Shown: positions 1 to 64,000 of the stretch, piece after piece | How positions within the stretch are numbered: the first letter of the stretch is position 1 | Layout of the letters: every line of letters starts with the position of its first letter | Origin: a bacterium | GTDB taxonomy: Bacteria > Zhuqueibacterota > QNDG01 | Assembly (NCBI GenBank): GCA_021158245.1 | Contig: JAGGVB010000179.1 | Location: 1 to 64,000 of the forward strand | Direction: 5' to 3' | Length of the DNA: 64,000 nucleotides | Notes under the pieces: generated by a model | The model's database searches: none | Seen by the model: only the letters and a program-made list of their open reading frames with translations | What the model was told of the DNA's origin: nothing | Made by a program: the position numbers and the translations under genes

Positions 1-24
1 ATTAAATAAAAAGGATTGATTTTT

Positions 25-816
25 ATGAAAATAAGAGCTATATTACTAATTGTTTTATTACTTGGCACAGTTTCCCCGCATATACTGATATCTCAGCCTG
101 CGGCAAATCCTGCAGGAACCGCTGGTGCAGGAAACTGGACAGTAGTAATGTCAGGTGCATATACGAACCAGCAGCTTGATAATCTGAAGGCAGTCTCAAA
201 ACGGCTGATTTTCAGGAGCTCATGGGGCGCTGCAAAATGGTTTGATTTTTATCTGACAGGCGGGTTTGTGCAGCTTGGAATGAATAGAGATACTGTCGGG
301 ATAAATGATTACAAGGATAAAAAGTACAGATTCGCTTTGGGAGGAGGCTTTCGTATTTCTCTCCTCTCAATAAAAAAGAGAGGGTTCGGAATATGGGCAG
401 GCGGCCAGTTTCTGAGGTTTAAGTCCATGGGAAGTTTTATTGAACCTCTTGAAAATTTTGACCGGGAATATGCCCTTACTTATAATTGGAAAGAATTTGA
501 AGGATATGCTGCAGGAGGCGTATCTGCCGGAGTATTTACATTCTATGCAGGCGTCAGTTTATGGGCTCTTGACAGGTCGGATATAAAAAAACAGTATCTG
601 ACAAGCGCAAACAGCAGTACGTTTATAGGCGAGGAAAAGGGAGAATATAAGAGCGGCATGCTTGCAGGCGGTACTCTCGGAGTGGAATTCCCTCTTCCTG
701 GAAGATTTGTAATGAATATTGAAGGCCGTTATTTCAAAAACGATAATTTTCAAATAATGGTCGGGATCGGGCAGACAGGTACTCCTTCATGGAATATGAT
801 GCCGAATGATGAATAA
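25..816 (+). CDS. putative outer-membrane beta-barrel protein
   Basis: Unrecognised family. The 263-residue product starts with a signal peptide (MKIRAI.. hydrophobic run, cleavage near residue 24 after ISQ), then alternating aromatic/polar strands and Gly-rich turns (for example FALGGGFRISLL and YAAGGVSAGVFTFYAGVSL) that look like a small outer-membrane barrel. I chose the ATG at 25 because AAAGGA at 11-16 sits about 9 bases before it; a TTG at 16 is in frame but lies on that ribosome site. It stands 12 bases before the pilus-type genes and is probably cotranscribed, so it may be an accessory outer-membrane factor of that apparatus. Function is inference only. Confidence 0.75.
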   Translation: MKIRAILLIVLLLGTVSPHILISQPAANPAGTAGAGNWTVVMSGAYTNQQLDNLKAVSKRLIFRSSWGAAKWFDFYLTGGFVQLGMNRDTVGINDYKDKKYRFALGGGFRISLLSIKKRGFGIWAGGQFLRFKSMGSFIEPLENFDREYALTYNWKEFEGYAAGGVSAGVFTFYAGVSLWALDRSDIKKQYLTSANSSTFIGEEKGEYKSGMLAGGTLGVEFPLPGRFVMNIEGRYFKNDNFQIMVGIGQTGTPSWNMMPNDE

Positions 817-828
817 CAGGGCGGAATT

Positions 829-1377
829 GTGGCTTTAAAAAAGGGTGAAAAAAGACTTCTCGGGCTGCTTGGCGTGGTCCTTATAATCTTCCTGCTTGAC
901 AGATTTGTTCTCGGCGGTGATAAAAAAGCAAAAACTGCTGTTCCTCCGAAAGAGGCAGTGAAGGGCGCTGTCAATGTTCCAGGAGTAAATGCTGCTGTTC
1001 CGAAAAAAGCAGCAGAAGGGAACAGTGCAAGAGTGATTTTTAAGGGTTGGAAAAAGGATCCTTTTGCATATTCCTATGCCAATGAATTGAAAAAGAAAGA
1101 TACAAGAGGAAGGCCCGGTGTTGTAAACAGAAGCACTCAGCCGAATCAGCAAGTGCAGAAAACTCAGCAGCCTGCTGTAAAGAAGGAAGAGAAAAAGGGG
1201 CCTGTTTTAAACGGAATTTTATGGAAAGACGGAAAAGGGTTTGCATTAATAGACGGTATTATTATGGAAGAAGGGGAAGAGAGAGAAGGTCTTGAGGTAC
1301 TTAAAATAAGAGGAAGTAAAGTGATTTGCAGAAAAGGAAATCGTACATTCACCTTAGAGTGGAGAGAATCACAATGA
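829..1377 (+). CDS. GspB/PilP-like inner-membrane pilus assembly protein
   Basis: A 182-residue bitopic protein: a short basic N-terminus, one membrane helix at about residues 9-27 (LLGLLGVVLIIFLLDRF), a long Lys/Ala/Pro/Gln-rich periplasmic linker, and a compact C-terminal beta domain from about residue 130 (NGILWKDGKGFALIDG.., ending FTLEW). That layout and the GILW/ALIDG pattern resemble the C-terminal domain of GspB and PilP, which dock on secretin N-domains. It is followed directly by the secretin gene with an ATGA overlap, which supports the role. It starts with GTG at 829. Homology is by pattern, not by alignment. Confidence 0.6.
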   Translation: MALKKGEKRLLGLLGVVLIIFLLDRFVLGGDKKAKTAVPPKEAVKGAVNVPGVNAAVPKKAAEGNSARVIFKGWKKDPFAYSYANELKKKDTRGRPGVVNRSTQPNQQVQKTQQPAVKKEEKKGPVLNGILWKDGKGFALIDGIIMEEGEEREGLEVLKIRGSKVICRKGNRTFTLEWRESQ

Positions 1378-3629
1378 AAAAACCGAAGAGATCTTTTCTC
1401 TGGGTAATAATAAGTACATTTTTATTATCAGCAGCTGGCCTTATGGCCCAGCCGGAGCTAAAGAACGTCCAGAAGGGCGGTAAAGATAAACGGGCATGGA
1501 TTGTGCTGGAGTATACGGAAAATACAAGGATTAATGGCGTATCTCATCCTGACAGGAACAGCCTGTGCGTTTATCTGTACGGATCAGCCGGGAAATATAA
1601 AGGACAGTCTATAAAGATTCACGGAGGAAGATATCTCTCTGTAAAACAGGTGAGTGAGAAACCGCCTTATACAAAGATTACACTGAATTTTGAGGACTCC
1701 GGTTCTGTTGTTGTGGTAGAACGGCAAAATAATGTAATCCTTTCATTTGGTGACAACAGGCTGCTTCAGGAGGCTATGAATCTTCCTGTTAAATTACCCA
1801 AAGGGCATTCAGACGCATATTTAAAGGATGTTGCAAGGGATTCTGTGAATAATCAGGAAAAATTGGTGCTGGGTTTTAACGGGAAATATTTCTGGAATGG
1901 TTTTATTTTGAATAAAGACAGAAGCTTTTCTATTTTAATTTCAGGCGCATCAATTTTTACGGCAAGTGATTTCTTTACCTATCCCGAAGGAAATGTTTCA
2001 AATGTAAGCCTGATTCCCGGGCCGGACGGAAACAAATCTTTCAGAGCAGACGTGAAATTGAAAAATGATATGCCGTTTGCAGCTACTGCAAGTAACGGGA
2101 ATATTATAATTACGACCAGACTGGGAAAAAATACAGCATACAGCAGCAATAGCAAGTCAGAACAGGCTGATGCAAGCTCTTCATTACAATTCGGAGAAGA
2201 GAGTGAATCTTCACCTGTTCCTTCTGATTTGATCAAGGCCGAAGCAGTTCCCGTATCAGTACCAACAGCAAACAATATTAATGAAACGACTGGATTCCCG
2301 AATCAAAAGAACGCTGCAGATTCCATATATGACAGGAAAAAGAATTTAACTTCAGCAAAGAGAAGTAAAGTACAGGATTCAATAATTCCCTGGAATTCGA
2401 TTGTAAGTTTCAAATTCAATGAAACCCCGATTAAAGATGCTTTGAGAACCGTTGCAAGAGCAAACGGGATAAACATGGTAATAGGCGAGGGCATTAAAGG
2501 CAATGTAACAATGGACCTGACAAATGTTACATTAAGGCAGGCTCTTAATAAAATAGTCCATACTCATGATTGTGATTATCTCGTAGACAGGGGTATTATA
2601 ACAATTAAGTCAACAAATGTTGCATATTCCGGCGGAAGAATTACAAAAATTTACAATTTAAGATATGCAGACGCAAATAATATACTGCCCATTGTAAAGC
2701 AGATGGTATCTGCCGATTCATTGGTACATGTTTTTCACAGAGAATTTTTATTTTTTGACGAAGCAGGCAAGAACCGTATGAAAAAGAATCCTTTTGCAGT
2801 TCAGGGCATAAGGCGTTCAAGTATGTTTGTTGTTACAGACAGGCCGGAAGTGATACAGCAGATTGACAATGTAATTGCTCAGCTTGATAAAGAACCAACT
2901 CAATTTGTTATCAGAGCAAAGCTTATTGAGGCAGCGCCTAATACTAACGAAAAACTTGGTATAAACTGGGATAAAACCCTTACTACTGCTTTGCAGTGGC
3001 AGGAACTGCTTCCGGGCGGAGATACGCAAAATTATTCTGCTCTTAAAACAGATGTCAACAGTAACGAACCATGGAAGATGGGGCATTTGTCTGCCAGCCA
3101 GTATAAAGCTGTTCTGGATTTTTTGAGAGAAAAAACAGATTCAAAAATTATATCAAATCCTTCAGTTATTGCAATGGATAATGAAGAATCCGTAATGAGT
3201 GCAGGCCAGACAGTTCCTGTGCCCAAAATTCAGAGGGGAATGGGTGGCCAGGGCGATATGGTAACATTTGATTATAAAGAAGTGAATATCCAATTAAATG
3301 TCACTCCGCATCTTTCGGAAAACCAATTGATCTCCATGTATGTCAATCCTGTAATTGAGGAGATAACAGGCTGGGTTGAAATGGGTCAAAACAGAGCTCC
3401 TATAACAAGTAAAAGAACTGTTAATTCCATTGTATCTGTCAGAAACGGTGAGACTGTAGTCATAGGAGGGCTGATTAAGAATCAGAAAGAGAGAACAGTT
3501 TCAAAAGTATGGCTTCTCGGAAGCATACCACTTATCGGGAATTTATTCCGGCATGAAATTTATACAGATAAAAGAACTGAACTGCTTATATTTATTACAC
3601 CCGAGATTGTAAGGACCAGGAAACTATGA
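1374..3629 (+). CDS. pilQ: type IV pilus/type II secretion secretin (PilQ/GspD-like)
   Basis: Outer-membrane secretin forming the exit pore for a type IV pilus or pseudopilus. The 751-residue form has a signal peptide (cleavage near LMAQ), an AMIN-like beta domain (about 30-130), a Ser-rich linker, an STN/N0 domain near 343-412 (FKFNETPIKDALRTVARANG), a secretin N-domain near 424-505, and the secretin core from about 510. The core carries KIISNPSVIAMDNEE and the hallmark ending VVIGGLIKNQ..SKVWLLGSIPLIGNLFR..ELLIFITPEIV. The ATG at 1374 overlaps the previous stop as ATGA; an in-frame upstream ATG at 1326 lies inside the previous gene and is not favoured. It is followed by pilT with another ATGA overlap, so the genes are translationally coupled. 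Confidence 0.93.
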   Translation: MKKPKRSFLWVIISTFLLSAAGLMAQPELKNVQKGGKDKRAWIVLEYTENTRINGVSHPDRNSLCVYLYGSAGKYKGQSIKIHGGRYLSVKQVSEKPPYTKITLNFEDSGSVVVVERQNNVILSFGDNRLLQEAMNLPVKLPKGHSDAYLKDVARDSVNNQEKLVLGFNGKYFWNGFILNKDRSFSILISGASIFTASDFFTYPEGNVSNVSLIPGPDGNKSFRADVKLKNDMPFAATASNGNIIITTRLGKNTAYSSNSKSEQADASSSLQFGEESESSPVPSDLIKAEAVPVSVPTANNINETTGFPNQKNAADSIYDRKKNLTSAKRSKVQDSIIPWNSIVSFKFNETPIKDALRTVARANGINMVIGEGIKGNVTMDLTNVTLRQALNKIVHTHDCDYLVDRGIITIKSTNVAYSGGRITKIYNLRYADANNILPIVKQMVSADSLVHVFHREFLFFDEAGKNRMKKNPFAVQGIRRSSMFVVTDRPEVIQQIDNVIAQLDKEPTQFVIRAKLIEAAPNTNEKLGINWDKTLTTALQWQELLPGGDTQNYSALKTDVNSNEPWKMGHLSASQYKAVLDFLREKTDSKIISNPSVIAMDNEESVMSAGQTVPVPKIQRGMGGQGDMVTFDYKEVNIQLNVTPHLSENQLISMYVNPVIEEITGWVEMGQNRAPITSKRTVNSIVSVRNGETVVIGGLIKNQKERTVSKVWLLGSIPLIGNLFRHEIYTDKRTELLIFITPEIVRTRKL

Positions 3630-4705
3630 TTGGATTGGAACAGATTCATCAGCTTCTTCAGCATGCAGTTAAGAGTAACTCTTCAGACATTCATTTAAGC
3701 AACGGATATCCTCCGATCGTACGTATAAATGGAAAGCTGCAGCCTATAAAGGGACGTGTACTGACAAAACAGGATATGGAAGACATAATAGTCCAGCTTT
3801 TAAACGATGTTCAGATGGATCGTTTCAAAAAAGACCTTGAACTGGATTTCGGGTACTCGGTAAGTAATGTTGCTCATTTCAGAGCAAATGTTTTTACAAA
3901 ATTAGGCGGATACGGGCTTGCTTTCAGAATTATTCCTGACAAGATACGTACAATTGAAGAGCTTGGCCTGCCAAAGGGAATATCAAATCTTGCAAGAGAG
4001 AGAGAGGGGCTTATACTTGTTACCGGGCCGACAGGCCATGGTAAGTCAACTACTCTTGCTTCTATGATAGATATGATGAACAAGGAGCAAAACTGGCATA
4101 TAATTACCATTGAAGATCCTATTGAATATACTCATACACCGAGAAATTGCCTGATTCAGCAGAGAGAACTGGGCCAGCATACAAAAACATTTTCCATGGC
4201 ATTAAGAAGCGCGCTTCGTGAAGACCCTGACGTTATTCTTGTGGGAGAAATGCGTGATCTTGAAACAATATCACTTGCCCTTACTGCTGCGGAGACAGGC
4301 CATCTTGTGCTTTCCACTCTTCATACAAGAACTGCACCGGATACTATTAACAGAATAATTGATGTTTTCCCTGCCGAACAGCAAAAGCAGATTCTAGCCC
4401 AGATATCAAGCTCTCTTCTCGGTATTATTTCTCAAAGGCTTCTAATTAATGCTTCCGGTACAGGCCGGATCGCTGCTGCTGAGGTTCTTATCGCAAATAA
4501 TGCTATACGGAATCTTATAAGAGAGAGGAAAGTGCATCAAATAAGATCCATTATGCAGTCCAGTACTACTCCGAACATGCAGACTCTTGATGATAATTTA
4601 ATAATGCTTATGCAGGCAGGCAGAATATCAAGAGAAACAGCGGCAAAATATGCAATTGAGGCCGAACGATTTGAGCAGGACGCAATGGCGACGCTGAAAA
4701 AATAG
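3626..4705 (+). CDS. pilT: twitching motility ATPase PilT
   Basis: Hexameric cytoplasmic ATPase that powers pilus retraction. At 359 residues it has normal length. Visible motifs: Walker A GPTGHGKST (134-142), Asp box TIEDPIEY (161-168), Walker B DPDVILVGE (200-208), His box TGHLVLSTLHT (224-234), and AIRNLIRE (293-300), the motif that marks PilT as opposed to PilB/GspE. Catalytic Glu of Walker B and the retraction-specific motif are intact. The gene overlaps the secretin stop by four bases and ends the block; a weak hairpin follows. Extension ATPase, PilC and PilM/N/O genes are not in the window and may lie upstream of position 1 or elsewhere. Confidence 0.97.
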   Translation: MIGLEQIHQLLQHAVKSNSSDIHLSNGYPPIVRINGKLQPIKGRVLTKQDMEDIIVQLLNDVQMDRFKKDLELDFGYSVSNVAHFRANVFTKLGGYGLAFRIIPDKIRTIEELGLPKGISNLAREREGLILVTGPTGHGKSTTLASMIDMMNKEQNWHIITIEDPIEYTHTPRNCLIQQRELGQHTKTFSMALRSALREDPDVILVGEMRDLETISLALTAAETGHLVLSTLHTRTAPDTINRIIDVFPAEQQKQILAQISSSLLGIISQRLLINASGTGRIAAAEVLIANNAIRNLIRERKVHQIRSIMQSSTTPNMQTLDDNLIMLMQAGRISRETAAKYAIEAERFEQDAMATLKK

Positions 4706-4711
4706 CGGGTG

Positions 4712-4735
4712 ATGTGTCTTTTTGACGCATTTCTT
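4712..4735 (+). terminator. weak hairpin after pilT
   Basis: ATGTGTC (4712-4718) pairs with GACGCAT (4724-4730) through one G-U pair around a five-T loop, followed by a T-rich run. It is a possible weak terminator for the pil block. The stem is only seven pairs, so read-through is likely. Confidence 0.35.
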
Positions 4736-4885
4736 TGTGAATTGTTCCATTCTATTATTAAATCAAAATAAATTTGATAAATATTGGTACTTATTTAAGG
4801 TGGTGGATACTAACCCATTAAAAGACAATAAGTTAACTCTGGTTAGTGCAATTATAAGTTTACAATTTTTGCCTTGGAAAATTTA

Positions 4886-4901
4886 TGGTATGGCTTTTGC
4901 T
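4886..4901 (+). promoter_or_regulatory. candidate sigma-54 promoter
   Basis: TGGTATG-GCTT-TTGCT matches the sigma-54 consensus TGGCAYR-N4-TTGCW at all but one position (C to T at position 4), with GG and GC ten bases apart. It lies 93 bases before the giant surface-protein gene, in the gap after pilT. A better sigma-70-like promoter lies between, so the operon may have two promoters. Confidence 0.4.
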
Positions 4902-4922
4902 GTGTAAAAGCAGTGATAATAG

Positions 4923-4951
4923 TTGATTTTTAAGATAATTATTTATATAAT
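4923..4951 (+). promoter_or_regulatory. sigma-70-type promoter of the surface operon
   Basis: TTGATT (4923-4928) and TATAAT (4946-4951) are separated by exactly 17 bases. A purine start would fall near 4958, giving a ~35-base leader that ends in a strong ribosome site (AAGGAGG at 4979-4985) before the ATG at 4994. No other gene starts nearby. Confidence 0.6.
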
Positions 4952-4993
4952 ACAGTAATTTAGATACAATAAACTTGCAAGGAGGTTATTACG

Positions 4994-7900
4994 ATGAGAA
5001 AGGGTTTTAATACCCGGCTTCCGGTTTTCGTCTTTATTTTGTTAATTCTTCCTGTTACATCTATATTTGCAAAATTTTGGGTCAACATCAAAAACATTAA
5101 CACAGGTGAGCCTATTACAAAATCACCATACATTGTTTCTCTAAAGACATATCAAATAGAAGGCCTTGAATTTACTGCCCATTTTGAGAATGAATCTTCT
5201 GATAAAACTATAACCTGCTGGCTAAGAAGAAAACCCGGATCTGAGCCGATACCGGATTATGTTGACGGCTGGAATGATTTTGAAGTTAATTTAAAACCGG
5301 GGCAGGATACAGTCTTTACAAATGTAATTTTCATAAGGCCTTCGGAAGCAGGTGCAGATAATTTTGTTCTTGAGATTGCACGCAGGCTTGGATTGAACCC
5401 CAGAGATCCAATATCTGCCAACAGAGAGGAAATAATTGTACGAACTATTAATTCCTCTCTTGAGCATCCAGTAATTCTTTCAGAACCGTCTTATACGAGA
5501 GGTACAAGGAATAGTGTGAAGTGGATACCTGTTGAAGGCAGCAGGATGCAGGAAGTTTACTATTTTGATGATGCTGACAGAAAGAATTTGAGAAAAGCGG
5601 TTAAGGGGCTTTACAAAGCATTGCTTTCCGATACATTAACTGAAACGTTCAATAATCTTAAAAACGGACATAAATACGGGTTTTTTGCAAAAGCAGTTTA
5701 TGAAACTGAGAATGGAGAGGAAGCTTATTATTCAGATATAGTATACTCTGTTCAGGATAATACACCTCCAGAAACAATTATAGAACCCCAGGCGATAATG
5801 CGGTATGGAAAGGTTGTTGTTTCATGGAACCTGATCCATGATGAACTAAGCGGAGTCGGATCATACCGAATATACAGAACTGCAGATTCTGGCATAGAAA
5901 AACGTTTGGCTGAAATTAACGCAGAGTGGCTAAGCAGCGGCCAGTGGATTGATACTTCTGCTGTTGGCGGGCACTATTATGCATATAGAATTCGTGCGGT
6001 TGATAAAGTCGGAAATGAGGGCAGCGGAGACATTTCTAACGATATATTCGTGGAGGGTTCGGAAGATATTGTAATTGATTATGATACTACTGATGTAACA
6101 AAAGATAACAGAAATGGTGATTTTATTTATGGCACGGTTGATACTATCTGGGTAAGGCTTGATAACAGAGAAAAATTCATCCGATTTGAATCAGTACGCG
6201 ACAGCTCCGGCTATTTTTCAAATCCGCCTTCAAGTAGTATGAGATATTATGATTCGGGATGGATAGAACCTGATAGCCTCAGGCAGCGGGGATGGTTAAG
6301 TACAACAAATTATGATTCGGTATTTTTTGTATTTGATTATTCAAGAAGCAAAAATGTGCAGGCAAATGATCAGGGGGGATTAGAAACGCCTTTACCTGAA
6401 ACGGTTGAAATAATAGATAAAAATTTAGTAAACGGCCATAAGTATATTCGAAGGTTTTTGCGCAAGTATTATTCAACAGTGCATACTGAAGATGCGGGAA
6501 GTATTATACCTGATTGTTTCCCGCCGGAAGACATACATAATCTTAAGGCCAATTCTGTTATGCAGGATGCAGCGGCGAGTGACCCTGCGCAGGGCTTTTC
6601 ATCGTATTTAATGTATCTTTCATGGGAAAAAGCTTCAGACGATGCTTCAGGGTTAAAAAGATATCATATCTATAGAAAAATCGGCTCTGATGGTAAGTTT
6701 GATGAACTGCCTCTGCCGGATGATTTCATAAATGTGAGTTATGTTGATACTCTCAGCCGTTTGGTTCTTAATGATATATCAAATCCAATGGTTTCATACA
6801 GAGTAGTTGCAGAAGATGCTGTCGGTAATGAAAGAAATATTGATTCTACCGAATGGGAAGCAGTTGAAAGAATACCCGGTAAACCTGTTCTGGTGTTTAC
6901 AACAACAGAGTATTCGGATATATATCCCTCTGATCCGTTGCAGGCAGACACAGTATTTACTCATGAAAAGTGTGTAGAATTAAGCATCAGAAATTTTGAT
7001 ACATCAGGCATTGTCTCCTGGACAGCTCTTGTTAACGGACAGCAGACAGACCCGTATGATGTTATTAATAATAATATTATTATTGTAAAGCTGCCTGACG
7101 ATGAAGTATCAAACATTAAGGTGCGGGGCGTATACACAGGCAAAATATCCAGTGTATGGTCTACTGAAAAAGTAGTTATAAGAGCTCTTACTATTGCTCC
7201 GAAAGATGTCACTGTTCGTACTGATACAAATTCGTGGGACGGAGATATTTATATGCAGTGGAAGAAGCCGTGCATAGCAGCTCAGAAATATCTTATACTT
7301 CGAAAAACAGCGCAGTCCGGCTGGTCTTTGACGGGCTCGGTTTTAACAGCAACTGATACAATAAAGTGGGTTGATAGATACGCAAGTAATGAATTAACAG
7401 AAGAAAACGGCGATATTCTTGTTGCATACAGAGATTATGAATACAAAGTAAAGATGGTTAACATAATGGGTGATACAAGTATTGCTGTTTTAGGAAACAT
7501 TGAGTACTGCAACAAACCTCCTGAAATCAGCAGCAACGAAACACCAAAGATAGAAAACGGCAATTATGTACTGTCAATTCATTGGGATAGAGTTTCCCCA
7601 AGTGATGCATCCGAAGGATATACCACTGTTGTAAGAATCTATGCAGACAGCCTTGAAGGCCCCTATGAAGAAGAGATTGTTGTTGACACAACAGCTTTTT
7701 ACTGCAGAACTGCTGTAATGAACACAAACTATATATTCAGAATTAAGGAGATACCGAACAAACCGGTAGGCAAGGAAAGTGCATGGTCTAAGCCTTACAT
7801 TGTGCCGGGGCTGGTTCACCTTCCATTGGAGGTTATTCCACAACCGGAAGGTTGCATTTATGTTAACTGGAACGCACCTGATCTTATAAAGAAGTATAAA

Positions 7901-9481
7901 ATTGAAAGATATATTGTTTTAAGAAACAATGATGCAATTACATACATAAACAAAACAGCAACATCATTTATGGATTCGGCAAAGTTTTTAATACACAGCC
8001 TGCCATATACTTACAAGGTTGAAGCTCTTAACAGGTTGGGGCAGGTCGTTGCTGTAGGCGTGAAGTCAGATACCAGTGATACAGGATCTGTTTATATCCC
8101 TGAGATTTCAGAAAATATGCAGAAATATTTTAAAAGTGATTCTGTTAATGTTTCCTGGAATTGGAAAGACAGGTATGGTAAGCCTGTTTCAGGTACAACA
8201 CGCGGTGCCGAAACCTGTATGATACAGGTTAGTGTAAGCAGATATTTCTCAGGCAACCGGAATGAAACTTCCACTATAGGCCCGTTTTCTGTAAATCCTG
8301 GCCTTACATCCAGAAAAGTAAAGATTCCTGTTCTTGCAAACAGAATAAATAATAAAATTTATTTCAGAATTACTGCTTTTGATAAATTCGGGAATACTGG
8401 GAATCCACCGGCTTTATGGTCAACAGATTTTTATAATTTAAAAACAGCAGTATATGATACAGTCCCGCCCTATCCTGTAACAAAGATATCCGTTGATTCT
8501 GTCCATGCATATTACGGAGCGTCTGATTCAATTATGGTCAGCCTTTCATGGGATGGAGCAGGAATTCAGACAGCTCCGGCAGATAACTCAATTGCGTGGG
8601 ATCAGCTTAGAGGTAATGTCGCAGAGTACAGGATAAAACGGATAACTGAAAGCGGTGTTACAGATGCTGGCAGTATTCCGGTTAACAAAAATAGTGTTTT
8701 TTACGTTCATAGGGATATCTTATCTAACAGAAATATTAAATGGAGTATTTCTGTGGTTGACAGTGCTGGAAATATAACAGATGGAACAGAGGCTGCCTCA
8801 CAGGTATTTCTGCCTACTCCGTTTCCACCTGAACCTGTTGATAAGAAAAAATGTACTATTCCTGTAAATACAAACCAGCCTGATACTGCGTACTATTTTG
8901 TTGAAATGGCAATGAATCCCGGACATTTTTCAATAGCATACGAATTAAAAGATGAAGATATGATGAACAGGCTGCTTTGCAGAAGCGGATGGATTGATGC
9001 CTCTTCGTATGAATGTACCAGCGGATGGGGAGCAATTGAAAATGATACTACCTGGTTCAGGCTTAAAACAGGAGTTAAACAGGGTGACAAATGGTGGGAA
9101 AGCGGGTGGTCTGCTGTTTCATTTATCGTTTCAGGACAGAACAGTACCAATAAATCCACTGGTATCGGCGATGTAGCAGAAGTCCCCAAATTTTTCAGAG
9201 TCGGGCAGAATTATCCTAATCCGTTTAATAGCGAGACTGTAATACCATTTCAACTTCCGTATGCTGCAAAAGTCAATGTTTCCATTTACAATATTTCAGG
9301 ATCAATTGTGAAAACTGTTGAAAACAGCATTAAAAATGCCGGATTCCATTCAGCCAGATGGAACGGAATGAGCGATGCGGGAACATCTGTCTCATCAGGA
9401 ATATACATATGTGTCGTTACAGCGAGCGGGAAAGACGGCAAAACATATCAATCCAGAAAGAAGTTGATGTTTGTAAAATAG
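4994..9481 (+). CDS. giant secreted multi-fibronectin protein with T9SS-type sorting domain
   Basis: A 1495-residue exported protein. It has a signal peptide (1-26, ..SIFA), an N-terminal beta domain, a series of fibronectin-III/Ig-like modules (recurring patterns such as VSWNLI..SGVGSYRIYR, LSWEKASDDASGLKRYHIYR and MQWKKP..KYLILRK), and a C-terminal domain at about 1399-1495. That domain starts GQNYPNPFNSETVIPFQLP and continues VSIYNISGSIVKTV..ARWNG..SSGIYICVV, the FlgD-Ig-like type A sorting domain of type 9 secretion substrates. Residues 164-176 (EPSYTRGTRNSVKW) share a motif with the next gene product. AAGGAGG precedes the ATG. It heads a ~15 kb operon and is probably anchored on, or released from, the cell surface. 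Binding target is unknown. Confidence 0.85.
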   Translation: MRKGFNTRLPVFVFILLILPVTSIFAKFWVNIKNINTGEPITKSPYIVSLKTYQIEGLEFTAHFENESSDKTITCWLRRKPGSEPIPDYVDGWNDFEVNLKPGQDTVFTNVIFIRPSEAGADNFVLEIARRLGLNPRDPISANREEIIVRTINSSLEHPVILSEPSYTRGTRNSVKWIPVEGSRMQEVYYFDDADRKNLRKAVKGLYKALLSDTLTETFNNLKNGHKYGFFAKAVYETENGEEAYYSDIVYSVQDNTPPETIIEPQAIMRYGKVVVSWNLIHDELSGVGSYRIYRTADSGIEKRLAEINAEWLSSGQWIDTSAVGGHYYAYRIRAVDKVGNEGSGDISNDIFVEGSEDIVIDYDTTDVTKDNRNGDFIYGTVDTIWVRLDNREKFIRFESVRDSSGYFSNPPSSSMRYYDSGWIEPDSLRQRGWLSTTNYDSVFFVFDYSRSKNVQANDQGGLETPLPETVEIIDKNLVNGHKYIRRFLRKYYSTVHTEDAGSIIPDCFPPEDIHNLKANSVMQDAAASDPAQGFSSYLMYLSWEKASDDASGLKRYHIYRKIGSDGKFDELPLPDDFINVSYVDTLSRLVLNDISNPMVSYRVVAEDAVGNERNIDSTEWEAVERIPGKPVLVFTTTEYSDIYPSDPLQADTVFTHEKCVELSIRNFDTSGIVSWTALVNGQQTDPYDVINNNIIIVKLPDDEVSNIKVRGVYTGKISSVWSTEKVVIRALTIAPKDVTVRTDTNSWDGDIYMQWKKPCIAAQKYLILRKTAQSGWSLTGSVLTATDTIKWVDRYASNELTEENGDILVAYRDYEYKVKMVNIMGDTSIAVLGNIEYCNKPPEISSNETPKIENGNYVLSIHWDRVSPSDASEGYTTVVRIYADSLEGPYEEEIVVDTTAFYCRTAVMNTNYIFRIKEIPNKPVGKESAWSKPYIVPGLVHLPLEVIPQPEGCIYVNWNAPDLIKKYKIERYIVLRNNDAITYINKTATSFMDSAKFLIHSLPYTYKVEALNRLGQVVAVGVKSDTSDTGSVYIPEISENMQKYFKSDSVNVSWNWKDRYGKPVSGTTRGAETCMIQVSVSRYFSGNRNETSTIGPFSVNPGLTSRKVKIPVLANRINNKIYFRITAFDKFGNTGNPPALWSTDFYNLKTAVYDTVPPYPVTKISVDSVHAYYGASDSIMVSLSWDGAGIQTAPADNSIAWDQLRGNVAEYRIKRITESGVTDAGSIPVNKNSVFYVHRDILSNRNIKWSISVVDSAGNITDGTEAASQVFLPTPFPPEPVDKKKCTIPVNTNQPDTAYYFVEMAMNPGHFSIAYELKDEDMMNRLLCRSGWIDASSYECTSGWGAIENDTTWFRLKTGVKQGDKWWESGWSAVSFIVSGQNSTNKSTGIGDVAEVPKFFRVGQNYPNPFNSETVIPFQLPYAAKVNVSIYNISGSIVKTVENSIKNAGFHSARWNGMSDAGTSVSSGIYICVVTASGKDGKTYQSRKKLMFVK

Positions 9482-9509
9482 ATCCTTTTAAAACAGGGAA
9501 TTATTAACA

Positions 9510-10583
9510 ATGGGAAAAAACAAATTTACTTTACAGTTAACAATAATTTTTGTTATTGCAGTTTTTGCGGCAGGCAGTGCTCAAATTAAGAGAGTTCATG
9601 TATTCCAAAATGCTGCAGATTTTGCACCTCAAATTAATTTTGCAAAAGCAGCGGTTGATACAACTCTGCCTGAGCCGAAACTGCATTCTGAACCGGAATA
9701 TACATGGGGGCTTGAAAATACTGTTTATTGGAACAGTGACAGTATAAAAGCGGTTGTTGCCAAAGTGCAGGCAAAAGTGATCCTGTATGAAGTAGAGGCT
9801 CTATACAATGATGTGGAAAAATGGGGTTATGTAGATTCATGGAAGAATTCTGCTACTTTTAATGAACTTCCGGGCGGAGTTGAAATATCCTACCGGATCA
9901 GGTATCTTGCTGATAAGGGCAGTGATAATTATGCTTTTAGCAAGTGGTCTCCAGTAGAAACTTCAATTCAGGATGTTTCTCCGCCTTTTATTACTCAATG
10001 GACTATTAAGCACCTGCAGAAGAGCGGGGGAATTAACTGGATTATCGGGCAAACCATTGATAACCGGATAATTGCAGCTGATACTGCTCTCGGCAAGGTA
10101 ATGGAGATTAGTATTCGGGAAATAAGTGAAAGTATTGAGCAGAAAACATCTATAAATATTAAAAAACCGCGGCCAGGGATTGATACGACATTTCAGTATA
10201 CAATTCTTTCTCCTGCTCATGAACAGCTTTCACTTGTTTTACAGGTGAAGGATCTGGCTGGACAGTTGTCAAAACCTGATACTATTGTCATTTTCTGGTG
10301 GCCGTTTGAGGGAGAAGATAAGGATGTGCTTTGCTTTCCCAATCCGTTTAACCCGGAGGTAAATGAAAGGTCCATAATTAAGTGCAGTGTACCTGAAGCT
10401 ACGGAAGCAAGGATTTATGACCTTTTCGGCAATCTTGTAAGGGTACTAACTAAAACTGCGGATGATTATTTTTTTGAATGGGACGGCAGAAACGGAGAAG
10501 GCGATGTTGTATCAAACGGGGGATATGTTTGTGTAATAAGAAATGCATTAAGCAAATATTGCAAGATAGCAGTTATCCGATAA
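9510..10583 (+). CDS. secreted protein with FlgD-Ig-like C-terminal sorting domain
   Basis: A 357-residue exported protein: signal peptide (1-24, ..AAGSAQ), a fibronectin-like module opened by EPEYTWGLENTVYW (61-74), a second beta module from about residue 155, and a C-terminal domain from about 273 (CFPNPFNPEVNERSIIKCSV..ARIYDLFGNLVRVL..FEWDGRNGEGDVVSNGGYVCVI). The latter is the same sorting/FlgD-Ig fold as in the 4994 gene. It follows that gene by 28 bases and looks like a shorter partner with the same architecture. It could be a surface subunit or adaptor; no enzymatic domain is visible. Confidence 0.8.
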   Translation: MGKNKFTLQLTIIFVIAVFAAGSAQIKRVHVFQNAADFAPQINFAKAAVDTTLPEPKLHSEPEYTWGLENTVYWNSDSIKAVVAKVQAKVILYEVEALYNDVEKWGYVDSWKNSATFNELPGGVEISYRIRYLADKGSDNYAFSKWSPVETSIQDVSPPFITQWTIKHLQKSGGINWIIGQTIDNRIIAADTALGKVMEISIREISESIEQKTSINIKKPRPGIDTTFQYTILSPAHEQLSLVLQVKDLAGQLSKPDTIVIFWWPFEGEDKDVLCFPNPFNPEVNERSIIKCSVPEATEARIYDLFGNLVRVLTKTADDYFFEWDGRNGEGDVVSNGGYVCVIRNALSKYCKIAVIR

Positions 10584-10610
10584 AAAAAACTGGGATTAAT
10601 TGTCGAGAAA

Positions 10611-12641
10611 ATGATGAATAAAAAAAATATAATTATTGTTTTGACAGTTCTTGCTCTTTTTTCGGCAAGATCATTAAGTGCACAGGGTTACGGAGGCTAT
10701 CCGGGAGAATTTTTGAGATACGGGATAGGAGGCCGGGCTCTTGGTATGGGTAGAGCGTTTGTGGCTGTAGCGAATGATGCAAGCGGAATTTTATGGAATC
10801 CTGCAGGCATTGTCGGAGCTCAGTATTCCGAATTTAATTCTATGTATTCAAATTTATATTATGACAGCCAATTTGCCAATGCAGGCATTATTCTACCCCG
10901 TATTTTTAATCTTAAGGATCCTGTAGGCAAATATCTTCTCGGAAAAAACTCTTCTATAGGTTTTGCATGGGTGGGCCTTGCCAGCGCATCATATGAGCAG
11001 CGTACGGTAACGGGTGTAAAATTAGGCGATTTTAATATTGGTGAAAATGCTTTCCTGCTGTCATGGGCTCATGAAAATACCGGGTTATGGGGTATTTTCA
11101 GATATGGTACAACTATAAAATTTGTAAGCCAGAATTTTTCAGGAATTCAGGAAGAAGTGTATCGGGAGATTCAGTCCCATACAAGAAGCTGGTCAGGAGG
11201 GATAGATATCGGCATGACATTCCAGCCTATTCATGCGCCTGTTTTTAAAGTGTTTGCACTGCGTTACCTTCTTCCGCTGCGTTTTGGAATTAATCTTCAG
11301 AATATTATTCAGCCTGGTTGGAGAATACATTCCAATGATAGTGACAGGTTTCCGCGGGTACTGCGTATGGGATTAAGCTATCGGTTTATTATGAAAGACT
11401 GGATTCCTCGTTCATGGACAGGTGTTAGAAAATTTTTCGAGGGAACTGAAATACTATTTGCATATGATAGAGAATACTATGAGGCTATCCCTGCAGGAAA
11501 TTACATGGGATTTGAAGGTATGATTCCTATCAAAGATAATAGTTTTGTGTTTTATCCGAGATTCGGGTTTAACAACAGATCTGAAGGGCCCTCATTCGGA
11601 TTTGGATTGCAGGTTCCTTTTACAAACAAAGCGTCAGTACGAATTGATTATGTCTACGGATCCCATCCGTATCTTCCGGAGGATAATAGATTTTTTATAT
11701 CCCTTAAATTCGGGAAACAAAAGGGAAGTAAATACTTTAATAACAGAGCAAAACTAGAAAAGGGAAATGACCCGGTTGAGCGCAATAACCTTTTCCGTGT
11801 TCTTGCACTTTATCCGAATTCTGATATAGATGCGGCTGTAAGAGACCTCGCTGACAGAGTTGATACCCTGCGTGCAAGAAGATATTATGACTTGACAGGC
11901 GGGCTTGGCAGAGCGGAACTTCTGTTCAGGGAGGCAAAAAAACTTCTTGTAAAAGGAGATGGGCACGGAGCAAGGAAGAAGGCAAATGAAGCCGCTGAAG
12001 AGTATTTACCAATTTTCAATGAGGAAAATAATACGCTGACAGACAATCAATTAATGGATTTCAGTGAATGCTATATAATCACGGAAAAGATGAATGACGC
12101 ATTGGGAATTCTTCAGGAAGTGGATAAAGTCAGTTTGAGGCATTATTATCTTGATGGAGTCTGCAGAAAATATAACGGCCAGTGGGACAAGGCCATTGAA
12201 GTGTTCCGCAAAGCTGCAAAACAGTTTGAAAGCGAACAGGATCGTAACAGTATGGTAAGGCTTTCCATTCTTGCTTTGGGGGAATCGCTGTTAAAGAAAA
12301 AACAGTATGAATCATCATTAAAGGCGCTTGAACTTCTTCAGAAAAAGACTTACATAAATAAACTTTCGCCTGAATATCCCCGTTATCCAATTTATAATGA
12401 TCTGTACATTGTTGATGAAGCACAGTTTCTTACGGGAGTTTGTTATCTTTCTCTTGGAGATTATGAGCGCGGTGTAACTGAAATTATGAAGACACAGCGA
12501 TATTATCCAAACCTTGATTATGGAGTTTACGTTGGAATGCACAGCACAGAACTTATTCAGGCTTTAATGGCAAATGACAAAGAGAGGCTGAATTCCATAA
12601 CCAGCGAATTTACAAATGACTATTTTAAGTATTTGCGGTAG
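10611..12641 (+). CDS. PorV/UPF0164-type outer-membrane protein with C-terminal TPR domain
   Basis: A 676-residue protein with a signal peptide (..RSLSAQ). The N-terminal motif YGIGGRALGMGRAFVAVAND followed by SGILWNPAG marks the PorV/PorQ/UPF0164 family (FadL-like barrels). In type 9 secretion PorV is the outer-membrane shuttle that binds the sorting domain of substrates. The barrel spans roughly residues 30-380; the rest is helical with TPR-like repeats (for example WDKAIEVFRKAAKQF and YESSLKALELLQKK), which normal PorV lacks. Lying directly behind two sorting-domain proteins, it is the obvious candidate for their outer-membrane receptor. The barrel-TPR fusion suggests coupling to a periplasmic partner. 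Role is inferred from context. Confidence 0.78.
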   Translation: MMNKKNIIIVLTVLALFSARSLSAQGYGGYPGEFLRYGIGGRALGMGRAFVAVANDASGILWNPAGIVGAQYSEFNSMYSNLYYDSQFANAGIILPRIFNLKDPVGKYLLGKNSSIGFAWVGLASASYEQRTVTGVKLGDFNIGENAFLLSWAHENTGLWGIFRYGTTIKFVSQNFSGIQEEVYREIQSHTRSWSGGIDIGMTFQPIHAPVFKVFALRYLLPLRFGINLQNIIQPGWRIHSNDSDRFPRVLRMGLSYRFIMKDWIPRSWTGVRKFFEGTEILFAYDREYYEAIPAGNYMGFEGMIPIKDNSFVFYPRFGFNNRSEGPSFGFGLQVPFTNKASVRIDYVYGSHPYLPEDNRFFISLKFGKQKGSKYFNNRAKLEKGNDPVERNNLFRVLALYPNSDIDAAVRDLADRVDTLRARRYYDLTGGLGRAELLFREAKKLLVKGDGHGARKKANEAAEEYLPIFNEENNTLTDNQLMDFSECYIITEKMNDALGILQEVDKVSLRHYYLDGVCRKYNGQWDKAIEVFRKAAKQFESEQDRNSMVRLSILALGESLLKKKQYESSLKALELLQKKTYINKLSPEYPRYPIYNDLYIVDEAQFLTGVCYLSLGDYERGVTEIMKTQRYYPNLDYGVYVGMHSTELIQALMANDKERLNSITSEFTNDYFKYLR

Positions 12642-12673
12642 AGCTTGAGATATTTAATTTTATCGGCAGGATA

Positions 12674-13747
12674 ATGAAAGTTTTTGATAAATTATTAACA
12701 TTATGCATAGTATTTATTCTGATGCAGAACAGCATCGGAGCTGTGGGTGTGCGGGATGGTAAATATGATTTAATTTATCAGGTTTCACCGCCGAAAGGTT
12801 TTTCAATAACAAGAGGGAGTGTACAATTTCAATGGAGAACATCTTCATCTTTTAATGCTGACGAGATTGATCGGTTTGTGGTCTCAATTTGGTCAGTCAG
12901 GAAGAAATCTGTTCAATTTTTTACTGTTAATCCTGGAGACAGAAAACATTTATTTTCATTAACTGTAGATGAAATTAGACAGATTTGCCCCAGGCATGGC
13001 CGGTATTTTTGGAAAGTTACACTTTTTACCAAAAAAGGTAAAAAATTTGATACGAAAGATGGTGATTTTAAAGTAAAAGCATGGACTTTACGGGAAGGAA
13101 AGGATGAAGTATACAATAAGCATCTCTATGGAATAGAATTTGCATACTTTGATAGACTTGGTACAGATGAACAGAAAAGGTTCACAAGAACAGTTTTGAC
13201 AGATTTGCTTTTTAAGAGTTATTCGGAATTAAGATTCGTTTTTCAGCAAAATAATATTTTTGGATTGCCTGTAACTTTATCTGAGAAAGTTAAGATTTTA
13301 ATGCTGCCCGGGGTAGGATTGGATATTTGCGGAAAGATTAATTTGATAAAAAACAATATTTTCAGCCTGTCCCCTCGTTTTGGTATAAGCGGATCTTGCG
13401 CTGCGACATCAGTAGCGGAAACTCAAAGTATATTGTATTTTTATTATGCCGGTTCGGAATTGTCTTTTATGCCAGGAGGGTATCTGACATTAATAGGAGA
13501 TTATATCCTCAGGTATAATATGCCGTACCAGACAGAAACATTTAAAGTGCTGACTTTTAACGGTTCCGGATATCGTTATGGAATAAGATACTTTTTTTCT
13601 CGAAGTGTCATTCCGACCTGGACGATCGGAAAACTGAAAATTGACATGAGAAAGGTTCCGATTGAATTTTTTATCGAAATAATTAGAGATGATTATACAG
13701 GAACAGAAATTAAAACAAGAAGAGTTAGTCTCGGATATTATTTTTAG
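12674..13747 (+). CDS. exported Ig-like/beta-barrel protein, unknown function
   Basis: Not a family I recognise. The 357-residue product has a signal peptide (..NSIGA), an Ig/fibronectin-like domain at about 35-135 (VQFQWRTSSSF..GRYFWKVTLFTKKG) and a C-terminal half made of amphipathic beta strands ending in YYF. An aromatic last residue is typical of BAM-inserted outer-membrane barrels. It lies 32 bases after the PorV-like gene and 24 bases before the ExbB fusion. A role as the outer-membrane or periplasmic partner of the ExbB/ExbD/TonB set is plausible from position only. Confidence 0.7.
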   Translation: MKVFDKLLTLCIVFILMQNSIGAVGVRDGKYDLIYQVSPPKGFSITRGSVQFQWRTSSSFNADEIDRFVVSIWSVRKKSVQFFTVNPGDRKHLFSLTVDEIRQICPRHGRYFWKVTLFTKKGKKFDTKDGDFKVKAWTLREGKDEVYNKHLYGIEFAYFDRLGTDEQKRFTRTVLTDLLFKSYSELRFVFQQNNIFGLPVTLSEKVKILMLPGVGLDICGKINLIKNNIFSLSPRFGISGSCAATSVAETQSILYFYYAGSELSFMPGGYLTLIGDYILRYNMPYQTETFKVLTFNGSGYRYGIRYFFSRSVIPTWTIGKLKIDMRKVPIEFFIEIIRDDYTGTEIKTRRVSLGYYF

Positions 13748-13771
13748 CAAGAGGGTAAGGAGGACAATACA

Positions 13772-15115
13772 ATGAAACATCGCTGGCCATTATCAATGCC
13801 ATTTGGTATTGCAGCAGCATTATTTTTGCTTTTTCCGGTTATGGCTTTTTCTCAAACGGCTGTAAAAGTTCATATTAACGGGTTAAAACAGGAACTGGAG
13901 AAGAACTGGCTTAAAGTCCCAAAGAGCAGTAATTGTACCGTATTTTGGGAGGCATCAGGTGCTCAGTCGGATATTTTAAATAAAGATACATTTGGCAGAA
14001 TTGACGGATATCGTGTAAAGTGCCTTGTAGAAAATATTGAGCAGCAAAGTGTTACTGCTCAAAAAGATAAAAATTTTGTTACTTTTAACGGATTGGAATT
14101 AGGTAAACGCTATTCGTTTGTTGTTGATGCTGTAAACAGCGGCGAAGTTGTAGCTGCATCTGATACAGCGAGGCTCCTTACCGGCCGGGTATATTCTGCT
14201 GATGGAAACGGAGGTTCCGGAAAACCATGGTATTATTTGTATTTTCCATTGAGCGGAAGAATACCCATGGCACTTATAGGAAGAGGCTATGTATTTGATA
14301 CTTCAACAAAAGCAGGGAAAATAGCATTCCACCTGATTTGGAATGCATTCTTGGCAGGAATGATAATATGGGTATTCTTCTGCTGGCGGTTTCTTAGAAT
14401 GAACAGAGTGTTCCCTCTTCGTAAAAAGCTCTTTTTATTCGGTAAGAGTTATCAAGGCACGTATAAATATGTTTCTCAGGATTTTAAAGAAATAATTACA
14501 AAGTGGCACAGGTTAGTTAATCTTGCAAATACTCATGTAAGAGAGGGGATAAAAAACGGAACCCACTCCAGGATAGAAGATATTGAGATGGATAATATTA
14601 AATTCTGGAGAGAAAGCGGTTCAAACAGTATAAGGCAGTTGTTAAGAAGAATTGCCGATCCTTCATTGCATTTAACAGACTATCCTGCAGTAAGAATTAT
14701 AAAAGCGGGCCTGGAAACTCATGAACTTGGCGGATTCCGGTGGGGTGAAGTATCCCGTGAAGTTGACAGAGTTATTGAAAACAGGGCATCCTCGGAAATT
14801 GAGCAGTTGAAGAGAAGCAGCCTTATTGACTGGCTCTGGAATCTTGGCACATTAGCTCCTTTGATAGGCCTTTTTGGTACTGCCACAGGAATTTCTCATG
14901 CTTTTGCAATGCTGACAATGGTACATGCGGACATATCTCAGAGCGAACTCGTGAGACGCCTTGCAGGAGGTATATTTGAAGCATTATGGACAACCATTTT
15001 AGGCCTTTTTGTAGGAATTATGCTTATGCTTCTTTTCTACTATTATCAGAATAAACTAAACTGGCTTTATGCTAAATGGGAAAACATTTACGTAAATATC
15101 TCAGAAAGCATGTAA
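13772..15115 (+). CDS. fibronectin-domain/ExbB (MotA-TolQ-ExbB) proton channel fusion
   Basis: A 447-residue inner-membrane protein. A signal sequence (1-27, ..MAFSQ) is followed by an extra periplasmic fibronectin-like domain (about 30-140, FGRIDGYRVKCLV..ELGKRYSFVVDAV), then TM1 (184-208), a cytoplasmic helical region (209-350), TM2 (353-378, LGTLAPLIGLFGTATGISHA) and TM3 (402-426, ALWTTILGLFVGI). The last two carry the ExbB/TolQ core signature and the conserved threonines. Normal ExbB is 220-250 residues without a periplasmic beta domain, so the fusion is unusual. Two ExbD genes follow, so it should form the pentameric channel of a proton-driven motor. AAGGAGG lies before the ATG. Confidence 0.88.
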   Translation: MKHRWPLSMPFGIAAALFLLFPVMAFSQTAVKVHINGLKQELEKNWLKVPKSSNCTVFWEASGAQSDILNKDTFGRIDGYRVKCLVENIEQQSVTAQKDKNFVTFNGLELGKRYSFVVDAVNSGEVVAASDTARLLTGRVYSADGNGGSGKPWYYLYFPLSGRIPMALIGRGYVFDTSTKAGKIAFHLIWNAFLAGMIIWVFFCWRFLRMNRVFPLRKKLFLFGKSYQGTYKYVSQDFKEIITKWHRLVNLANTHVREGIKNGTHSRIEDIEMDNIKFWRESGSNSIRQLLRRIADPSLHLTDYPAVRIIKAGLETHELGGFRWGEVSREVDRVIENRASSEIEQLKRSSLIDWLWNLGTLAPLIGLFGTATGISHAFAMLTMVHADISQSELVRRLAGGIFEALWTTILGLFVGIMLMLLFYYYQNKLNWLYAKWENIYVNISESM

Positions 15116-15140
15116 TGGTAGTTCTGGAAAGGATTATGTA

Positions 15141-15761
15141 ATGGCTTTTATTAAAAATGATGAGAGAAAAAGCCTGAGTCTTCCCGGAATGATAGATATC
15201 ATTTTTCTGCTGTTGATTTTTTCTCTCGTGACGCTTTCAACCTCCGAGTCAGGTGTGGAAGCAAAAAAGAGAGGGGAACATACAGATAAGTTTGACCTTC
15301 CTCATGTTAATCAGGCAGAAACATATGAAGTAAGTACTGTCTTAAAGACACTGCTTTTTCAGATTGAAAAGGATACATCAGGCGCTAAATATGTTCTTGC
15401 ATTATGGCCGAATGTCAGAGATTCCCTTACTCTTGATCAAGCGAGGCAAATAGCTGTTAACAATTGGATCGCATCTTCACAGAAAGGCGTAAAACCAAAA
15501 TTTATGGTAAAAGTGCCTGAAAATTATTTAAAGTTGAGTGAGGCGGATTTTAAAAAAACGGATGTATGTAAGTTAATAAGCAGTTCAATTAGAAAATATC
15601 AGGAAGAAAATTTTTTTGAGCCTTCTTTATCAAACAGAATAGAGATCAGAGCAGTTAAGGATACTGAGTTCAGGCTTATCAATTATATAATGTCCGAGAG
15701 CGGTAAGTATGGGAAATTAATTCCACGATGTGTATTCAGAACATTAACTGAGGAGAAGTGA
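15141..15761 (+). CDS. ExbD/TolR-like proton channel subunit (first copy)
   Basis: Biopolymer transport subunit with a short cytoplasmic tail, one membrane helix (about 15-33, PGMIDIIFLLLIFSLVTLS) and a periplasmic domain. Asp19 in the helix matches the proton-carrying Asp of ExbD/TolR. The 206-residue length exceeds the usual ~140, with an extended periplasmic part. It is 25 bases after the ExbB fusion and 3 bases before a second ExbD. The two copies differ strongly outside the helix, so they probably form a heterodimer in the ExbB ring. Confidence 0.85.
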   Translation: MAFIKNDERKSLSLPGMIDIIFLLLIFSLVTLSTSESGVEAKKRGEHTDKFDLPHVNQAETYEVSTVLKTLLFQIEKDTSGAKYVLALWPNVRDSLTLDQARQIAVNNWIASSQKGVKPKFMVKVPENYLKLSEADFKKTDVCKLISSSIRKYQEENFFEPSLSNRIEIRAVKDTEFRLINYIMSESGKYGKLIPRCVFRTLTEEK

Positions 15762-15764
15762 TCT

Positions 15765-16367
15765 TTGGCATTTAAAGCAATACAAAATAAGAAAGAAAAA
15801 ATAGAGCTTATTTCTTTAATTGATGTGCTTTTTATTCTGCTTGTTTTTTTTCTGGTTACAAGTTTTGTAATACGGTTGCCTCTGCAGGAAAGAAATATAT
15901 CTATTCCGACACCGGAGCAGAAGAGCGGCAGGGCACAGATTGTGATACAGCTTACAGACGGGAATAGTGTTTTCTGGCTTGATGAAAATGCATCTTTTGT
16001 AGTAAAAGATATTGAAAACAGAATGGGATATATGTCAAGAGACAAGCTTAACAAGTATATTGTCAATAAGCTAATAAAAGATTTCACTATGCCATGGCCT
16101 GAATTTGAGAAAAAACTTAACGGCCTGATTCAAAGGGCGGATCGAAGCCCTGGACATGAATATTTTGTTATGATAAGGTGCCCTGATTATCTGCCGTATA
16201 TTGATGTTGTAAATATAATTGCAAGATTAAAAACTCAATATAGTAATATAAATTATGGGTGCGTCAGCGGAACAATAGATGACATTAAATCGTGCCGGTC
16301 AATCAGGACTGTGACAGAAATTGATAAACGCGGAAGAAGAAGAAAAAATATTCAGATAGATTTTTAA
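15765..16367 (+). CDS. ExbD/TolR-like proton channel subunit (second copy)
   Basis: A 200-residue ExbD-type protein. The N-terminus KIELISLIDVLFILLVFFLV (from residue 12) holds the single helix and the conserved Asp20. The periplasmic part contains the usual ExbD pattern of a beta strand and helix ending in VMIRCPDYLPYIDVVNIIARL. The start is TTG at 15765 with GAGGAG at 15750-15755; it lies only 3 bases after the first exbD stop. The C-terminal tail is very basic (KRGRRRKN). It probably pairs with the first ExbD. Confidence 0.85.
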   Translation: MAFKAIQNKKEKIELISLIDVLFILLVFFLVTSFVIRLPLQERNISIPTPEQKSGRAQIVIQLTDGNSVFWLDENASFVVKDIENRMGYMSRDKLNKYIVNKLIKDFTMPWPEFEKKLNGLIQRADRSPGHEYFVMIRCPDYLPYIDVVNIIARLKTQYSNINYGCVSGTIDDIKSCRSIRTVTEIDKRGRRRKNIQIDF

Positions 16368-16424
16368 TTATTGAAATTTTGCATTTGTTTATAGGTAGTC
16401 TATTTATTATAAGACTGGGTTAAT

Positions 16425-17009
16425 ATGGGAAAAGGATCTTATATAAGGGATTTTATAATTTTTGTTGTAATTGCAGCTGTGGCTTTTCTTGCAGTCTGGA
16501 GAAAATTGCAAATAGATAAAATTCCTTTTGAAAAAGTACTGCTTAATGCTTCAGAGGAATATGAATCAATAAAAATACCTCCCCGTCCGGGCCTTCAGGG
16601 AATCACTATTACCGGTGAGGTAATTCAGCCACTTGTTTTTTCGATAATAGGCAAAGCTACGGTAACTGCTCTCGACTGGAACAGGCTTAATTCTCATGCA
16701 GTTGTTAAAATTACTGCATGGATTGATGAAAGAGGAAGGTTGTTTATTAATGAGATGCGGTCCGGCGGCCATACGGAAGCAGGCCTTTTAATTCAGGATG
16801 CTCTCCAAACATGGATATATACACCCTATAAAACAGGTATTATTAAATTCTTTTTTAATCTACCGTCAAAAGGGAAAAAATTAATCATTGACACAAGCGG
16901 ATTAAGAAGAAAAGATGATATTCCTCCTGATAAGCCTATTTACGACGGCCATGTATATTTTATAAATGGAGTTAAACCGTCAGAAGTTGGCATAGGAACT
17001 TTTCAATGA
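16425..17009 (+). CDS. TonB-like energy transducer
   Basis: A 194-residue bitopic protein: membrane helix at about 8-25 (IRDFIIFVVIAAVAFLAVW), a short linker, and a C-terminal domain (about 85-150) with the TonB-type order: strand KITAWIDERGRLFINEM, the helix opened by GGHTEAGLLIQDALQTW, then IYTPYKTGIIKFFFNL. The proline-rich spacer of classical TonB is missing, so the reach into the periplasm is short. Following ExbB and two ExbD genes it completes an ExbBD-TonB set. It may contact the neighbouring periplasmic TPR-NHL protein or the barrel proteins of the same operon. Confidence 0.68.
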   Translation: MGKGSYIRDFIIFVVIAAVAFLAVWRKLQIDKIPFEKVLLNASEEYESIKIPPRPGLQGITITGEVIQPLVFSIIGKATVTALDWNRLNSHAVVKITAWIDERGRLFINEMRSGGHTEAGLLIQDALQTWIYTPYKTGIIKFFFNLPSKGKKLIIDTSGLRRKDDIPPDKPIYDGHVYFINGVKPSEVGIGTFQ

Positions 17010-17089
17010 GAGTTATTATTAGGAAAAAGTTTTGTTAGTACCGATAAAATATGTTGTATGTTTTTAATATTAAAAAAGAGGGCGATCCC

Positions 17090-20000
17090 ATGCGTATAAT
17101 GCGCAAAGTTTTTATCATTGTATTGATTGGAGCCGGAGTTTTGCTTGGCAGTCAGAATTCAGAGGATAAGGGATTTTACCATTCCGAAGGTCTGGCTCTT
17201 TTTAATAAGGGCAATTACATCAGCGCCATCAAGTTATTAAAAAAGAGGGCAGAGCAGTTTGAATCTCAGAGAGGCCTTTCGTATTACTATCTCGGTGAAT
17301 CATATTACAATCTTGGCCTGATGACTGCAACGCATAGTGAAGCGGTCGGTAATTTCCAGCAGGCATTAAATTATTTTTCAAAAACAAATAAACAGGCTGA
17401 TATTAAAGCACGTTATCCTGAATTGGGGGACCAGGCTGCCTATAAGAAGGCGTGGTCTGTTTTCAGAATTGCTGAGTTCCAATCAGATCCGAGAAAAAAA
17501 CTTAATGAAGCAAAAAATGCATTTCTCGATGCTGCTGATAAATCCAGTGATTCATTGAAATATCAGTCTCAATACATGGAGGCCGAGTGCAGCCTGAGGC
17601 ATTCAAAGTATAGTAAAATAGTTATGCTTCTTAGCGATAATGAAGGTTTTAATAAAAGTGTAGCAAAAATTATTATATCAAATTTGAATACAAGTATTCG
17701 TATTTTCAAGATGTTGAGTGATTATCCTGACATTTCTGATGATATGAGAATCAGTGCTAAAATAAAAATGCAGGATGCTTTTTTTGAAAAAGGAATTTTG
17801 TTTGAGAATTTAACATCAGCGGTTTTTAATGCAGTCAGACAGAGTGCTACTGCTGCAGATCCGGTGTCAGCGGCAAAGAATAGTTTTGAAAAAGCAGATT
17901 ATGAATCAATTGAACAAGGGCTTTCTCCGTCTGCTTTAAAAAAATATGGGAGTTTGTTAACCTATTCAAAAGCTGAAAAATATCTATCTCTCTATCTATT
18001 AACCGGAGATGATAAGTACAGACTTCGGTTAAATCAGATGATTGATGTAATGAAACTTGCAGCGCTGATAAATGAGAAAAATTTTATGAAAGGGGTAAGA
18101 GATTTTAATACTCCGTCAGATGATGAATCTTTTTATAAACTTTCACAAAAGCCTTCAAGTTTTTTTGCAAGGACAGCTAACGCACTGCCGGAAGCGTGGT
18201 ATTGGTTCGGCTGGGTTCAATTTGTTGCAAATACAGGGAACAGTGAACAGCAGTTTGTATCATATTTAAGAAATTCAGCAAAAATAAATTTTGATGTAAG
18301 GACAAAATTTTTAAGAGAAGACGCAAGATACAGGTCATTTTTAATCAGATTTGATAAAAATATTAATAAGCGCAGAGCATTAAGAAAATTAATAAGGGAG
18401 CTTCAGGCATTCCAGCCAAAGAATCAATTAATTAAGGATGAGAGCGGATTATTAATGAAACTGATTCAGGTGAGCCTGGGTGAGCAGATCTGGGGTAATA
18501 TTGTTCCGCAATCATCGCATTCTGTTATGTTCAGAAAGATTTTTAATCTGGTAAGGCAAATGCTTGTCAGGGCGACAAGAGTTACCGGCAAGGAGAGGGT
18601 ACCTTATCTTGATTGTCTTGATAAACTTTTCCAGGTGACAAAGGACCGCCGTCAGGTAGAAACATCTTTTTATAAAGGAATGTACCTGTTCCTGAAAGCT
18701 GAAATACAGGAGACTTCTGCCGACAAGCTTTCTTTTTATCTCGAAGCATCCAAAATATTGAATAATATAAGCGGCAATTTCAAGAATGAAGGAAGCTACA
18801 TAAAGGCAAGAAGTATTTTTGCAGCTGCCAAACATGAGAAAAATAAGAGAAGTATGGCAAAAATGTATGAGGATGCAAAACCGATTTTTGTAAACCTGAT
18901 TAACAAGTCTCGCAGTCTGAGATCGCTATACTATCTCGGAGAAATATTCAGGATAAGCGGTAATGATGCTGCAGCAAAAGAGTGTTATAAAGTGATTGTA
19001 GAGAAAACCAAGAGCATCCCAAATGCTGTGTTCTGGTATAATAATGCAAAGGCCGGAATACAAAGCTGTTCTGCAAAGGGAGATTTGGCACAAGTAAAAG
19101 GTATTGATATAAATAATGTAAAATATCCGGAACGATTGCTTGTTGTTGACGGAGAAGAGATATCTCTGGAACGTTTTGCCGACCCTGGATATGTAAGAAG
19201 TCTGTACCGCAGTGATGCATTGACTCTTATGAAAAAATTTGGAATGCCTAAATTATCGTTATATCCGTCTGATAATTTACTTCAGGGTTCCGTATTTAAG
19301 GATAGAGCGTTCCCTGGCCTGTCATCAGGCATAAATGAAAGAACAGGATCAATAAGTTCAGGTATGAAGCTTTACGTGATACTGCCGGCAGGAATAACAA
19401 GAACTACAGAAGTTTCAATTGACGGTAAAGCTGTCAACCCTAATAGTAATGGTGTATATGTTAAATCCTCCATACTTTTAGGCAGTAGAGCTGTAATTAA
19501 AATCAGAAACAGTGAGTGCTATCCGTATATTGATAAACATAAGTTTACGAAACCGGGTTCTGAAGAAATTGTTGTGTCTCTGCTTCCGTATCTTTCGTTT
19601 AAAAGCAGCGGGCAGGAAACAGAGCCCGGAGTGAATGTAATTCGTCTTACAGACAGGCTTGATGATCCTCTGTTTATAAAAACAGGCGGGATAGTTCCTG
19701 ATGAATCCTCTCTAATGTTAAAGGATTTTAAGGAAGATATAAATTTGCGTGATTTTGATTTTTCTTCTGTTTTAAACAAGTTTCTTGTTGTTAAAGGTGA
19801 TGAATCAAATCTCATAGAGTATAGAAATGATTCAAAGATTTCTAAAGAAGGTGTATTAAATCTAATTTATCCTGTAACTGCAAAAAAAATTATAAGCCCG
19901 GAAAATATTGCAATTGATAATAAGGGCAATATTTATGTTGTTGACTGGGGCAGCCACAGAATTGTTGTATTTAACAGCAAGGGTGAGTATTTAAGGGCAA

Positions 20001-20332
20001 TAGGCGGGCTTGGGGAGAATCCTCCCGGGCATACAGGGAAAAGTGTACATTTTGTATTCCCAACAAGTATTGCTATTGCTCAGGATGAAGACGGCATAAT
20101 GCTGAACGGAAAAACCCGTCACCGGAATCCTCTTCTTTTTGTCGGAGATAAATACGGTATCCATTTGATCACAGCAACAGGTGTATACTGGGATACAATT
20201 GATATTCCAGGAACAGAGGATGGCTCAGGATATACAATTGCAGTTAAGGGGTATGGTATAAATATGAGAATATATCTTGCCAATAAGAAAACAGATAAGA
20301 TGGAAAGGTTTAATGCAGTTCTAAGAAAGTAG
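17090..20332 (+). CDS. large exported TPR-NHL repeat protein
   Basis: A 1080-residue periplasmic or surface protein. The signal peptide (IMRKVFIIVLIGAGVLLGSQ) precedes TPR-like helices in the first ~700 residues (for example EGLALFNKGNYISAIKLLKK, LSYYYLGESYYNLG, SLRSLYYLGEIFRISG). A PEGA-like or beta segment follows (LYVILPAGITRTTEVSIDGK) and then NHL-type beta-propeller repeats from about residue 930 (PENIAIDNKGNIYVVDWGSH). The ATG at 17090 behind AAAAGAGGG is preferred over an in-frame ATG at 17051 that would add 13 residues before the signal peptide. It is the last gene of the operon, 30 bases before a strong terminator. A scaffold role is likely. Confidence 0.78.
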   Translation: MRIMRKVFIIVLIGAGVLLGSQNSEDKGFYHSEGLALFNKGNYISAIKLLKKRAEQFESQRGLSYYYLGESYYNLGLMTATHSEAVGNFQQALNYFSKTNKQADIKARYPELGDQAAYKKAWSVFRIAEFQSDPRKKLNEAKNAFLDAADKSSDSLKYQSQYMEAECSLRHSKYSKIVMLLSDNEGFNKSVAKIIISNLNTSIRIFKMLSDYPDISDDMRISAKIKMQDAFFEKGILFENLTSAVFNAVRQSATAADPVSAAKNSFEKADYESIEQGLSPSALKKYGSLLTYSKAEKYLSLYLLTGDDKYRLRLNQMIDVMKLAALINEKNFMKGVRDFNTPSDDESFYKLSQKPSSFFARTANALPEAWYWFGWVQFVANTGNSEQQFVSYLRNSAKINFDVRTKFLREDARYRSFLIRFDKNINKRRALRKLIRELQAFQPKNQLIKDESGLLMKLIQVSLGEQIWGNIVPQSSHSVMFRKIFNLVRQMLVRATRVTGKERVPYLDCLDKLFQVTKDRRQVETSFYKGMYLFLKAEIQETSADKLSFYLEASKILNNISGNFKNEGSYIKARSIFAAAKHEKNKRSMAKMYEDAKPIFVNLINKSRSLRSLYYLGEIFRISGNDAAAKECYKVIVEKTKSIPNAVFWYNNAKAGIQSCSAKGDLAQVKGIDINNVKYPERLLVVDGEEISLERFADPGYVRSLYRSDALTLMKKFGMPKLSLYPSDNLLQGSVFKDRAFPGLSSGINERTGSISSGMKLYVILPAGITRTTEVSIDGKAVNPNSNGVYVKSSILLGSRAVIKIRNSECYPYIDKHKFTKPGSEEIVVSLLPYLSFKSSGQETEPGVNVIRLTDRLDDPLFIKTGGIVPDESSLMLKDFKEDINLRDFDFSSVLNKFLVVKGDESNLIEYRNDSKISKEGVLNLIYPVTAKKIISPENIAIDNKGNIYVVDWGSHRIVVFNSKGEYLRAIGGLGENPPGHTGKSVHFVFPTSIAIAQDEDGIMLNGKTRHRNPLLFVGDKYGIHLITATGVYWDTIDIPGTEDGSGYTIAVKGYGINMRIYLANKKTDKMERFNAVLRK

Positions 20333-20361
20333 TTTTGTTAATTTATAGAAAATTAGTTGAA

Positions 20362-20400
20362 ATATCCGGGCAGTTTTTAAGGAATGCCCGGATATTTTTT
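20362..20400 (+). terminator. strong intrinsic terminator of the surface operon
   Basis: ATATCCGGGCA (20362-20372) and TGCCCGGATAT (20385-20395) form a perfect 11-bp stem with a 12-base loop, followed at once by a T run. It ends the operon that starts at 4994. Confidence 0.92.
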
Positions 20401-20438
20401 CGTTACTCATTCAAATTGTATGTTTCATAATTGCTTTT

Positions 20439-20466
20439 TTGACTAATTAACCCGAATCCCTATAAT
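20439..20466 (+). promoter_or_regulatory. sigma-70 promoter of the S9 peptidase-FGE gene
   Basis: TTGACT (20439-20444), 16-base spacer, TATAAT (20461-20466). The predicted start is near 20473, and AAGGAGG (20481-20487) precedes the ATG at 20495 by seven bases. Confidence 0.75.
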
Positions 20467-20494
20467 TTATAACCCTTAGTAAGGAGGCCTCAAG

Positions 20495-23182
20495 ATGAGA
20501 AGAACAAGAATTGCTTTATTAATTGTGATCCTTTTATTTGCCGTTTTTTTTGCTGTAAAAAAATCATCAGCAAAGACTAATCCCAAAAAATGGACAATTG
20601 ACGATGTATTGAAACAGGAATCCGCAAGGAGTTTTTATCCAAGTTCTGACGGAGAAAAAGTAGTATGGGTTAAACAAGTTCCTGAAAAGGAGCTCAATCA
20701 ATTCGCCGGAGATATTTATCTGACTTTTATTAAATCCGGCAAAGAAGTACGTCTTACACGCGGAAAGACAAATGACTATAGCCCGCAGCTGTCTCCGAAC
20801 GGGTCTGTTGTGGCGTTTATGTCTGTACGGGGAGAAGGAAAAACCAGGAGGCCTCAAATCTGGTTAATTGATTTACGCGGAGGTGAACCGTGGCAGCTTA
20901 CAAAAAGAGAAGAAGGTGTGCAGTCATTCCATTGGCTTGATAATAATACAATTATTTTTACTGCAAGAGAAAATAAATACTATTTTGAACAGGAATTAAA
21001 GAAGAAAAAAGATGATTCCATAATTGCCGGAGATCAGGAGCATTTCCTTCCTGTAAGGCTTTATAAGATTTCAATAAAAAAAAGTAAGGCCTCCCGAATT
21101 ACAATGAACAAAGGGAAGGTCGGGGAGTTTGCAATATCTCCTGACGGCAGGTGGCTTGTTACAAATGAATCCCAGAATATACACTATCCTTATGATTTTC
21201 GGATTCCGCCAAAGCAGTTTTTGATTAATCTGGAAACCGGAAAAAGGGTAGAGATATTTACTCAAAAAGGGCTCAATCCTTCCCGTTTTGCCTGGAGCCT
21301 TGACAGCAGAGGATTTTTTGCACGGTACAGAATTTCTTCTGATCCTGAAGATACATATGTGTCTGTTTCAGGGCTCGGTTATTTTGATGTTGAGAAAAAA
21401 ATTTTTAAAAAGATATACCTTAACTGGAAAAGGATGCTTGGGTTTTACGGTTATCATGTTACTGTTGATGGTATTCTTGTATCTCTCGCAAACGGGCCGT
21501 GGAACAAACTTGCATTTTTTTACAAAGAAAACGGCATGTGGAAGCGTCAGTGGCTTAAGCATTCTAAAAGCAAAAATTTGTTTGTTGACGCAGTAAGCGC
21601 AGACGGGAAGACTGTCATTTATGATTATACAACCGCAAGCATTCCGAGAAAGACAAAAGCTGCTGAAATCAAAGATTTCAGCTTTAAAAATGAAAAAACA
21701 ATCATTACGCTGAACAAATGGATAAAAAACAAAGCTATTGCAAAATCAGAAATTATCAGATGGAAGGGTGCAAAGGGTGATATGGTTGACGGAGTCCTCT
21801 ATTATCCTTTCAATTATGAACAGGGGAAGAAATACCCGCTTGTAGTTGCAATACACGGCGGCCCTACCGGAGTTGATGCAGATGCATTCAGAGAATCATG
21901 GGCATATTATCCCAATATTCTGTCAGGCAGGGGAGCTTTTGTCCTAAGAGTTAATTATCACGGAAGTGGTAATTACGGGCTTAAATGGATGGAGTCTATT
22001 AAAAAGCATTATTATGAACTTGAAGTTCCTGACATTCTTAATGGTGTTGATGATCTTATAAAGAAGGGAATGGCTGATAAGGATAAGTTGGGGATTATGG
22101 GATGGTCTAACGGTGCAATATTAACAATTCAGTGTATAATTGAAACAAATAGATTTAAAGCGGCTGCATCCGGTGCAGGAGATGTGAACTGGACATCAGA
22201 TTACGGGAATTGTGCATTTGGCGCTGCTTTTGATAATGCATATTTCGGAGGGCCTCCATGGAAAAGGCCGAGGTACTATATAAAGAAATCACCGCTTTTC
22301 AAGATGGAAAAAGTTACAACTCCAACGCTGATTTTTTTCGGAACAAAAGATACAAATGTACCTACAGAACAGGGCTGGGAACATTATCATGCTCTTCAAC
22401 AGATTGGCAAAGCGCCGGTCAGATTTATTCTGTTCCCCGGAGAACCTCACGGGCCGCGTAAAATTACCCATCAGAGAAGAAAGATGGAAGAGGAGCTTGT
22501 CTGGTTTGATAAATATCTTTTCAAAACTTACAAAGAAAAAAACGAAGCCTTAAGGGATGGTTCCCCTCTTGCGGATATTTTAAAAAAGATTAAGGCAAAA
22601 AAAAGCAGCGGTTATTATGGAATTGGTGAGAAAGGTAAACTTATTCCAGAAGTTGTCTGCCTTGATTCAATGTCAGTCGGACGGTTTGAAATAACACGCG
22701 CCCAGTATGCTTCCTTTGACAAAAATTATATTTTTCAGCACGGTACAGGTAATCTCCCTGTTACAAACATTACATTTGATAAAGCAAAACAGTATGCAGA
22801 GTGGTTAAAAAATTTGACAAATAAAAACTACAGGCTTCCCACAGAAAAAGAGATGAAAAATCTTTTATCGTGTTCGGGGAAACAGGGTAATACGCTTGAT
22901 TTTTGGGCAGGTTATTCTGTTAATCCTGATGATGCAATTCTTCTGAAGGAAGAGATTCGTAAAGTAAAGGATAAAGATTTTCTTCTAAAGCCCGTAGGAT
23001 CGTTTAAGGGGTTCGGAGAGGATCCGATTTATGACCTTAACGGTAATGCTGCGGAGTGGTGCATAAAAGCTGATGGAAAGGGAGTCGTAATGGGTTTTTC
23101 TGCAGTCAGTATCTGTGATAAGAGTATTAAATACGAAGCTCCTGCAAAAGAGTTTGTTGGTTTCAGGGTGGTTAAGAAGTAG
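20495..23182 (+). CDS. S9 prolyl-oligopeptidase-family peptidase fused to an FGE-sulfatase (SUMF1) domain
   Basis: An 895-residue exported or membrane-anchored enzyme. The N-terminal hydrophobic segment (5-20) is followed by a WD40/beta-propeller region (about 30-400; SPNGSVVAFMS, SPDGRWLVTN) and the alpha/beta-hydrolase domain (about 425-680). The catalytic triad is visible: Ser538 in GWSNG, Asp619 in GTKDTNVP, His652 in PGEPHGP; HGGP near 454 forms the oxyanion region. Ordinary S9 peptidases end here. This one continues to an FGE-sulfatase-like domain (about 718-895) with SVGRFEITRAQYASF, YRLPTEKEM, YDLNGNAAEWC and FVGFRVV. That domain is shorter than usual and lacks the RGGSW-Cys segment, so it is probably a binding module, not a formylglycine generator. 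It has its own promoter; peptide degradation in the periplasm is likely. Confidence 0.9.
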   Translation: MRRTRIALLIVILLFAVFFAVKKSSAKTNPKKWTIDDVLKQESARSFYPSSDGEKVVWVKQVPEKELNQFAGDIYLTFIKSGKEVRLTRGKTNDYSPQLSPNGSVVAFMSVRGEGKTRRPQIWLIDLRGGEPWQLTKREEGVQSFHWLDNNTIIFTARENKYYFEQELKKKKDDSIIAGDQEHFLPVRLYKISIKKSKASRITMNKGKVGEFAISPDGRWLVTNESQNIHYPYDFRIPPKQFLINLETGKRVEIFTQKGLNPSRFAWSLDSRGFFARYRISSDPEDTYVSVSGLGYFDVEKKIFKKIYLNWKRMLGFYGYHVTVDGILVSLANGPWNKLAFFYKENGMWKRQWLKHSKSKNLFVDAVSADGKTVIYDYTTASIPRKTKAAEIKDFSFKNEKTIITLNKWIKNKAIAKSEIIRWKGAKGDMVDGVLYYPFNYEQGKKYPLVVAIHGGPTGVDADAFRESWAYYPNILSGRGAFVLRVNYHGSGNYGLKWMESIKKHYYELEVPDILNGVDDLIKKGMADKDKLGIMGWSNGAILTIQCIIETNRFKAAASGAGDVNWTSDYGNCAFGAAFDNAYFGGPPWKRPRYYIKKSPLFKMEKVTTPTLIFFGTKDTNVPTEQGWEHYHALQQIGKAPVRFILFPGEPHGPRKITHQRRKMEEELVWFDKYLFKTYKEKNEALRDGSPLADILKKIKAKKSSGYYGIGEKGKLIPEVVCLDSMSVGRFEITRAQYASFDKNYIFQHGTGNLPVTNITFDKAKQYAEWLKNLTNKNYRLPTEKEMKNLLSCSGKQGNTLDFWAGYSVNPDDAILLKEEIRKVKDKDFLLKPVGSFKGFGEDPIYDLNGNAAEWCIKADGKGVVMGFSAVSICDKSIKYEAPAKEFVGFRVVKK

Positions 23183-23208
23183 TATGTATCTTTAAGTACA
23201 ATTCAAAA

Positions 23209-23238
23209 GAAGCGGTGCATTAATAAATGCACCCCTTC
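23209..23238 (+). terminator. hairpin after the S9-FGE gene
   Basis: GAAG-c-GGTGCATT (23209-23221) pairs with AATGCACC-c-CTTC (23226-23238), 12 pairs with one C-C mismatch, followed by a T-rich stretch (TGTGTTATTGTTT). It is a probable terminator. Confidence 0.55.
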
Positions 23239-23313
23239 TGTGTTATTGTTTAATATTGTACAATTCTTTGTTTTTTAAGGTTAATTTATTGATTTTGTTA
23301 AGATTGCGGGCAA

Positions 23314-23457
23314 GGAGCTGTATCAAAAGCCGATTTGAAGTCATTACGAGGAGCGAAGCTACATAGCAATCTCAGAAATTAAGCACGAATTGAAGAGATT
23401 GCTTCTTCCGGCAAGCCGGAATCGCAATGACAGGGCTATGACTTTTGATACAGCCCC
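23314..23457 (+). repeat. 144-bp miniature inverted-repeat element, copy 1
   Basis: The ends GGAGCTGTATCAAAAG (23314-23329) and CTTTTGATACAGCCCC (23442-23457) are inverted repeats matching at 15 of 16 bases. The interior contains a second imperfect inverted repeat (ATTACGAGGAGCGAAGC..AGCAATCTC against GAGATTGCTTC..CGCAATGA), a pattern that recurs in many bacterial genomes. There is no coding sequence. A diverged homologue in opposite orientation lies at 59249-59391. No clear target-site duplication is visible. It fills most of the 432-base gap between the peptidase and the symporter. Confidence 0.85.
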
Positions 23458-23614
23458 ACAAAAAATCCCGATTCTGATTTGCATCAGGTATATGTTTGTA
23501 AAATTACTGCTTGCAAATGTGGTCTAATTTTTTACATTTTTATAGGACAATTGTGCTGTTCAATTTGCAAGATGTTAAAGATCTGAATATTTTATTACCT
23601 GACAAGGAGCAGAT

Positions 23615-25036
23615 ATGACAGATAAGATTTCAAAAACTTATAATAATTATATCTTATTGATATTCTCAGGATTTATATCAATGTTTCTTTATTCTTACAA
23701 TATCAGCAAAATAACTTTTTTACCGGATTCAATTATTATACTTCTAAGGGCATCTGCCCTGTTTATAACTGTGTATGTTATTCTTGAACGTATTTTAAAA
23801 ATTAAGATATATTCAAGAATTTTTATAGGACTTATTACAGGGGTAATTGCAGGTATTGTTTTTAAAACATCAATTGCAGAAATAAAACCAGTGGGTGATT
23901 TATTCATACGGCTTATAAGAATGATTATTATCCCTCTTGTTTTTGCGTCTCTTCTTGTCGGTTCGGCAAGTATGAATCCTAAAAAAATGGGGAGAATAGG
24001 GGCAAAGACTCTTATTTACTATCTAGTGTACACAGCTGTTGCTGTTTTTATAGGACTGGTTCTTGCAAATATTTTTCAACCGGGAAGCGGCCTGCCTGAA
24101 AGTGTCAAAACAGATCTGCTGAAAAACTTCAGCAACCAGGGAGCAAAAGTATCTCACCTCGCAAGCCAGTCCAATCCGATTAATATACTTCTTCAGATTG
24201 TTCCGACTAATGTATTTGAAAGTTTGTCTTCAGGTAAATTGCTCCCTATTATCTTTTTTGCAATATTTACAGGAATAGCTTTGACTATGATTCCAAAAGA
24301 AAAAGCTGTACCTGTTTTAAGTTTTTTTGAGGGTATTAACGATGCCATGATAGTAATTGTGAATATTGTAATTAAAATTGCACCTTATGGAGTTTTTGCA
24401 CTTATAGCATCTGTTGTCGCAAATTTCGGGACAGATATCCTGATGTCGCTGTTAAAATATTTGGTTATTACAATTTTCGGGCTTGTAATATTGAATTTTA
24501 CATATCCTCCTGTTGTAAAAATGTTTTCCGGAATGAAAATGGGGGATTTTTTAAAAGGAATACGCCCTGCTCAATTGATAGCTTTCAGTACAAGTTCAAG
24601 CTCTGCAACTCTTCCTGTTACAATTAAAACTTGTGAAGAAGTTCTTGGAGTACCGCCTGATATAGCGAGTTTTGTCCTTCCGCTTGGTGCTACTGTAAAT
24701 ATGAACGGCACTGCTCTTTATCAGGGAGTCTCAGCTATATTTATAGCACAGGTTTTTGGAATAGATCTGTCAATCTCCGGCCAATTATTAATAGTGCTCA
24801 CTGCTACTCTTGCATCTATCGGAACAGCAGGTGCACCTATGGCAGGAGTACTTATGCTTGTTATTGTTCTCGAGCAGGTAGGAATTCCACCCGAAGGATT
24901 GGCATTGATTCTCGGTGTTGAAAGAATTCTTGATATGTTCAGAACAACAATTAATATCACTGGTGATGCATCTGCAGCAGTAATAATTGCTGCTTCGGAA
25001 GGGGAATTGAAGATGAATAAAAAAATGTCCGATTAA
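23615..25036 (+). CDS. DAACS-family dicarboxylate/amino acid:cation symporter
   Basis: A 473-residue secondary transporter (GltP/DctA type) that takes up C4-dicarboxylates or glutamate/aspartate with Na+ or H+. The family signatures are intact: the serine-rich hairpin STSSSSATLPVT, the NMNGTALYQG motif (NMDGT equivalent), and the substrate-binding segment DMFRTTINITGDA, whose Asp-Arg-Thr pattern is typical. The first ~50 residues add two predicted helices before the normal start of the family (IFIGLITGVIAGI), a modest N-terminal extension. AAGGAGC precedes the ATG. The substrate cannot be decided from sequence. Confidence 0.93.
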   Translation: MTDKISKTYNNYILLIFSGFISMFLYSYNISKITFLPDSIIILLRASALFITVYVILERILKIKIYSRIFIGLITGVIAGIVFKTSIAEIKPVGDLFIRLIRMIIIPLVFASLLVGSASMNPKKMGRIGAKTLIYYLVYTAVAVFIGLVLANIFQPGSGLPESVKTDLLKNFSNQGAKVSHLASQSNPINILLQIVPTNVFESLSSGKLLPIIFFAIFTGIALTMIPKEKAVPVLSFFEGINDAMIVIVNIVIKIAPYGVFALIASVVANFGTDILMSLLKYLVITIFGLVILNFTYPPVVKMFSGMKMGDFLKGIRPAQLIAFSTSSSSATLPVTIKTCEEVLGVPPDIASFVLPLGATVNMNGTALYQGVSAIFIAQVFGIDLSISGQLLIVLTATLASIGTAGAPMAGVLMLVIVLEQVGIPPEGLALILGVERILDMFRTTINITGDASAAVIIAASEGELKMNKKMSD

Positions 25037-25559
25037 ACCATAAAAGAGGAAAAATATAACAGAAAAATATTTTGAACCTTTTTCGTGTGGCACACTATTC
25101 AGCAATTTGGATGCTATAAAGATTCGGCAGTGTGCGGAGCGCAACTGCGGAGATGTAATGCTATTTATCCCCTTCGGATAGCTCAGGGCAGGCAGTCCTT
25201 CAATAACAGGTCGTATGTCTCTGCTACCATCAAGCAAACCAATAATTGATGTGCCGGTTTTTTCAATGTTAACACGGCCTAAAGTTTTACTCTTAACTTG
25301 ATTGAGGGACTGGAATGACAGGGGGGAGGGGTGTCATTCCTGAAATTTTTAATCAGGAATCCAGGGTTGGGCTAAGTGTCATCCTAAATAAATTCGGTTA
25401 AATGTGGTTGTAATTCATGAATAATGCAGGCTAGTTCACATATTATCAAGGTCACCAGTCGTCCGCATGTGCAAGGCAGGATGCCTGCATGTCCAAGGAT
25501 CAAATTTAATGAAAGACTAAAGATGTCTATGTAGATTAGTATGTGGAGAAGATAGGTAA
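25037..25559. other. gene-poor gap with repeat remnants
   Basis: No convincing gene in 523 bases. It contains direct repeat copy A (25244-25313) and a small hairpin ATTCCTGA/TCAGGAAT (25336-25343/25353-25360), whose context resembles the common dispersed GGATTCC..GGAATGACA type of bacterial repeat. There is also a minus-strand coding-looking fragment running through copy A into 25070-25240 (readable as VNIEKTGTSIIGLLDGSRD) without a start or full domain. It looks like a scar zone next to the toxin-antitoxin cassette. Confidence 0.6.
25244..25313. repeat. ~70-bp direct repeat, left copy
   Basis: This segment, from AATTGATGTG through CAATGTTAACACGG and TTAACTTGATTG, recurs in the same orientation at 27582-27650 with roughly 85-90% identity and one single-base gap. 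The two copies bracket the AbiE-type gene pair, leaving 2.27 kb between them. Confidence 0.8.
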
Positions 25560-26363
25560 TTACTTACCTTCAAATCCTTTTTTAAAAGCAGAAACAAGCG
25601 CTGCGATTTCTTTGGGTTTCTGATGAGTTAATACCGCTGTTGTCAAAATTGGTCCCGATTCTGGATCACCAAATAATTCGAAAAATGGATTTATATCTGC
25701 GTACAGCTCGGAAGGAATTAGATCTCTTAGATCTTGACCTGTCAGAAAAGCACCTCCCGAATCATAATCCAATCCCTTCTGGCCAACCACATCAAATCGT
25801 CTTTCACTCGTTTCAACACTTTCATAATGAGTAAGCATATAAAATATATCTTCAAGATCTTTTGAATCTTTGCGATCATAATAGGATTGGATTTTTAAAA
25901 ACACCGCAATAGGAATGGGTGTAAAAGGAACTAATGTATTCTTGTCAATTGCCACAGATTCTATCTTATCAAAAACAGATTTAAAACCCCGCATATTCAT
26001 CCGATGTTTGGATTTTGGCCAAATCAATTGATCGTTTTGAAATAGATTTTTAATACAGGGTAAGATATCAACAGGTATGTTCCCGAAAAATAAACGATGC
26101 TCTGGTGATTCGTTTTTTTCTTCAAATCCGTTTGCAATCATTTCTTTTTTAATCTGTTCATATTCATCCCAGCTATCTAATTGAATTGTACAATCCACAT
26201 CCCTGGTCATACGACTCCCAAAACTTGAAGTGTTTTCCTGGCGTAAATCAATGAGGACTGCTGGCACCAATGCACCGATAATAACAAAACGTATGTCCTT
26301 CTCTTGAAAAAAACTTGTTAATTTCAAAATGACATTTTTAAGATCTTTGTCAATTTTCATCAA
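25560..26363 (-). CDS. AbiEii-like nucleotidyltransferase, toxin of a type IV toxin-antitoxin pair
   Basis: A 267-residue protein of the predicted nucleotidyltransferase group that pairs with AbiEi-type proteins. The N-terminal fold shows VIIGALVPAVL (27-37) and the metal-binding TRDVDCTI with Asp55 and Asp57, followed by PVDILPC, the usual third-acid region. The C-terminal part is helical, ending KPKEIAALVSAFKKG. The gene overlaps the 3' end of the upstream antitoxin gene by 14 bases, so the two are translationally coupled. Known AbiEii toxins transfer nucleotides to RNA acceptors and stop growth on phage infection; that activity is inferred here. Confidence 0.82.
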   Translation of the reverse strand: MMKIDKDLKNVILKLTSFFQEKDIRFVIIGALVPAVLIDLRQENTSSFGSRMTRDVDCTIQLDSWDEYEQIKKEMIANGFEEKNESPEHRLFFGNIPVDILPCIKNLFQNDQLIWPKSKHRMNMRGFKSVFDKIESVAIDKNTLVPFTPIPIAVFLKIQSYYDRKDSKDLEDIFYMLTHYESVETSERRFDVVGQKGLDYDSGGAFLTGQDLRDLIPSELYADINPFFELFGDPESGPILTTAVLTHQKPKEIAALVSAFKKGFEGK

Positions 26364-27408
26364 AATCCTGTTTCAAATATCTGTTATAGATCATTCCCGC
26401 AGTCTCCAAAGCTCTGCTTCCGCCCTGATACAACAATTCAGCATAAATAAGTAAAGGATGCGTAATCGGTGCTGGAGTATTTTTTTTGTAAATTATTTCT
26501 GGAGAAAATAAATTTAACAAGGTCACGTTTGTTTTTTTTGCTGGTATGAGTTTCAACATTATCTTTACTTTTTCAAATAGTTCCGGTTTTATAAATAACT
26601 CTGTTGCAGTACCGCGATAGTAATGAATCAGAAGATCGGCTCCCAAACTACCTCCTACAGCAAAGCCCTGTGGTTTTTTGATTAAATTGTTGGATAAATT
26701 TTCAGGTAAATTTTTCATTACAGAAGGAGCAATTTTAAAGGTGCCTAAAACAAGTTTTGGTCTGAGTCGATAACTATAATTAGCCAACCACTGTTCAAAA
26801 ATTATTTTTTTATTTACAAATCGATTTTTCCGTTTTCCGACTTCTTGAATATATCCTTCCGCTTTAAGATCCCTTAATACCGTTGAAACCCGATCTTTAG
26901 AAATAGCAGATAAATCTGCTAACTCACGAACTGTTGAATCAAGTAACTCGGGATTCTTCAAAAGAATAAATATTAACTGTAATCCTTTTGGTTGAAAAAT
27001 TGCAGGTTCACGTGTACTACTATCTGTTAAGACTATCTTTCTGCCATCTCTCTCAATATATAAAACATCAGTGGCATATAAATATACATTCCCTGCAGTG
27101 TCTATGTAGTTAATGTTATGCTTTTTCAAATCATGTGCTATTGAGTTATTTACATATTCACACATCAATAAATAGGGTTTCTTATTATAATCCTTATTGA
27201 ATAAAAGATGAACAGGTAAAGGTCGTTTTAAAACCCGTTTTATTTCGATAAGAAATTCTTGTTTTCCGGTTTCCGTTTCAACCTTAATTTTTGCATCAAA
27301 ACGTCTGTTATCAATTTTGATTTTTTGTTCGGAAAAACTGATTTTTAGAACTGGTTTTAAACTTCTGAGTTGATTAAGACATTGGTCAAAGATTTCTTTT
27401 TCTTTCAT
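26350..27408 (-). CDS. AbiEi-like antitoxin/transcriptional regulator
   Basis: A 352-residue protein. The N-terminal part (about 1-130) has a restriction-endonuclease-like or sensor-like alpha/beta pattern (FLIEIKRVLKRPLPVHLLF, YLLMCEYVNNSIAHDLKKHN). A winged-helix domain follows (about 150-200; DSTVRELADLSAISKDRVST, VLRDLKAEGYIQ), then a C-terminal domain with GGSLGADLLIHYYRG typical of the AbiEi antitoxin group. It lies upstream of the toxin gene, as expected of a type IV system, and immediately downstream of a palindromic operator, fitting negative autoregulation. AAGGTGAT precedes the start on the minus strand. Confidence 0.82.
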   Translation of the reverse strand: MKEKEIFDQCLNQLRSLKPVLKISFSEQKIKIDNRRFDAKIKVETETGKQEFLIEIKRVLKRPLPVHLLFNKDYNKKPYLLMCEYVNNSIAHDLKKHNINYIDTAGNVYLYATDVLYIERDGRKIVLTDSSTREPAIFQPKGLQLIFILLKNPELLDSTVRELADLSAISKDRVSTVLRDLKAEGYIQEVGKRKNRFVNKKIIFEQWLANYSYRLRPKLVLGTFKIAPSVMKNLPENLSNNLIKKPQGFAVGGSLGADLLIHYYRGTATELFIKPELFEKVKIMLKLIPAKKTNVTLLNLFSPEIIYKKNTPAPITHPLLIYAELLYQGGSRALETAGMIYNRYLKQDFDEN

Positions 27409-27420
27409 TTTATCACCTTA

Positions 27421-27475
27421 TTGTCCGGTTGTTCGTTTTGTCCGATCGGATCGGACATTTAAATATACCGGACAA
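27421..27475 (-). promoter_or_regulatory. palindromic operator/promoter region of the AbiE pair
   Basis: Three related half-sites stand just upstream of the antitoxin start: TTGTCCGG (27421-27428) and its inverse CCGGACAA (27468-27475) flank a 17-base palindrome GTCCGATCGGATCGGAC (27440-27456, one central mismatch). A TATATTTAAA stretch on the minus strand (27458-27467) could be the -10 region. The layout is that of an autorepressor operator bound by the winged-helix antitoxin. Confidence 0.7.
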
Positions 27476-27581
27476 AGAAGAAATAGGCAAGTTAAATTTC
27501 AAATAAAAATTTTTTGCCACGCAGAAGTCATCTGCCTCTATGGATATGGTCTCGCAGAAGCAAGAGCCCCTGCTGGGCTAA

Positions 27582-27650
27582 AATTGATGTGCTTATTTTT
27601 TCAATGTTAACACGGCTTAAAGTTTTACCTTAACTTGATTGGGGGGCAGG
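27582..27650. repeat. ~70-bp direct repeat, right copy
   Basis: Same-orientation copy of 25244-25313, sharing CAATGTTAACACGG, TAAAGTTTTAC and TTAACTTGATTG. It lies in the 343-base gap between the antitoxin start and the GIY-YIG gene. The rest of that gap (27651-27751) shows nothing recognisable. Confidence 0.8.
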
Positions 27651-27751
27651 TGCCATACGAATTTTGTTTTAGTTCCACACATTGTTCCAAGGTCATCCGT
27701 TATTGCCCTGATGATGTTTTTCGACAGTAGGTCAGGTCTGTTGTTCACAGC

Positions 27752-28006
27752 CTACGGAACCGAATCCTGACTTTTGATCAGCATCAGTTTCCTGGAACGG
27801 GGCCATTTCTTAATTTCATATTCACGCCTGAGGGCCAGTCCTTTATTTTCCAGGACTTCGGAATAAACCAGCCTCACCGGCCGCCGGCCCCGTGTATACC
27901 TGGCTCCTTTGCCGGCATTGTGCAAATCAATCCGGGCCTCCGGATCTTTGGCAATTCCTGTATAAAATGTATCGTCACTGCATTGGACGATATATAGGGT
28001 ATACAT
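27752..28006 (-). CDS. GIY-YIG domain protein, UPF0213 (YhbQ-like)
   Basis: An 84-residue single-domain GIY-YIG protein. The opening YTLYIVQCSDDTFYTGI is the UPF0213 form of the GIY/YIG motif. ARIDLHNAGKGARYTRGRRP supplies the conserved Arg/His region, and EYEIKKWPRSRKLMLI gives the usual Glu and Lys-rich end. It is full length for the family. Members are small nuclease-like proteins of uncertain role (DNA repair has been proposed). It is more GC-rich than the flanking repeat-bearing DNA and lacks a clear ribosome site. It lies in the accessory zone next to the toxin-antitoxin pair. Confidence 0.9.
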   Translation of the reverse strand: MYTLYIVQCSDDTFYTGIAKDPEARIDLHNAGKGARYTRGRRPVRLVYSEVLENKGLALRREYEIKKWPRSRKLMLIKSQDSVP

Positions 28007-28090
28007 TGTTAATATATTTCCATTTATTTCCGTTCTCAGCTTCTGACTAAAACTGCATTTTATGCGGCAACAGTACCATGTGAATTTTAA

Positions 28091-28504
28091 TTACTGTTGA
28101 GCCTTTAATTCATCTTCATCCCAGATATCTTTCCAACTATCACAAAAAGGCTGTTGGAAGCAACCCGGACACCAGCCGTCACAACCGTCTATATGGTGCT
28201 GCAGACCCTCCGGACGGGATACTGCAATTTTAAGGGGCAACACCTCGTCCAGAACATATTGGTAAATGATTTGGTCAGGACATTTTTTCCTCAGATCAAG
28301 ATAAATATCATTTTTCTTTAAAATGTCTTTTATTTTGTCAAGTTTCTTTTCCAGGGCTTCATCCGATAATTGATCTGTTTTCGGAAATTTAAAATTTAAA
28401 GGGAAAAGAGTGCGGATTTCTATGTGCGGAACGTTTTTCATTTTATTAAAAGCTAACATGTTTTTCAGAAACTGGTTTCCAATTTCAGGCGTTTGGTCTT
28501 CCAT
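28091..28504 (-). CDS. Cys-rich hypothetical protein
   Basis: A 137-residue protein I do not recognise. The middle is a charged helical stretch (DEALEKKLDKIKDILKKNDI). The C-terminus carries a cluster of possible metal ligands: HHIDGCDGWCPGCFQQPFCD, with His-His-x3-Cys-x3-Cys-x2-Cys-x5-Cys spacing, and an acidic tail. No signal peptide or membrane segment is visible. It may bind zinc or a cluster, but that is inference. It is probably cotranscribed with the oxidoreductase gene 83 bases upstream on the same strand. Confidence 0.65.
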   Translation of the reverse strand: MEDQTPEIGNQFLKNMLAFNKMKNVPHIEIRTLFPLNFKFPKTDQLSDEALEKKLDKIKDILKKNDIYLDLRKKCPDQIIYQYVLDEVLPLKIAVSRPEGLQHHIDGCDGWCPGCFQQPFCDSWKDIWDEDELKAQQ

Positions 28505-28587
28505 GTTATGGAGTCCTTGATTTTGAATTCATAGTTTTTTTCTTAGTGCTGCATTTTTATTGTGATTCTGATCTATATATAATATTT

Positions 28588-29601
28588 CTATCCAATCTCA
28601 GAATATATCCGTTCAAGCTCTTTTTCAGCATCAGTGACAAGTTCATTGATCAGGTCTTTTAAAGGCTGCACTTTTTTTGTAAGGCCCACACTCTGTCCGG
28701 CCATAAGAGATCCGCTGAAAATATCGCCGTCTTTGGCAGCTTTGCGCAGAGCTCCTACCCAGAATTCCTCAACTTTAAGCTGAGCCTGCTCCATGGTCAA
28801 TTCTCTGTCCCTGATCTTGTTTACGAGATCCATCTGAAGGTGCAGAAAATTTTCCATACCTTTGTTTTTAAGAGCTCTTACTGGTACAACTTTCAAATCA
28901 CTTAAGACATATGGTGTTGCAATTGCATCTCTTGCCTGAGCACGAATAAATGCTTTTTGAAAATCAGGATGTACATTGCATTCTTCTGTCATTACAAAAC
29001 GAGTTCCAAGCTGTACACCTGATGCACCCATTAAAAGAAGATGAGGTATTATGCGTCCGGTACCTATTCCTCCTGCAACGAATATAGGTACGGAATCAAT
29101 GGCAAACAGAATTTGCTGAATAAGAATCGTAAGCGAAACGTGTCCAATATGCCCGCCTGCTTCGCTTCCTTCAAGCATCAGGGCATCAGCGCCGTTTTTA
29201 ACAAGCCTTTTTGCAAGAGATTCGGCAGAGGCAAAACATATAACTTTTGCTCCGCTTTTTTTTGCAAGGGATATTTCAATTTTCGAAGGAATTCCTCCTG
29301 CAAAGACAACTAAAGGGATCTTTTGAGCTGAAATCAGCTCAAGATGTTCTCTGTATTTTGGAGCAATGGTTATCAAATTAACTGCAAAGGGCTTGTCTGT
29401 CAGTTCTGTAGTTTTATTGATTTCCTGTTCCAGAAGTTCCGTATCCATATTCCCTGCTGCAAGTGCACCAAGGCCCCCGTTATTTGATACGGCTGAAACA
29501 AGTGTCGAATCTGAAATCCATGTCATTGCTCCGCAAATTATGGGATATTTTACGTTGAGGAACTCTCTTCCTCTTGACCAAAGTTCGTTTAAAGTTTTCA
29601 T
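28588..29601 (-). CDS. FMN-dependent nitronate monooxygenase/FabK-like oxidoreductase
   Basis: A 337-residue TIM-barrel flavoprotein. The start PIICGAMTWISDSTLVSAVS..GGLGALAAGNM is the typical FMN/substrate segment. The core motif LEGSEAGGHIGHV carries the catalytic-site His of nitronate monooxygenases, and VPIFVAGGIGTGR plus GASGVQLGTRFV form the phosphate-binding loops. Either nitronate detoxification or enoyl-ACP reduction (FabK) is possible; the family does not separate cleanly on sequence. A standalone gene on the minus strand, divergent from the DUF5916 gene. Confidence 0.85.
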   Translation of the reverse strand: MKTLNELWSRGREFLNVKYPIICGAMTWISDSTLVSAVSNNGGLGALAAGNMDTELLEQEINKTTELTDKPFAVNLITIAPKYREHLELISAQKIPLVVFAGGIPSKIEISLAKKSGAKVICFASAESLAKRLVKNGADALMLEGSEAGGHIGHVSLTILIQQILFAIDSVPIFVAGGIGTGRIIPHLLLMGASGVQLGTRFVMTEECNVHPDFQKAFIRAQARDAIATPYVLSDLKVVPVRALKNKGMENFLHLQMDLVNKIRDRELTMEQAQLKVEEFWVGALRKAAKDGDIFSGSLMAGQSVGLTKKVQPLKDLINELVTDAEKELERIYSEIG

Positions 29602-30029
29602 AGTTATATGATATTTAAAATTAATATTTATGTCAAGCTTTATTTATGCTTGCTGTCTGTCACGATTTGACATTATAGCTAACATCTTTACCCTGATGGC
29701 TTTGCATCATACGACTGTCCGGGTCTGTTAATGATATTTGCCCGTGTTCTGATTTATCAATTTGCTCTTTGTTGCATTCCTGCGATATTCGTGAGAACGT
29801 AAATTTATATTTCTTTTTTGTCTCAATTCAACCATTTTCTAAACAATAACAGTTTCATTAGGTATTATTCGGGATAGAATTTGTTCCGAATTACAATTTC
29901 AAACTTCAAAATGGTTCGATATTACCATCTATGGCTCATTTAAAGAAACCTTTCCGTATATTTCCGTACAATTAAGCAAGCTCGAAAAGATATCCAATAT
30001 AATTTTGATCATAATTGGAGGAGGAGAAC
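29602..30029. other. divergent intergenic region, no gene seen
   Basis: This 428-base gap separates the minus-strand oxidoreductase from the plus-strand DUF5916 gene and should hold both promoters. I see TATAAT at 29998-30003 without a good -35 element, a tandem TTTCCGTA pair near 29950-29967, and the ribosome site GGAGGAGGA (30017-30025). No ORF or stable hairpin is convincing. Confidence 0.5.
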
Positions 30030-32600
30030 TTGAAACAAACGGAACGTATTTGTATATTTCTAATGTGGGCTGCGCTGTTTTTGTTCCATAGCATTGTAAT
30101 GGCAGGCCTTATTAATACTACAGCCGAGATCAAGGCAAAACGGACAGCAGAGGCTATTACAGTTGACGGCATCCTTGCAGAATCTGTATGGTCAGGAACC
30201 GGTTACACAAAACTGATTCAGCGAGATCCGATTGAAGGGGCAGAGCCCACAGAAAAAACAGAAGTGTATATAGCTTACAATGATATGGGGCTTTACGTGG
30301 CCGGTAAATGCTATCACACCGGATCTGATTCAATTATCGGAGGAATAGCCCGACGGGACAAACATGTAGATTCAGACTGGTTCTGGTTCTGGATTGATGC
30401 GAATAATGATCACCAGACTGCTTATGGTTTCGGGATCAATCCTGATGGATCAATATGCGATCAGAAAATGTATCAGGATATTCTGACTGAAAATGACTGG
30501 GATGGCATCTGGGAAAGTGCAGCACAACGAAACGGCGATAACTGGACCTTTGAAATATTTATTCCCTATTCTCAACTGCGCTTTAATAAGCAGGATGAGT
30601 ATGTCTGGGGTTGTAATTTTAAACGGTATGTGATCAAGAATGCAGAACATGACTGGTTTGTAATGACTCCGAAAAAGGATAATGGTTTTGTTTCCCGTTT
30701 TGGTAAACTTACCGGTATAAACGGTATTGAGCCTCCATCCCGTTTATTTATCTCACCATTCGTTTCCGGAAAAAGCAGCTATTCACCTGCAGTTCGCGGT
30801 GGTGTGTTTTATGATAAAGAACGGTGGGGGAAGAATTTCGGACTTGATGTGAAATACGGGATTGCCGGAAATTTGACATTAGATTTGGCAGTGAATCCGG
30901 ATTTTGGCCAGGCAGAAGTAGATCCGGCAGTGATGAATCTTTCTGCATATGAAACCTATTATTCAGAAAAGAGAGAGTTCTTTATAGAAGGTGCCGATAT
31001 TTTCAGTTTTGGCGATAACCCTGCCGGAGGTGTTTGGGGATGTTATTGGCATACACCGCGGCTTTTCTACAGCAGGCGTATCGGAAGGCGGACAACAGGG
31101 AATGTGACTCATCAGGGCGAAGTGTATCGTGCAGAAACGGCAACGATTCTCGGTGCTGCGAAAGTAAGCGGGAAAATCGGAGACTGGTCCGTTGGAAGTA
31201 TCAATGCTGTTACACAACTTGAGCATGCAGAAATTGACTCTGCAGGCACCAGGTTTAAAGAACCTATCGAACCCATGGCAAGTTACAATATTCTCCGGGG
31301 AATGCGAGAATTTAATCAAGGTGATCAGGGGCTGGGTTTTATCTTTACCGGTGTAACCCGCAAGTTGGATGAAAATAATTTAATCAGCTCCAATAACAGC
31401 AAATCATTTGTGGGTGGGATTGATGGCTGGACATTTTTCGGGAAAGAGAGAGCCTGGGCCTTTATGGGTAATATGGCCTATTCAAATGTTCAGGGAAGTG
31501 AGCAGCGTCTGACAGCAATTCAACGATCTGCGGCCCATTATTACCAACGACCTGATTTAGATGCAGCATCATTAGACAGCACTCGTACAGCCCTCAGTGG
31601 ATTTATGGGCCGCTTCGGTATTAAAAAAATGCGAGGCAATTTTAACCTGCAGGCAGCCCTTGGCATTGTTTCTCCAGGATTCAATATTAATGATGCAGGA
31701 TATCTTCGTTATGGAAATGTGATTAATATGCATGTTGTCGGTACCTATCGCTGGTTGGAACCAAAATCATGGTATCGAAGGATCTATGTTAATGTTATGA
31801 CATCACGCAATTTTGATTTTGACAGGAACCTGACATTCAAACAGAATTGGGCATCCTTTGCAATTCTTCTTCCGAACTATTGGTCTTTTAATACGAACAT
31901 CCAATTCACCCCTGACGGTTTGAGTAATACGTTGACTCGAGGAGGACCTATGATGGGGTATCCCGGCTATGAGAATTATGTTGCCAGTCTTACGACTGAT
32001 TCCCGAAAGCAGGTGCAGGTTGGTGTCAATTATTCTGCACAGGAAGTAAACGATGGCGGGTATGGACGTAATATGGGAATAAATGTAACCTATAAACCGT
32101 CACCCTCAGTACGTTTGACATTTTCAGGAAATAGAAGCCAGTTCCTCGATCATCATCAATGGGTGAGCAATATTTCAGATGCTGCCGCTGCATATGGGAT
32201 ACATTATGTTTTTTCAAGCATTGATTACAATGTGACCTCATTAACATTCCGAGCAGATTGGGGGATCACACCTAAGTTATCTTTGCAAACATATATCCAG
32301 CCCTATTCTGCAGTCGGTCATTATTACGGTTTCAAGGAGTTGGCAAAAGCGCGAACCTATGATTATAATGAGTATGCCTATCAAGGAAATCCTGATTTTA
32401 ACTTCAAATCGTTCAAAGCAAATGTTGTGTTGCGGTGGGAATACATGCCCGGATCACTCTTTTATCTGGTCTGGACACAGAATCGAAGTAACTTCGCAAA
32501 CCCTGGAGATTATCAGTTTGGCCGTGATATGAAATCACTTTTCAATGAATGGTCGGATAATGTTGTATTTTTGAAGTTGACATATATGTTTAAGCGCTGA
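30030..32600 (+). CDS. CBM9-like/DUF5916 outer-membrane beta-barrel protein
   Basis: An 856-residue exported protein. After a signal peptide (..HSIVMAG) comes a CBM9-like beta-sandwich (about 35-215; ITVDGILAESVWSG, VYIAYNDMGLYVAGKC, WTFEIFIPYSQLRF). The rest is the DUF5916 barrel with its marker NPDFGQAEVDPAVMNLSAYE followed by KREFFIEGADIF, and a C-terminus ending LTYMFKR. The TTG at 30030 is the best start, five bases after GGAGGAGGA; an upstream in-frame TTG would sit inside that site. The family is common in Bacteroidetes and relatives and is thought to act in surface carbohydrate or polymer handling; the substrate is unknown. Confidence 0.9.
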   Translation: MKQTERICIFLMWAALFLFHSIVMAGLINTTAEIKAKRTAEAITVDGILAESVWSGTGYTKLIQRDPIEGAEPTEKTEVYIAYNDMGLYVAGKCYHTGSDSIIGGIARRDKHVDSDWFWFWIDANNDHQTAYGFGINPDGSICDQKMYQDILTENDWDGIWESAAQRNGDNWTFEIFIPYSQLRFNKQDEYVWGCNFKRYVIKNAEHDWFVMTPKKDNGFVSRFGKLTGINGIEPPSRLFISPFVSGKSSYSPAVRGGVFYDKERWGKNFGLDVKYGIAGNLTLDLAVNPDFGQAEVDPAVMNLSAYETYYSEKREFFIEGADIFSFGDNPAGGVWGCYWHTPRLFYSRRIGRRTTGNVTHQGEVYRAETATILGAAKVSGKIGDWSVGSINAVTQLEHAEIDSAGTRFKEPIEPMASYNILRGMREFNQGDQGLGFIFTGVTRKLDENNLISSNNSKSFVGGIDGWTFFGKERAWAFMGNMAYSNVQGSEQRLTAIQRSAAHYYQRPDLDAASLDSTRTALSGFMGRFGIKKMRGNFNLQAALGIVSPGFNINDAGYLRYGNVINMHVVGTYRWLEPKSWYRRIYVNVMTSRNFDFDRNLTFKQNWASFAILLPNYWSFNTNIQFTPDGLSNTLTRGGPMMGYPGYENYVASLTTDSRKQVQVGVNYSAQEVNDGGYGRNMGINVTYKPSPSVRLTFSGNRSQFLDHHQWVSNISDAAAAYGIHYVFSSIDYNVTSLTFRADWGITPKLSLQTYIQPYSAVGHYYGFKELAKARTYDYNEYAYQGNPDFNFKSFKANVVLRWEYMPGSLFYLVWTQNRSNFANPGDYQFGRDMKSLFNEWSDNVVFLKLTYMFKR

Positions 32601-32711
32601 ATGAATTGATCGAAAATTAATAAAACCGCCTTGATGCAGGTTATTTGTGAAAAAAAAACATTAAAATTTAAATGTAAGTATATTCAAAATTTACGATTTA
32701 TTCCCGCAAGT

Positions 32712-32740
32712 TTGACAATAAGAGAGGAAAGTTGTATATT
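32712..32740 (+). promoter_or_regulatory. sigma-70 promoter of hypF
   Basis: TTGACA (32712-32717), 17-base spacer, TATATT (32735-32740). The predicted leader is about 50 bases to the ATG at 32796. Confidence 0.75.
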
Positions 32741-32795
32741 AAATTTTATGATAACATGACTTTTTAACCCAGTTTTAATTCTGAAAAGATCCTGT

Positions 32796-35114
32796 ATGGC
32801 AATCGAAATTAAACGCAGAAAAATATTGATAAACGGTATTGTCCAGGGAGTAGGATTCAGGCCTACTGTGTACAGATATGCACGAGAGTACGGGATTAAA
32901 GGTTTTGTTGCAAATACTTCAAATGGCGTTATTATTGAAGCAGAAGCCGCCCCTGATTTAACAGATAAATTCTTAAACAGGCTCCTTTATGAGCCGCCTG
33001 CTCTTGCGGAGATACACTCCTGTGAACAGCACTTGATAGAACCTTCGGGAGCTGCGGAATTTGAAATTATTCAAAGCATGGACAGTGACGATGCTTTTAC
33101 TTTAATATCTCCTGATATCGCAATATGCGATCAGTGCAGAAATGAACTGTTTGACAAATCGGACAGAAGATACAGATATCCATTTATAAACTGTACAAAC
33201 TGCGGCCCGCGTTACACAATAATAAAACGCATTCCATATGACAGGCCATATACTACAATGTCACAATTCACCATGTGCAGAGAGTGCTATGATGAGTACA
33301 AAGACCCTGAAAACAGAAGATTTCATGCACAGCCAAACTGCTGTCCGGAATGCGGGCCTGAAGTATGGCTCACTGATCCTGAAGGCAGGAGCATAGAGGC
33401 CGAATATCCGATAGAGTCGGCCGCCGAATTGCTGCACCAGGGCCGTATAATTGCAGTAAAGGGATTGGGAGGATTTCATCTTGCGTGTAATGCTGCAGAT
33501 GATGTGCCTGTTTCTCTTCTCAGGGAAAGGAAAGGAAGATACGAAAAGCCTCTTGCTGTCATGGTGGAAAATATTGACATGGCAAGAGAAATAGCTGTAA
33601 TTTCAGAAGAAGAGGAAAAACTTTTATTAAGCGGCAGAAGGCCGATTGTAATTGTAAAAAAAAGAAGAGGGCACGGACTTGCAGAACATATAGCTCCGTC
33701 AAATAATTTTTTCGGAATTTTGCTTCCCTATACGCCTATTCACTATCTTTTGATTCAGGGATTTAAAGCCCTTGTAATGACAAGCGGAAATTATTCGGAT
33801 GAACCTATTGCAAAGGATAATAAGGAGGCTTTAGGCAGGCTTGGAAAAGTTGCAGACTATTTCCTGCTGCACAACAGGGATATTCATGTTGCATGCGATG
33901 ATTCGGTAACAAGAGTCATGTCAGGAAAACCAAAACCAATACGGCGTTCAAGAGGATATGTCCCGACTCCTGTAATTTTACAGATGGAACCTTTGGAGTC
34001 AATTCTTGCAACAGGTGCAGAACTTAAAAATACAATCTGTGTCACAAGAAAGAAATTTGCGTTCCTGTCTCAGCATATCGGAGATTTGAAGAATCTGGAG
34101 ACGCTGGATTATTTTAAGTCAACAATTGAACACCTGAAAAATATTCTTGATGTTGATCCTGAAATTATTGCATGCGATTTACACCCTGAGTACCTTTCGA
34201 CAAAATGGGCAAAATCCTTTAAAAATAAAAAGATAATACCTGTTCAGCATCATCATGCACATATTGCATCATGTCTTGCTGAGAATCAATACAATGAGAA
34301 AGTAATAGGCCTTGCAATGGATGGTACCGGGTACGGCACAGACGGAGCAGTGTGGGGTGGAGAAATATTAATTGCAGACACAGAATCATTTGTCAGAGCA
34401 GCCCATTTCTCCTACAGGCCAATCCCAGGAGGCGACAGCGCTGTTAAGAATGTCTGGCGTATGGCAGCAGGATATATTTCTCATTTTTTCGGAATTGATA
34501 CGGATTCTTTTGATAAAGATAGCTTTTTAAAATTGTGGAAATCCATTCCGGCATTTCAAAGTATAGACCTGCAGGATGTACAGGTTGTTTCAGAGATGAT
34601 ACGTACAGGAATGAATACTCCGAAGACATCAAGCCTCGGCAGGCTCTTTGACGGAGTAGCTGCAATTTCAGGAATTCGTAATTCAGTGTCCTACGAGGGC
34701 CAGGCAGCAATAGAATTTGAAGCGGCTATTAATGAGAATGAAAAGTGCAATAATGAGGAATACGCCTTTGAAATCGAATTTTCGGATCCCATTATAATCG
34801 GCCCTGATTCTGTAATTAGAGGATGTGTGAATGATGCTGTGAAAGGGGTTCCCATATCCCAAATAAGCTGCAGATTTCATGCAGCAGTAGTTAATGCGCT
34901 GGTCCAAATCTGCATAAGTTTGCGGAAAAAATATGATATTTCGACAGCCGCTTTAAGCGGAGGCTGTTTTCAGAATAAATTTTTACTTGAAAAATTAACC
35001 GAAAGGCTTACAAATGAAGGATTTGAAGTTCTGAATCATTCGCTTGTACCTGTGAATGACGGCGGTATTTCATTGGGTCAGGCTGCTGTTGCAGCAAGTA
35101 AATTATCAAAATAA
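32796..35114 (+). CDS. hypF: carbamoyltransferase HypF
   Basis: Makes the thiocarbamate used for the CN ligands of [NiFe] hydrogenase by transferring the carbamoyl group to HypE. At 772 residues it is full length. Domains in order: acylphosphatase (1-95; INGIVQGVGFRPTVYRYARE), two zinc-finger segments (CDQC..NCTNCGPRYT and CREC..NCCPECGP), a YrdC-like nucleotide-binding domain (GRIIAVKGLGGFHLACNA, KPLAVMV), and a Kae1-like domain with HHHAHIASCLAEN, MDGTGYGTDG and LSGGCFQNKFL. All the key Cys and His are present. No hydrogenase or other hyp gene is in the window. It has its own promoter. Confidence 0.97.
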   Translation: MAIEIKRRKILINGIVQGVGFRPTVYRYAREYGIKGFVANTSNGVIIEAEAAPDLTDKFLNRLLYEPPALAEIHSCEQHLIEPSGAAEFEIIQSMDSDDAFTLISPDIAICDQCRNELFDKSDRRYRYPFINCTNCGPRYTIIKRIPYDRPYTTMSQFTMCRECYDEYKDPENRRFHAQPNCCPECGPEVWLTDPEGRSIEAEYPIESAAELLHQGRIIAVKGLGGFHLACNAADDVPVSLLRERKGRYEKPLAVMVENIDMAREIAVISEEEEKLLLSGRRPIVIVKKRRGHGLAEHIAPSNNFFGILLPYTPIHYLLIQGFKALVMTSGNYSDEPIAKDNKEALGRLGKVADYFLLHNRDIHVACDDSVTRVMSGKPKPIRRSRGYVPTPVILQMEPLESILATGAELKNTICVTRKKFAFLSQHIGDLKNLETLDYFKSTIEHLKNILDVDPEIIACDLHPEYLSTKWAKSFKNKKIIPVQHHHAHIASCLAENQYNEKVIGLAMDGTGYGTDGAVWGGEILIADTESFVRAAHFSYRPIPGGDSAVKNVWRMAAGYISHFFGIDTDSFDKDSFLKLWKSIPAFQSIDLQDVQVVSEMIRTGMNTPKTSSLGRLFDGVAAISGIRNSVSYEGQAAIEFEAAINENEKCNNEEYAFEIEFSDPIIIGPDSVIRGCVNDAVKGVPISQISCRFHAAVVNALVQICISLRKKYDISTAALSGGCFQNKFLLEKLTERLTNEGFEVLNHSLVPVNDGGISLGQAAVAASKLSK

Positions 35115-35167
35115 GTCACTGAGAAGATTAGATAAAGACTACTTCAAATTTAATATAAAGTAAAAAA

Positions 35168-37822
35168 ATGCCAGAGAAGAAAAAAAATTCAAAAACTCCG
35201 TTAATGGTACAGTACAGAGCTGTAAAGGCTCAGTATCATGATTCGATTTTGTTTTTCCGCATGGGTGATTTTTATGAGATGTTTTATGACGATGCAAAAA
35301 CCGCTTCAAGAGTACTTGGAATTACCTTAACTTCGAGAGGGCACGGCAAGGTAGGTGACATTCCACTTGCAGGTTTTCCATACCATGCCTTGGATACATA
35401 TCTGTCGAAGATGATTAGAGCCGGGTATCGTGTTGCAATCTGCGAACAGACAGAAGACCCGAAGCTTGCAAAGGGAGTTGTAAAACGCGGCGTAGTACAG
35501 GTTGTTACTCCGGGTACAATCATGGAAGATAATCTTCTTGATACAAACAGGAATAACTATCTTGCAGCTGTAACCTTTGGGCAGGAGACGTGTGGATTTT
35601 CCTATGCAGATGTAACAACCGGGGAGTTCTATGTTACTGAAATAGGGCTGTCTGATCTTAAAGAACAGCTCAATGCTGTTATGCCGAGGGAGGTTCTGGT
35701 TTCTGATGGTAAAGTTGATTTTATTGATGATTTGTTAAACGGGCAGCAGTCAAAACCTCTTGTAACTGTCCGTGATTCATGGATATTTTCCCGTGAGTAC
35801 GGATATGAAATCCTCTTAAAACATTTCAAAACAGCATCATTAAAAGGCTTTGGATGCGACGACCTTAATCCCGGCCTCGGTGCTGCCGGTGCTGTACTCC
35901 ACTATCTCAAAGAGACAAAAAAAAATGAGCTGCCCCACATCAGACAATTGTTCCGCGTGAAAACAGCAGACTATATGGTGCTGGATAATTCCACAAGGAG
36001 AAACCTTGAGATTACTTCCTCAATGGCTGAGGGGGGCAAGGAGGGGTCTCTTTTATCCATAGTGGATAAAACTAACACTCCAATGGGGGGAAGGACAGTT
36101 GTTTCGTGGCTTAACAAACCATTGATTGACCGGAAAGGTATTGAACTCAGGCTTGAAAGTGTTGACGAGTTAGTCAGAGAAAAAGATTTACGCAGAGGTA
36201 TTGTATCATTCCTTAAAAATATGAGTGATATTGAAAGGTTAATTACACGTATTGTAATGAATAGAGCTACTCCGAGAGATGTTGCTGCTCTTGGAACTAC
36301 GCTTGAACTGGTATCAGAAATGAAGAAACTTCTTCAGAACGCTAAATCAATAAGATTATCGCAGATATTTTCAGATATTGATGAATGCTCCGATATATCT
36401 CAAAAAATAAAAAAGGCACTTGTTGACAGGCCGCCCACAATTTTTACTCCGGGAAATGTCATAAGACAGGGTTACAGTATAGAATTTGACGAGTTAAAAG
36501 AAGCTGCTTTTTCAGGTAAGGAATGGATTGTAAAACTTCAGAAAACAGAAAGAGAGCGAACAGGTATTCCTTCTCTAAAGGTCGGATATAACAAAGTATT
36601 CGGATACTACATTGAAGTAACAAAAACTCATTTGCAGAAAATACCTGAAGATTATATTAGAAAACAGACACTTGTTAATGCGGAACGTTTTATTACTCAG
36701 GAATTAAAGGAGATGGAAGAAACAATTCTCAAGGCTGAGGATAAGATGGCCGAGCTTGAGCACACGCTTTTTGAGGAGTTAAGAGATTGGGTTTCCGAAT
36801 CTGCGGAACCTGTTCAGAGAAACGGCCATTTGATCGGTGAATTGGACACCTATATTTCATTTGCTGATACTGCAGAGGAAAACAGATACATAAAGCCGGT
36901 GATAACAAAATCTCATGAAATACGCATCAAAGAGGGCCGGCATCCTGTTGTTGAAAAGCAGCTCCCGCCGGGTGAGCAATTTATCCCGAATGATGTTATG
37001 TTAAATACAGATTCAGATCAGCTTCTCATTATTACAGGTCCTAATATGGCAGGGAAATCCACTTTTATCAGACAGGCCGGGCTTATTGTCCTGCTTGCGC
37101 AGATAGGCTCATTTGTACCTGCCGTTGAAGCAGAGATAGGTATTGTTGACAGAATATTTACACGTGTGGGCGCTCAGGATAATCTTTCTGCAGGAGAATC
37201 CACATTTCTTGTAGAGATGAATGAGACTGCAAATATTTTGAACAATGCTACTCCCGAAAGTCTGATTTTGCTTGATGAAATCGGCAGAGGCACATCTACA
37301 TTTGACGGTTTGTCAATTGCATGGGCTGTAGCTGAGTATATTCACGATAACGAAAATCTGAAGGCAAAGACACTTTTTGCGACTCATTACCATGAACTTA
37401 CTGAGCTTGCTCTTGTACTTGATGGAGTAAAGAATTATAATGTTGCTGTCAGAGAATGGGGAGATTCGGTAGTTTTTCTGCGTAAAATAGTGCCAGGCGG
37501 GTGCGACCACTCCTACGGAATTCATGTTGCAAGGCTGGCCGGGCTGCCGAAACAGGTAATTGAAAGAGCGAGAGAAGTACTTAAAAACCTCGAAGCAAAT
37601 GAACTTACCCCGAATAGTGTTCCTAAAATGGCACTTGGAGAGCATTATCCCTTAAAAGTTGCTGAGGAGCAGCTTTCTATCTTTCCCTCAACAGAAGAAA
37701 AAATCAGGAACAAACTTGCAGAGATAAATATTAATGAAATTACGCCTCTTGAAGCATTGCAGGTATTAAATGATCTTATAAAATCGGCAATTAAAGATGA
37801 ATCGGAAAGATCGGATAGTTGA
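35168..37822 (+). CDS. mutS: DNA mismatch repair protein MutS
   Basis: An 884-residue MutS1. The N-terminal mismatch-binding domain has GDFYEMFYDDA (Phe-x-Glu motif) and the connector includes CEQTEDP. The clamp and lever region is followed by the ATPase domain: Walker A GPNMAGKST near residue 625, Walker B LLDEIGRGTSTFDG, and FATHYHEL. A C-terminal QLSIF near residue 835 resembles a beta-clamp binding peptide. It lies 53 bases after hypF and 63 before the sigma-factor gene; no clear promoter of its own was seen. Confidence 0.98.
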   Translation: MPEKKKNSKTPLMVQYRAVKAQYHDSILFFRMGDFYEMFYDDAKTASRVLGITLTSRGHGKVGDIPLAGFPYHALDTYLSKMIRAGYRVAICEQTEDPKLAKGVVKRGVVQVVTPGTIMEDNLLDTNRNNYLAAVTFGQETCGFSYADVTTGEFYVTEIGLSDLKEQLNAVMPREVLVSDGKVDFIDDLLNGQQSKPLVTVRDSWIFSREYGYEILLKHFKTASLKGFGCDDLNPGLGAAGAVLHYLKETKKNELPHIRQLFRVKTADYMVLDNSTRRNLEITSSMAEGGKEGSLLSIVDKTNTPMGGRTVVSWLNKPLIDRKGIELRLESVDELVREKDLRRGIVSFLKNMSDIERLITRIVMNRATPRDVAALGTTLELVSEMKKLLQNAKSIRLSQIFSDIDECSDISQKIKKALVDRPPTIFTPGNVIRQGYSIEFDELKEAAFSGKEWIVKLQKTERERTGIPSLKVGYNKVFGYYIEVTKTHLQKIPEDYIRKQTLVNAERFITQELKEMEETILKAEDKMAELEHTLFEELRDWVSESAEPVQRNGHLIGELDTYISFADTAEENRYIKPVITKSHEIRIKEGRHPVVEKQLPPGEQFIPNDVMLNTDSDQLLIITGPNMAGKSTFIRQAGLIVLLAQIGSFVPAVEAEIGIVDRIFTRVGAQDNLSAGESTFLVEMNETANILNNATPESLILLDEIGRGTSTFDGLSIAWAVAEYIHDNENLKAKTLFATHYHELTELALVLDGVKNYNVAVREWGDSVVFLRKIVPGGCDHSYGIHVARLAGLPKQVIERAREVLKNLEANELTPNSVPKMALGEHYPLKVAEEQLSIFPSTEEKIRNKLAEININEITPLEALQVLNDLIKSAIKDESERSDS

Positions 37823-37885
37823 ATAAATTTTTTATTCGGGTGTTAATTAAGCAGACAAAATTTAATCCGGAATTACAGAGTGAAT

Positions 37886-38467
37886 ATGAATGAAATCAGT
37901 GCAATAACTCTATGCTTAAAATACCGTGATCCAATCGGGTTTGAATACCTTGTGAAAAAATACAGGCGTGAGGCAATGTACCACGCTCTTTCTATCCTTG
38001 GAGAAAAAGAGGATGCTCTTGATGCATGTCAGGAATCTTTTACAAAAGCTTACAATGCAATGCCCAGGCTAAAAACATTGGATGCATTTTATCCATGGTT
38101 TTACAGAATTCTGCGAAATACATGCCTTAACATGATTCGAAAGAAAAAAAACACGATTAAATTCCAGAGGGGGTATAAAGAGGAATATTCAGGGCAGGCA
38201 AAAGCAGCGGCTCCTGATTCTATTCTTGAGAATAAAGAAAAAAAGATTATGATACAGGATGTTTTTTCGTCAATTCAGCCCCAGTATAGAGAAATCCTCT
38301 CAATGAAATATGTAAGCGGGTATAGTTACGAAGAGATATCAGAGACGCTTGGTATACCAAGGGGCACTGTTATGAGCAGGTTGTATCATGCCCGAAAAGT
38401 TTTTCAAAAGAAGTATAAAGAGATATCGAAATCCGGAGACAGATCTTCAAAGGAGGTTTTAATATGA
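37886..38467 (+). CDS. ECF-type RNA polymerase sigma factor
   Basis: A 193-residue sigma-70-family factor of the ECF class. Region 2 is visible at about 20-90 (DALDACQESFTKAYNAM, FYPWFYRILRNTCLNMIRKK), then a short linker and region 4 at about 125-180 (IQPQYREILSMKYVSGYSYE, then EISETLGIPRGTVMSRLYHA). The ATG at 37886 is taken as the start; a GTG six bases upstream is also in frame. Its stop overlaps the anti-sigma start as ATGA, and the product is presumably held by that membrane anti-sigma factor. The target regulon and signal are unknown. Confidence 0.93.
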   Translation: MNEISAITLCLKYRDPIGFEYLVKKYRREAMYHALSILGEKEDALDACQESFTKAYNAMPRLKTLDAFYPWFYRILRNTCLNMIRKKKNTIKFQRGYKEEYSGQAKAAAPDSILENKEKKIMIQDVFSSIQPQYREILSMKYVSGYSYEEISETLGIPRGTVMSRLYHARKVFQKKYKEISKSGDRSSKEVLI

Positions 38468-38901
38468 GTTCGTGTGATAAATATAAAGAGTTAATGATGG
38501 GTTTGATAGATAATGAGCTGAATCCGGAAGAGCTTCGTGAAATAAAAACCCATCTTGAACGCTGCGATGAGTGCAGAAGAGAGTACGAAGAATTAAAAGA
38601 GATGTCAGAAGAAATACCTGACCTTACATTTCAATCTGTTCATGACAAAGAACTGGATAGAATATGGAAACAACCGTACAGCAGATTAAGTAAGGTATCA
38701 GGCCTTGCACTTGTTATTGCAAGCTGGGTTGTATTAGTGGGTTATTCTGTATTTGCAATGTTTCGTGAAAGCAGTGAACCAAAAGCAGTCCAAATTGCAA
38801 TAGCTGCATCAATAATAGGATTTGTTGTCTTGCTGCTGTCAGTTCTCCGCGACAGGATTAAATCCTACAAAACCGATCCATACAAAGAGGTAAAAAGATG
38901 A
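38464..38901 (+). CDS. zinc-finger transmembrane anti-sigma factor
   Basis: A 145-residue protein. The N-terminal anti-sigma domain has the ZAS motif HLERCDECRREY (His-x3-Cys-x2-Cys) with the upstream part DNELNPEELREIKTHL. Two membrane helices follow (about 80-100, VSGLALVIASWVVLVGYSVF, and 108-127, VQIAIAASIIGFVVLLLSVL), with the rest cytoplasmic. Overlaps of four bases at both ends couple it to the sigma-factor and YbjQ-like genes. With no large periplasmic sensor, the signal is likely sensed in the membrane or by redox change at the zinc site. Confidence 0.9.
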   Translation: MSSCDKYKELMMGLIDNELNPEELREIKTHLERCDECRREYEELKEMSEEIPDLTFQSVHDKELDRIWKQPYSRLSKVSGLALVIASWVVLVGYSVFAMFRESSEPKAVQIAIAASIIGFVVLLLSVLRDRIKSYKTDPYKEVKR

Positions 38902-39218
38902 TTATTACTACTGCTCATACTATTCCGGGGAAAAAAATCGAAAAGGTATTCGGCCTTGTTAAGGGGAACACAATCAGAGCAAGGCACATTGGGAATGATA
39001 TTATGGCAAGCTTCAGGAATATTGTAGGAGGTGAAGTTACCGAGTATACCAAACTTATGGGTGAAGCAAGGGAAGAGGCCGTTGACAGAATGGTTACTGA
39101 TGCCGAAGGTTTGGGTGCCAATGCAATTGTGGGTGTAATGTTTTCAACTTCAATGATTATGAGCGGTGCTGCAGAGCTTCTGGCATACGGCACTGCAGTT
39201 TTAATAAAAGACGAATAA
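38898..39218 (+). CDS. YbjQ/UPF0145 family protein
   Basis: A 106-residue member of the YbjQ (DUF74, heavy-metal-binding domain) family, normal length, recognised by IPGKKIEKVFGLVKGNTIRA, ARHIGNDIMASFRNIVGGE and the ending GANAIVGVMFSTSMI..AYGTAVLI. The proteins form pentamers; their physiological role is not settled. Its four-base overlap with the anti-sigma gene makes it the third member of a coupled operon, which suggests that the sigma factor responds to, or controls, whatever this family senses. Confidence 0.92.
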   Translation: MIITTAHTIPGKKIEKVFGLVKGNTIRARHIGNDIMASFRNIVGGEVTEYTKLMGEAREEAVDRMVTDAEGLGANAIVGVMFSTSMIMSGAAELLAYGTAVLIKDE

Positions 39219-39305
39219 TTTGTCATTATTGTCTAAATGAACAATGATAGATTAGTATTATCTTTAGATATTATATAATTGTTATGTTAAATAAAGGAGA
39301 TTTCA

Positions 39306-41726
39306 ATGAGAACCTTAATTTTCAGAACAATGTTAATACTTGTTTTGTCGTTTTCCGAAATTTATGCACAAAAAATGCCGGATTTTGTTGAAAAGGATAC
39401 ATATAAATTGTTTAAAAACAATTCATTGCTTGGTGAGATTTCATACAAACTTGATAAAACAGGAAATTATTCCCGCATTTTTACACTGTCTTATGCTAAT
39501 CAGAAAGTAAATTTTACAATGAACATGCAGGTTGATTCAGAAAGAATCTGGGAGACATGCCAGATAATAAGCGCAACGGATTCCATTTATGTTGAAAATC
39601 GGGATTCCCTTTCTGTATTTAAAGTAAAAGGAAAAGAGTACAAAGTAAAAACAGATTCTTCCTACATCGTTTATGATAATTATGGTATATTTTCAGAAGA
39701 ACAGATGATACGTTCATATAATTTAAACAAGCGCGGAATTCAACACTTTTCTGTTTTTATTGTTCCTTCTGTGATTGCTGATGTTACACTGGAATTTAAA
39801 GGAGACCGAATAATAGGTTCACAATCACAGGCTGAATCATATAAAATATTTAAGATGAATCTTATGGGTATTGATATTGAAATATGGGTTGGCAGAAATT
39901 CAAGGATACTTCTGAAAAGAGTGCCGTCCCAATATGCTGTTTTTGTACGGGACGGGTATGAAGACTTGATTAATTTGTGTGTCACTGATACAACAGTATC
40001 TCAGCCAGAATTCAAAGTAAGTAAAAAGAGTGTAATGATTCCAATGCGTGACAATGTAAACCTTGCTGCGGATTTGTATTTTCCCGAAGGAGTTGAAAAG
40101 CCTTTGCCAATAGTGTTAATCCGTACTCCGTACAAAAAAGAGATATATGTGCTGGACGGTGAGTTTTATGCCAGGAGAGGGTACATTGCTGCAATTCAGG
40201 ACTGCAGAGGCAGATTCGGTTCTGAGGGCGAGTGGGAGCCTATGATCAATGAAAGAAAAGACGGTTTTGATACTGTTGAGTGGCTTTCTGCACAAAAGTG
40301 GTCGACCGGTAAAATAGGAATGATAGGCGCGTCATACTGCGGTTTGGTTCAAGTTCAGGCTGCCGCGGAAAAACCTCCCCATTTAACAACAATTATACCT
40401 CAGGTTTCTCCTCCTGATCCGTTTTACAACATACCTTACGAGTACGGAACATTCTTTATTTTCGGGGCTATATGGTGGGCTGATGTTCTGGAGAAAGAGG
40501 CGACAAAAGATATCTCCGGTAAAATTATGGCTGAGATCAATAATAAAAAATACGAGAAAATTCTAAGGTCGTTACCTGTAATTGATCTTGATGAGAAAGT
40601 GCTGGGGAAGAAAAGCACTTTTTGGCGTACATGGATTAAAAATAATCATGATAATGCCTTTTGGCAGAAGGCTGATTTCCTGGAGAAATTGAAAGATGTT
40701 GATATTCCCGTATTCCTTCAGTCCGGATGGTTTGACGGAGACGGTATAGGAACAAAACTTATCTATCAGGCATTAAAAAAGGGCGGCAACAAAAATATAA
40801 AAATAATAATAGGCCCATGGGGCCACACAACACAGTCATCGTCAAGATACGGCAGGCATGAATTCGGACAAAAAGCAGCTATAGATCTTCAAACCCGTTT
40901 TCTGAAATGGTTTGATTATTGGCTTAAAGGTATGAAAAACGATATTTTAAAAGAGGATATGGCAAAACTATTTGTAATGTTTTCTAACAGATGGGCCGGA
41001 GGCGATTCTTATCCGCTTGAAAATACGGAATTCAAATCCCTCTACCTTTCGAGCACAAATAGTGCGCAAACCTCTCAAGGCGACGGAAAGCTTAAAGCAT
41101 CTTCTCCTGCATCAGGTAAAGGGTTTGACGAATATGTTTATGATCCGGGCGATCCGACCCCTTATCCGGAATTCTATTTTAAAAGCGATGAGGACGAAAA
41201 AAAGAAAACATTCAGCCTTGAGGAAGTAAGAAAAAAAGTTCTGGACTTTCACAGAAAGATAACTCAGCAGAGGCATGATATTCTTGTGTATGAAACCGCG
41301 CCTCTTGATACTGCATTAACAATTGCAGGCCCTGTTGCTGTCGAATTATATGCATCAACAACGGGCAGAGATACAGACTGGTTTGCTGCACTGTCTGATG
41401 TTGATACAGCAGGAGCTGTATTCCAAATTGCACGGGGAGGAATAAGGGCAAGATTCAGAAAATCTGTAAAAACCCCTGAACTCCCGGAACCTGGCCGGAT
41501 ATACAAGTATTCAATTGACTTATGGCATACAGGAATAACCTTTAAAAAGGGGCATAAAATTAGGATTGAGATTGCCTCGGCACAGTTTCCCATGTTTTCA
41601 AGAAATTTGAATACAGGCGGAAATAACGAATTGGATACAAAATTTGTTAAAGCAACACAGAAAATTTATCACACAGAGAAGTATCCGTCACGTCTTATAA
41701 TTCCTGTGATTCATTTTAATAAATAA
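39306..41726 (+). CDS. secreted CocE/NonD-family (S15/X-Pro dipeptidyl-peptidase-like) hydrolase
   Basis: An 806-residue exported hydrolase. After the signal peptide (..SEIYAQ) an N-terminal beta domain (about 25-230) unusual for the family precedes the catalytic domain, which begins MIPMRDNVNLAADLYFPEG. The triad is Ser343 in GASYCG, Asp477 in GWFDGDG and His507 in GPWGHTT. The C-terminal jelly-roll (from about 560; PVAVELYASTTGRDTDWFAA, GHKIRIEIASAQFPMF) completes the CocE layout. The added N-terminal ~200 residues may anchor the enzyme or bind substrate. Ester or X-Pro-peptide hydrolysis are both possible. A ribosome site, AAAGGAGA, precedes the ATG. Confidence 0.9.
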   Translation: MRTLIFRTMLILVLSFSEIYAQKMPDFVEKDTYKLFKNNSLLGEISYKLDKTGNYSRIFTLSYANQKVNFTMNMQVDSERIWETCQIISATDSIYVENRDSLSVFKVKGKEYKVKTDSSYIVYDNYGIFSEEQMIRSYNLNKRGIQHFSVFIVPSVIADVTLEFKGDRIIGSQSQAESYKIFKMNLMGIDIEIWVGRNSRILLKRVPSQYAVFVRDGYEDLINLCVTDTTVSQPEFKVSKKSVMIPMRDNVNLAADLYFPEGVEKPLPIVLIRTPYKKEIYVLDGEFYARRGYIAAIQDCRGRFGSEGEWEPMINERKDGFDTVEWLSAQKWSTGKIGMIGASYCGLVQVQAAAEKPPHLTTIIPQVSPPDPFYNIPYEYGTFFIFGAIWWADVLEKEATKDISGKIMAEINNKKYEKILRSLPVIDLDEKVLGKKSTFWRTWIKNNHDNAFWQKADFLEKLKDVDIPVFLQSGWFDGDGIGTKLIYQALKKGGNKNIKIIIGPWGHTTQSSSRYGRHEFGQKAAIDLQTRFLKWFDYWLKGMKNDILKEDMAKLFVMFSNRWAGGDSYPLENTEFKSLYLSSTNSAQTSQGDGKLKASSPASGKGFDEYVYDPGDPTPYPEFYFKSDEDEKKKTFSLEEVRKKVLDFHRKITQQRHDILVYETAPLDTALTIAGPVAVELYASTTGRDTDWFAALSDVDTAGAVFQIARGGIRARFRKSVKTPELPEPGRIYKYSIDLWHTGITFKKGHKIRIEIASAQFPMFSRNLNTGGNNELDTKFVKATQKIYHTEKYPSRLIIPVIHFNK

Positions 41727-41783
41727 GGTATATTGTTTACTACATAATATGGAATTTATACGAATTTATTTAAGAGGTATAAA

Positions 41784-41969
41784 ATGGATAATAAAGATAA
41801 ATCCAAATACTATCTGGGCTTTATTTTCTGGGACACGGAAGATAAAAGAGTTTTTGTGCCAAAAAGATTTGGCGTAGGGTGGACATTTAACTTTGCCAAC
41901 CAGCGTTCAATTATTATTCTGTTCGCTACAATTGTAGTTTGTATCTATCTATGCAGATTTCTGCATTAA
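41784..41969 (+). CDS. DUF5808 small membrane protein
   Basis: A 61-residue protein: a soluble DUF5808-type segment (YYLGFIFWDTEDKRVFVPKR followed by FGVGWTFNFAN) and one C-terminal membrane helix (about 42-58, SIIILFATIVVCIYLCRFL). The PKRFGxGWTxNFA pattern is the family hallmark. Function is unknown; members often sit with membrane peptidases or regulators. RBS AAGAGG lies at 41771-41776. Despite its small size the motif makes it a confident gene. Confidence 0.82.
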   Translation: MDNKDKSKYYLGFIFWDTEDKRVFVPKRFGVGWTFNFANQRSIIILFATIVVCIYLCRFLH

Positions 41970-42039
41970 TTGTATTTTATTGAAAATAAAGAACCAGACC
42001 TTGATTTTGAGCGGCACTTAATTCCGGAATAAAATTGAT

Positions 42040-42441
42040 ATGACTGGACATGATGCCATGGAAAAGAAATACAGATCAACCAAAAGGATTAAATATCTAA
42101 TACTAATTTTCTTTGTTGTCTCTTTGTCAGATTTGTTATTGAGCAAACCGGTGGATTCATCGTTTTTTTTCAGGCTTTGTGTCTATATTTTATTGTCAAT
42201 CTCCCTCTTTATTTCACAAACAAAAACAATAGCAGAAATCAAAGGCGATAAATTATTATTCTACACAGGTATAGGGTTTAATGATCCGTCAGAAATAAGG
42301 TTGGATGAAATTAGCAGGGTCGAACGGCGGGGGAAGAGATTGCTTCTTATTGTACCTGAATTTAGAAAAGAATTTTCGGTTAATGCTGATAAAACAGTAA
42401 TAGATCAATTAGAGAATGACTTTAGAGATATATTGAATTAG
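42040..42441 (+). CDS. small membrane protein with PH-like domain
   Basis: A 133-residue protein: basic N-terminus, two predicted helices (about 19-37 and 42-60) and a soluble C-terminal half (65-133) with strands like TIAEIKGDKLLFYTGIG and EIRLDEISRVERRGKRLLL, ending in a helix. This is the general pattern of bacterial PH-like domains. I cannot assign a family. The ATG at 42040 is used; the ATG at 42058 is equally possible, since neither has a clear ribosome site. It forms a pair with the next gene. Confidence 0.6.
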   Translation: MTGHDAMEKKYRSTKRIKYLILIFFVVSLSDLLLSKPVDSSFFFRLCVYILLSISLFISQTKTIAEIKGDKLLFYTGIGFNDPSEIRLDEISRVERRGKRLLLIVPEFRKEFSVNADKTVIDQLENDFRDILN

Positions 42442-42464
42442 TTTAATTTGAAAAAGAAAAACGC

Positions 42465-42896
42465 ATGATGGCGAAATCAATACTTTATCGATTATTTAAA
42501 CTCGGTATGATTCCAAAAGAGCTGCGTGCTGTTCTTGAATCCGAGGGAATTATTGTATATGATGAGGGCATAAGAGGAAGATTTATTACAAAAGATTTTA
42601 AGGCTCCGGGTAAAAGGTTCAAATATCGGAGGGTAGGATTTGCCGGATTTCTTGTAATTACACGGAAACGGATGATTGCTTATGCATTCAGCAGAAGAGT
42701 TATTAATATCCCATTTGAAAATTCCAAAATATCAGCAATTACAGCAGAGCTTGTTAATCCTAACAGAATTAATTTTTCATTTAACTCTTCTGAGTTCCGA
42801 AAAGACTGGAAGGGTACTATTGATTTACAGTTTGATACAGCAAGGGCGCAGGAATTTTACAGTACTATAATGGATTTAAGTGATATAAAAATGTAG
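42465..42896 (+). CDS. PH-like domain protein, unknown function
   Basis: A 143-residue soluble protein without signal peptide. Its beta-rich core (RRVGFAGFLVITRKRMIAYA, INIPFENSKISAITAEL) and the terminal helix ARAQEFYSTIMDL suggest a PH-like fold similar in type to its upstream neighbour, 23 bases away. No catalytic motif is visible. It may work with that neighbour at the membrane; this is inference. Confidence 0.65.
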   Translation: MMAKSILYRLFKLGMIPKELRAVLESEGIIVYDEGIRGRFITKDFKAPGKRFKYRRVGFAGFLVITRKRMIAYAFSRRVINIPFENSKISAITAELVNPNRINFSFNSSEFRKDWKGTIDLQFDTARAQEFYSTIMDLSDIKM

Positions 42897-42947
42897 TTGA
42901 TGTATTAAGGAGTACAATTTTAATTAAATTAAATACGAATATTATAA

Positions 42948-43874
42948 ATGGCAAATAATAAGATTTTTACAGTGCAGCTTGAAAATTGTGAATGCTGCCC
43001 GAGAAAATGCAGTGTAAACAGGCTTAAAGGAGAAACAGGATTCTGTCATGTTGCTTCCTGCAGTTTAATCTCCCATTCAGGCCCTCATTTTGGGGAAGAA
43101 CCTCCCATTTCGGGAATAAAGGGTTCAGGTGCTATTTTTTTTGCCGGATGCAACCTGAAATGCGTATTCTGCCAGAATTATCAGATCAGCCAGGAGTTTC
43201 AGTCCTATCCTCAAAAAAGGCTCTCAACAGATGAACTTGCATTGGAAATGCTGCTGCTTCAGGAAAAAGGCGTTCATAATATCAATTTTGTTTCACCGAG
43301 CCATATGATTTTTCAGATGGCTGATGCTATATATGCAGCTAAAAAGAAAGGGTTTGTTATTCCTGTAGTTTATAATTCCAACGGATATGATTCAGTTGAT
43401 GCCCTGAAACAGATCAGCGGATTGGTGGATATTTACCTTCCTGACATTAAATATATGGATAATGAGCTCGGAGAGAAATTGTCCGCAGTGAATGATTATG
43501 CTGATATCGTTCCTGAAGTATTAAAAGAGATGCTTCATCAGGTTGGCCATCTGAAAACGAATAATAAAGGTATTGCACAAAGAGGCCTGCTTGTAAGGCA
43601 TCTTGTATTACCGGGTTTTCTGAGGAACAGCAGGAAATGCCTCTCCTTTTTATCGGATTTATCCAAAAATACATATGTAAGTATAATGTCCCAGTATTCT
43701 CCTCAATATCAGGCTTCTAATTTTTCAGGAATAAACCGGGCTTTGACGAAGGACGAATATAATGAGATAGTAGATTATGCTATTGATATCGGGCTGAAGA
43801 ATGCTTTTATTCAGGAAATTGAAAGTCAGGATAATTATTTACCTGATTTCGGAAGGGAAGCTCCATTTGTTTAG
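42948..43874 (+). CDS. PflA-like radical SAM protein
   Basis: A 308-residue radical SAM enzyme of the putative pyruvate-formate-lyase-activating-enzyme-like group (COG1313 type). An N-terminal Cys cluster (CECCPRKCSVNR and GETGFCHVASC) precedes the radical SAM motif GCNLKCVFCQN (Cys-x3-Cys-x2-Cys). The barrel contains VPVVYNSNGYDS, VDIYLPDIKYMD and LLVRHLVLPG, the usual family blocks. An in-frame TAA precedes the ATG directly, fixing the start. No glycyl radical enzyme lies nearby, so the substrate is unknown. Confidence 0.9.
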   Translation: MANNKIFTVQLENCECCPRKCSVNRLKGETGFCHVASCSLISHSGPHFGEEPPISGIKGSGAIFFAGCNLKCVFCQNYQISQEFQSYPQKRLSTDELALEMLLLQEKGVHNINFVSPSHMIFQMADAIYAAKKKGFVIPVVYNSNGYDSVDALKQISGLVDIYLPDIKYMDNELGEKLSAVNDYADIVPEVLKEMLHQVGHLKTNNKGIAQRGLLVRHLVLPGFLRNSRKCLSFLSDLSKNTYVSIMSQYSPQYQASNFSGINRALTKDEYNEIVDYAIDIGLKNAFIQEIESQDNYLPDFGREAPFV

Positions 43875-44254
43875 GGTTTGATTTTCTGCAGTTTAAAATC
43901 CGCGGCATTCTCTTTAAAAACAGTAAGGTTGCTTCGGTATTCCTTTTGAGCGGAATCCCCGCAAAGATATGTAAATTTTTTTAGTGTAGCTCAAAGGAAT
44001 TAAACTTTCAACCATAACGGGGTTTTAACTCCAGAGATACAGGAGAAAATTTTTCCATTAAAGCAGCAAAAAGATACACCTGCTGTTTCGTTTTGGATAC
44101 TTCCTTAAAACAAGATTGTTAACAGAAAAAATAATTTTGTCCTCTTACTTGCTATTAATCAAATAGTTACAATTTGACCAGAAATATTGATCTAACTATG
44201 GCATGGAAATTGCATAAATCAAATAACAAAACAAGTCATATTAGAGAGGCCGGA
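43875..44254. other. intergenic region carrying the sigma-54 promoter
   Basis: These 380 bases have no convincing gene. The first part has an inverted repeat GGTATTCC..GGAATCC near 43937-43958 without a T run. The end holds a sigma-54 promoter (44199-44214). The AT-rich stretch in 44040-44195 is where an enhancer-binding protein would be expected, but no clear dyad was found. Confidence 0.5.
44199..44214 (+). promoter_or_regulatory. sigma-54 (RpoN) promoter of the pilin-like gene
   Basis: TGGCATG-GAAA-TTGCA matches the consensus TGGCAYR-N4-TTGCW at every defined base. A start about 12 bases after the GC element (near 44225) gives a leader of ~30 bases with AGAGAGG (44243-44249) before the ATG at 44255. 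It rules out the in-frame upstream starts at 44174 and 44198. Confidence 0.8.
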
Positions 44255-44728
44255 ATGCCGTCTTTACATAATAAAAAATTCAGGACCATATTTATTGCAG
44301 CAATATCTGTTGCAGGGATTTTTCTCCTTTTTATTGAATCCGCACAGATGAGTATAATGCTTTCGGGATCTGATAACAGCAGCAGGAAAATTACTGGTAT
44401 TGAAATGATTCTTAATCAGATGAATAATGAGTTGTCGAGAACCAGGCAAATTATAAGTGCAGAGCCTAAGCAGATTATATTTATTGATGATAACAACCAC
44501 ATTAACCGTTATTCATATGAATACAATACATTATGGAGAAACGGGGATCCTATAGCAACAGATATATCATCTTTTAATTTTGAGTACAGAAACCGGGTTG
44601 GCGCTCTCATTATTACTGCTGACAGATTTCTCAGGGATGTAAAAACTGTGGCATGGGTCGTTCGTTTTTCAGACGGGTCTGATGATCAGCTGAAAGACTC
44701 TCGTGTTATTCTTGCAAGCCTTCAATAA
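44255..44728 (+). CDS. pilin/pseudopilin-like membrane protein
   Basis: A 157-residue bitopic protein: N-terminal helix at about 10-29 (TIFIAAISVAGIFLLFIESA), a helical stalk (IEMILNQMNNELSRTRQIIS) and a small beta-rich domain (PKQIIFIDDNNHINRYSYEY, then TLWRNGD). The soluble part reads like the C-terminal half of minor pseudopilins (PilW/GspJ type), but no prepilin peptidase site (Gly-Phe-Thr-Leu-x-Glu) precedes the helix. The start is set by AGAGAGG and by the sigma-54 promoter. RpoN control is typical of pilin genes, so a link to the pilus block at 1374-4705 is plausible. The family is not certain. Confidence 0.65.
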   Translation: MPSLHNKKFRTIFIAAISVAGIFLLFIESAQMSIMLSGSDNSSRKITGIEMILNQMNNELSRTRQIISAEPKQIIFIDDNNHINRYSYEYNTLWRNGDPIATDISSFNFEYRNRVGALIITADRFLRDVKTVAWVVRFSDGSDDQLKDSRVILASLQ

Positions 44729-44881
44729 TACTTTTTTTTAAAACTGAAATTCTGATATAAATTTATCATTTTTAAAAAAAATGTTTGTCTTTTAATAAAC
44801 CTTTTTTATCTTAAAATAATCATTAAAAAATTTATTGTATTTTAAAATATAATTTTCATTTTAAGGTGAAAGGAGCTTCCC

Positions 44882-45682
44882 ATGGGATTAAAACTGGATT
44901 CTCTTAAGAAAGTCGCAGAGGGTAAAACAAAAGTTATTTATGAGAACCCAAGTGACCCGAAATCTGTATATATGGTTTTTAAAGATGATATTACTGCCGG
45001 TGATGGTGCAAAACATGATGTAATTGAAGGGAAAGCTCTCGTAGACTGGAAAACAAATAGTGACATATTTGAGTATTTGAACCGATGCGGAATAAAAACT
45101 CATTATATTGAAAGGCCTCAGGAGAAGGTAAATCTTGTTAAAAAACTGGATTTTAAAATTAACCTGGAAGTTGTTACGCGCCGTGTTGCAGCCGGATCAA
45201 TTTTAAAATGGAGCGATGTTGAAGAAGGTACATGGTTTAATCCGCTTATCACACAGTTTCACTATAAAGATGATCCTCTGCATGATCCCATGCTTGATGA
45301 TTCCTATGTCGATTATATTATAAAAGCCAAAGACGGCGGCCATATTTATGCTGATATGAGAAAAATAAATGCAGAGGTTTTTAAACATCTTGAGAAGGCA
45401 TTTTCAAAATTTAATTTGCAGCTTGTTGATATGAAACTTGAATATGGGTTAATTGAAAATCAGGTTACGTTAATTGATGAGATCAGCGGCGGTTCTTTCA
45501 GGTTGTGGCCATATAAGACAGATAGTCCGAATTTTAATCAGTCCAATGTCCTTGGCGAGCTGGATCCGTCTGCAAGGCTTGATAAAGATAATTACCGCCA
45601 GGGTGAATCTTTGGATAAAGTTCAGTCAAAATTTGAACAGATTGCTCAGATCACTTCATCATTTAAAGATGTTGCTGTGTGA
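44882..45682 (+). CDS. purC: phosphoribosylaminoimidazole-succinocarboxamide synthase
   Basis: PurC joins aspartate to CAIR in step seven (eight by some counts) of purine synthesis, using ATP. The 266-residue protein shows KKVAEGKTKVIYENP at the ATP-binding start, KDDITAGDGAKHDVIEGKA, the RRVAAGSILKW segment, LVDMKLEYGL and IDEISGGSFRLWP, all standard. It is full length. AAAGGAG precedes the ATG. It stands apart from other purine genes, as is common in this part of the tree. Confidence 0.98.
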   Translation: MGLKLDSLKKVAEGKTKVIYENPSDPKSVYMVFKDDITAGDGAKHDVIEGKALVDWKTNSDIFEYLNRCGIKTHYIERPQEKVNLVKKLDFKINLEVVTRRVAAGSILKWSDVEEGTWFNPLITQFHYKDDPLHDPMLDDSYVDYIIKAKDGGHIYADMRKINAEVFKHLEKAFSKFNLQLVDMKLEYGLIENQVTLIDEISGGSFRLWPYKTDSPNFNQSNVLGELDPSARLDKDNYRQGESLDKVQSKFEQIAQITSSFKDVAV

Positions 45683-45748
45683 TTTTAAAATATTTATTTT
45701 TTGATTGATATCCTGCGTAATGTTATTTATGGGAAAAGGACACGGCTT

Positions 45749-46207
45749 ATGAAATCCGATATTGTTATCAGAAAAGCAGAATTCGATGATGCTGAAATGA
45801 TTGCAGAATTTAACAGATTAATGGCTATTGAGACTGAAGAAAAAGAAATTGCCAAAAAAGTGATCAGAAACGGCGTTCTTAATCTTATGAAAAATCCGCA
45901 ATACGGTTTTTATATTGTCGCTGAATCAGGCGGAGAGACAGCGGGATGCCTGATGTTAACTTTTGAGTGGAGTGACTGGAGAAACGGACTTTTTTTGTGG
46001 GTGCAGAGTGTATATGTTAAACCTGAATTCAGAAGGCATGGTATTTATAGAAAAATGTATCAGTTTGTTAAATCTTACGCATCCTCAAGAGAAGATGTAT
46101 GCGGCATAAGGCTTTATGTTGATAAAAACAACACCTCTGCACAGAAGACATATAAAGCTCTTGGCATGAAAGAGACTTCCTACTCTTTTTTTGAAGAACT
46201 AACCTGA
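45749..46207 (+). CDS. GNAT family N-acetyltransferase
   Basis: A 152-residue GNAT enzyme: N-terminal IVIRKAEFDDAEMIAEFNRL, acetyl-CoA loop VYVKPEFRRHGIYRKMYQFV (R-x-x-G-x form) and the C-terminal YVDKNNTSAQKTYKALGMKE with the typical Asn and Tyr. The substrate is unknown. The ATG at 45749 follows AAAGGA by nine bases; the in-frame ATG at 45701 would add 16 unusual residues and lies in the gap after purC. Confidence 0.88.
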   Translation: MKSDIVIRKAEFDDAEMIAEFNRLMAIETEEKEIAKKVIRNGVLNLMKNPQYGFYIVAESGGETAGCLMLTFEWSDWRNGLFLWVQSVYVKPEFRRHGIYRKMYQFVKSYASSREDVCGIRLYVDKNNTSAQKTYKALGMKETSYSFFEELT

Positions 46208-46254
46208 ATGGGTTAATTATTAAGTCTAACTCTTTTAATAATAGAGACTAAACA

Positions 46255-46878
46255 ATGTCTGTTCTTAACAGGAGAACAAAATATAAATCCGAACATTCTG
46301 TTCTGCTTAAGAGATCATTAATTGTTACTCTAATTATTTTTATTCTAATTTTTAATATGTCAAAACGTTTTTCTCCCCTGCATAATAAACAGTTGCATTT
46401 TGATTATGCAGATATTTTTTTGGATGTTCCGGTTACTGATTCGAGGGGGGCGATGCCGAGGCCTCCTGATTTACCTAAAGTACCAATTCCTGTTGAGGAT
46501 GATTATGTACCTCCCGATGAGACTATTCCGGATACTGATTTTGATATAAACAAAGGCATCCCTCTTTTTGATGGCAATACTGAGTCCGGAATCGGATCGG
46601 GTGCTTCTGCTCCGAGGCCTGTATTGGAAGTTATTCCGTCTTACCCTGAAAAATTGAGGAAACATGGAATAGGAGGTATAATTACACTTGATATTCTGGT
46701 TAACACAATGGGGTTTGTGGACTCAGTGAAAGTTATCAGCAATTCTTCACGTAGCAGTATTCTGGCGAAATCTGCAGTAAATGCCGCTTATAAAAGTAAA
46801 TATTTACCTGCAAAAGTCAGAGGTGAACTAGTCTCCTACTGGCTGAGGAGAAGCTATAAATTTTCTAATAACAGATAA
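46255..46878 (+). CDS. TonB-family energy transducer (first paralogue)
   Basis: A 207-residue bitopic protein with a membrane helix (about 20-35, SLIVTLIIFILIFNM), a Pro/acidic linker (PPDLPKVPIPVEDDYVPPDE) and a C-terminal TonB domain (about 120-205; PSYPEKLRKHGIGGIITLDI, LVNTMGFVDSVKVIS, SAVNAAYKSKYLPAK). The acidic linker form (PIP-ED-P-DET-DTDF) recurs in the gene at 52147, marking them as paralogues. There is no exbB/exbD beside it; it may borrow the set in the 13772 operon. The next gene follows after 13 bases. Confidence 0.85.
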   Translation: MSVLNRRTKYKSEHSVLLKRSLIVTLIIFILIFNMSKRFSPLHNKQLHFDYADIFLDVPVTDSRGAMPRPPDLPKVPIPVEDDYVPPDETIPDTDFDINKGIPLFDGNTESGIGSGASAPRPVLEVIPSYPEKLRKHGIGGIITLDILVNTMGFVDSVKVISNSSRSSILAKSAVNAAYKSKYLPAKVRGELVSYWLRRSYKFSNNR

Positions 46879-46891
46879 TTATGGAGATGAG

Positions 46892-49204
46892 ATGATAAGG
46901 GAAAGATTATGGAATGGGCATATAAAAGGCCTTATTCTGTTTATTCTACTATTCTGTACTGCTGTACAAGCTCAAAATTATATATCAGGTGATACCAGTT
47001 TTAAAGAGCAGGTTAAAGAGTACAAAATAATTCTTAAACAACACCCTGACAGTACAGCAGTACTGGAAAAGCTTATACAAGTTTTAATTGATAAGAAGGA
47101 TTGGGGCTCAACCGAAATTTTTGCACAAAAACTGCTGTATAAACAGCCTGAGAATATATTTGCGCATTATGCTTTTGCAGTTTGTGAGAGAGAGCTCGGT
47201 AAAAACAATGCACCGATTTTGCGTTTGTTGAATTTTAAAAAGTCTGATAAATATTTCCAGAAAGTTGTGGAAATGGATTCTCTTTATAAAGATGTTTTTT
47301 ATCAATGGGCCTTATTGAAAAGAATGAATGGTAAATACATTGATGCTGTTGAATTAATCAGAAAACAGATGAGGATTGATCCTCAAAATAACATTTACAG
47401 ATATGAAGTATTCCATTTAATTGATTATATGGTTGAGGATGTATCTTCGGATTCAATAGAGACGTATTTAATTAACCGAAAGGATCCTTACAGCAGATAT
47501 GCACTCGGAGAATTGTACAGAAGAAAAGGAGTTCTTGAAGCTGCCGATTCGGTTTTTTCTTCTCTTTTGAAAGATCACGGCCAAATGGAGCTGCAGCCAG
47601 TTTATCTGTCTCTCGTCAGACTGCGAATTACTCAGAAAAAATTTAAAGATGCTCAGAGGTTTTACTGGCTTGGTGTTGACAGCGTGTCAACAAATGCAGG
47701 GGCAATGCTGGTTACTGAAGGCCTTATGTTTATTGTTCATGCTGAGGAATACAGAGCACTTAAAAGATATAAGAGTTTTGCAGAGCTTAAAAGGATTGTT
47801 AATTATTTATGGATTAAAAGAAACCTTATGCCTGCAATGGAGTACAATTCCCGTTTGATAGAACATTATAGAAGATTGTTGAAAGCAGAGAAATATTACA
47901 GGTATGACGGTTTACGTCATGTTTTGCAGAAATCTGATGTTGCAAATACAATAGTATTCCCTCCGTGGTATTATGAGAATTATAAATTCAATGATATGGG
48001 TTTGATTTATATCAGGTACGGAGAGCCTGATGACAGAATAACCACCTTCGGCTCTGGTGTACCGTCTAATATTTCATGGCTGTACAGGCAAAGGGGGAAC
48101 AGAACAAAGCTTATTTTTCATTTTTATATTGCGCCGGATGCTCCTCCCGGATACTGGACTCTGAAACCAATGGTTTCCTCGGGGCAAGAGCTTGAAAAAC
48201 TCTATGACTGGGATACTAAATATTATCGGATAGCAGAATCTATTGGCGCTGACAGGGTTAAAAGTTCCGATAGCCAGACAGTTGATGACATTCAGGCAAT
48301 TAGTGCAACTACATTAATGTCGGAACTTACTGATGAACGTATAAATGATGCTGAGTTTGCAATGAAACATGATGAGCAGAGATTCTCTAAGACTACTACG
48401 GTACTGCCCATGTCTTTTATTGCGAACAGATTTTTATATTCAGGTTCGAATACAGAAGTACAGTTTGCATATGCAATCCCAGCTGGTGAGATATTTAAAA
48501 AAGCAAAAAAAGATTCCATAACGCTTGAGGCTGGTATAACAGTGTTTGATAAATACATGAAAGAAGTATATAAAGATCTGCAGAGGTATAAACTTATAAA
48601 ATCCGGGAAAAACAAACATATATATAAAAAACAGTTTATTGGAAAATTTGTATTTAAAGTTTATCCGGAGAAATATAATATTGCCATACATTGCCGGATT
48701 CCAAAAACAGATCAGCTGAACGGCAGCAGGTTCAAATATGTTGTTCCCAGGCCTGGCAGAAATAGTTTGAGTCTTAGTACGCTGCTGCTGGCTTATGATA
48801 TAAAATTTAAAGCCGATTCTGAGAAGAGAATTAGAGGAAATCTCAATATTATTCCGAATCCGAGTCTTAGATTTTCAAAAAAAGATCCTCTTTTTATCTA
48901 TTACGAAGTGTACAATCTTAAAAAGGGGGCTGATGATTTAACAAATTATACTGTTACGTTTAATATCAAACAAAAAGGGTCCCCCGGGAGAAAAGTTAAA
49001 AATCTTTTTGGAATTTTTGGAAAATCCGAGTCATATACAATAACAGTTCAAAATAAATATTCAGGAAAATCAGTTAAGGATTCAAATTTTTTAAGTTTTG
49101 ATATGTCGAGTGCGGGAAAAGGGGAGTATAAACTGGAAATTGTTGTTCATGATAATGTAAGCAATTCCGAAAAACGTCAAAATGTCGAATTTACCTTGAT
49201 GTAG
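46892..49204 (+). CDS. exported TPR protein with GWxTD domain
   Basis: A 770-residue secreted protein. After the signal peptide (..AVQAQ) come TPR-type helices (about 30-330; YAFAVCERELGKN, VFYQWALLKRMNGKYIDAVE). The GWxTD-type domain follows, centred near 352-420 (PPWYYENYKFNDMGLIYIRY followed by GEPDDR, then SWLYRQ and LIFHFYIAP), and a C-terminal Ig-like beta region. The GWxTD family is typical of the FCB group and close relatives and has no assigned function. It follows a TonB gene and likely belongs to an envelope complex with it. Confidence 0.82.
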   Translation: MIRERLWNGHIKGLILFILLFCTAVQAQNYISGDTSFKEQVKEYKIILKQHPDSTAVLEKLIQVLIDKKDWGSTEIFAQKLLYKQPENIFAHYAFAVCERELGKNNAPILRLLNFKKSDKYFQKVVEMDSLYKDVFYQWALLKRMNGKYIDAVELIRKQMRIDPQNNIYRYEVFHLIDYMVEDVSSDSIETYLINRKDPYSRYALGELYRRKGVLEAADSVFSSLLKDHGQMELQPVYLSLVRLRITQKKFKDAQRFYWLGVDSVSTNAGAMLVTEGLMFIVHAEEYRALKRYKSFAELKRIVNYLWIKRNLMPAMEYNSRLIEHYRRLLKAEKYYRYDGLRHVLQKSDVANTIVFPPWYYENYKFNDMGLIYIRYGEPDDRITTFGSGVPSNISWLYRQRGNRTKLIFHFYIAPDAPPGYWTLKPMVSSGQELEKLYDWDTKYYRIAESIGADRVKSSDSQTVDDIQAISATTLMSELTDERINDAEFAMKHDEQRFSKTTTVLPMSFIANRFLYSGSNTEVQFAYAIPAGEIFKKAKKDSITLEAGITVFDKYMKEVYKDLQRYKLIKSGKNKHIYKKQFIGKFVFKVYPEKYNIAIHCRIPKTDQLNGSRFKYVVPRPGRNSLSLSTLLLAYDIKFKADSEKRIRGNLNIIPNPSLRFSKKDPLFIYYEVYNLKKGADDLTNYTVTFNIKQKGSPGRKVKNLFGIFGKSESYTITVQNKYSGKSVKDSNFLSFDMSSAGKGEYKLEIVVHDNVSNSEKRQNVEFTLM

Positions 49205-49248
49205 ATAGATTTTTCTGAGGATATTAATGCCTGAAAACGGAGTCTAAT

Positions 49249-49935
49249 ATGAGAAAAATATTATCTTTAATTTTAATTTCGTCTTTGTTGCTGCTGATAA
49301 AATGTGAGAAAGTACCTATTCCGGATATAGAAGTTCTTTATTATAAGTACATAATTTCTACACCTAAAGATTATAATGAGAGTAATAAGTATCCTCTTAT
49401 TGTATTTCTGCACGGTTATCATGCCAATGTGAATTCCTATGATGATTATAAGGTTTTTGGCCTTGGTGATTATGCTGAAGAACATGAAGATTTCCCATTT
49501 ATTGTTGTTGCTCCTCAAACTACAGAAGAGTATGAAGTAGATATTATATGGAAGCTTGTCCTAGATATAAAGGAAATGTATTCAGTGGATGAGGACAGGA
49601 TTTATGTGACAGGTTTCAGTATGGGGGGGTCGGTTACTTATGATGTCGCGTCCGCACATACTGATAGCGTTGCAGCAATAGCTGTAATTGCAGGTGAAGG
49701 GGAAACACAATCAGCAGAATATCTGAAAGATGGTGCAGTATGGATTTTCCATGATAAGAACGATCCTGTAATATCTTATTCATCTGCATTGGATATGTAT
49801 AATGCTCTGCTTGAAGCAGGTTGTGATGTCAAACTGACAAGTTACGATAACGGGACACATTCAGGATGGTATGAAACATATACTAATCCTGATTTGTATT
49901 CATGGTTTTTAGCACATTCTTTAAAAGAAAGATAG
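49249..49935 (+). CDS. lipoprotein alpha/beta-hydrolase (esterase/PHB-depolymerase-like)
   Basis: A 228-residue lipoprotein esterase. The lipobox is LLIKC with Cys19, an atypical but acceptable form. The hydrolase fold shows YPLIVFLHGYHANVNSYDDY (oxyanion HG), the nucleophile in GFSMGG (about residue 125), Asp in FHDKNDPV and His in DNGTHSGW. It belongs to the feruloyl/PHB-depolymerase and phospholipase/carboxylesterase group; the substrate is unknown. The stop is 8 bases before the next start. Confidence 0.85.
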   Translation: MRKILSLILISSLLLLIKCEKVPIPDIEVLYYKYIISTPKDYNESNKYPLIVFLHGYHANVNSYDDYKVFGLGDYAEEHEDFPFIVVAPQTTEEYEVDIIWKLVLDIKEMYSVDEDRIYVTGFSMGGSVTYDVASAHTDSVAAIAVIAGEGETQSAEYLKDGAVWIFHDKNDPVISYSSALDMYNALLEAGCDVKLTSYDNGTHSGWYETYTNPDLYSWFLAHSLKER

Positions 49936-49943
49936 GGGGAAAA

Positions 49944-50534
49944 TTGAAAAGAAGCAAAAAAATCAGTATAATTGCAGTTTCACTGTTTGTTGTAATGGTG
50001 GGAACAAATTCTGTATATAGCCAGAATCAGCGTAGATTTTTTATTAAAAAGAAAAAGCCTTATGCATTCAGTATGTTTGTCGGATCTGTAAGAGGTTTGG
50101 GATTTTCCGGCCGCATTCGTATTTTTAATGGAATACAAACAGAAGCAATGATTGGTGTTACGTCATTCATAGAATCTCGCTATTTTACTCCTTACCCGGG
50201 AAATATAGTAAGCTTTTCTTTGAGACTGCGGTCAAAATTATATAAAAGCTTATATGTTGCAGGCGGTATTTATATGGGATTGTTTAATGTTACTGAAAGT
50301 AGCAATGTTATCTCCAGTCAGCTTTTTAAATGGATGAATGGAGCGACATTATCATTTGGATTAAAAAATTTTTTTAAAAAAAGAGTTGGCCTGGAGGCCG
50401 GAGCTGTCTTTGGGCTGCCTGAATCCAGTTCTGATATTGTTAGTACAGGAGATGGCATATATTTAGTAAAATTACACAGGGAGCCTAAAGAGCTTTCTTT
50501 TTCGCCATTAATTACAGTAAATATAAATCTTTAA
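49944..50534 (+). CDS. small outer-membrane beta-barrel protein
   Basis: A 196-residue protein with a signal peptide (..TNSVYSQ) and alternating strands (FSMFVGSVRGLGFSGRIRIF, LYVAGGIYMGLFNV, KRVGLEAGAVFGLP), ending SFSPLITVNINL, a typical porin-like last strand. No family is recognised. The start is TTG at 49944, four bases after AGGGGGA; a GTG or ATG further up would overlap the esterase gene. It ends the first half of the envelope cluster. Confidence 0.7.
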   Translation: MKRSKKISIIAVSLFVVMVGTNSVYSQNQRRFFIKKKKPYAFSMFVGSVRGLGFSGRIRIFNGIQTEAMIGVTSFIESRYFTPYPGNIVSFSLRLRSKLYKSLYVAGGIYMGLFNVTESSNVISSQLFKWMNGATLSFGLKNFFKKRVGLEAGAVFGLPESSSDIVSTGDGIYLVKLHREPKELSFSPLITVNINL

Positions 50535-50707
50535 TATTTGTGAGATTCCAGTATTTTCACGAGATTAATACAAACAAAGTGATAAAGAATAAATTAGTGT
50601 CGAAAATTGATTTATGTAGAGAATTTTGTGAACAGTAAGAGGTACATTAGATTGTATGTTTAATATGTAAGTGTAATAAAAACAAGCTGACAAATATTCC
50701 TGAAGAT

Positions 50708-50723
50708 TGGCAGGGAATTTGCT
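50708..50723 (+). promoter_or_regulatory. candidate sigma-54 promoter
   Basis: TGGCAGG-GAAT-TTGCT differs from the consensus TGGCAYR-N4-TTGCW only at the Y position. It is 198 bases before the cupin start, pointing toward the second half of the envelope cluster. Confidence 0.5.
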
Positions 50724-50849
50724 GTAGATATTAATGTAATCATTCCCACAGAGTGATACATTTCAATCTCCTTTCCTCTTCTATTAAAAGCCGTTGTTAT
50801 ATTTAGCAGCGGCTTCTCTCCATTATAAAGAGAATGTTGTTTAATTCCC

Positions 50850-50878
50850 TTGATTTTTAATAAGAAATTATGTAAAAT
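50850..50878 (+). promoter_or_regulatory. sigma-70-type promoter of the cupin gene
   Basis: TTGATT (50850-50855), 17-base spacer, TAAAAT (50873-50878). The predicted start is near 50885, with GGAGG at 50911-50915 before the ATG at 50921. Confidence 0.55.
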
Positions 50879-50920
50879 TTGTCTACCTGAATTAATAAAA
50901 CATTATAATGGAGGCATTTA

Positions 50921-51268
50921 ATGCAGATAGTTCATTACACTGAAATTGATCCTGAACCTGTCATAGCAGATAATGTAAAGGGTACTACAATCAGGTGGCT
51001 GATTTCAAAAGCAAAGGGTGCTCCTAATTTCGCAATGCGGTTTTTTGAAGTGGAACCAGGGGGCTTTACACCCCTTCATACTCATGATTGGGAGCATGAA
51101 GTGTTTATTATAAGCGGTAATGCAAGAGTCTGGAAGGATGGGCAGGAAGTTGAAGTTACGCCAGGCACTGCGATTTTTGTCCCTCCTATGGAGAAACACC
51201 AGTTTAAGAATACTGGTAATAAAACACTGCAAATACTTTGTCTTATCCCTGTTTATGCTGAAAAATAG
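50921..51268 (+). CDS. cupin-domain protein
   Basis: A 115-residue single cupin. Motif 1 is HTHDWEHEVFIISG (metal ligands His-x-His-x3-His) and motif 2 is PGTAIFVPPMEKHQFKNTG with the third His. The whole protein is one small barrel, as in metal-dependent dioxygenases, isomerases and regulatory cupins; the activity cannot be told. It opens the second part of the envelope cluster, 15 bases before the FGE-fold gene. Confidence 0.9.
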   Translation: MQIVHYTEIDPEPVIADNVKGTTIRWLISKAKGAPNFAMRFFEVEPGGFTPLHTHDWEHEVFIISGNARVWKDGQEVEVTPGTAIFVPPMEKHQFKNTGNKTLQILCLIPVYAEK

Positions 51269-51283
51269 TTACAGGTAATGTAA

Positions 51284-52144
51284 ATGAATAAATCATTCTG
51301 GTTTTTTTCTGCAGTTATTATTTTTTCTTTAAGTAAGATATGTACAGGCCAGGTTATTGATCTTACACACAGAAAAGAGGTGTCAATTAATTTTGTATTT
51401 GTGAAAGGCGGCACTTTTGAGATGGGAGATTTGTGGGGGATGGGATTTAGTACCGATGAAAAACCTGTTCATGTTGTTAATGTCAGTTCTTTCTGGGTTA
51501 GTAATTGTGAAATAACAAATGAGATGTTTGCTGATTTTTTAAATGAAGCAGGCAATCCCGTTGAAAATGGCTCTCCATGGCTGGATATAAGAGATCCTGA
51601 TTGTAAAATATTACTTAGAAAAGGTGTTTTCTATCCAAAAATCGGATATGAAAAACATCCTGTTGTAGAAGTAAGCTGGTTTGGAGCAAGGGCTTTTGCA
51701 AAATGGCTGGGCTGCAGGCTCCCAAAAGAAGCTGAGTGGGAATATGCTGCAAGAGATGAGGGCAAAAATATTCTCTTTCCTACAGGCAGGACATTAATTT
51801 TCAATCAGGCAAACATAAGCGGCGTAGCAGGGGATGATATTTATAAAAATACAGCGCCTGTGTGTTCCTTTCCTCCAAACAAACTTAAGATATTTGATTT
51901 TGCGGGTAATGTTTGGGAACTGTGTTCTGACTGGTACAGTGCATCATACTATGCTCACAGCGGGTATGATAATCCTGCGGGCCCTGATTCTGGAGCGGTC
52001 AAAGTCATACGCGGCGGATCATGGAAATATTCAAGGTGGAATTGCCGTACTGCAACAAGGGGAATGTTCCGGCCGGATGAGACACGCAATGATGTGGGTT
52101 TTAGAATAGTAAAAGATGTGAAACCTGAAGAACCGGGATATTAG
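51284..52144 (+). CDS. secreted FGE-sulfatase (SUMF1)-fold protein, probably non-catalytic
   Basis: A 286-residue exported protein. Signal peptide (..SKICTGQ), then a complete FGE-sulfatase fold: FVFVKGGTFEMGD, VSSFWVSNCEITNEMFADFL, HPVVEVSWFGARAFAKWLGC, RLPKEAEWEYAAR, FAGNVWELCSDWY, RGGSWKYSRWNCRTATRG and NDVGFRIV. True formylglycine-generating enzymes carry two Cys five apart after RGGSW; only one Cys is seen here, so catalysis is doubtful. In gliding bacteria GldK and GldJ use this fold structurally. The TonB paralogue follows after two bases, which supports an envelope complex. Confidence 0.85.
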   Translation: MNKSFWFFSAVIIFSLSKICTGQVIDLTHRKEVSINFVFVKGGTFEMGDLWGMGFSTDEKPVHVVNVSSFWVSNCEITNEMFADFLNEAGNPVENGSPWLDIRDPDCKILLRKGVFYPKIGYEKHPVVEVSWFGARAFAKWLGCRLPKEAEWEYAARDEGKNILFPTGRTLIFNQANISGVAGDDIYKNTAPVCSFPPNKLKIFDFAGNVWELCSDWYSASYYAHSGYDNPAGPDSGAVKVIRGGSWKYSRWNCRTATRGMFRPDETRNDVGFRIVKDVKPEEPGY

Positions 52145-52146
52145 AA

Positions 52147-52731
52147 ATGCATTGCAGTAAAAGGGGCTATTATATCAGAGTTGAAAAATCTCTCAGTGTA
52201 TCACTTCTGATTTTTATTATTATTTTTACTGTTTCAAAACATTATGGATCCGGTGAAATTTCCGGATTTCTGCAGATTAAAAAGATAGAGATAGACGTTG
52301 AGGAACTCCCCCCTATAACGCAAAAGAAAAAAACAGCGGAGATGCCCATGCTTCCCAGTGTTCCTATACCATCGGAAGATGAGCTGATTCCGGAAGATGA
52401 AACAATTGAAGATACGGATTTTAAAGAAGTTGATGATATACCTTCTCATGACAGCAAAGATTTTCCTGTAATTTCCAATAATATTGTCTTCAGGAAAACA
52501 ACTGTCAAAGGGAAACAAATGAAATCAGGCTACGTAAAATTATTGGTCTTTGTAAATAAGTTCGGGCAGGTTGATAGTGTACGTGTAATTGAGAATACTA
52601 CAAATTCCAGAAAGAAAGAAATGGTTGCTATTCGCAGGGCATATAGTACAAGCTATATTGACCAAATTCGCAAAAAACGGAAATCCAGGTGGATAGAGCG
52701 AGTTTTCAATTTTGATAGTCGGGAGCATTAA
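52147..52731 (+). CDS. TonB-like protein (second paralogue)
   Basis: A 194-residue bitopic protein: helix at about 15-30 (SLSVSLLIFIIIFTVSKHY), an acidic/Pro linker (LPSVPIPSEDELIPEDETIE) matching the linker of the 46255 product, and a shortened C-terminal domain (YVKLLVFVNKFGQVDSVRVI). The linker pattern P-x-VPIP-x-ED-x-x-P-DET-x-DTDF is shared by both. The TonB C-terminal domain is partly degenerate and the end is highly basic. It starts two bases after the FGE-fold gene and ends four bases before the next start. Confidence 0.72.
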   Translation: MHCSKRGYYIRVEKSLSVSLLIFIIIFTVSKHYGSGEISGFLQIKKIEIDVEELPPITQKKKTAEMPMLPSVPIPSEDELIPEDETIEDTDFKEVDDIPSHDSKDFPVISNNIVFRKTTVKGKQMKSGYVKLLVFVNKFGQVDSVRVIENTTNSRKKEMVAIRRAYSTSYIDQIRKKRKSRWIERVFNFDSREH

Positions 52732-52735
52732 AAGA

Positions 52736-53200
52736 ATGCGCAGGTATACTTATCTGTTTTTAATTTTTACTTTCCTGTTAAATGTTAAATTATCAGCACA
52801 GGATTTAAAAGTAAATAATGTAAAATTTACAGATCTTGGCGAAAAGATAATTATTACTTATGATTTACAGGGTGAAATTTGGAAAAAGTTTAAAGTTAAT
52901 ATTAAACTTTCTGATAATGGAGGCAGAAATTTTAAAATTATCCCCAGGGCTGTAACAGGTGATTTGGGAAATAGAGTAAAACCGGGTAAAAACAAGAAAA
53001 TAGTCTGGGATTTATTTGAAGACTATCCGTATGGATTATTGGGTAATAATTTTATTTTCAAAGTTGAAGCGAAATACAAAAAAAAGAAGCCGCTTTACTG
53101 GATTTATCCTGTTGCTGCTTGTGTTGTTGTAACCCCCTTTTTATTATTCAGACATGTTGATAAGAGTGAGATTGTCATTGAAGTTCCTGCTTATTATTAG
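52736..53200 (+). CDS. exported beta-domain protein with C-terminal membrane helix
   Basis: A 154-residue protein: signal peptide (..KLSAQ), then one beta domain (KIIITYDLQGEIWKKFKVNI, SDNGGRNFKIIPRAVTGDLG, GKNKKIVWDLFEDYP) and a C-terminal helix (LYWIYPVAACVVVTPFLLF). This domain type is, to my knowledge, frequent at the N-terminus of FGE-fold proteins in FCB bacteria; here it is a separate gene two places after an FGE-fold gene. The ATG at 52736 is preferred over an in-frame start at 52712 that overlaps the TonB gene. Function is unknown. Confidence 0.7.
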   Translation: MRRYTYLFLIFTFLLNVKLSAQDLKVNNVKFTDLGEKIIITYDLQGEIWKKFKVNIKLSDNGGRNFKIIPRAVTGDLGNRVKPGKNKKIVWDLFEDYPYGLLGNNFIFKVEAKYKKKKPLYWIYPVAACVVVTPFLLFRHVDKSEIVIEVPAYY

Positions 53201-53215
53201 TTCGGAGATGTTGAT

Positions 53216-53896
53216 TTGAAAAGAGTTTTTTACAGGTTTTTTATTGTTTTGATATTAACATTTATTAGCTGCTCTTCTATTATTGATCCTGAAAATTCAG
53301 GATCTGTACAACTTGTATTAATATCCGGCAGAATAGGGAAGATTTTATCGTCAATTAATACTGGTAATTCGTTGCGGAGAGTATCCTGCAGGATAGAACG
53401 TCGTGGATCTGTTTATTTTAATAAGGATCTGGAACTGCAGGGAGATTATTTCAAAGGAAGAATCAATAATCTGGATGTCGGGATAGGTTATGAAATATTT
53501 CTGTTGGGTTATGGAAGTAGCTCCAGATGTGATGTGTGTAGTTACAGAGATGGCATTAATATTAAAAAAGGATATGTTACATCAGTAACAATGGAATGGA
53601 TAAAGTTTGTTTCAGAATTAGTCAGTCCTGTAAATGGTGAAATTGCAGATTCTTCCGTAATATGTTTTTCATGGAGAAAAGTGTCATGTGCATCTGATTA
53701 TTATCTGCAGGTTGATGATGATTCTCTTTTTGTCTCTCCTTCTGTAAGTGTCCAATTAAGTGATACTTCCTATGCCTGGAAAATTAATTCATATAAAAAG
53801 ACATATTACTGGAGAGTTGTTTGCCAATCAGGCAAATCTAATGGAGAATGGTCTGAAACAGGGAATTTCCGGTATGTCCCGAGCTCCGGAGTATAA
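53216..53896 (+). CDS. lipoprotein with C-terminal fibronectin-like domain
   Basis: A 226-residue lipoprotein. The lipobox is FISC (Cys19) after a hydrophobic signal. The middle part is of unknown fold; the C-terminal ~95 residues form a fibronectin-like module (LVSPVNGEIADSSVICFSWR, YYLQVDDDSLF, YYWRVVCQSG). The start is TTG at 53216, behind CGGAGA. It is 15 bases after the previous gene and cotranscribed with the next lipoprotein. Confidence 0.75.
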   Translation: MKRVFYRFFIVLILTFISCSSIIDPENSGSVQLVLISGRIGKILSSINTGNSLRRVSCRIERRGSVYFNKDLELQGDYFKGRINNLDVGIGYEIFLLGYGSSSRCDVCSYRDGINIKKGYVTSVTMEWIKFVSELVSPVNGEIADSSVICFSWRKVSCASDYYLQVDDDSLFVSPSVSVQLSDTSYAWKINSYKKTYYWRVVCQSGKSNGEWSETGNFRYVPSSGV

Positions 53897-53913
53897 TTTA
53901 TAAGAGAATATTT

Positions 53914-54462
53914 ATGCATATAAAAAGATCAAAAGAGTTTACTATTTTGATGATTGCGTTAGTTGTAATTTTTGCAGGATGTTCTTCTGTAAAGCGCGTG
54001 ATCTCAAGAGTCCCGGGCTTTCCGGATTATAAAAATGATAAAGATATGGCTGCACAGGCAGTAAGTAATCCTGGGTTTATCGGAAAGCTTGCAGGCAGAA
54101 GATTAAATATAAAAGGACAGACCAATATAGCATGCACTGTTGATGTTATTGACCCTGTACCTGACAATAAGCTTGGCCATGGAGAAACAATTACGTTTAT
54201 TGTTACAGTACGTAATTTTTCCATGGATAGAATAATCCATCCTAAACTGGAAGTAAGTTTATATCTTAATGATAATCCCGATATCCTGAAGATAATTTTT
54301 TTAAATTCCCTTGATCCGGGAGAAAAGGCCGAGTTTAAAGAATATATCGAATGGCACAGAGATATTGCAGGTAAACTTATTAGATACAGGTTCAGAGTTT
54401 TTGACAATTTAACAAACAGTTCATCCCTTGTAATGGAAGAAGATATTCCATCTGCAAAATAG
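53914..54462 (+). CDS. lipoprotein, unknown function
   Basis: A 182-residue lipoprotein: signal with lipobox IFAGC (Cys23), then a basic stretch, and a beta domain from about residue 75 (VDVIDPVPDNKLGHGETITF, VTVRNFSMDRIIHPKLEVSL, LDPGEKAEFKEYIEW) resembling CARDB/Ig-like binding modules. Last gene of the envelope cluster; no family assigned. Confidence 0.72.
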   Translation: MHIKRSKEFTILMIALVVIFAGCSSVKRVISRVPGFPDYKNDKDMAAQAVSNPGFIGKLAGRRLNIKGQTNIACTVDVIDPVPDNKLGHGETITFIVTVRNFSMDRIIHPKLEVSLYLNDNPDILKIIFLNSLDPGEKAEFKEYIEWHRDIAGKLIRYRFRVFDNLTNSSSLVMEEDIPSAK

Positions 54463-54602
54463 CTGATAATACTTAAAAAAAGTCCAAATTTTTATTTAAA
54501 ACACGGAACTAACTTAAAAGTGCAACGTTAAATAATACGTTATACGTTTTAAATAATATATAAGCCATTCGCTGTTTAATCAAACAGGAGAGAGAGTTTA
54601 AA

Positions 54603-54635
54603 ATGGAGGAAATTCAACGAGAGGTAAGATTATGA
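54603..54635 (+). CDS. possible 10-codon upstream ORF overlapping the gldA-like start
   Basis: ATG at 54603 opens a 10-residue reading frame (MEEIQREVRL) whose TGA overlaps the ATG of the ABC ATPase gene as ATGA. AGGAGAGAGAG lies 12 bases or fewer before it. The arrangement would give translational coupling, but so short a frame can occur by chance. Confidence 0.25.
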   Translation: MEEIQREVRL

Positions 54636-55603
54636 TTGAGCTTCAGAATGTAACTAAAGACTATGGTTTAACCCGTGCTCTCGACGATGTATCTTTCTCT
54701 GTGAACAGGGGAGAGATAATAGGCTTTGTAGGCCCTAACGGAGCAGGGAAGACAACTGCAATGAAAATAATTACAACTTACAGCATGCCGACATCCGGAA
54801 AGATAACGGTAGGCGGATATGATGTTGTGGAAAATCCTTTTGAGGTGAGAAAGCTGATTGGCTATCTTCCTGAAACCGTGCCTCTTTACGATGACATGCT
54901 GGTTGATGAGTATCTCTCTTTTGTAGGAGAGGCACGCCATCTAAACGGTACTTTCAAGAAGCGAAGAGAGTGGGTAATTGATGCGTGCGGGCTGGAACCG
55001 GTTATTTATCGAAAAATAGGAGTTCTGTCAAAAGGGTACAAGCAGAGAACCTGCCTTGCACAGGCCCTTATTCACGACCCTGATGTATTGATACTTGATG
55101 AACCTACTTCAGGGCTTGACCCGCTTCAGATTATCGGAATCAGAAACCTGATAAAGGAGCTTGCTAAAAAGAAAACAATTATATTAAGCACTCACATTCT
55201 TCCTGAGGTGACTACAATCGCAGACCGTATACTTGTGATAAACAAAGGAAAGATTGTAGGGAACGGAAGTTTTGAAGAATTACGAGAGAGTGTTACAAAA
55301 TACAGCATTATCTTCCTTAAAGTTAAAGGTAAAAAAAATCTGGTAGACAGCAGCCTGAAACAAATAAAACAAATACAAAAAATTGAATATAGTGACGATT
55401 CGTCAAAAGATACGGTGAGTTGTAAATTATATTATGAAACAGGTGCAGATATTATTCACGATTTGAACAAAATGATAAGAGATGAAAAGCTGGAAATAGA
55501 ATCTCTTTATCAGGACAAACTTTCTCTTGAAGAGTCCTTTATAAAGCTCACTGCCCTTGGAAAAAGCACTGAGGATTTAACAGAGCAAGGAGGTATTAAG
55601 TGA
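54632..55603 (+). CDS. GldA-like ABC transporter ATP-binding protein
   Basis: A 323-residue ATPase of an ABC-2 exporter (GldA/NatA type). Walker A GPNGAGKTT (about 34-42), Q-loop in IGYLPETVPLYDDM, signature LSKGYKQR (a variant of LSGGQ), Walker B VLILDEPTSGLDP, H-loop LSTHILPE. A C-terminal extension of ~110 residues follows the ATPase core. GAGAGGTAAG precedes the ATG. The neighbours are a permease, a GldG-like protein and a DUF4340 protein. In Flavobacterium the GldA-F-G set supports gliding; elsewhere the same set is common in non-gliders. Confidence 0.92.
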   Translation: MIELQNVTKDYGLTRALDDVSFSVNRGEIIGFVGPNGAGKTTAMKIITTYSMPTSGKITVGGYDVVENPFEVRKLIGYLPETVPLYDDMLVDEYLSFVGEARHLNGTFKKRREWVIDACGLEPVIYRKIGVLSKGYKQRTCLAQALIHDPDVLILDEPTSGLDPLQIIGIRNLIKELAKKKTIILSTHILPEVTTIADRILVINKGKIVGNGSFEELRESVTKYSIIFLKVKGKKNLVDSSLKQIKQIQKIEYSDDSSKDTVSCKLYYETGADIIHDLNKMIRDEKLEIESLYQDKLSLEESFIKLTALGKSTEDLTEQGGIK

Positions 55604-56328
55604 ATGATATAGGGATAATTTTCAGAAGAGAACTAAAAGCATATTTTTATTCTCCTATTGCGTATGTATTCAGTATAATATTTATCTTTCTTAATTCAAG
55701 TATCTACATGTTTCATCTTTTTTTCCTTGGCAATGCAGACATGCGTTCATTTTTTTCGACTCTTCCAATTATACTGGGGCTTGTATTCATACCTGCAGTG
55801 TCTATGAGATTATGGTCAGAAGAGAAAAAACTCGGTACTGTTCAACTCCTTCTTACATTGCCTATGAAGACAGAAAGTATTGTATTGGGTAAATTTTTTG
55901 CAAGTTTTATTTTTTACTGTGTTGCTTTGGCAGGAACTATAACAATTCCAATAGTACTGCTTTTCCTTGGTAATCCTGATTTGGGCCCGATAATCGGCGG
56001 TTATATCGGAGCAGTATTTCTTGGAGGATTTTTCCTTTCAGTAGGCATATTTATATCCAGCTTTTTTTCAGATCAGATTATCTCATTAATAATTACAAGC
56101 CTTGCACTTGGATTTCTTGCTTTAATAGGATGGCAGTATGTTCCCATGGTGATTGACGGCTGGATTCCGGGATTGGGCACTTTTCTATATAAATATATAG
56201 GGGTTACCAGGCATTTTAATGATATTGAACGCGGCGTGATAGACATTAAAAATATCATTTATTTTCTGTCCTATACTGCACTGTTCCTCTACTTAAACGC
56301 TAAAGTATTGGAAAGGAGAAAGTACTAA
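55600..56328 (+). CDS. ABC-2 type permease (GldF-like)
   Basis: A 242-residue permease with about six helices (for example YVFSIIFIFLNSSIYMFHLF, VALAGTITIPIVLLFLG, LIITSLALGFLALIGWQYV). The RRELKAYFYSPIAYVF opening and the VSMRLWSEEKKLGTVQLLLT segment, with its E-E-K-x-G-T motif, are those of GldF/NosY-type permeases. The start is GTG at 55600, overlapping the ATPase stop, with AAGGAGG at 55588-55594. The next gene follows after two bases. Confidence 0.9.
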   Translation: MNDIGIIFRRELKAYFYSPIAYVFSIIFIFLNSSIYMFHLFFLGNADMRSFFSTLPIILGLVFIPAVSMRLWSEEKKLGTVQLLLTLPMKTESIVLGKFFASFIFYCVALAGTITIPIVLLFLGNPDLGPIIGGYIGAVFLGGFFLSVGIFISSFFSDQIISLIITSLALGFLALIGWQYVPMVIDGWIPGLGTFLYKYIGVTRHFNDIERGVIDIKNIIYFLSYTALFLYLNAKVLERRKY

Positions 56329-56330
56329 CG

Positions 56331-58136
56331 ATGAAAGTATTGAATAATAAGTTTACCACGACTTTTGTGGCAGGCACTCTGCTGCTTGCAGGTTGTGCAG
56401 TGCTGATTAATATGGTCTTTAATAATTTTCACGGAGGCAGATTTGATCTGACAGGAGATAGAATTTACACTATGAGTCCTTCAGTTACGAAAATTCTTTC
56501 AAAGTTAGAAGCGCCAATTGAAGTTACATACTACGTATCTTCGTCTGAAAAGATGCCGACACAGTGGAAAAACCTTGAAAGAGATGTGATAGATAAATTG
56601 AGAGAGCTAAAACTGGCATCAAGGGGGAAATTTAATTACAAGGTCTTTGACCCTTCCAAAGAAGAGGAGAAAGAGGCATATCAGGAAGATGTGCAAAAAG
56701 AGAAAGAAGCTAAAGGCCTTTTTGCAAAAAAACCAAAGAAGGTCCAAAGACAAAAGATTGCTGAAAGACTGTACGAAAAAGGTGTTATACCTATTGGTGT
56801 AAGAAGTACAAGCCGCGATGAAATTGCAGTAAAGAGGGTATACTCTTCTATAGTTCTGTCATATCTTGACAGGAAAGAGGATGTGATTTCTGAAGTTCGG
56901 CCGGAGAATTTCGGAAACCTTGAATACGAAATTATTTCCCGTGTTTACAAATTAATCTCCAGGAAAAAACCCGGAATAGCGTTTTACCCGGGTAAACCTG
57001 AAGCCCCTCAGCAGATGTACAGGTATTACGGACAGACTCCTCCCGACATGTATTCTAATGCAGTTAAACTTCTTAAAAAGGCCGGTTACAATGTAACAAG
57101 GACAAATATTACTGAAAAAGACCAGATTCCTGATGATATCAGTACTATGGTTCTGATGCTGGATCAACCCTTAAATGTCCGTCAGATGTTTGAGATTGAC
57201 AAGCTTGTGCATAAGGGTGTTCATATTATAATGGCAGGGCAGCAGTACAATTACAGAATATATCCCTCAAGAACGCGTCCCGGCAAATTTGAAATTACAG
57301 GCATGTCTACCGGCCTGAATATCAGCGACTTAACAAAGAGCTACGGGATTGAACTGGGCAGTAATATGTTTATGGATGAAAATAGTGCATATATTCAGAT
57401 ACCTGTTTATCAGACCAGAAATATGGGAGGGCTGCAGTTTCGTGAGCAGAGAATGGAGCCTGTAAGAAAACCTGTAATAATTAAGATTAACCCTGAAAAT
57501 ATTAACAGAGACCTTTCAATCTCTAATAATATTGACGGCCTGTTTTTTATGTACGGATCAAGAATTTTATTAGATGAAAAAAAGATTAAAGAAGATTCTC
57601 TTTTTGAAAAAGTTCTTTTTACATCAAGCAAATATTCATGGACCGGAACAGGCAGAGGATGGGGGCCTGTAAATACAAATCCTCCGCAGAGAGGCAGTTT
57701 TCTCGGAAAGCAGCCTCTTGGTGTATACATCAAGGGCAAATTCAAAGCAAAATATCTGAATCAGGATGTTCCCCCGTGGAAAGCTTCTTCAGATAAGAAT
57801 AATAATGATACTGCTTCCGTACAGGAAAAGATTACAGGAGAAGCAGTGCCGACACAGATTATTGCGATAGGCTGCAGCAATATGTTTAAGAATGATGTAA
57901 TGCAGTATATTGACAGCCATCAAAAATTTCTTGTGAACTGCGTAGATGCTCTGACTCTTGGCGATGAATTGATAAATATTAGAGCAAAAAATGTAACGCC
58001 GAGAAGAATAAGAGAAATAAGCAGTGTGGGCAAGGCTGCAGCCAAAGCTTTTGTTCTGCTTTTTACTCCGCTTCTTTTTATAGCAGCAGGTATATATTTA
58101 ACAATAAGGCGTAAACGTAGAGCATATAACAATTGA
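56331..58136 (+). CDS. GldG-like ABC auxiliary protein
   Basis: A 601-residue protein with N- and C-terminal membrane helices (about 12-30 and 575-592) and a large periplasmic part. FDLTGDRIYTMSPSVTKILS followed by VTYYVSSSEKMP is the mark of the GldG family. The region around 215-330 holds the fold once named DUF4350-like, with KPGIAFYPGKPE and GVHIIMAGQQYN. It lies directly between the permease and DUF4340 genes. In this family the protein serves as a substrate-binding or coupling part of the ABC complex; the transported material is unknown. Confidence 0.9.
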   Translation: MKVLNNKFTTTFVAGTLLLAGCAVLINMVFNNFHGGRFDLTGDRIYTMSPSVTKILSKLEAPIEVTYYVSSSEKMPTQWKNLERDVIDKLRELKLASRGKFNYKVFDPSKEEEKEAYQEDVQKEKEAKGLFAKKPKKVQRQKIAERLYEKGVIPIGVRSTSRDEIAVKRVYSSIVLSYLDRKEDVISEVRPENFGNLEYEIISRVYKLISRKKPGIAFYPGKPEAPQQMYRYYGQTPPDMYSNAVKLLKKAGYNVTRTNITEKDQIPDDISTMVLMLDQPLNVRQMFEIDKLVHKGVHIIMAGQQYNYRIYPSRTRPGKFEITGMSTGLNISDLTKSYGIELGSNMFMDENSAYIQIPVYQTRNMGGLQFREQRMEPVRKPVIIKINPENINRDLSISNNIDGLFFMYGSRILLDEKKIKEDSLFEKVLFTSSKYSWTGTGRGWGPVNTNPPQRGSFLGKQPLGVYIKGKFKAKYLNQDVPPWKASSDKNNNDTASVQEKITGEAVPTQIIAIGCSNMFKNDVMQYIDSHQKFLVNCVDALTLGDELINIRAKNVTPRRIREISSVGKAAAKAFVLLFTPLLFIAAGIYLTIRRKRRAYNN

Positions 58137-58172
58137 TAATTTTCAAACAAAATATGAAAGAGGTGAGCTCAG

Positions 58173-59240
58173 ATGAGTGAGAGAAATCTTAAAATATTCG
58201 GGATTGTGTTTTTATCTCTTCTCCTTATCTACATAATTACAAAACCGAGGAACCACAGTATAGATATTGACAAACTGGTTCAATCTGTTGTAATCGGAGT
58301 TGAACCGGAGGATGTCGGAAGTATTGAAGTTTACAGGGAATTGGGAGAGAATAAAAGCGCAAAAATTCTGTTTCTTAAGAAAGATAACCAATGGAGAATT
58401 GAGAGCCATTTTAACTGTAAAGCGGAGAGCAGCAGGATTTCAAGCCTGATTAACGATGTCCTGGAGATGACAGGTAAAGTACGTTCCTCTGATCCCGCCC
58501 GTTTTGACTTATATAAAATCGGCGACAGTGAGGGGATTCATCTTCTGTTAAAGGATAATGGAGGCAATCCTCTTGCCAATCTCATTATAGGAAAGAAACC
58601 TGAAGACCCGAGTTCCGGTTTTGTAAGGATTGCAGGAAGGAATAAGGTCTATTTTACTGATAAAAGCCTTCTTGCCAGTCTTGGTATTTATGGTGATATT
58701 GATACTTTGACAACCTTCAGTGTTGACAGGTTTGTTGACCTTGATGCTGTTACCCAGGATAGAAGCAAACTTGATATGGTTGGAGTTGTGAAAAATAGTA
58801 AGAAAGTGGTTGTGCGTCAGAAAGAAAAAGAGCAGCCGAAAGCAAAGAGTGATACTACAAAAGCTCCGGTTAAAAAGAAGGTATGGGTCCTTGTACGCGG
58901 GAAAAAAGAGGTCTCAATTGACCAGAATGAGGCAAAGAAATTTCTTGACAATGTTACAAAAATATCCGCTCAGGAAGTTGTTGATCGCCTCGGAGGTACA
59001 TTTTCAGATTACAACAAGAGTGTAAAGTACGGATTTCAGAATTCAGCAAAGTACATTGTTTTCAGAAAATCTGACGGGACTCAGCAAGTCGTAGTCTTCG
59101 GGAAACCCTATGATAAAGATAAGGGCTTTTACATGCTTGTTAAATATGATGACGGGCTTGTATACAAGGTTTTAAAAAGTAAATGCGATGATATCTTTAA
59201 ATGGATAAAGGAATTACCTGAAAAAGCAGTAAAAAAATAG
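58173..59240 (+). CDS. DUF4340 domain protein
   Basis: A 355-residue protein with one N-terminal membrane helix (about 7-22, IFGIVFLSLLLIYIITK) and a periplasmic DUF4340 domain (VEPEDVGSIEVYRE, FLKKDNQWRIESHFNCKAE, LIIGKKPEDPSSGFVRI, FVDLDAVTQD). It follows the gldG-like gene by 36 bases, the usual order of this four-gene set. The Lys-rich 210-250 stretch looks like a linker. A miniature inverted-repeat element begins eight bases after the stop. Confidence 0.88.
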   Translation: MSERNLKIFGIVFLSLLLIYIITKPRNHSIDIDKLVQSVVIGVEPEDVGSIEVYRELGENKSAKILFLKKDNQWRIESHFNCKAESSRISSLINDVLEMTGKVRSSDPARFDLYKIGDSEGIHLLLKDNGGNPLANLIIGKKPEDPSSGFVRIAGRNKVYFTDKSLLASLGIYGDIDTLTTFSVDRFVDLDAVTQDRSKLDMVGVVKNSKKVVVRQKEKEQPKAKSDTTKAPVKKKVWVLVRGKKEVSIDQNEAKKFLDNVTKISAQEVVDRLGGTFSDYNKSVKYGFQNSAKYIVFRKSDGTQQVVVFGKPYDKDKGFYMLVKYDDGLVYKVLKSKCDDIFKWIKELPEKAVKK

Positions 59241-59248
59241 TTTAGCTG

Positions 59249-59391
59249 GGGGCTGTATCAAAAGGTTCAAAAAAATAATTGCAATTCCTGCTATGGCGGA
59301 GGAAACAAATTTTTCGGTTCATGCTAAATTCAATCGTTCGCTTTGTTGATTAGCTCCTTGTGTTGATATTAGAAGTTTTTTGATACAGCCC
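59249..59391 (-). repeat. 143-bp miniature inverted-repeat element, copy 2
   Basis: It begins GGGGCTGTATCAAAAG (59249-59264) and ends TTTTTTGATACAGCCC (59376-59391). The ends match those of the 23314 element, and the interior aligns at roughly 70% with the reverse complement of that element (both hold ATTGC-x-ATTCC, then TGCTTA/TGCTA and AGCTTCGCTCCT/AGCTCCTTGT blocks). The two copies are therefore homologous and inverted relative to each other. It fills most of the gap before comM. Confidence 0.8.
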
Positions 59392-59437
59392 GGTATCAAT
59401 CATTCTGAAAGCATTTTTAAAAATATGTAAAAAGTTC

Positions 59438-59466
59438 TTGCTTATTTAATGATATTTGTATATACT
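59438..59466 (+). promoter_or_regulatory. sigma-70-type promoter of comM
   Basis: TTGCTT (59438-59443), 17-base spacer, TATACT (59461-59466); the leader to the ATG at 59508 is ~35 bases. It stands outside the repeat element. Confidence 0.6.
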
Positions 59467-59507
59467 AAAGAAAAAGAGATCCCCAAACTAAAAGACGTTT
59501 CTGATCT

Positions 59508-61046
59508 ATGTTCTCAAAAGTGTTCAGCGCTGCTGTCCTCGGCATAGAAGGGTATATTGTCGAGGTTGAAACTCACCTTGAAAATGGACTACCAAGTATT
59601 GCAACAGTGGGGCTGCCTGAAGGTGCTGTCCGGGAATCAAAGGAAAGAGTTTGGGCGGCTATCAAAAATAGTGGTTTTTCCATACCGCGTAAACGGATGA
59701 CAGTTAACCTTGCTCCTGCTGACATCAGGAAAGAGGGGTCTGCATTTGATCTTCCGATTGCGCTGGGAATACTGTATGCAAGTTCTCAGATATCGTCGGA
59801 TATTTTTAATGAAACCGTAATACTCGGAGAACTTGCTCTTGATGGAAAAATCAGATCTGTCAGAGGTGCGTTGCCTATTGCAATAGCAGTAGGGCAGCAC
59901 GAATTTAAGCGGGTAATTCTGCCTGCTGAAAATGCAAACGAAGCTGCAATAGCACGGGGGATTGATGTCTTTCCTGTAAAAAGCCTGAGAGAAGCTGTTG
60001 AAGTTCTTGAACAGGAAAATTCTCGGCATCCTTTTAAAGTAAATATTGATGAAATTTTTTCAGACAGCAGAAAATATAATGTTGATTTCAGTGATGTGAA
60101 GGGTCAGCAGCATGTTAAACGTGCTCTTGAAGTAGCAGCAAGCGGCGGGCATAATGTTCTTTTAATCGGGCCTCCGGGGTCAGGTAAAACAATGCTTGCA
60201 AAACGGATGGTTACAATTCTTCCTGATATGACTCTGGAAGAAGCTCTTGAAACGACTAAGATACATTCGGTTGCCGGAATTCTGCCTGAAGGGAAAGCCC
60301 TTGTTGCATCGAGGCCTTTCAGATCGCCGCATCATACAATCTCTGATGCAGGGTTAATCGGAGGGGGGCATATCCCGCGGCCTGGAGAGGTGAGTATTTC
60401 TCATCATGGTGTTCTTTTTTTGGATGAACTTCCGGAATTCAAAAAAAATGTGCTGGAAGTAATGCGCCAGCCCATGGAAGATGCAAAAGTAACTATTTCC
60501 CGCGCTGCACTATCTTTGACATATCCGGCAAATTTCATGCTTGTGGCTGCAATGAACCCGTGCCCGTGCGGGTATTTATCTGACCCCAATCATGAATGTA
60601 CTTGTACGATTCCTATGATACAGCGTTACAGATCAAGAATTTCCGGGCCCTTGCTTGACAGAATGGATATACATGTTGAAGTCCCTGCAGTAAAATATAA
60701 TGAACTTGCTGATAAAAGAGACGGCGAATCTTCCGAAAGAATTAGAGAAAGAGTTGTAAAAGCGAGAAAATATCAGCTGGAAAGATATGAAGGAACATCG
60801 ATATTTTGTAATGCAGATATGACTGAAAAACATCTTAAAAAATATTGCATTATTGAAGGGCAGAGTGAAGGGCTGATGAAAAGAGCAATTGAAAAACTCG
60901 GTTTATCAGCAAGAGCATATACCAGGGTTTTAAAAGTTGCCAGGACAATAGCAGATCTTGAAGATAAAGAAAACATTGAAGTGCAGCACATAAGTGAAGC
61001 AATTCAATACAGAAGCCTTGACAGAGATTTTACTACTATGATGTAA
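59508..61046 (+). CDS. comM: YifB/ComM-family AAA ATPase (Mg-chelatase-like)
   Basis: A 512-residue hexameric helicase-like protein. The N-terminal Lon-like domain starts [20 protein letters not shown] and includes [15 protein letters not shown] and [20 protein letters not shown]. The AAA core has Walker [10 protein letters not shown] (near residue 222), [19 protein letters not shown], Walker [11 protein letters not shown], the zinc-like cluster [17 protein letters not shown], and ends with YRSLDRDF. Family members act in branch migration during natural transformation. The order and motifs are complete. Confidence 0.96.
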
Positions 61047-61058
61047 CAGGAATTTTAC

Positions 61059-61400
61059 ATGCCAATTGTAAATTATGAAGAAAGAGAAAATTTTGTTATT
61101 CTAAGAATAAACGAACCGAAGATTTTTCAGGAAAAGGTGTTTATTTTCAGAGAACAGATACTCAACATTATGAAAAATAACATAGATAAGTTTATTCTGG
61201 ATTTATCGGAAGTGGAGGTTATCAACAGCTCGGGCCTGGGCGTTTTACTTTTAATGCATGACAGACTTGACAAGAAGAATGGTAAAATGGTTATATGTGG
61301 GCTTAACCCCCTTTTAAAAGAGCTTTTTAAGAGGATGAGGCTGAATGACATCTTTCAAATAGAAAATTCAGTAAAAGATGCCGAAGAGTTATTAAATTGA
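61059..61400 (+). CDS. STAS-domain anti-sigma factor antagonist
   Basis: A 113-residue single STAS protein of the SpoIIAA/RsbV type: FILDLSEVEVINSSGLGVLL carries the phosphorylatable Ser before GLG, followed by NGKMVICGLNPLLKELFKRM and a C-terminal helix. It normally binds a kinase/anti-sigma or a partner-switch protein, but no such gene is nearby. It lies 12 bases after comM and is likely cotranscribed. Confidence 0.92.
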   Translation: MPIVNYEERENFVILRINEPKIFQEKVFIFREQILNIMKNNIDKFILDLSEVEVINSSGLGVLLLMHDRLDKKNGKMVICGLNPLLKELFKRMRLNDIFQIENSVKDAEELLN

Positions 61401-61406
61401 AATTTT

Positions 61407-61450
61407 GCAGGGTGTTTGGCTGTTTATAAAACAGTATTAAAAAACCCTGC
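61407..61450 (+). terminator. hairpin pair after the STAS gene
   Basis: GCAGGGT (61407-61413) pairs with ACCCTGC (61444-61450), enclosing a second stem CTGTTT/AAACAG (61420-61425/61429-61434). There is no following T run. It may close the comM-STAS transcript or protect its end. Confidence 0.4.
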
Positions 61451-61456
61451 AACCTC

Positions 61457-61597
61457 GTCCCAGCCTATAAAGAACCCGCATTACACGGTGGGTGTCCTCC
61501 TGAACGCTTTTTACTTCCACTCTAAGGAGGCTTGTAATAGACGCCAGAGCCGGACTCCCAAATTTACAACTTGACTCTTTATAGTTGCGAAAAGGAC
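61457..61597 (+). ncRNA. structured RNA with 6S-like rod and central bubble
   Basis: No gene spans this 141-base stretch. It folds by eye as a rod. The closing stem is CTATAAAGA/TCTTTATAG (61465-61473 with 61576-61584, nine perfect pairs), plus outer GTCC/GGAC (61457-61460/61594-61597). Then comes a symmetric internal bubble of 16 against 16 bases (61474-61489 and 61560-61575). The terminal arm starts GGG-T-GTCC/GGAC-T-CCC (61490-61497 with 61552-61559) and ends with TCCT/AGGA. A closing stem, open central bubble and capped arm are the layout of 6S RNA, which binds sigma-70 RNA polymerase. The sequence was not matched to a family model, and no clear promoter was found. Confidence 0.45.
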
Positions 61598-61674
61598 TCA
61601 ATTACAGGGTTACCTATTTTAAGTTAGTTGCAACACTTTAATTTGGAAAATTTATAAGCAAATGTCAAGAGAAA

Positions 61675-62880
61675 ATGGTGATTAACTTGATTAGATATTT
61701 AAAAATTATTTGTATTTATGCAGGAATAATATTTCTTGCGGGCATGTTTATAGACAATAATTTATTGGCTCAGTCTAATAAAAGGCCAAGGGCAAGAGAA
61801 GCTTGTGTGGTAATTGGTGTTATATCCCCTGGTAAATATAATGCAATCACTGATGTAAAAGGTGTAAAGGTTGGACATGTTACTATCCAAAAGGGAGATT
61901 CAGTTCGTACCGGAGTTACTGCTGTTCTGCCTCATGACGGGAACATTTTCAAGGAAAAAGTACCTTGTGCTGTTTATGTGGGTAATGGTTTTGGCAAACT
62001 TGCAGGCTCAACTCAGATAGAGGAACTAGGCAACATTGAAACACCAATCATTTTAACAAATACATTGAATGTAGGTACTGCTGTGAAAGCAGTTGTTAAG
62101 TATACTCTCAGCCTTCCCGGAAATGAAGAAGTTCGTTCTGTTAATGCGGTTGCAGGAGAAACAAATGATGGGTGGCTGAATAATATAAGAGGATTTCATA
62201 TAACAGAAGATGATGTTATTAATGCAATAAAAAATGCTAAGGGTGGAATTGTGGGGGAAGGATGTGTTGGTGCTGGTACGGGAACAACATGTTTAGGATT
62301 CAAAGGTGGTATAGGAACATCTTCACGAGTATTACCGGATGCTCTCGGAGGATGGACGGTGGGGGTGTTAGTACAAACAAATTTCGGCGGGATTCTGTCG
62401 GTAAACGGAGCACCTGTGGGAAGGGAACTCGGGAAATACTCATTCAGCAGGTACCTTCCTGATGATGAAGAGGGCTCCTGCATGATTGTAATAGCAACAG
62501 ATGCTCCTCTCTTGCACAGGAACCTGAAGCGTCTTGCTTCAAGAGCAATGCTCGGCCTTGGATTGAGCGGAGGATTTTCAAGTAACGGCAGCGGAGATTA
62601 TGTCATCGCTTTTTCTACAAACGAGAAATGTAGAATAAAATCTGATAATAAAAAAAGCGTGGAACGTTTTGAGCAAATTCCAAACAATAAAATGTCTCCC
62701 TTATTTTTAGCAGTTGTAGAAGCAACGTATGAAGCGATACTTAATTCTCTTTTTGCTGCTGAAACTGTAGTTGGAAGAGATCATCATAAAGTTGAGGCAC
62801 TACCAATTGAGAAGACAATAAAAATATGTAAAAAATATAACTCTTTAAATTGGGATAAATCCTTGATTAATAATAGATAA
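61675..62880 (+). CDS. exported P1-family (S58, DmpA-like) aminopeptidase
   Basis: A 401-residue self-processing N-terminal-nucleophile hydrolase of the DmpA/P1 family. The signal-like start (YAGIIFLAGMFIDNNLLAQ) is followed by the family opening ITDVKGVKVGHVTIQKGD, then VNAVAGETNDGWLNNIRG and GEGCVGAGTGTTCLGFKGG. The processing site EEGSCMIVIATDAPL would cleave before Ser268, the new N-terminal nucleophile. Members cleave N-terminal residues from peptides or beta-peptides; export is unusual enough to note but occurs in the family. The structured RNA lies directly upstream. Confidence 0.9.
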   Translation: MVINLIRYLKIICIYAGIIFLAGMFIDNNLLAQSNKRPRAREACVVIGVISPGKYNAITDVKGVKVGHVTIQKGDSVRTGVTAVLPHDGNIFKEKVPCAVYVGNGFGKLAGSTQIEELGNIETPIILTNTLNVGTAVKAVVKYTLSLPGNEEVRSVNAVAGETNDGWLNNIRGFHITEDDVINAIKNAKGGIVGEGCVGAGTGTTCLGFKGGIGTSSRVLPDALGGWTVGVLVQTNFGGILSVNGAPVGRELGKYSFSRYLPDDEEGSCMIVIATDAPLLHRNLKRLASRAMLGLGLSGGFSSNGSGDYVIAFSTNEKCRIKSDNKKSVERFEQIPNNKMSPLFLAVVEATYEAILNSLFAAETVVGRDHHKVEALPIEKTIKICKKYNSLNWDKSLINNR

Positions 62881-62893
62881 ATAGGCGGTAATT

Positions 62894-64000
62894 ATGAAAA
62901 ATTTAAAATTTATATTATCATTCTTTATTGTTTTGATTTTGTGCTATTCTCCTAATTTAATGTGCGGCTCAAATGAAATACTAGTAATAGATGTTAAGGG
63001 GCCCATAACCCCTGTAAAACTCAAATATATCAGTGAGAATCTGGACAAGGCAGAGAGAGGGAATGCAGAATGCCTGATTATAGAGCTTGATACTCCGGGC
63101 GGGCTTATGCAGTCAACCTGGGAAATCGATAAAAAAATATTATCTGCAAAAGTGCCGGTAGTTGTGTATATTACACCTACAGGAGGAAGAGCTGCATCTG
63201 CCGGAGTGTATATTACATACGCTTCACACATTGCAGCAATGGCACCAAGTACAAATATCGGATCTGCCCATCCTGTTACAATGGGCAAACAGGATACTTC
63301 AAGTGTAATGCTTGAGAAAATTACCAATGATGCTGCTGCACACATAAAGGGCCTGGCGGAAACGAGAGGGAGAAATGCAGAATGGGCGGAAAAAGCGGTC
63401 AGGGAAAGTGTGTCGATTACTGCAAAAGAAGCAGTAAAAATAGGCGTTGTGAATTTTATAGCAAAGGACAAAGATGATTTGCTCCGGAAGCTTGACGGGC
63501 GTAAAATAAAACTTGTAAACGGATACAAGACAATAAAAACGAGGGATGCCAATATAAAGTTTGAACCAATGAGCTGGCAGTATAATATTCTTGATAAGAT
63601 TTCCGACCCTAATATCGCTTATTTGCTGATGCTTGCGGGTATGGCCGGAATATTTTTTGAGCTGAAAAGCCCCGGAGCAATTTTTCCCGGTGCTATCGGC
63701 GGGATTTGTCTTATTCTCGCTTTCTTTTCAATGCAGGTTCTACCTATTAATGCTGCCGGAGTTTTACTTATTCTTCTTGGTATTCTCTTTTTTATCCTTG
63801 AACTGCATATTACGAGTTTTGGATTATTAACAATAGGAGGTATTGTGTCAATGCTATTAGGATCTTTAATGCTTTTTAAATCTCCGGAAATGAGTGTTTC
63901 TCTCGAAATTGTCATCCCAGCGGTTCTAGGCATGGCATTCTTTATTGTTGTTGCTCTCGGGTTGGCACTTAAAGCCCAGAAGAAAAAAGTTAGTACCGGG
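62894..64000 (+). CDS. NfeD-type membrane-bound ClpP-class serine protease (partial)
   Basis: The reading frame is open from the ATG at 62894 to the window end (369 codons, 3' part missing). The signal peptide (..NLMCG) is followed by a ClpP-like domain with IIELDTPGGLMQSTWEIDKK and the catalytic Ser in RAASAGVYIT (Ser102). Lys142 in LEKITNDAA sits at the spacing of the Ser-Lys dyad of the 1510-N/NfeD1b family. Several helices follow from about residue 235 (IAYLLMLAGMAGIFFELKSP, GVLLILLGILFFILELHITS). The soluble NfeD C-domain should lie beyond 64000. It usually works with a stomatin/SPFH protein, which may be the next gene. Confidence 0.93.
   Translation, partial: MKNLKFILSFFIVLILCYSPNLMCGSNEILVIDVKGPITPVKLKYISENLDKAERGNAECLIIELDTPGGLMQSTWEIDKKILSAKVPVVVYITPTGGRAASAGVYITYASHIAAMAPSTNIGSAHPVTMGKQDTSSVMLEKITNDAAAHIKGLAETRGRNAEWAEKAVRESVSITAKEAVKIGVVNFIAKDKDDLLRKLDGRKIKLVNGYKTIKTRDANIKFEPMSWQYNILDKISDPNIAYLLMLAGMAGIFFELKSPGAIFPGAIGGICLILAFFSMQVLPINAAGVLLILLGILFFILELHITSFGLLTIGGIVSMLLGSLMLFKSPEMSVSLEIVIPAVLGMAFFIVVALGLALKAQKKKVSTG

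What the first reader, a model, noticed from the sequence alone, without database searches (positions are those of the whole stretch)
4923..20400. A complete ~15 kb operon that looks like a self-powered surface export/assembly system
Seen: nine genes between a sigma-70-like promoter (4923) and a perfect 11-bp terminator (20362), with gaps of 3-80 bases. Order: two sorting-domain secreted proteins, PorV-like/TPR, Ig-barrel, fibronectin-ExbB, ExbD, ExbD, TonB-like, TPR-NHL. Known: PorV binds type A sorting domains in type 9 secretion; ExbBD converts proton flow to periplasmic movement. Inferred: the operon encodes substrate, outer-membrane receptor and its own motor, an alternative to the GldL/GldM motor of classical T9SS. 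The combination is not one I know as a described system.
Basis: partly seen in the sequence, partly recalled or inferred. Interest (0 to 1): 0.75.

Follow-up and report, generated by a model that had tools for sequence, protein, structure and literature searches.

The report
Motor-linked surface protein secretion gene cassette
A block of nine genes, kept in the same order across several poorly known bacterial phyla, appears to pair exported surface proteins and their outer-membrane carrier with a proton-driven motor, a combination I could not find described and whose function is untested.

Summary
The nine genes are real and end at a strong terminator; the promoter has no statistical support. 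The window lies in a KSB1/Zhuqueibacterota-type genome. The order secreted protein(s) – PorV barrel/TPR – [Ig/barrel, nearly confined to one order] – ExbB – ExbD – ExbD – TonB-like – TPR/NHL held in all 35 loci examined (some cut by contig ends), including loci labelled Caldithrix, Zixibacteriota and Delongbacteria. The PorV-like protein's best solved-structure match is T9SS PorV; protein A carries a type A sorting domain above its curated cut-off; the proton-channel residues are invariant. The stronger claim, that this replaces GldL/GldM as the T9SS motor, is weakened: SprA is in 56 of 59 relatives and PorU in 20 of 20 tested, yet about 16 of 53 near-complete genomes carry the canonical cassette. 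GldL and GldM were not detected in any relative, but without a positive control. Best reading: a specialised module that exports its substrates through the resident SprA/PorU system, docks them on a dedicated shuttle, and works on them with an ExbBD/TonB-type motor, resembling Myxococcus AglRQS-Glt in its parts. The last step is inferred. I found no description of it; a new variant built from known modules.

The parts
4923..4951 (+). sigma-70-like promoter match (TTGATT-17-TATAAT); unproven
   Evidence: 10 of 12 matches, but site count in the region is not above shuffles
4994..9481 (+). Protein A: 1495-aa secreted protein with signal peptide and C-terminal T9SS type A / FlgD_ig sorting domain
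   Evidence: (TIGR04183 31.9 bits, cut-off 23)
9510..10583 (+). Protein B: 357-aa secreted protein with C-terminal sorting-like domain (much longer, about 760-1825 aa, in several relatives)
10611..12641 (+). PorV-like outer-membrane barrel (about 14 strands, residues 73-367) fused to a C-terminal TPR domain (373-675)
   Evidence: PorV_fam 1.3e-19, below its cut-off; pLDDT 87; best PDB match 8gl6_F, 2.2e-10
12674..13747 (+). Secreted protein with N-terminal Ig-like part and probable outer-membrane barrel; nearly confined to the order (a weak match also in L044)
   Evidence: no Pfam or NCBIfam family
13772..15115 (+). ExbB/TolQ-type motor subunit with N-terminal signal and periplasmic fn3-like domain
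   Evidence: T370, T407, T408 invariant in 23 sequences
15141..15761 (+). ExbD/TolR-type subunit 1
   Evidence: 21.3 bits, below cut-off; membrane Asp19 in 21 of 21
15765..16367 (+). ExbD/TolR-type subunit 2
   Evidence: 53.6 bits; membrane Asp20 in 22 of 22
16425..17009 (+). TonB-like arm: one membrane helix (3-31), unstructured linker, C-terminal domain resembling TonB-CTD
17051..20332 (+). Periplasmic scaffold: signal sequence, TPR-rich N-terminal region, NHL beta-propeller C-terminal region; no OmpA-like domain matched
20362..20400 (+). Intrinsic terminator
   Evidence: -21.9 kcal/mol, z -5.4

Best explanation
This is a self-contained accessory module of a SprA/PorU-type type IX secretion pathway. 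Proteins A and B cross the inner membrane by Sec and the outer membrane through the SprA translocon encoded elsewhere (inferred from their signals, SprA and PorU). They are collected by the cassette's own PorV-like barrel, whose fused TPR domain should lie in the periplasm. An ExbB pentamer with a pair of different ExbD subunits (stoichiometry inferred from known relatives) uses proton flow to drive the TonB-like arm, and the TPR/NHL protein links that arm to the TPR domain of the shuttle. The motor then does mechanical work on the docked surface proteins, most likely moving, tensioning or releasing them. Shown: gene content, order, conservation, families, intact proton-channel residues, SprA and PorU in the genome. 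Inferred: every physical contact and the purpose of the force.
For: Same order in all 35 loci with no exception apart from contig ends and one to three ExbB copies. A's sorting domain above cut-off and seen or approached in relatives. PorV fold and family. Invariant channel Thr and Asp residues. SprA 721 bits, PorU 821 bits; SprA also in cassette carriers outside the order, 6 of 7 above cut-off and the seventh fragmentary. Motor, arm and scaffold diverge together (distance correlation 0.84-0.92) while the PorV protein follows less closely (0.70-0.74), as expected if one motor unit serves changing surface proteins. Flavobacterium operons pair a substrate with its own shuttle, and the shuttle sets static or mobile fate (PMC12618676).
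Against: No experiment. No interaction was modelled. The TonB-like helix lacks the conserved His of TonB/TolA, so coupling to ExbB is assumed. B's sorting domain and the first ExbD fall below curated cut-offs. Loci were fetched by similarity to this ExbB, which favours finding the cassette.
Confidence: 0.5

Rival explanations
1. The motor energises export itself, but only of the cassette's own substrates: it supplies the force that the GldL/GldM motor gives to SprA in Bacteroidota.
For: GldL and GldM undetected in 59 relatives and GldM in 7 further carriers; substrates and shuttle in the same operon; blocking GldL traps substrates on SprA in Flavobacterium (PMC10994853).
Against: Most SprA-bearing relatives lack the cassette, so export of other sorting-domain proteins needs another power source that could serve A and B too.
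Confidence: 0.2
2. The cassette is the general T9SS motor of these bacteria, replacing GldL/GldM.
For: No recognisable GldL/GldM, yet strong SprA and PorU.
Against: Canonical cassette in about 16 of 53 genomes at least 90% complete; counting the variant with two ExbB genes adds few. SprA is in 45 of 46 of the best genomes.
Confidence: 0.07
3. A TonB-type uptake system: A and B capture something outside and the FadL/PorV-type barrel imports it with ExbBD/TonB energy.
For: ExbB, ExbD and a TonB-like protein normally power import; FadL-type channels are the next best fold matches.
Against: No TonB-dependent receptor in the cassette; the closest fold is T9SS PorV, ahead of FadL; a TPR domain and sorting-domain proteins are not part of such importers.
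Confidence: 0.12
4. A Tol-Pal-like envelope-stabilising complex that happens to sit beside surface-protein genes.
For: ExbB's best curated matches are TolQ; TPR and propeller proteins also occur in Tol systems.
Against: No Pal or OmpA-like peptidoglycan-binding protein in the operon; the surface and PorV-like genes are kept at every locus; the cassette is patchy, unlike an envelope housekeeping system.
Confidence: 0.06

Closest known systems
Type IX secretion system (SprA, PorU, PorV, GldL/GldM motor)
   Same: Sorting-domain substrates and a PorV-family shuttle; SprA and PorU present elsewhere in the genome.
   Different: The cassette has no SprA or PorU; its motor is ExbB/ExbD/TonB-like, not GldL/GldM; the PorV barrel carries a TPR domain.
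Myxococcus AglRQS-Glt gliding and Nfs spore-coat machines
   Same: One TolQ/ExbB-type and two different TolR/ExbD-type subunits, a membrane protein with a TonB-like motif (GltG), TPR proteins, outer-membrane proteins (PMC3169522).
   Different: Different gene set and order; no T9SS sorting domains or PorV there; not reported outside its own group. Homology of the Glt proteins was not tested here.
TPR - TolQ-like - two TolR-like - vWA force transducer operons (PMC12204202)
   Same: TPR gene, one TolQ-like and a pair of different TolR-like genes with a putative force transducer; function unknown.
   Different: vWA transducer instead of a TonB-like one; no sorting-domain substrates or PorV described.
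Flavobacterium substrate / SprF-like shuttle / PorE-like anchor operons (PMC12618676)
   Same: A T9SS substrate encoded with its own shuttle and a periplasmic TPR/propeller protein (PorE has TPR, propeller, CRD and OmpA_C domains; PMC7192894).
   Different: [quoted passage not shown] PorE ends in a peptidoglycan anchor. Here no OmpA-like domain was matched and a motor is added.

Membership tests
Type IX secretion system | SprA/Sov translocon | tested here: met
   Not in the cassette but in the genome: TIGR04189 721 bits vs cut-off 200; PF14349 in 56 of 59 relatives
Type IX secretion system | PorU sortase | tested here: met
   NF033707 821 bits vs 420 in the own genome; 20 of 20 relatives over cut-off
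Type IX secretion system | Substrates with a type A sorting domain | tested here: met
   Protein A TIGR04183 31.9 vs 23 bits; protein B below cut-offs
Type IX secretion system | PorV shuttle | tested here: inconclusive
   Family E 1.3e-19 but 70.9 bits vs cut-off 90; fold best matches PorV
Type IX secretion system | GldL/GldM (PorL/PorM) motor | tested here: inconclusive
   None of 59 relatives over cut-off with TIGR03517, TIGR03513, PF12081; no positive control; the two weak hits looked spurious
Type IX secretion system | PorK/PorN (GldK/GldN) ring | not tested
ExbB/ExbD/TonB-type energised system | MotA/TolQ/ExbB channel with membrane Thr residues | tested here: met
   PF01618 70.8 bits; Thr invariant in 23 of 23
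ExbB/ExbD/TonB-type energised system | ExbD with membrane Asp | tested here: met
   Asp in 21 of 21 and 22 of 22
ExbB/ExbD/TonB-type energised system | TonB/TolA arm with conserved membrane His | tested here: not met
   No conserved His in the helix; C-terminal domain TonB-like only weakly
ExbB/ExbD/TonB-type energised system | TonB-dependent receptor in the same operon | tested here: not met
   No such domain in the nine proteins
Myxococcus AglRQS-Glt | Homologues of GltD, GltE, GltG with AglR, AglQ, AglS | not tested
   Resemblance is in part types only

The most novel reading that the evidence does not exclude
A previously undescribed class of trans-envelope machine in FCB-group bacteria, in which an ExbBD/TonB-type motor acts through a TPR-bearing PorV shuttle on T9SS-exported surface proteins, for example as an adhesin-moving engine independent of GldL/GldM.
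Probability: 0.3. Interest if true: 0.85.

Novelty: new variant of a known kind. Interest (0 to 1): 0.68.

Why it matters
T9SS surveys treated the system as confined to Bacteroidota and defined it with GldL/GldM (PMC4793230). Here SprA and PorU are nearly universal in another phylum where those motor proteins are not detected, and a patchy, strictly ordered cassette puts an ExbBD-type motor next to T9SS substrates and a PorV-like shuttle. If real as a machine, it would be a further case of the ExbB/TolQ motor family driving a surface process, and it makes the question of what powers SprA outside Bacteroidota directly testable.

Tried and rejected
Promoter as evidence for the operon: rejected, site count equals shuffles. 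Cassette tied to the upstream secretin/PilT genes: rejected, relatives have other genes there. Apparent gene-order exceptions in L036 and L040: artefacts of my ORF picker choosing long antisense frames; domain positions restore the order. Cassette as universal T9SS motor: rejected by its patchy distribution. Weak GldL and GldM hits (L087, L105): inside a proline-dehydrogenase-like protein and a coiled-coil/TPR-like protein, judged spurious. A second set of PorV-TPR proteins in cassette-lacking genomes was followed up: they sit between giant secreted proteins and a SpoIIE/HAMP/TPR protein, with no motor genes nearby. Rfam: nothing in the window. Literature searches for the combination found no description, in an open-access library only.

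Full report
What was checked. The terminator is strong; the promoter is only a pattern match. Upstream are a secretin gene and a PilT-like gene; downstream, after a gap of 162 bases, is a prolyl oligopeptidase-like gene fused to an FGE-sulfatase domain. Relatives have other neighbours on both sides, so the nine genes are the unit.

Where it comes from. The genome (G000) is 3.2 Mb in 233 contigs, 95% complete. Matching public records are labelled candidate division KSB1, 'bacterium', Deferribacteres or Caldithrix, which fits KSB1/Zhuqueibacterota, an FCB-group phylum without cultured members in the paper read (PMC11683472; no occurrence there of 'secretion' or 'motility').

Conservation. I fetched loci by similarity to this ExbB and typed them with profiles of each cassette protein. 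Thirty loci have the canonical layout and five a variant with two or three ExbB genes (L051, L052, L057, L059, L084). The order was the same in all 35; missing genes are at contig ends. Records include Zixibacteriota (L083), Delongbacteria (L084) and Caldithrix sp. (L079) as titled. Because fetching was by the cassette ExbB, this does not count ordinary ExbB/TolQ genes, which every genome has and which scored far lower. The Ig/barrel gene is found in the window's order, with one weak match elsewhere (L044).

The parts. Protein A ends in a type A sorting domain. The PorV-like protein is predicted at pLDDT 87 with about 14 barrel strands and then TPR helices; its best PDB match is PorV in a T9SS complex, 8gl6_F, E 2.2e-10, ahead of FadL. 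ExbB and both ExbDs keep the proton-path residues in every sequence aligned. The TonB-like protein has one helix, a loose linker and a C-terminal domain; TonB is the only sequence match (E 0.015) and the best fold match (E 0.039), so 'TonB-like' is fair but weak, and the usual membrane His is absent. The last protein joins TPR-type repeats to an NHL propeller in 20 of 21 members, with no OmpA-like domain matched.

The rest of the T9SS. SprA is strong in this genome (TIGR04189 721 bits) and in 56 of 59 relatives; one of the three apparent misses, JdFR-76, has it by the longer model (as L069). PorU is strong in 20 of 20 relatives, and PorV/Q-like proteins number 21 or more in this genome. GldM and GldL gave no match over cut-off in any relative, nor did GldM in seven further cassette carriers. 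The tool warns that without a genome known to contain them this does not prove absence, and I could not reach a Bacteroidota genome.

Is it the T9SS motor? Against genomes at least 90% complete, full matches to the TPR/NHL protein occurred in 16 of 53 (G017 has two cassettes), and PorV-TPR full-length matches, which include the multi-ExbB variant, add only a few genomes. SprA is in nearly all. So the cassette is an option, not the standing motor. It may still power export of its own substrates.

How it probably works. In Flavobacterium a T9SS substrate's shuttle also decides whether the protein stays put or moves (PMC12618676), and PorE-like TPR/propeller proteins anchor some shuttles to the cell wall. 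Here the shuttle carries a periplasmic TPR domain, the anchor-like protein lacks a recognised wall-binding end, and a motor with a periplasm-crossing arm is present. The simplest reading is that force replaces the anchor: the docked surface proteins are pulled, moved or released. Part for part this is closest to AglRQS-Glt of Myxococcus, but I did not test homology to the Glt proteins, so that is 'works like', not 'is a'. The motor, arm and scaffold have diverged together while the PorV protein tracks them less well, which suits a motor unit serving changing surface cargo.

Limits. No interaction was modelled, the Ig/barrel protein was not folded, PorK/PorN were not searched, most genomes are metagenome assemblies, and the literature searched is open-access only. 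The function of the force is inference.

Noticed in passing
L090-L100, e.g. L090:907-15622: A second conserved block in many relatives: a giant secreted protein (about 1900-3200 aa), a PorV-TPR protein, a HAMP/SpoIIE/TPR protein and a 230-aa protein (STAS in L090), with no ExbB/ExbD. Looks like a signalling-linked surface system.
   Followed up: partly
G000 and 58 relatives: SprA and PorU without detectable GldL/GldM across the phylum; what powers this T9SS is open, pending a positive control.
   Followed up: partly
window 20495-23182: Prolyl oligopeptidase (S9) fused to a C-terminal FGE-sulfatase-like domain.
   Followed up: no
window 46892-49204: 770-aa protein with no Pfam match at 1e-5.
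   Followed up: no
L084:7405-11899 and 17122-18720: Delongbacteria locus with three ExbB-like genes in a row and a fourth after the last cassette gene.
   Followed up: no
G017:C14 (L043 and L044): One genome carries two cassettes about 37 kb apart on one contig; L044 is closer to the window's in its PorV protein than L043 is.
   Followed up: partly

Follow-up and report, generated by a model that had tools for sequence, protein, structure and literature searches.

The 274-base gap between a STAS-domain open reading frame (ORF; 61059-61400, plus strand) and an S58-family peptidase ORF (61675-62880, plus strand) almost certainly harbors the 6S RNA (SsrS) gene of a bacterium from KSB1, which we take to be the phylum also named Zhuqueibacterota. 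The gene, as delimited by the family model of the mature RNA, occupies positions 61440..61613 on the minus strand of the window, i.e., the whole stretch of 64,000 nucleotides that was analysed. A first-pass annotation had proposed a 6S-like RNA, possibly the 6S of this lineage, without giving a strand, and both this proposal and the length of the gap are borne out, the former by an end-to-end match to the Rfam 6S family (RF00013) together with conservation across the phylum and the latter by the flanking ORF ends (61400 and 61675). As read from the DNA, the case for a KSB1 6S RNA is built on homology, strand, ends, a structure backed by covariation, a conserved predicted promoter, and a conserved genomic place, and we infer transcription, polymerase binding, pRNA synthesis, and growth-phase control. 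The gene in the gap is ordinary, previously unannotated, and located on the strand opposite to its neighbor genes. It belongs to a known RNA family, and what it adds is coverage of a phylum rather than a surprise.

The RF00013 model aligned to the element over its entire length (model positions 1-187 of 187) with a score of 42.7 bits, corresponding to an E-value of 2.1e-7 when 451 bases were searched and of 2.9e-5 when the whole window was searched. The gathering cut-off of RF00013 is 46.4 bits, and because the element scores below it, the default Rfam scan remains silent: at the gathering threshold, zero matches were returned for the window. The bare reading of the sequence thus detected a genuine non-coding RNA that is overlooked at the default annotation cut-off. 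In a same-genus relative, the RF00013 match reaches 51.4 bits and lies above the cut-off. R1, a covariance model constructed from 30 KSB1 loci, scores the window element, itself one of the training rows, at 135 bits (E 2.1e-22). A clear 6S at another locus, named in the first-pass annotation as an observation that would speak against the element, was looked for in the 3.2-Mb genome, where RF00013 has a single match at an E-value of 10 or better, the element itself. The 6S-Flavo model (RF01685), suggested there as a second model to try, found no real match: its best hit in the genome lies on another contig and has 22.1 bits compared with a cut-off of 85 (E 1.73). In this respect the KSB1 RNA differs from 6S-Flavo, which is described as an RNA doing the job of an already validated class and is listed for Bacteroidetes (PMC2864571). 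Weak matches to SNORA15, RsaOG, and similar families adjoining the element were dismissed as chance; they score far under their cut-offs, belong to eukaryotic or staphylococcal families, and also overlap an ORF end.

On the minus strand, the outer closing helix is formed by a 5' strand at 61601..61611 and a 3' strand at 61443..61453, next to which a T run forms a predicted rho-independent-type end. Further inward, the nine perfect closing pairs noticed earlier are indeed present as Watson-Crick pairs (61584-61576 with 61473-61465) that close a bubble of 16 + 16 bases. The 16/16 bubble of the first-pass annotation is correct in this Watson-Crick drawing but shrinks to 13/13 on the minus strand, where three further pairs (G-U, U-G, and C-G) lengthen the closing helix to 12. 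This inner closing helix, P2, is composed of the 5' strand CUAUAAAGAGUC (61573..61584, minus) and the 3' strand GGUUCUUUAUAG (61465..61476, minus). The central bubble consists of a 5' side (61560..61572, minus), which is the predicted pRNA template, and a 3' side (61477..61489, minus), which carries a small hairpin of CCG (61488-61486) with CGG (61478-61476), the G at 61476 being common to this hairpin and P2. Beyond the bubble, GGG-A-GUCC faces GGAC-A-CCC with an A/A mismatch and leads into the terminal arm (61490..61559, minus), whose base holds a GGG/CCC clamp and the mirrored mismatch that had been claimed for it. The originally proposed span of 61457-61597 is shorter than the gene and leaves the outer closing helix outside. 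The element resembles 6S/SsrS (RF00013) in length, closing helix, bubble, terminal arm, end-to-end alignment, and single copy, whereas it differs in its A/U-rich inner closing helix and in scoring under the curated cut-off. Taken alone, the 141-base segment folds with ordinary energy (z -0.99 on the minus and -1.36 on the plus strand); no weight was therefore placed on it, and the identity was decided by the covariance match and conservation. A 178-base stretch that encloses the complete element with its outer helix does fold unusually well, with -60.4 kcal/mol on the minus strand (z -3.04, 1 of 200 shuffles being equally good) and with -46.1 kcal/mol on the plus strand (z -2.28).

Compensatory base changes, the check put forward in the first-pass annotation, were found among relatives. 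In a sequence-only alignment of 30 loci including the window element, RNAalifold predicted 30 pairs, 14 of which show double-sided change, and within the order alone (11 sequences) double-sided change was observed in 11 of 48 pairs. For a second test, the structure was not derived from the KSB1 sequences but taken from Rfam via the window row. With this structure, 23 of the 47 pairs show double-sided change, compared with 15.6 in shuffles and 8-13 in slid versions of the structure, and 80.1% of the cells pair, compared with 74.6% and 40-50%, respectively. The observed values were reached in none of 500 shuffles on each of five covariation measures. Kinship may inflate the double-sided counts, yet the slid control retains kinship and scores far lower. 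Double-sided change was seen in 7 of the 11 pairs of the outer closing helix (helix 2; 90.2% of cells paired) and in 4 of the 10 pairs of P2 (helix 4; 88.3%). The GGG/CCC of the terminal arm is invariant in all 30 sequences, with double-sided changes in the adjoining pairs, and the three innermost pairs of the 3' bubble hairpin (columns 162-164 with 179-181), which share G bases with P2, have their commonest pair in 28-29 of 30. Some Rfam consensus pairs fail in KSB1: for helix 3, 29.8% of cells are paired, and the helix 5 consensus has a few inner pairs that almost never form. The closing helix, the open central bubble, and the terminal arm are maintained by compensatory change in KSB1.

The predicted 6S promoter comprises a -35 box TTGACA (61663..61668, minus) and, 17 nt past it, a -10 box CAAATT (61640..61645, minus). 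TTGAC[AT] occurs no more than 90 nt upstream in 29 of the 30 loci, while 200 dinucleotide shuffles gave a mean of 3.06 and a maximum of 7; the sole locus lacking the box, L010, has just 27 upstream bases and was scored as a miss. The last upstream TTGAC[AT] was taken in each case, which is perhaps not the functional box in L004, L016, L020, L028, and L029. In the order-level alignment, the -35 box is found in 11 of 11 sequences, with CAAATT or a near variant 17 bases on in all 11. A generic promoter scan of 61300-61800 found none because CAAATT is too unlike TATAAT, and the promoter call is consequently based on conservation. The expected transcription start near 61633 precedes the 5' end of the family model by about 20 bases, so a short 5' leader, either trimmed or kept, is likely in the window's order. 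At the other end, the 30 loci are T-rich past the closing helix, least clearly so in L007. In the window, 6 bases separate the -35 box from the start codon of the S58 peptidase gene, which is read in the divergent direction (61663-61675), and at this distance the predicted 6S promoter and the peptidase start region may interfere with each other. Past the 6S end, at 61404-61449, the window contains an inverted second copy of the closing sequence (CCCTGC versus GCAGGG), which is not visible in the same-genus relative; this copy might base-pair with the 3' strand of 6S or terminate transcription of the STAS gene on the plus strand.

Counting against the 6S assignment are the score under the gathering cut-off, the Rfam pairs that do not form in KSB1, and the 10 phylum genomes without a match. 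As a rival, a plus-strand RNA structure, either a 5' leader that controls the S58 peptidase/NfeD genes or a 3' end of the ComM/STAS operon, would suit a gap between same-direction plus-strand genes as well as a plus strand that folds too (z -2.28). However, it is the minus strand that carries the family match, the wobble pairs, the predicted promoter, and the T run and that has the better folding energy, and for L031 and L032 R1 gives scores of 154.9 and 152.5 on one strand versus 17.8 and 27.6 on the other, leaving a plus-strand element with next to no probability. Another 6S-related polymerase-binding RNA, for example the actinobacterial Ms1, which binds the core enzyme, is very improbable as well. 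Ms1 is reported to be structurally related to 6S (PMC9130861), and bubble geometry alone can therefore not separate the two, but the full-length match goes to RF00013, the genome has no other 6S match, and Ms1 is described in Actinobacteria (PMC9130861).

As a 6S RNA, the KSB1 molecule should, by homology, bind the polymerase holoenzyme as a promoter mimic. The predicted sigma-70-type promoter, reading away from the S58 peptidase gene, would give rise to a transcript that terminates at the T run past the closing helix; the long double helix of this RNA, with its 13/13 bubble, would resemble a melted promoter to the polymerase. As growth stops, the RNA would bind the polymerase in complex with the main sigma factor and block promoters. 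When nucleotides return, the polymerase would use the 5' bubble strand as the template for a short pRNA, and this pRNA would open P2 and thereby free the polymerase. In Bacillus subtilis 6S-1, the reported pRNA start is nt 40, within the 5' strand of the bubble (PMC8876501), and by analogy a putative pRNA start is placed at about 61568-61569, likewise in the 5' bubble strand.

Release has been described in two modes: in E. coli, a hairpin on the 3' side of the bubble is extended, and for B. subtilis 6S-1 a bubble collapse helix has been deduced (PMC8876501). When the 5' strand of P2 was blocked in folding, minimum-energy predictions made without a control showed pairing between the 3' P2 strand and the 3' bubble side for 28 of the 30 sequences; such pairs were gained in 17 of 30 and unchanged in 13 of 30, two of which, L006 and L027, have none. 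The B. subtilis-type collapse helix was rejected, since with P2 blocked it was predicted in just 2 of the 30 KSB1 sequences. The KSB1 RNA is like B. subtilis 6S-1 in that a short hairpin is possible in the 3' bubble side of the free RNA (PMC8876501) but differs from it in the collapse helix. The predicted folds favor the hairpin mode. More tentatively, they hint at a phylum-wide release switch, closer to E. coli release than to the B. subtilis collapse helix, in which the 3' bubble hairpin and P2 compete for shared G bases; by opening P2, the pRNA would then complete the 3' bubble hairpin.

The genomic place of the gene is conserved. Of 29 relatives, 25 have a ComM or STAS homolog 3' of the 6S gene and 23 have an S58 peptidase or NfeD 5' of it; 28 have at least one such neighbor and 20 have both, counts that are limited by short loci at contig ends. 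The neighbor homologs are all encoded opposite to the 6S gene, and L028 is the sole locus without any of them. This neighborhood of ComM/STAS and S58 peptidase/NfeD differs from that of proteobacteria, where ygfA is reported beside 6S (PMC9130861). When 80 ComM loci were searched with R1 at an E-value of 0.01 or better, only the two KSB1 loci among them matched, and an Rfam scan of 17 of these 80 loci at the gathering threshold detected 6S in L032 only. Since R1 was trained on KSB1 alone and Rfam covered 17 of the 80 loci, these searches are weak evidence that the ComM-6S neighborhood is absent outside KSB1.

Within the phylum, RF00013 matches at an E-value of 1 in 47 of 59 genomes including the window's own, and all 11 other members of the order that were examined match this model. 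The lineage was recognized as KSB1 through a locus of the same phylum, L024, whose entire sequence lies within L031, a locus on contig JAUZRQ010000027.1 of candidate division KSB1. At an E-value of 0.01, R1 had a match in 72 of the 82 genomes searched from the phylum, each match being 1.1e-14 or better; 30 of these 72 genomes trained the model, and the independent finds are therefore 42 of 52. Among good-quality genomes, 46 of 49 have an R1 match. Laxer filters recovered none of the 10 negative genomes, of which seven are less than 90% complete or more than 5% contaminated and three are more than 90% complete with at most 5% contamination. No literature on 6S RNA and KSB1 together was found in a search that did not cover the broad surveys by Barrick and Wehner, and "6S RNA" is absent among the matches listed on Zhuqueibacterota, Marinimicrobia, and candidate phyla. 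A well-supported 6S RNA is added for an entire uncultured phylum, in which the Rfam threshold is passed in just 23 of the 59 genomes examined, and the lineage model and the gene-neighborhood marker can now be used for annotation.

In G027, a genome of the phylum given as 100% complete in some 30 contigs, the phylum model found no match, whereas it did find one in G016, a member of that genus; loss, strong divergence, or an assembly gap are possible explanations. G056 carries two 6S copies (L127:2040-2230 and L128:2688-2881). No ComM, STAS, S58, or NfeD homolog was found alongside the second copy, which is either part of a duplicated cassette or located on a stray contig (the genome has 5% contamination); the approximately 310 bases around both copies are 93% identical.
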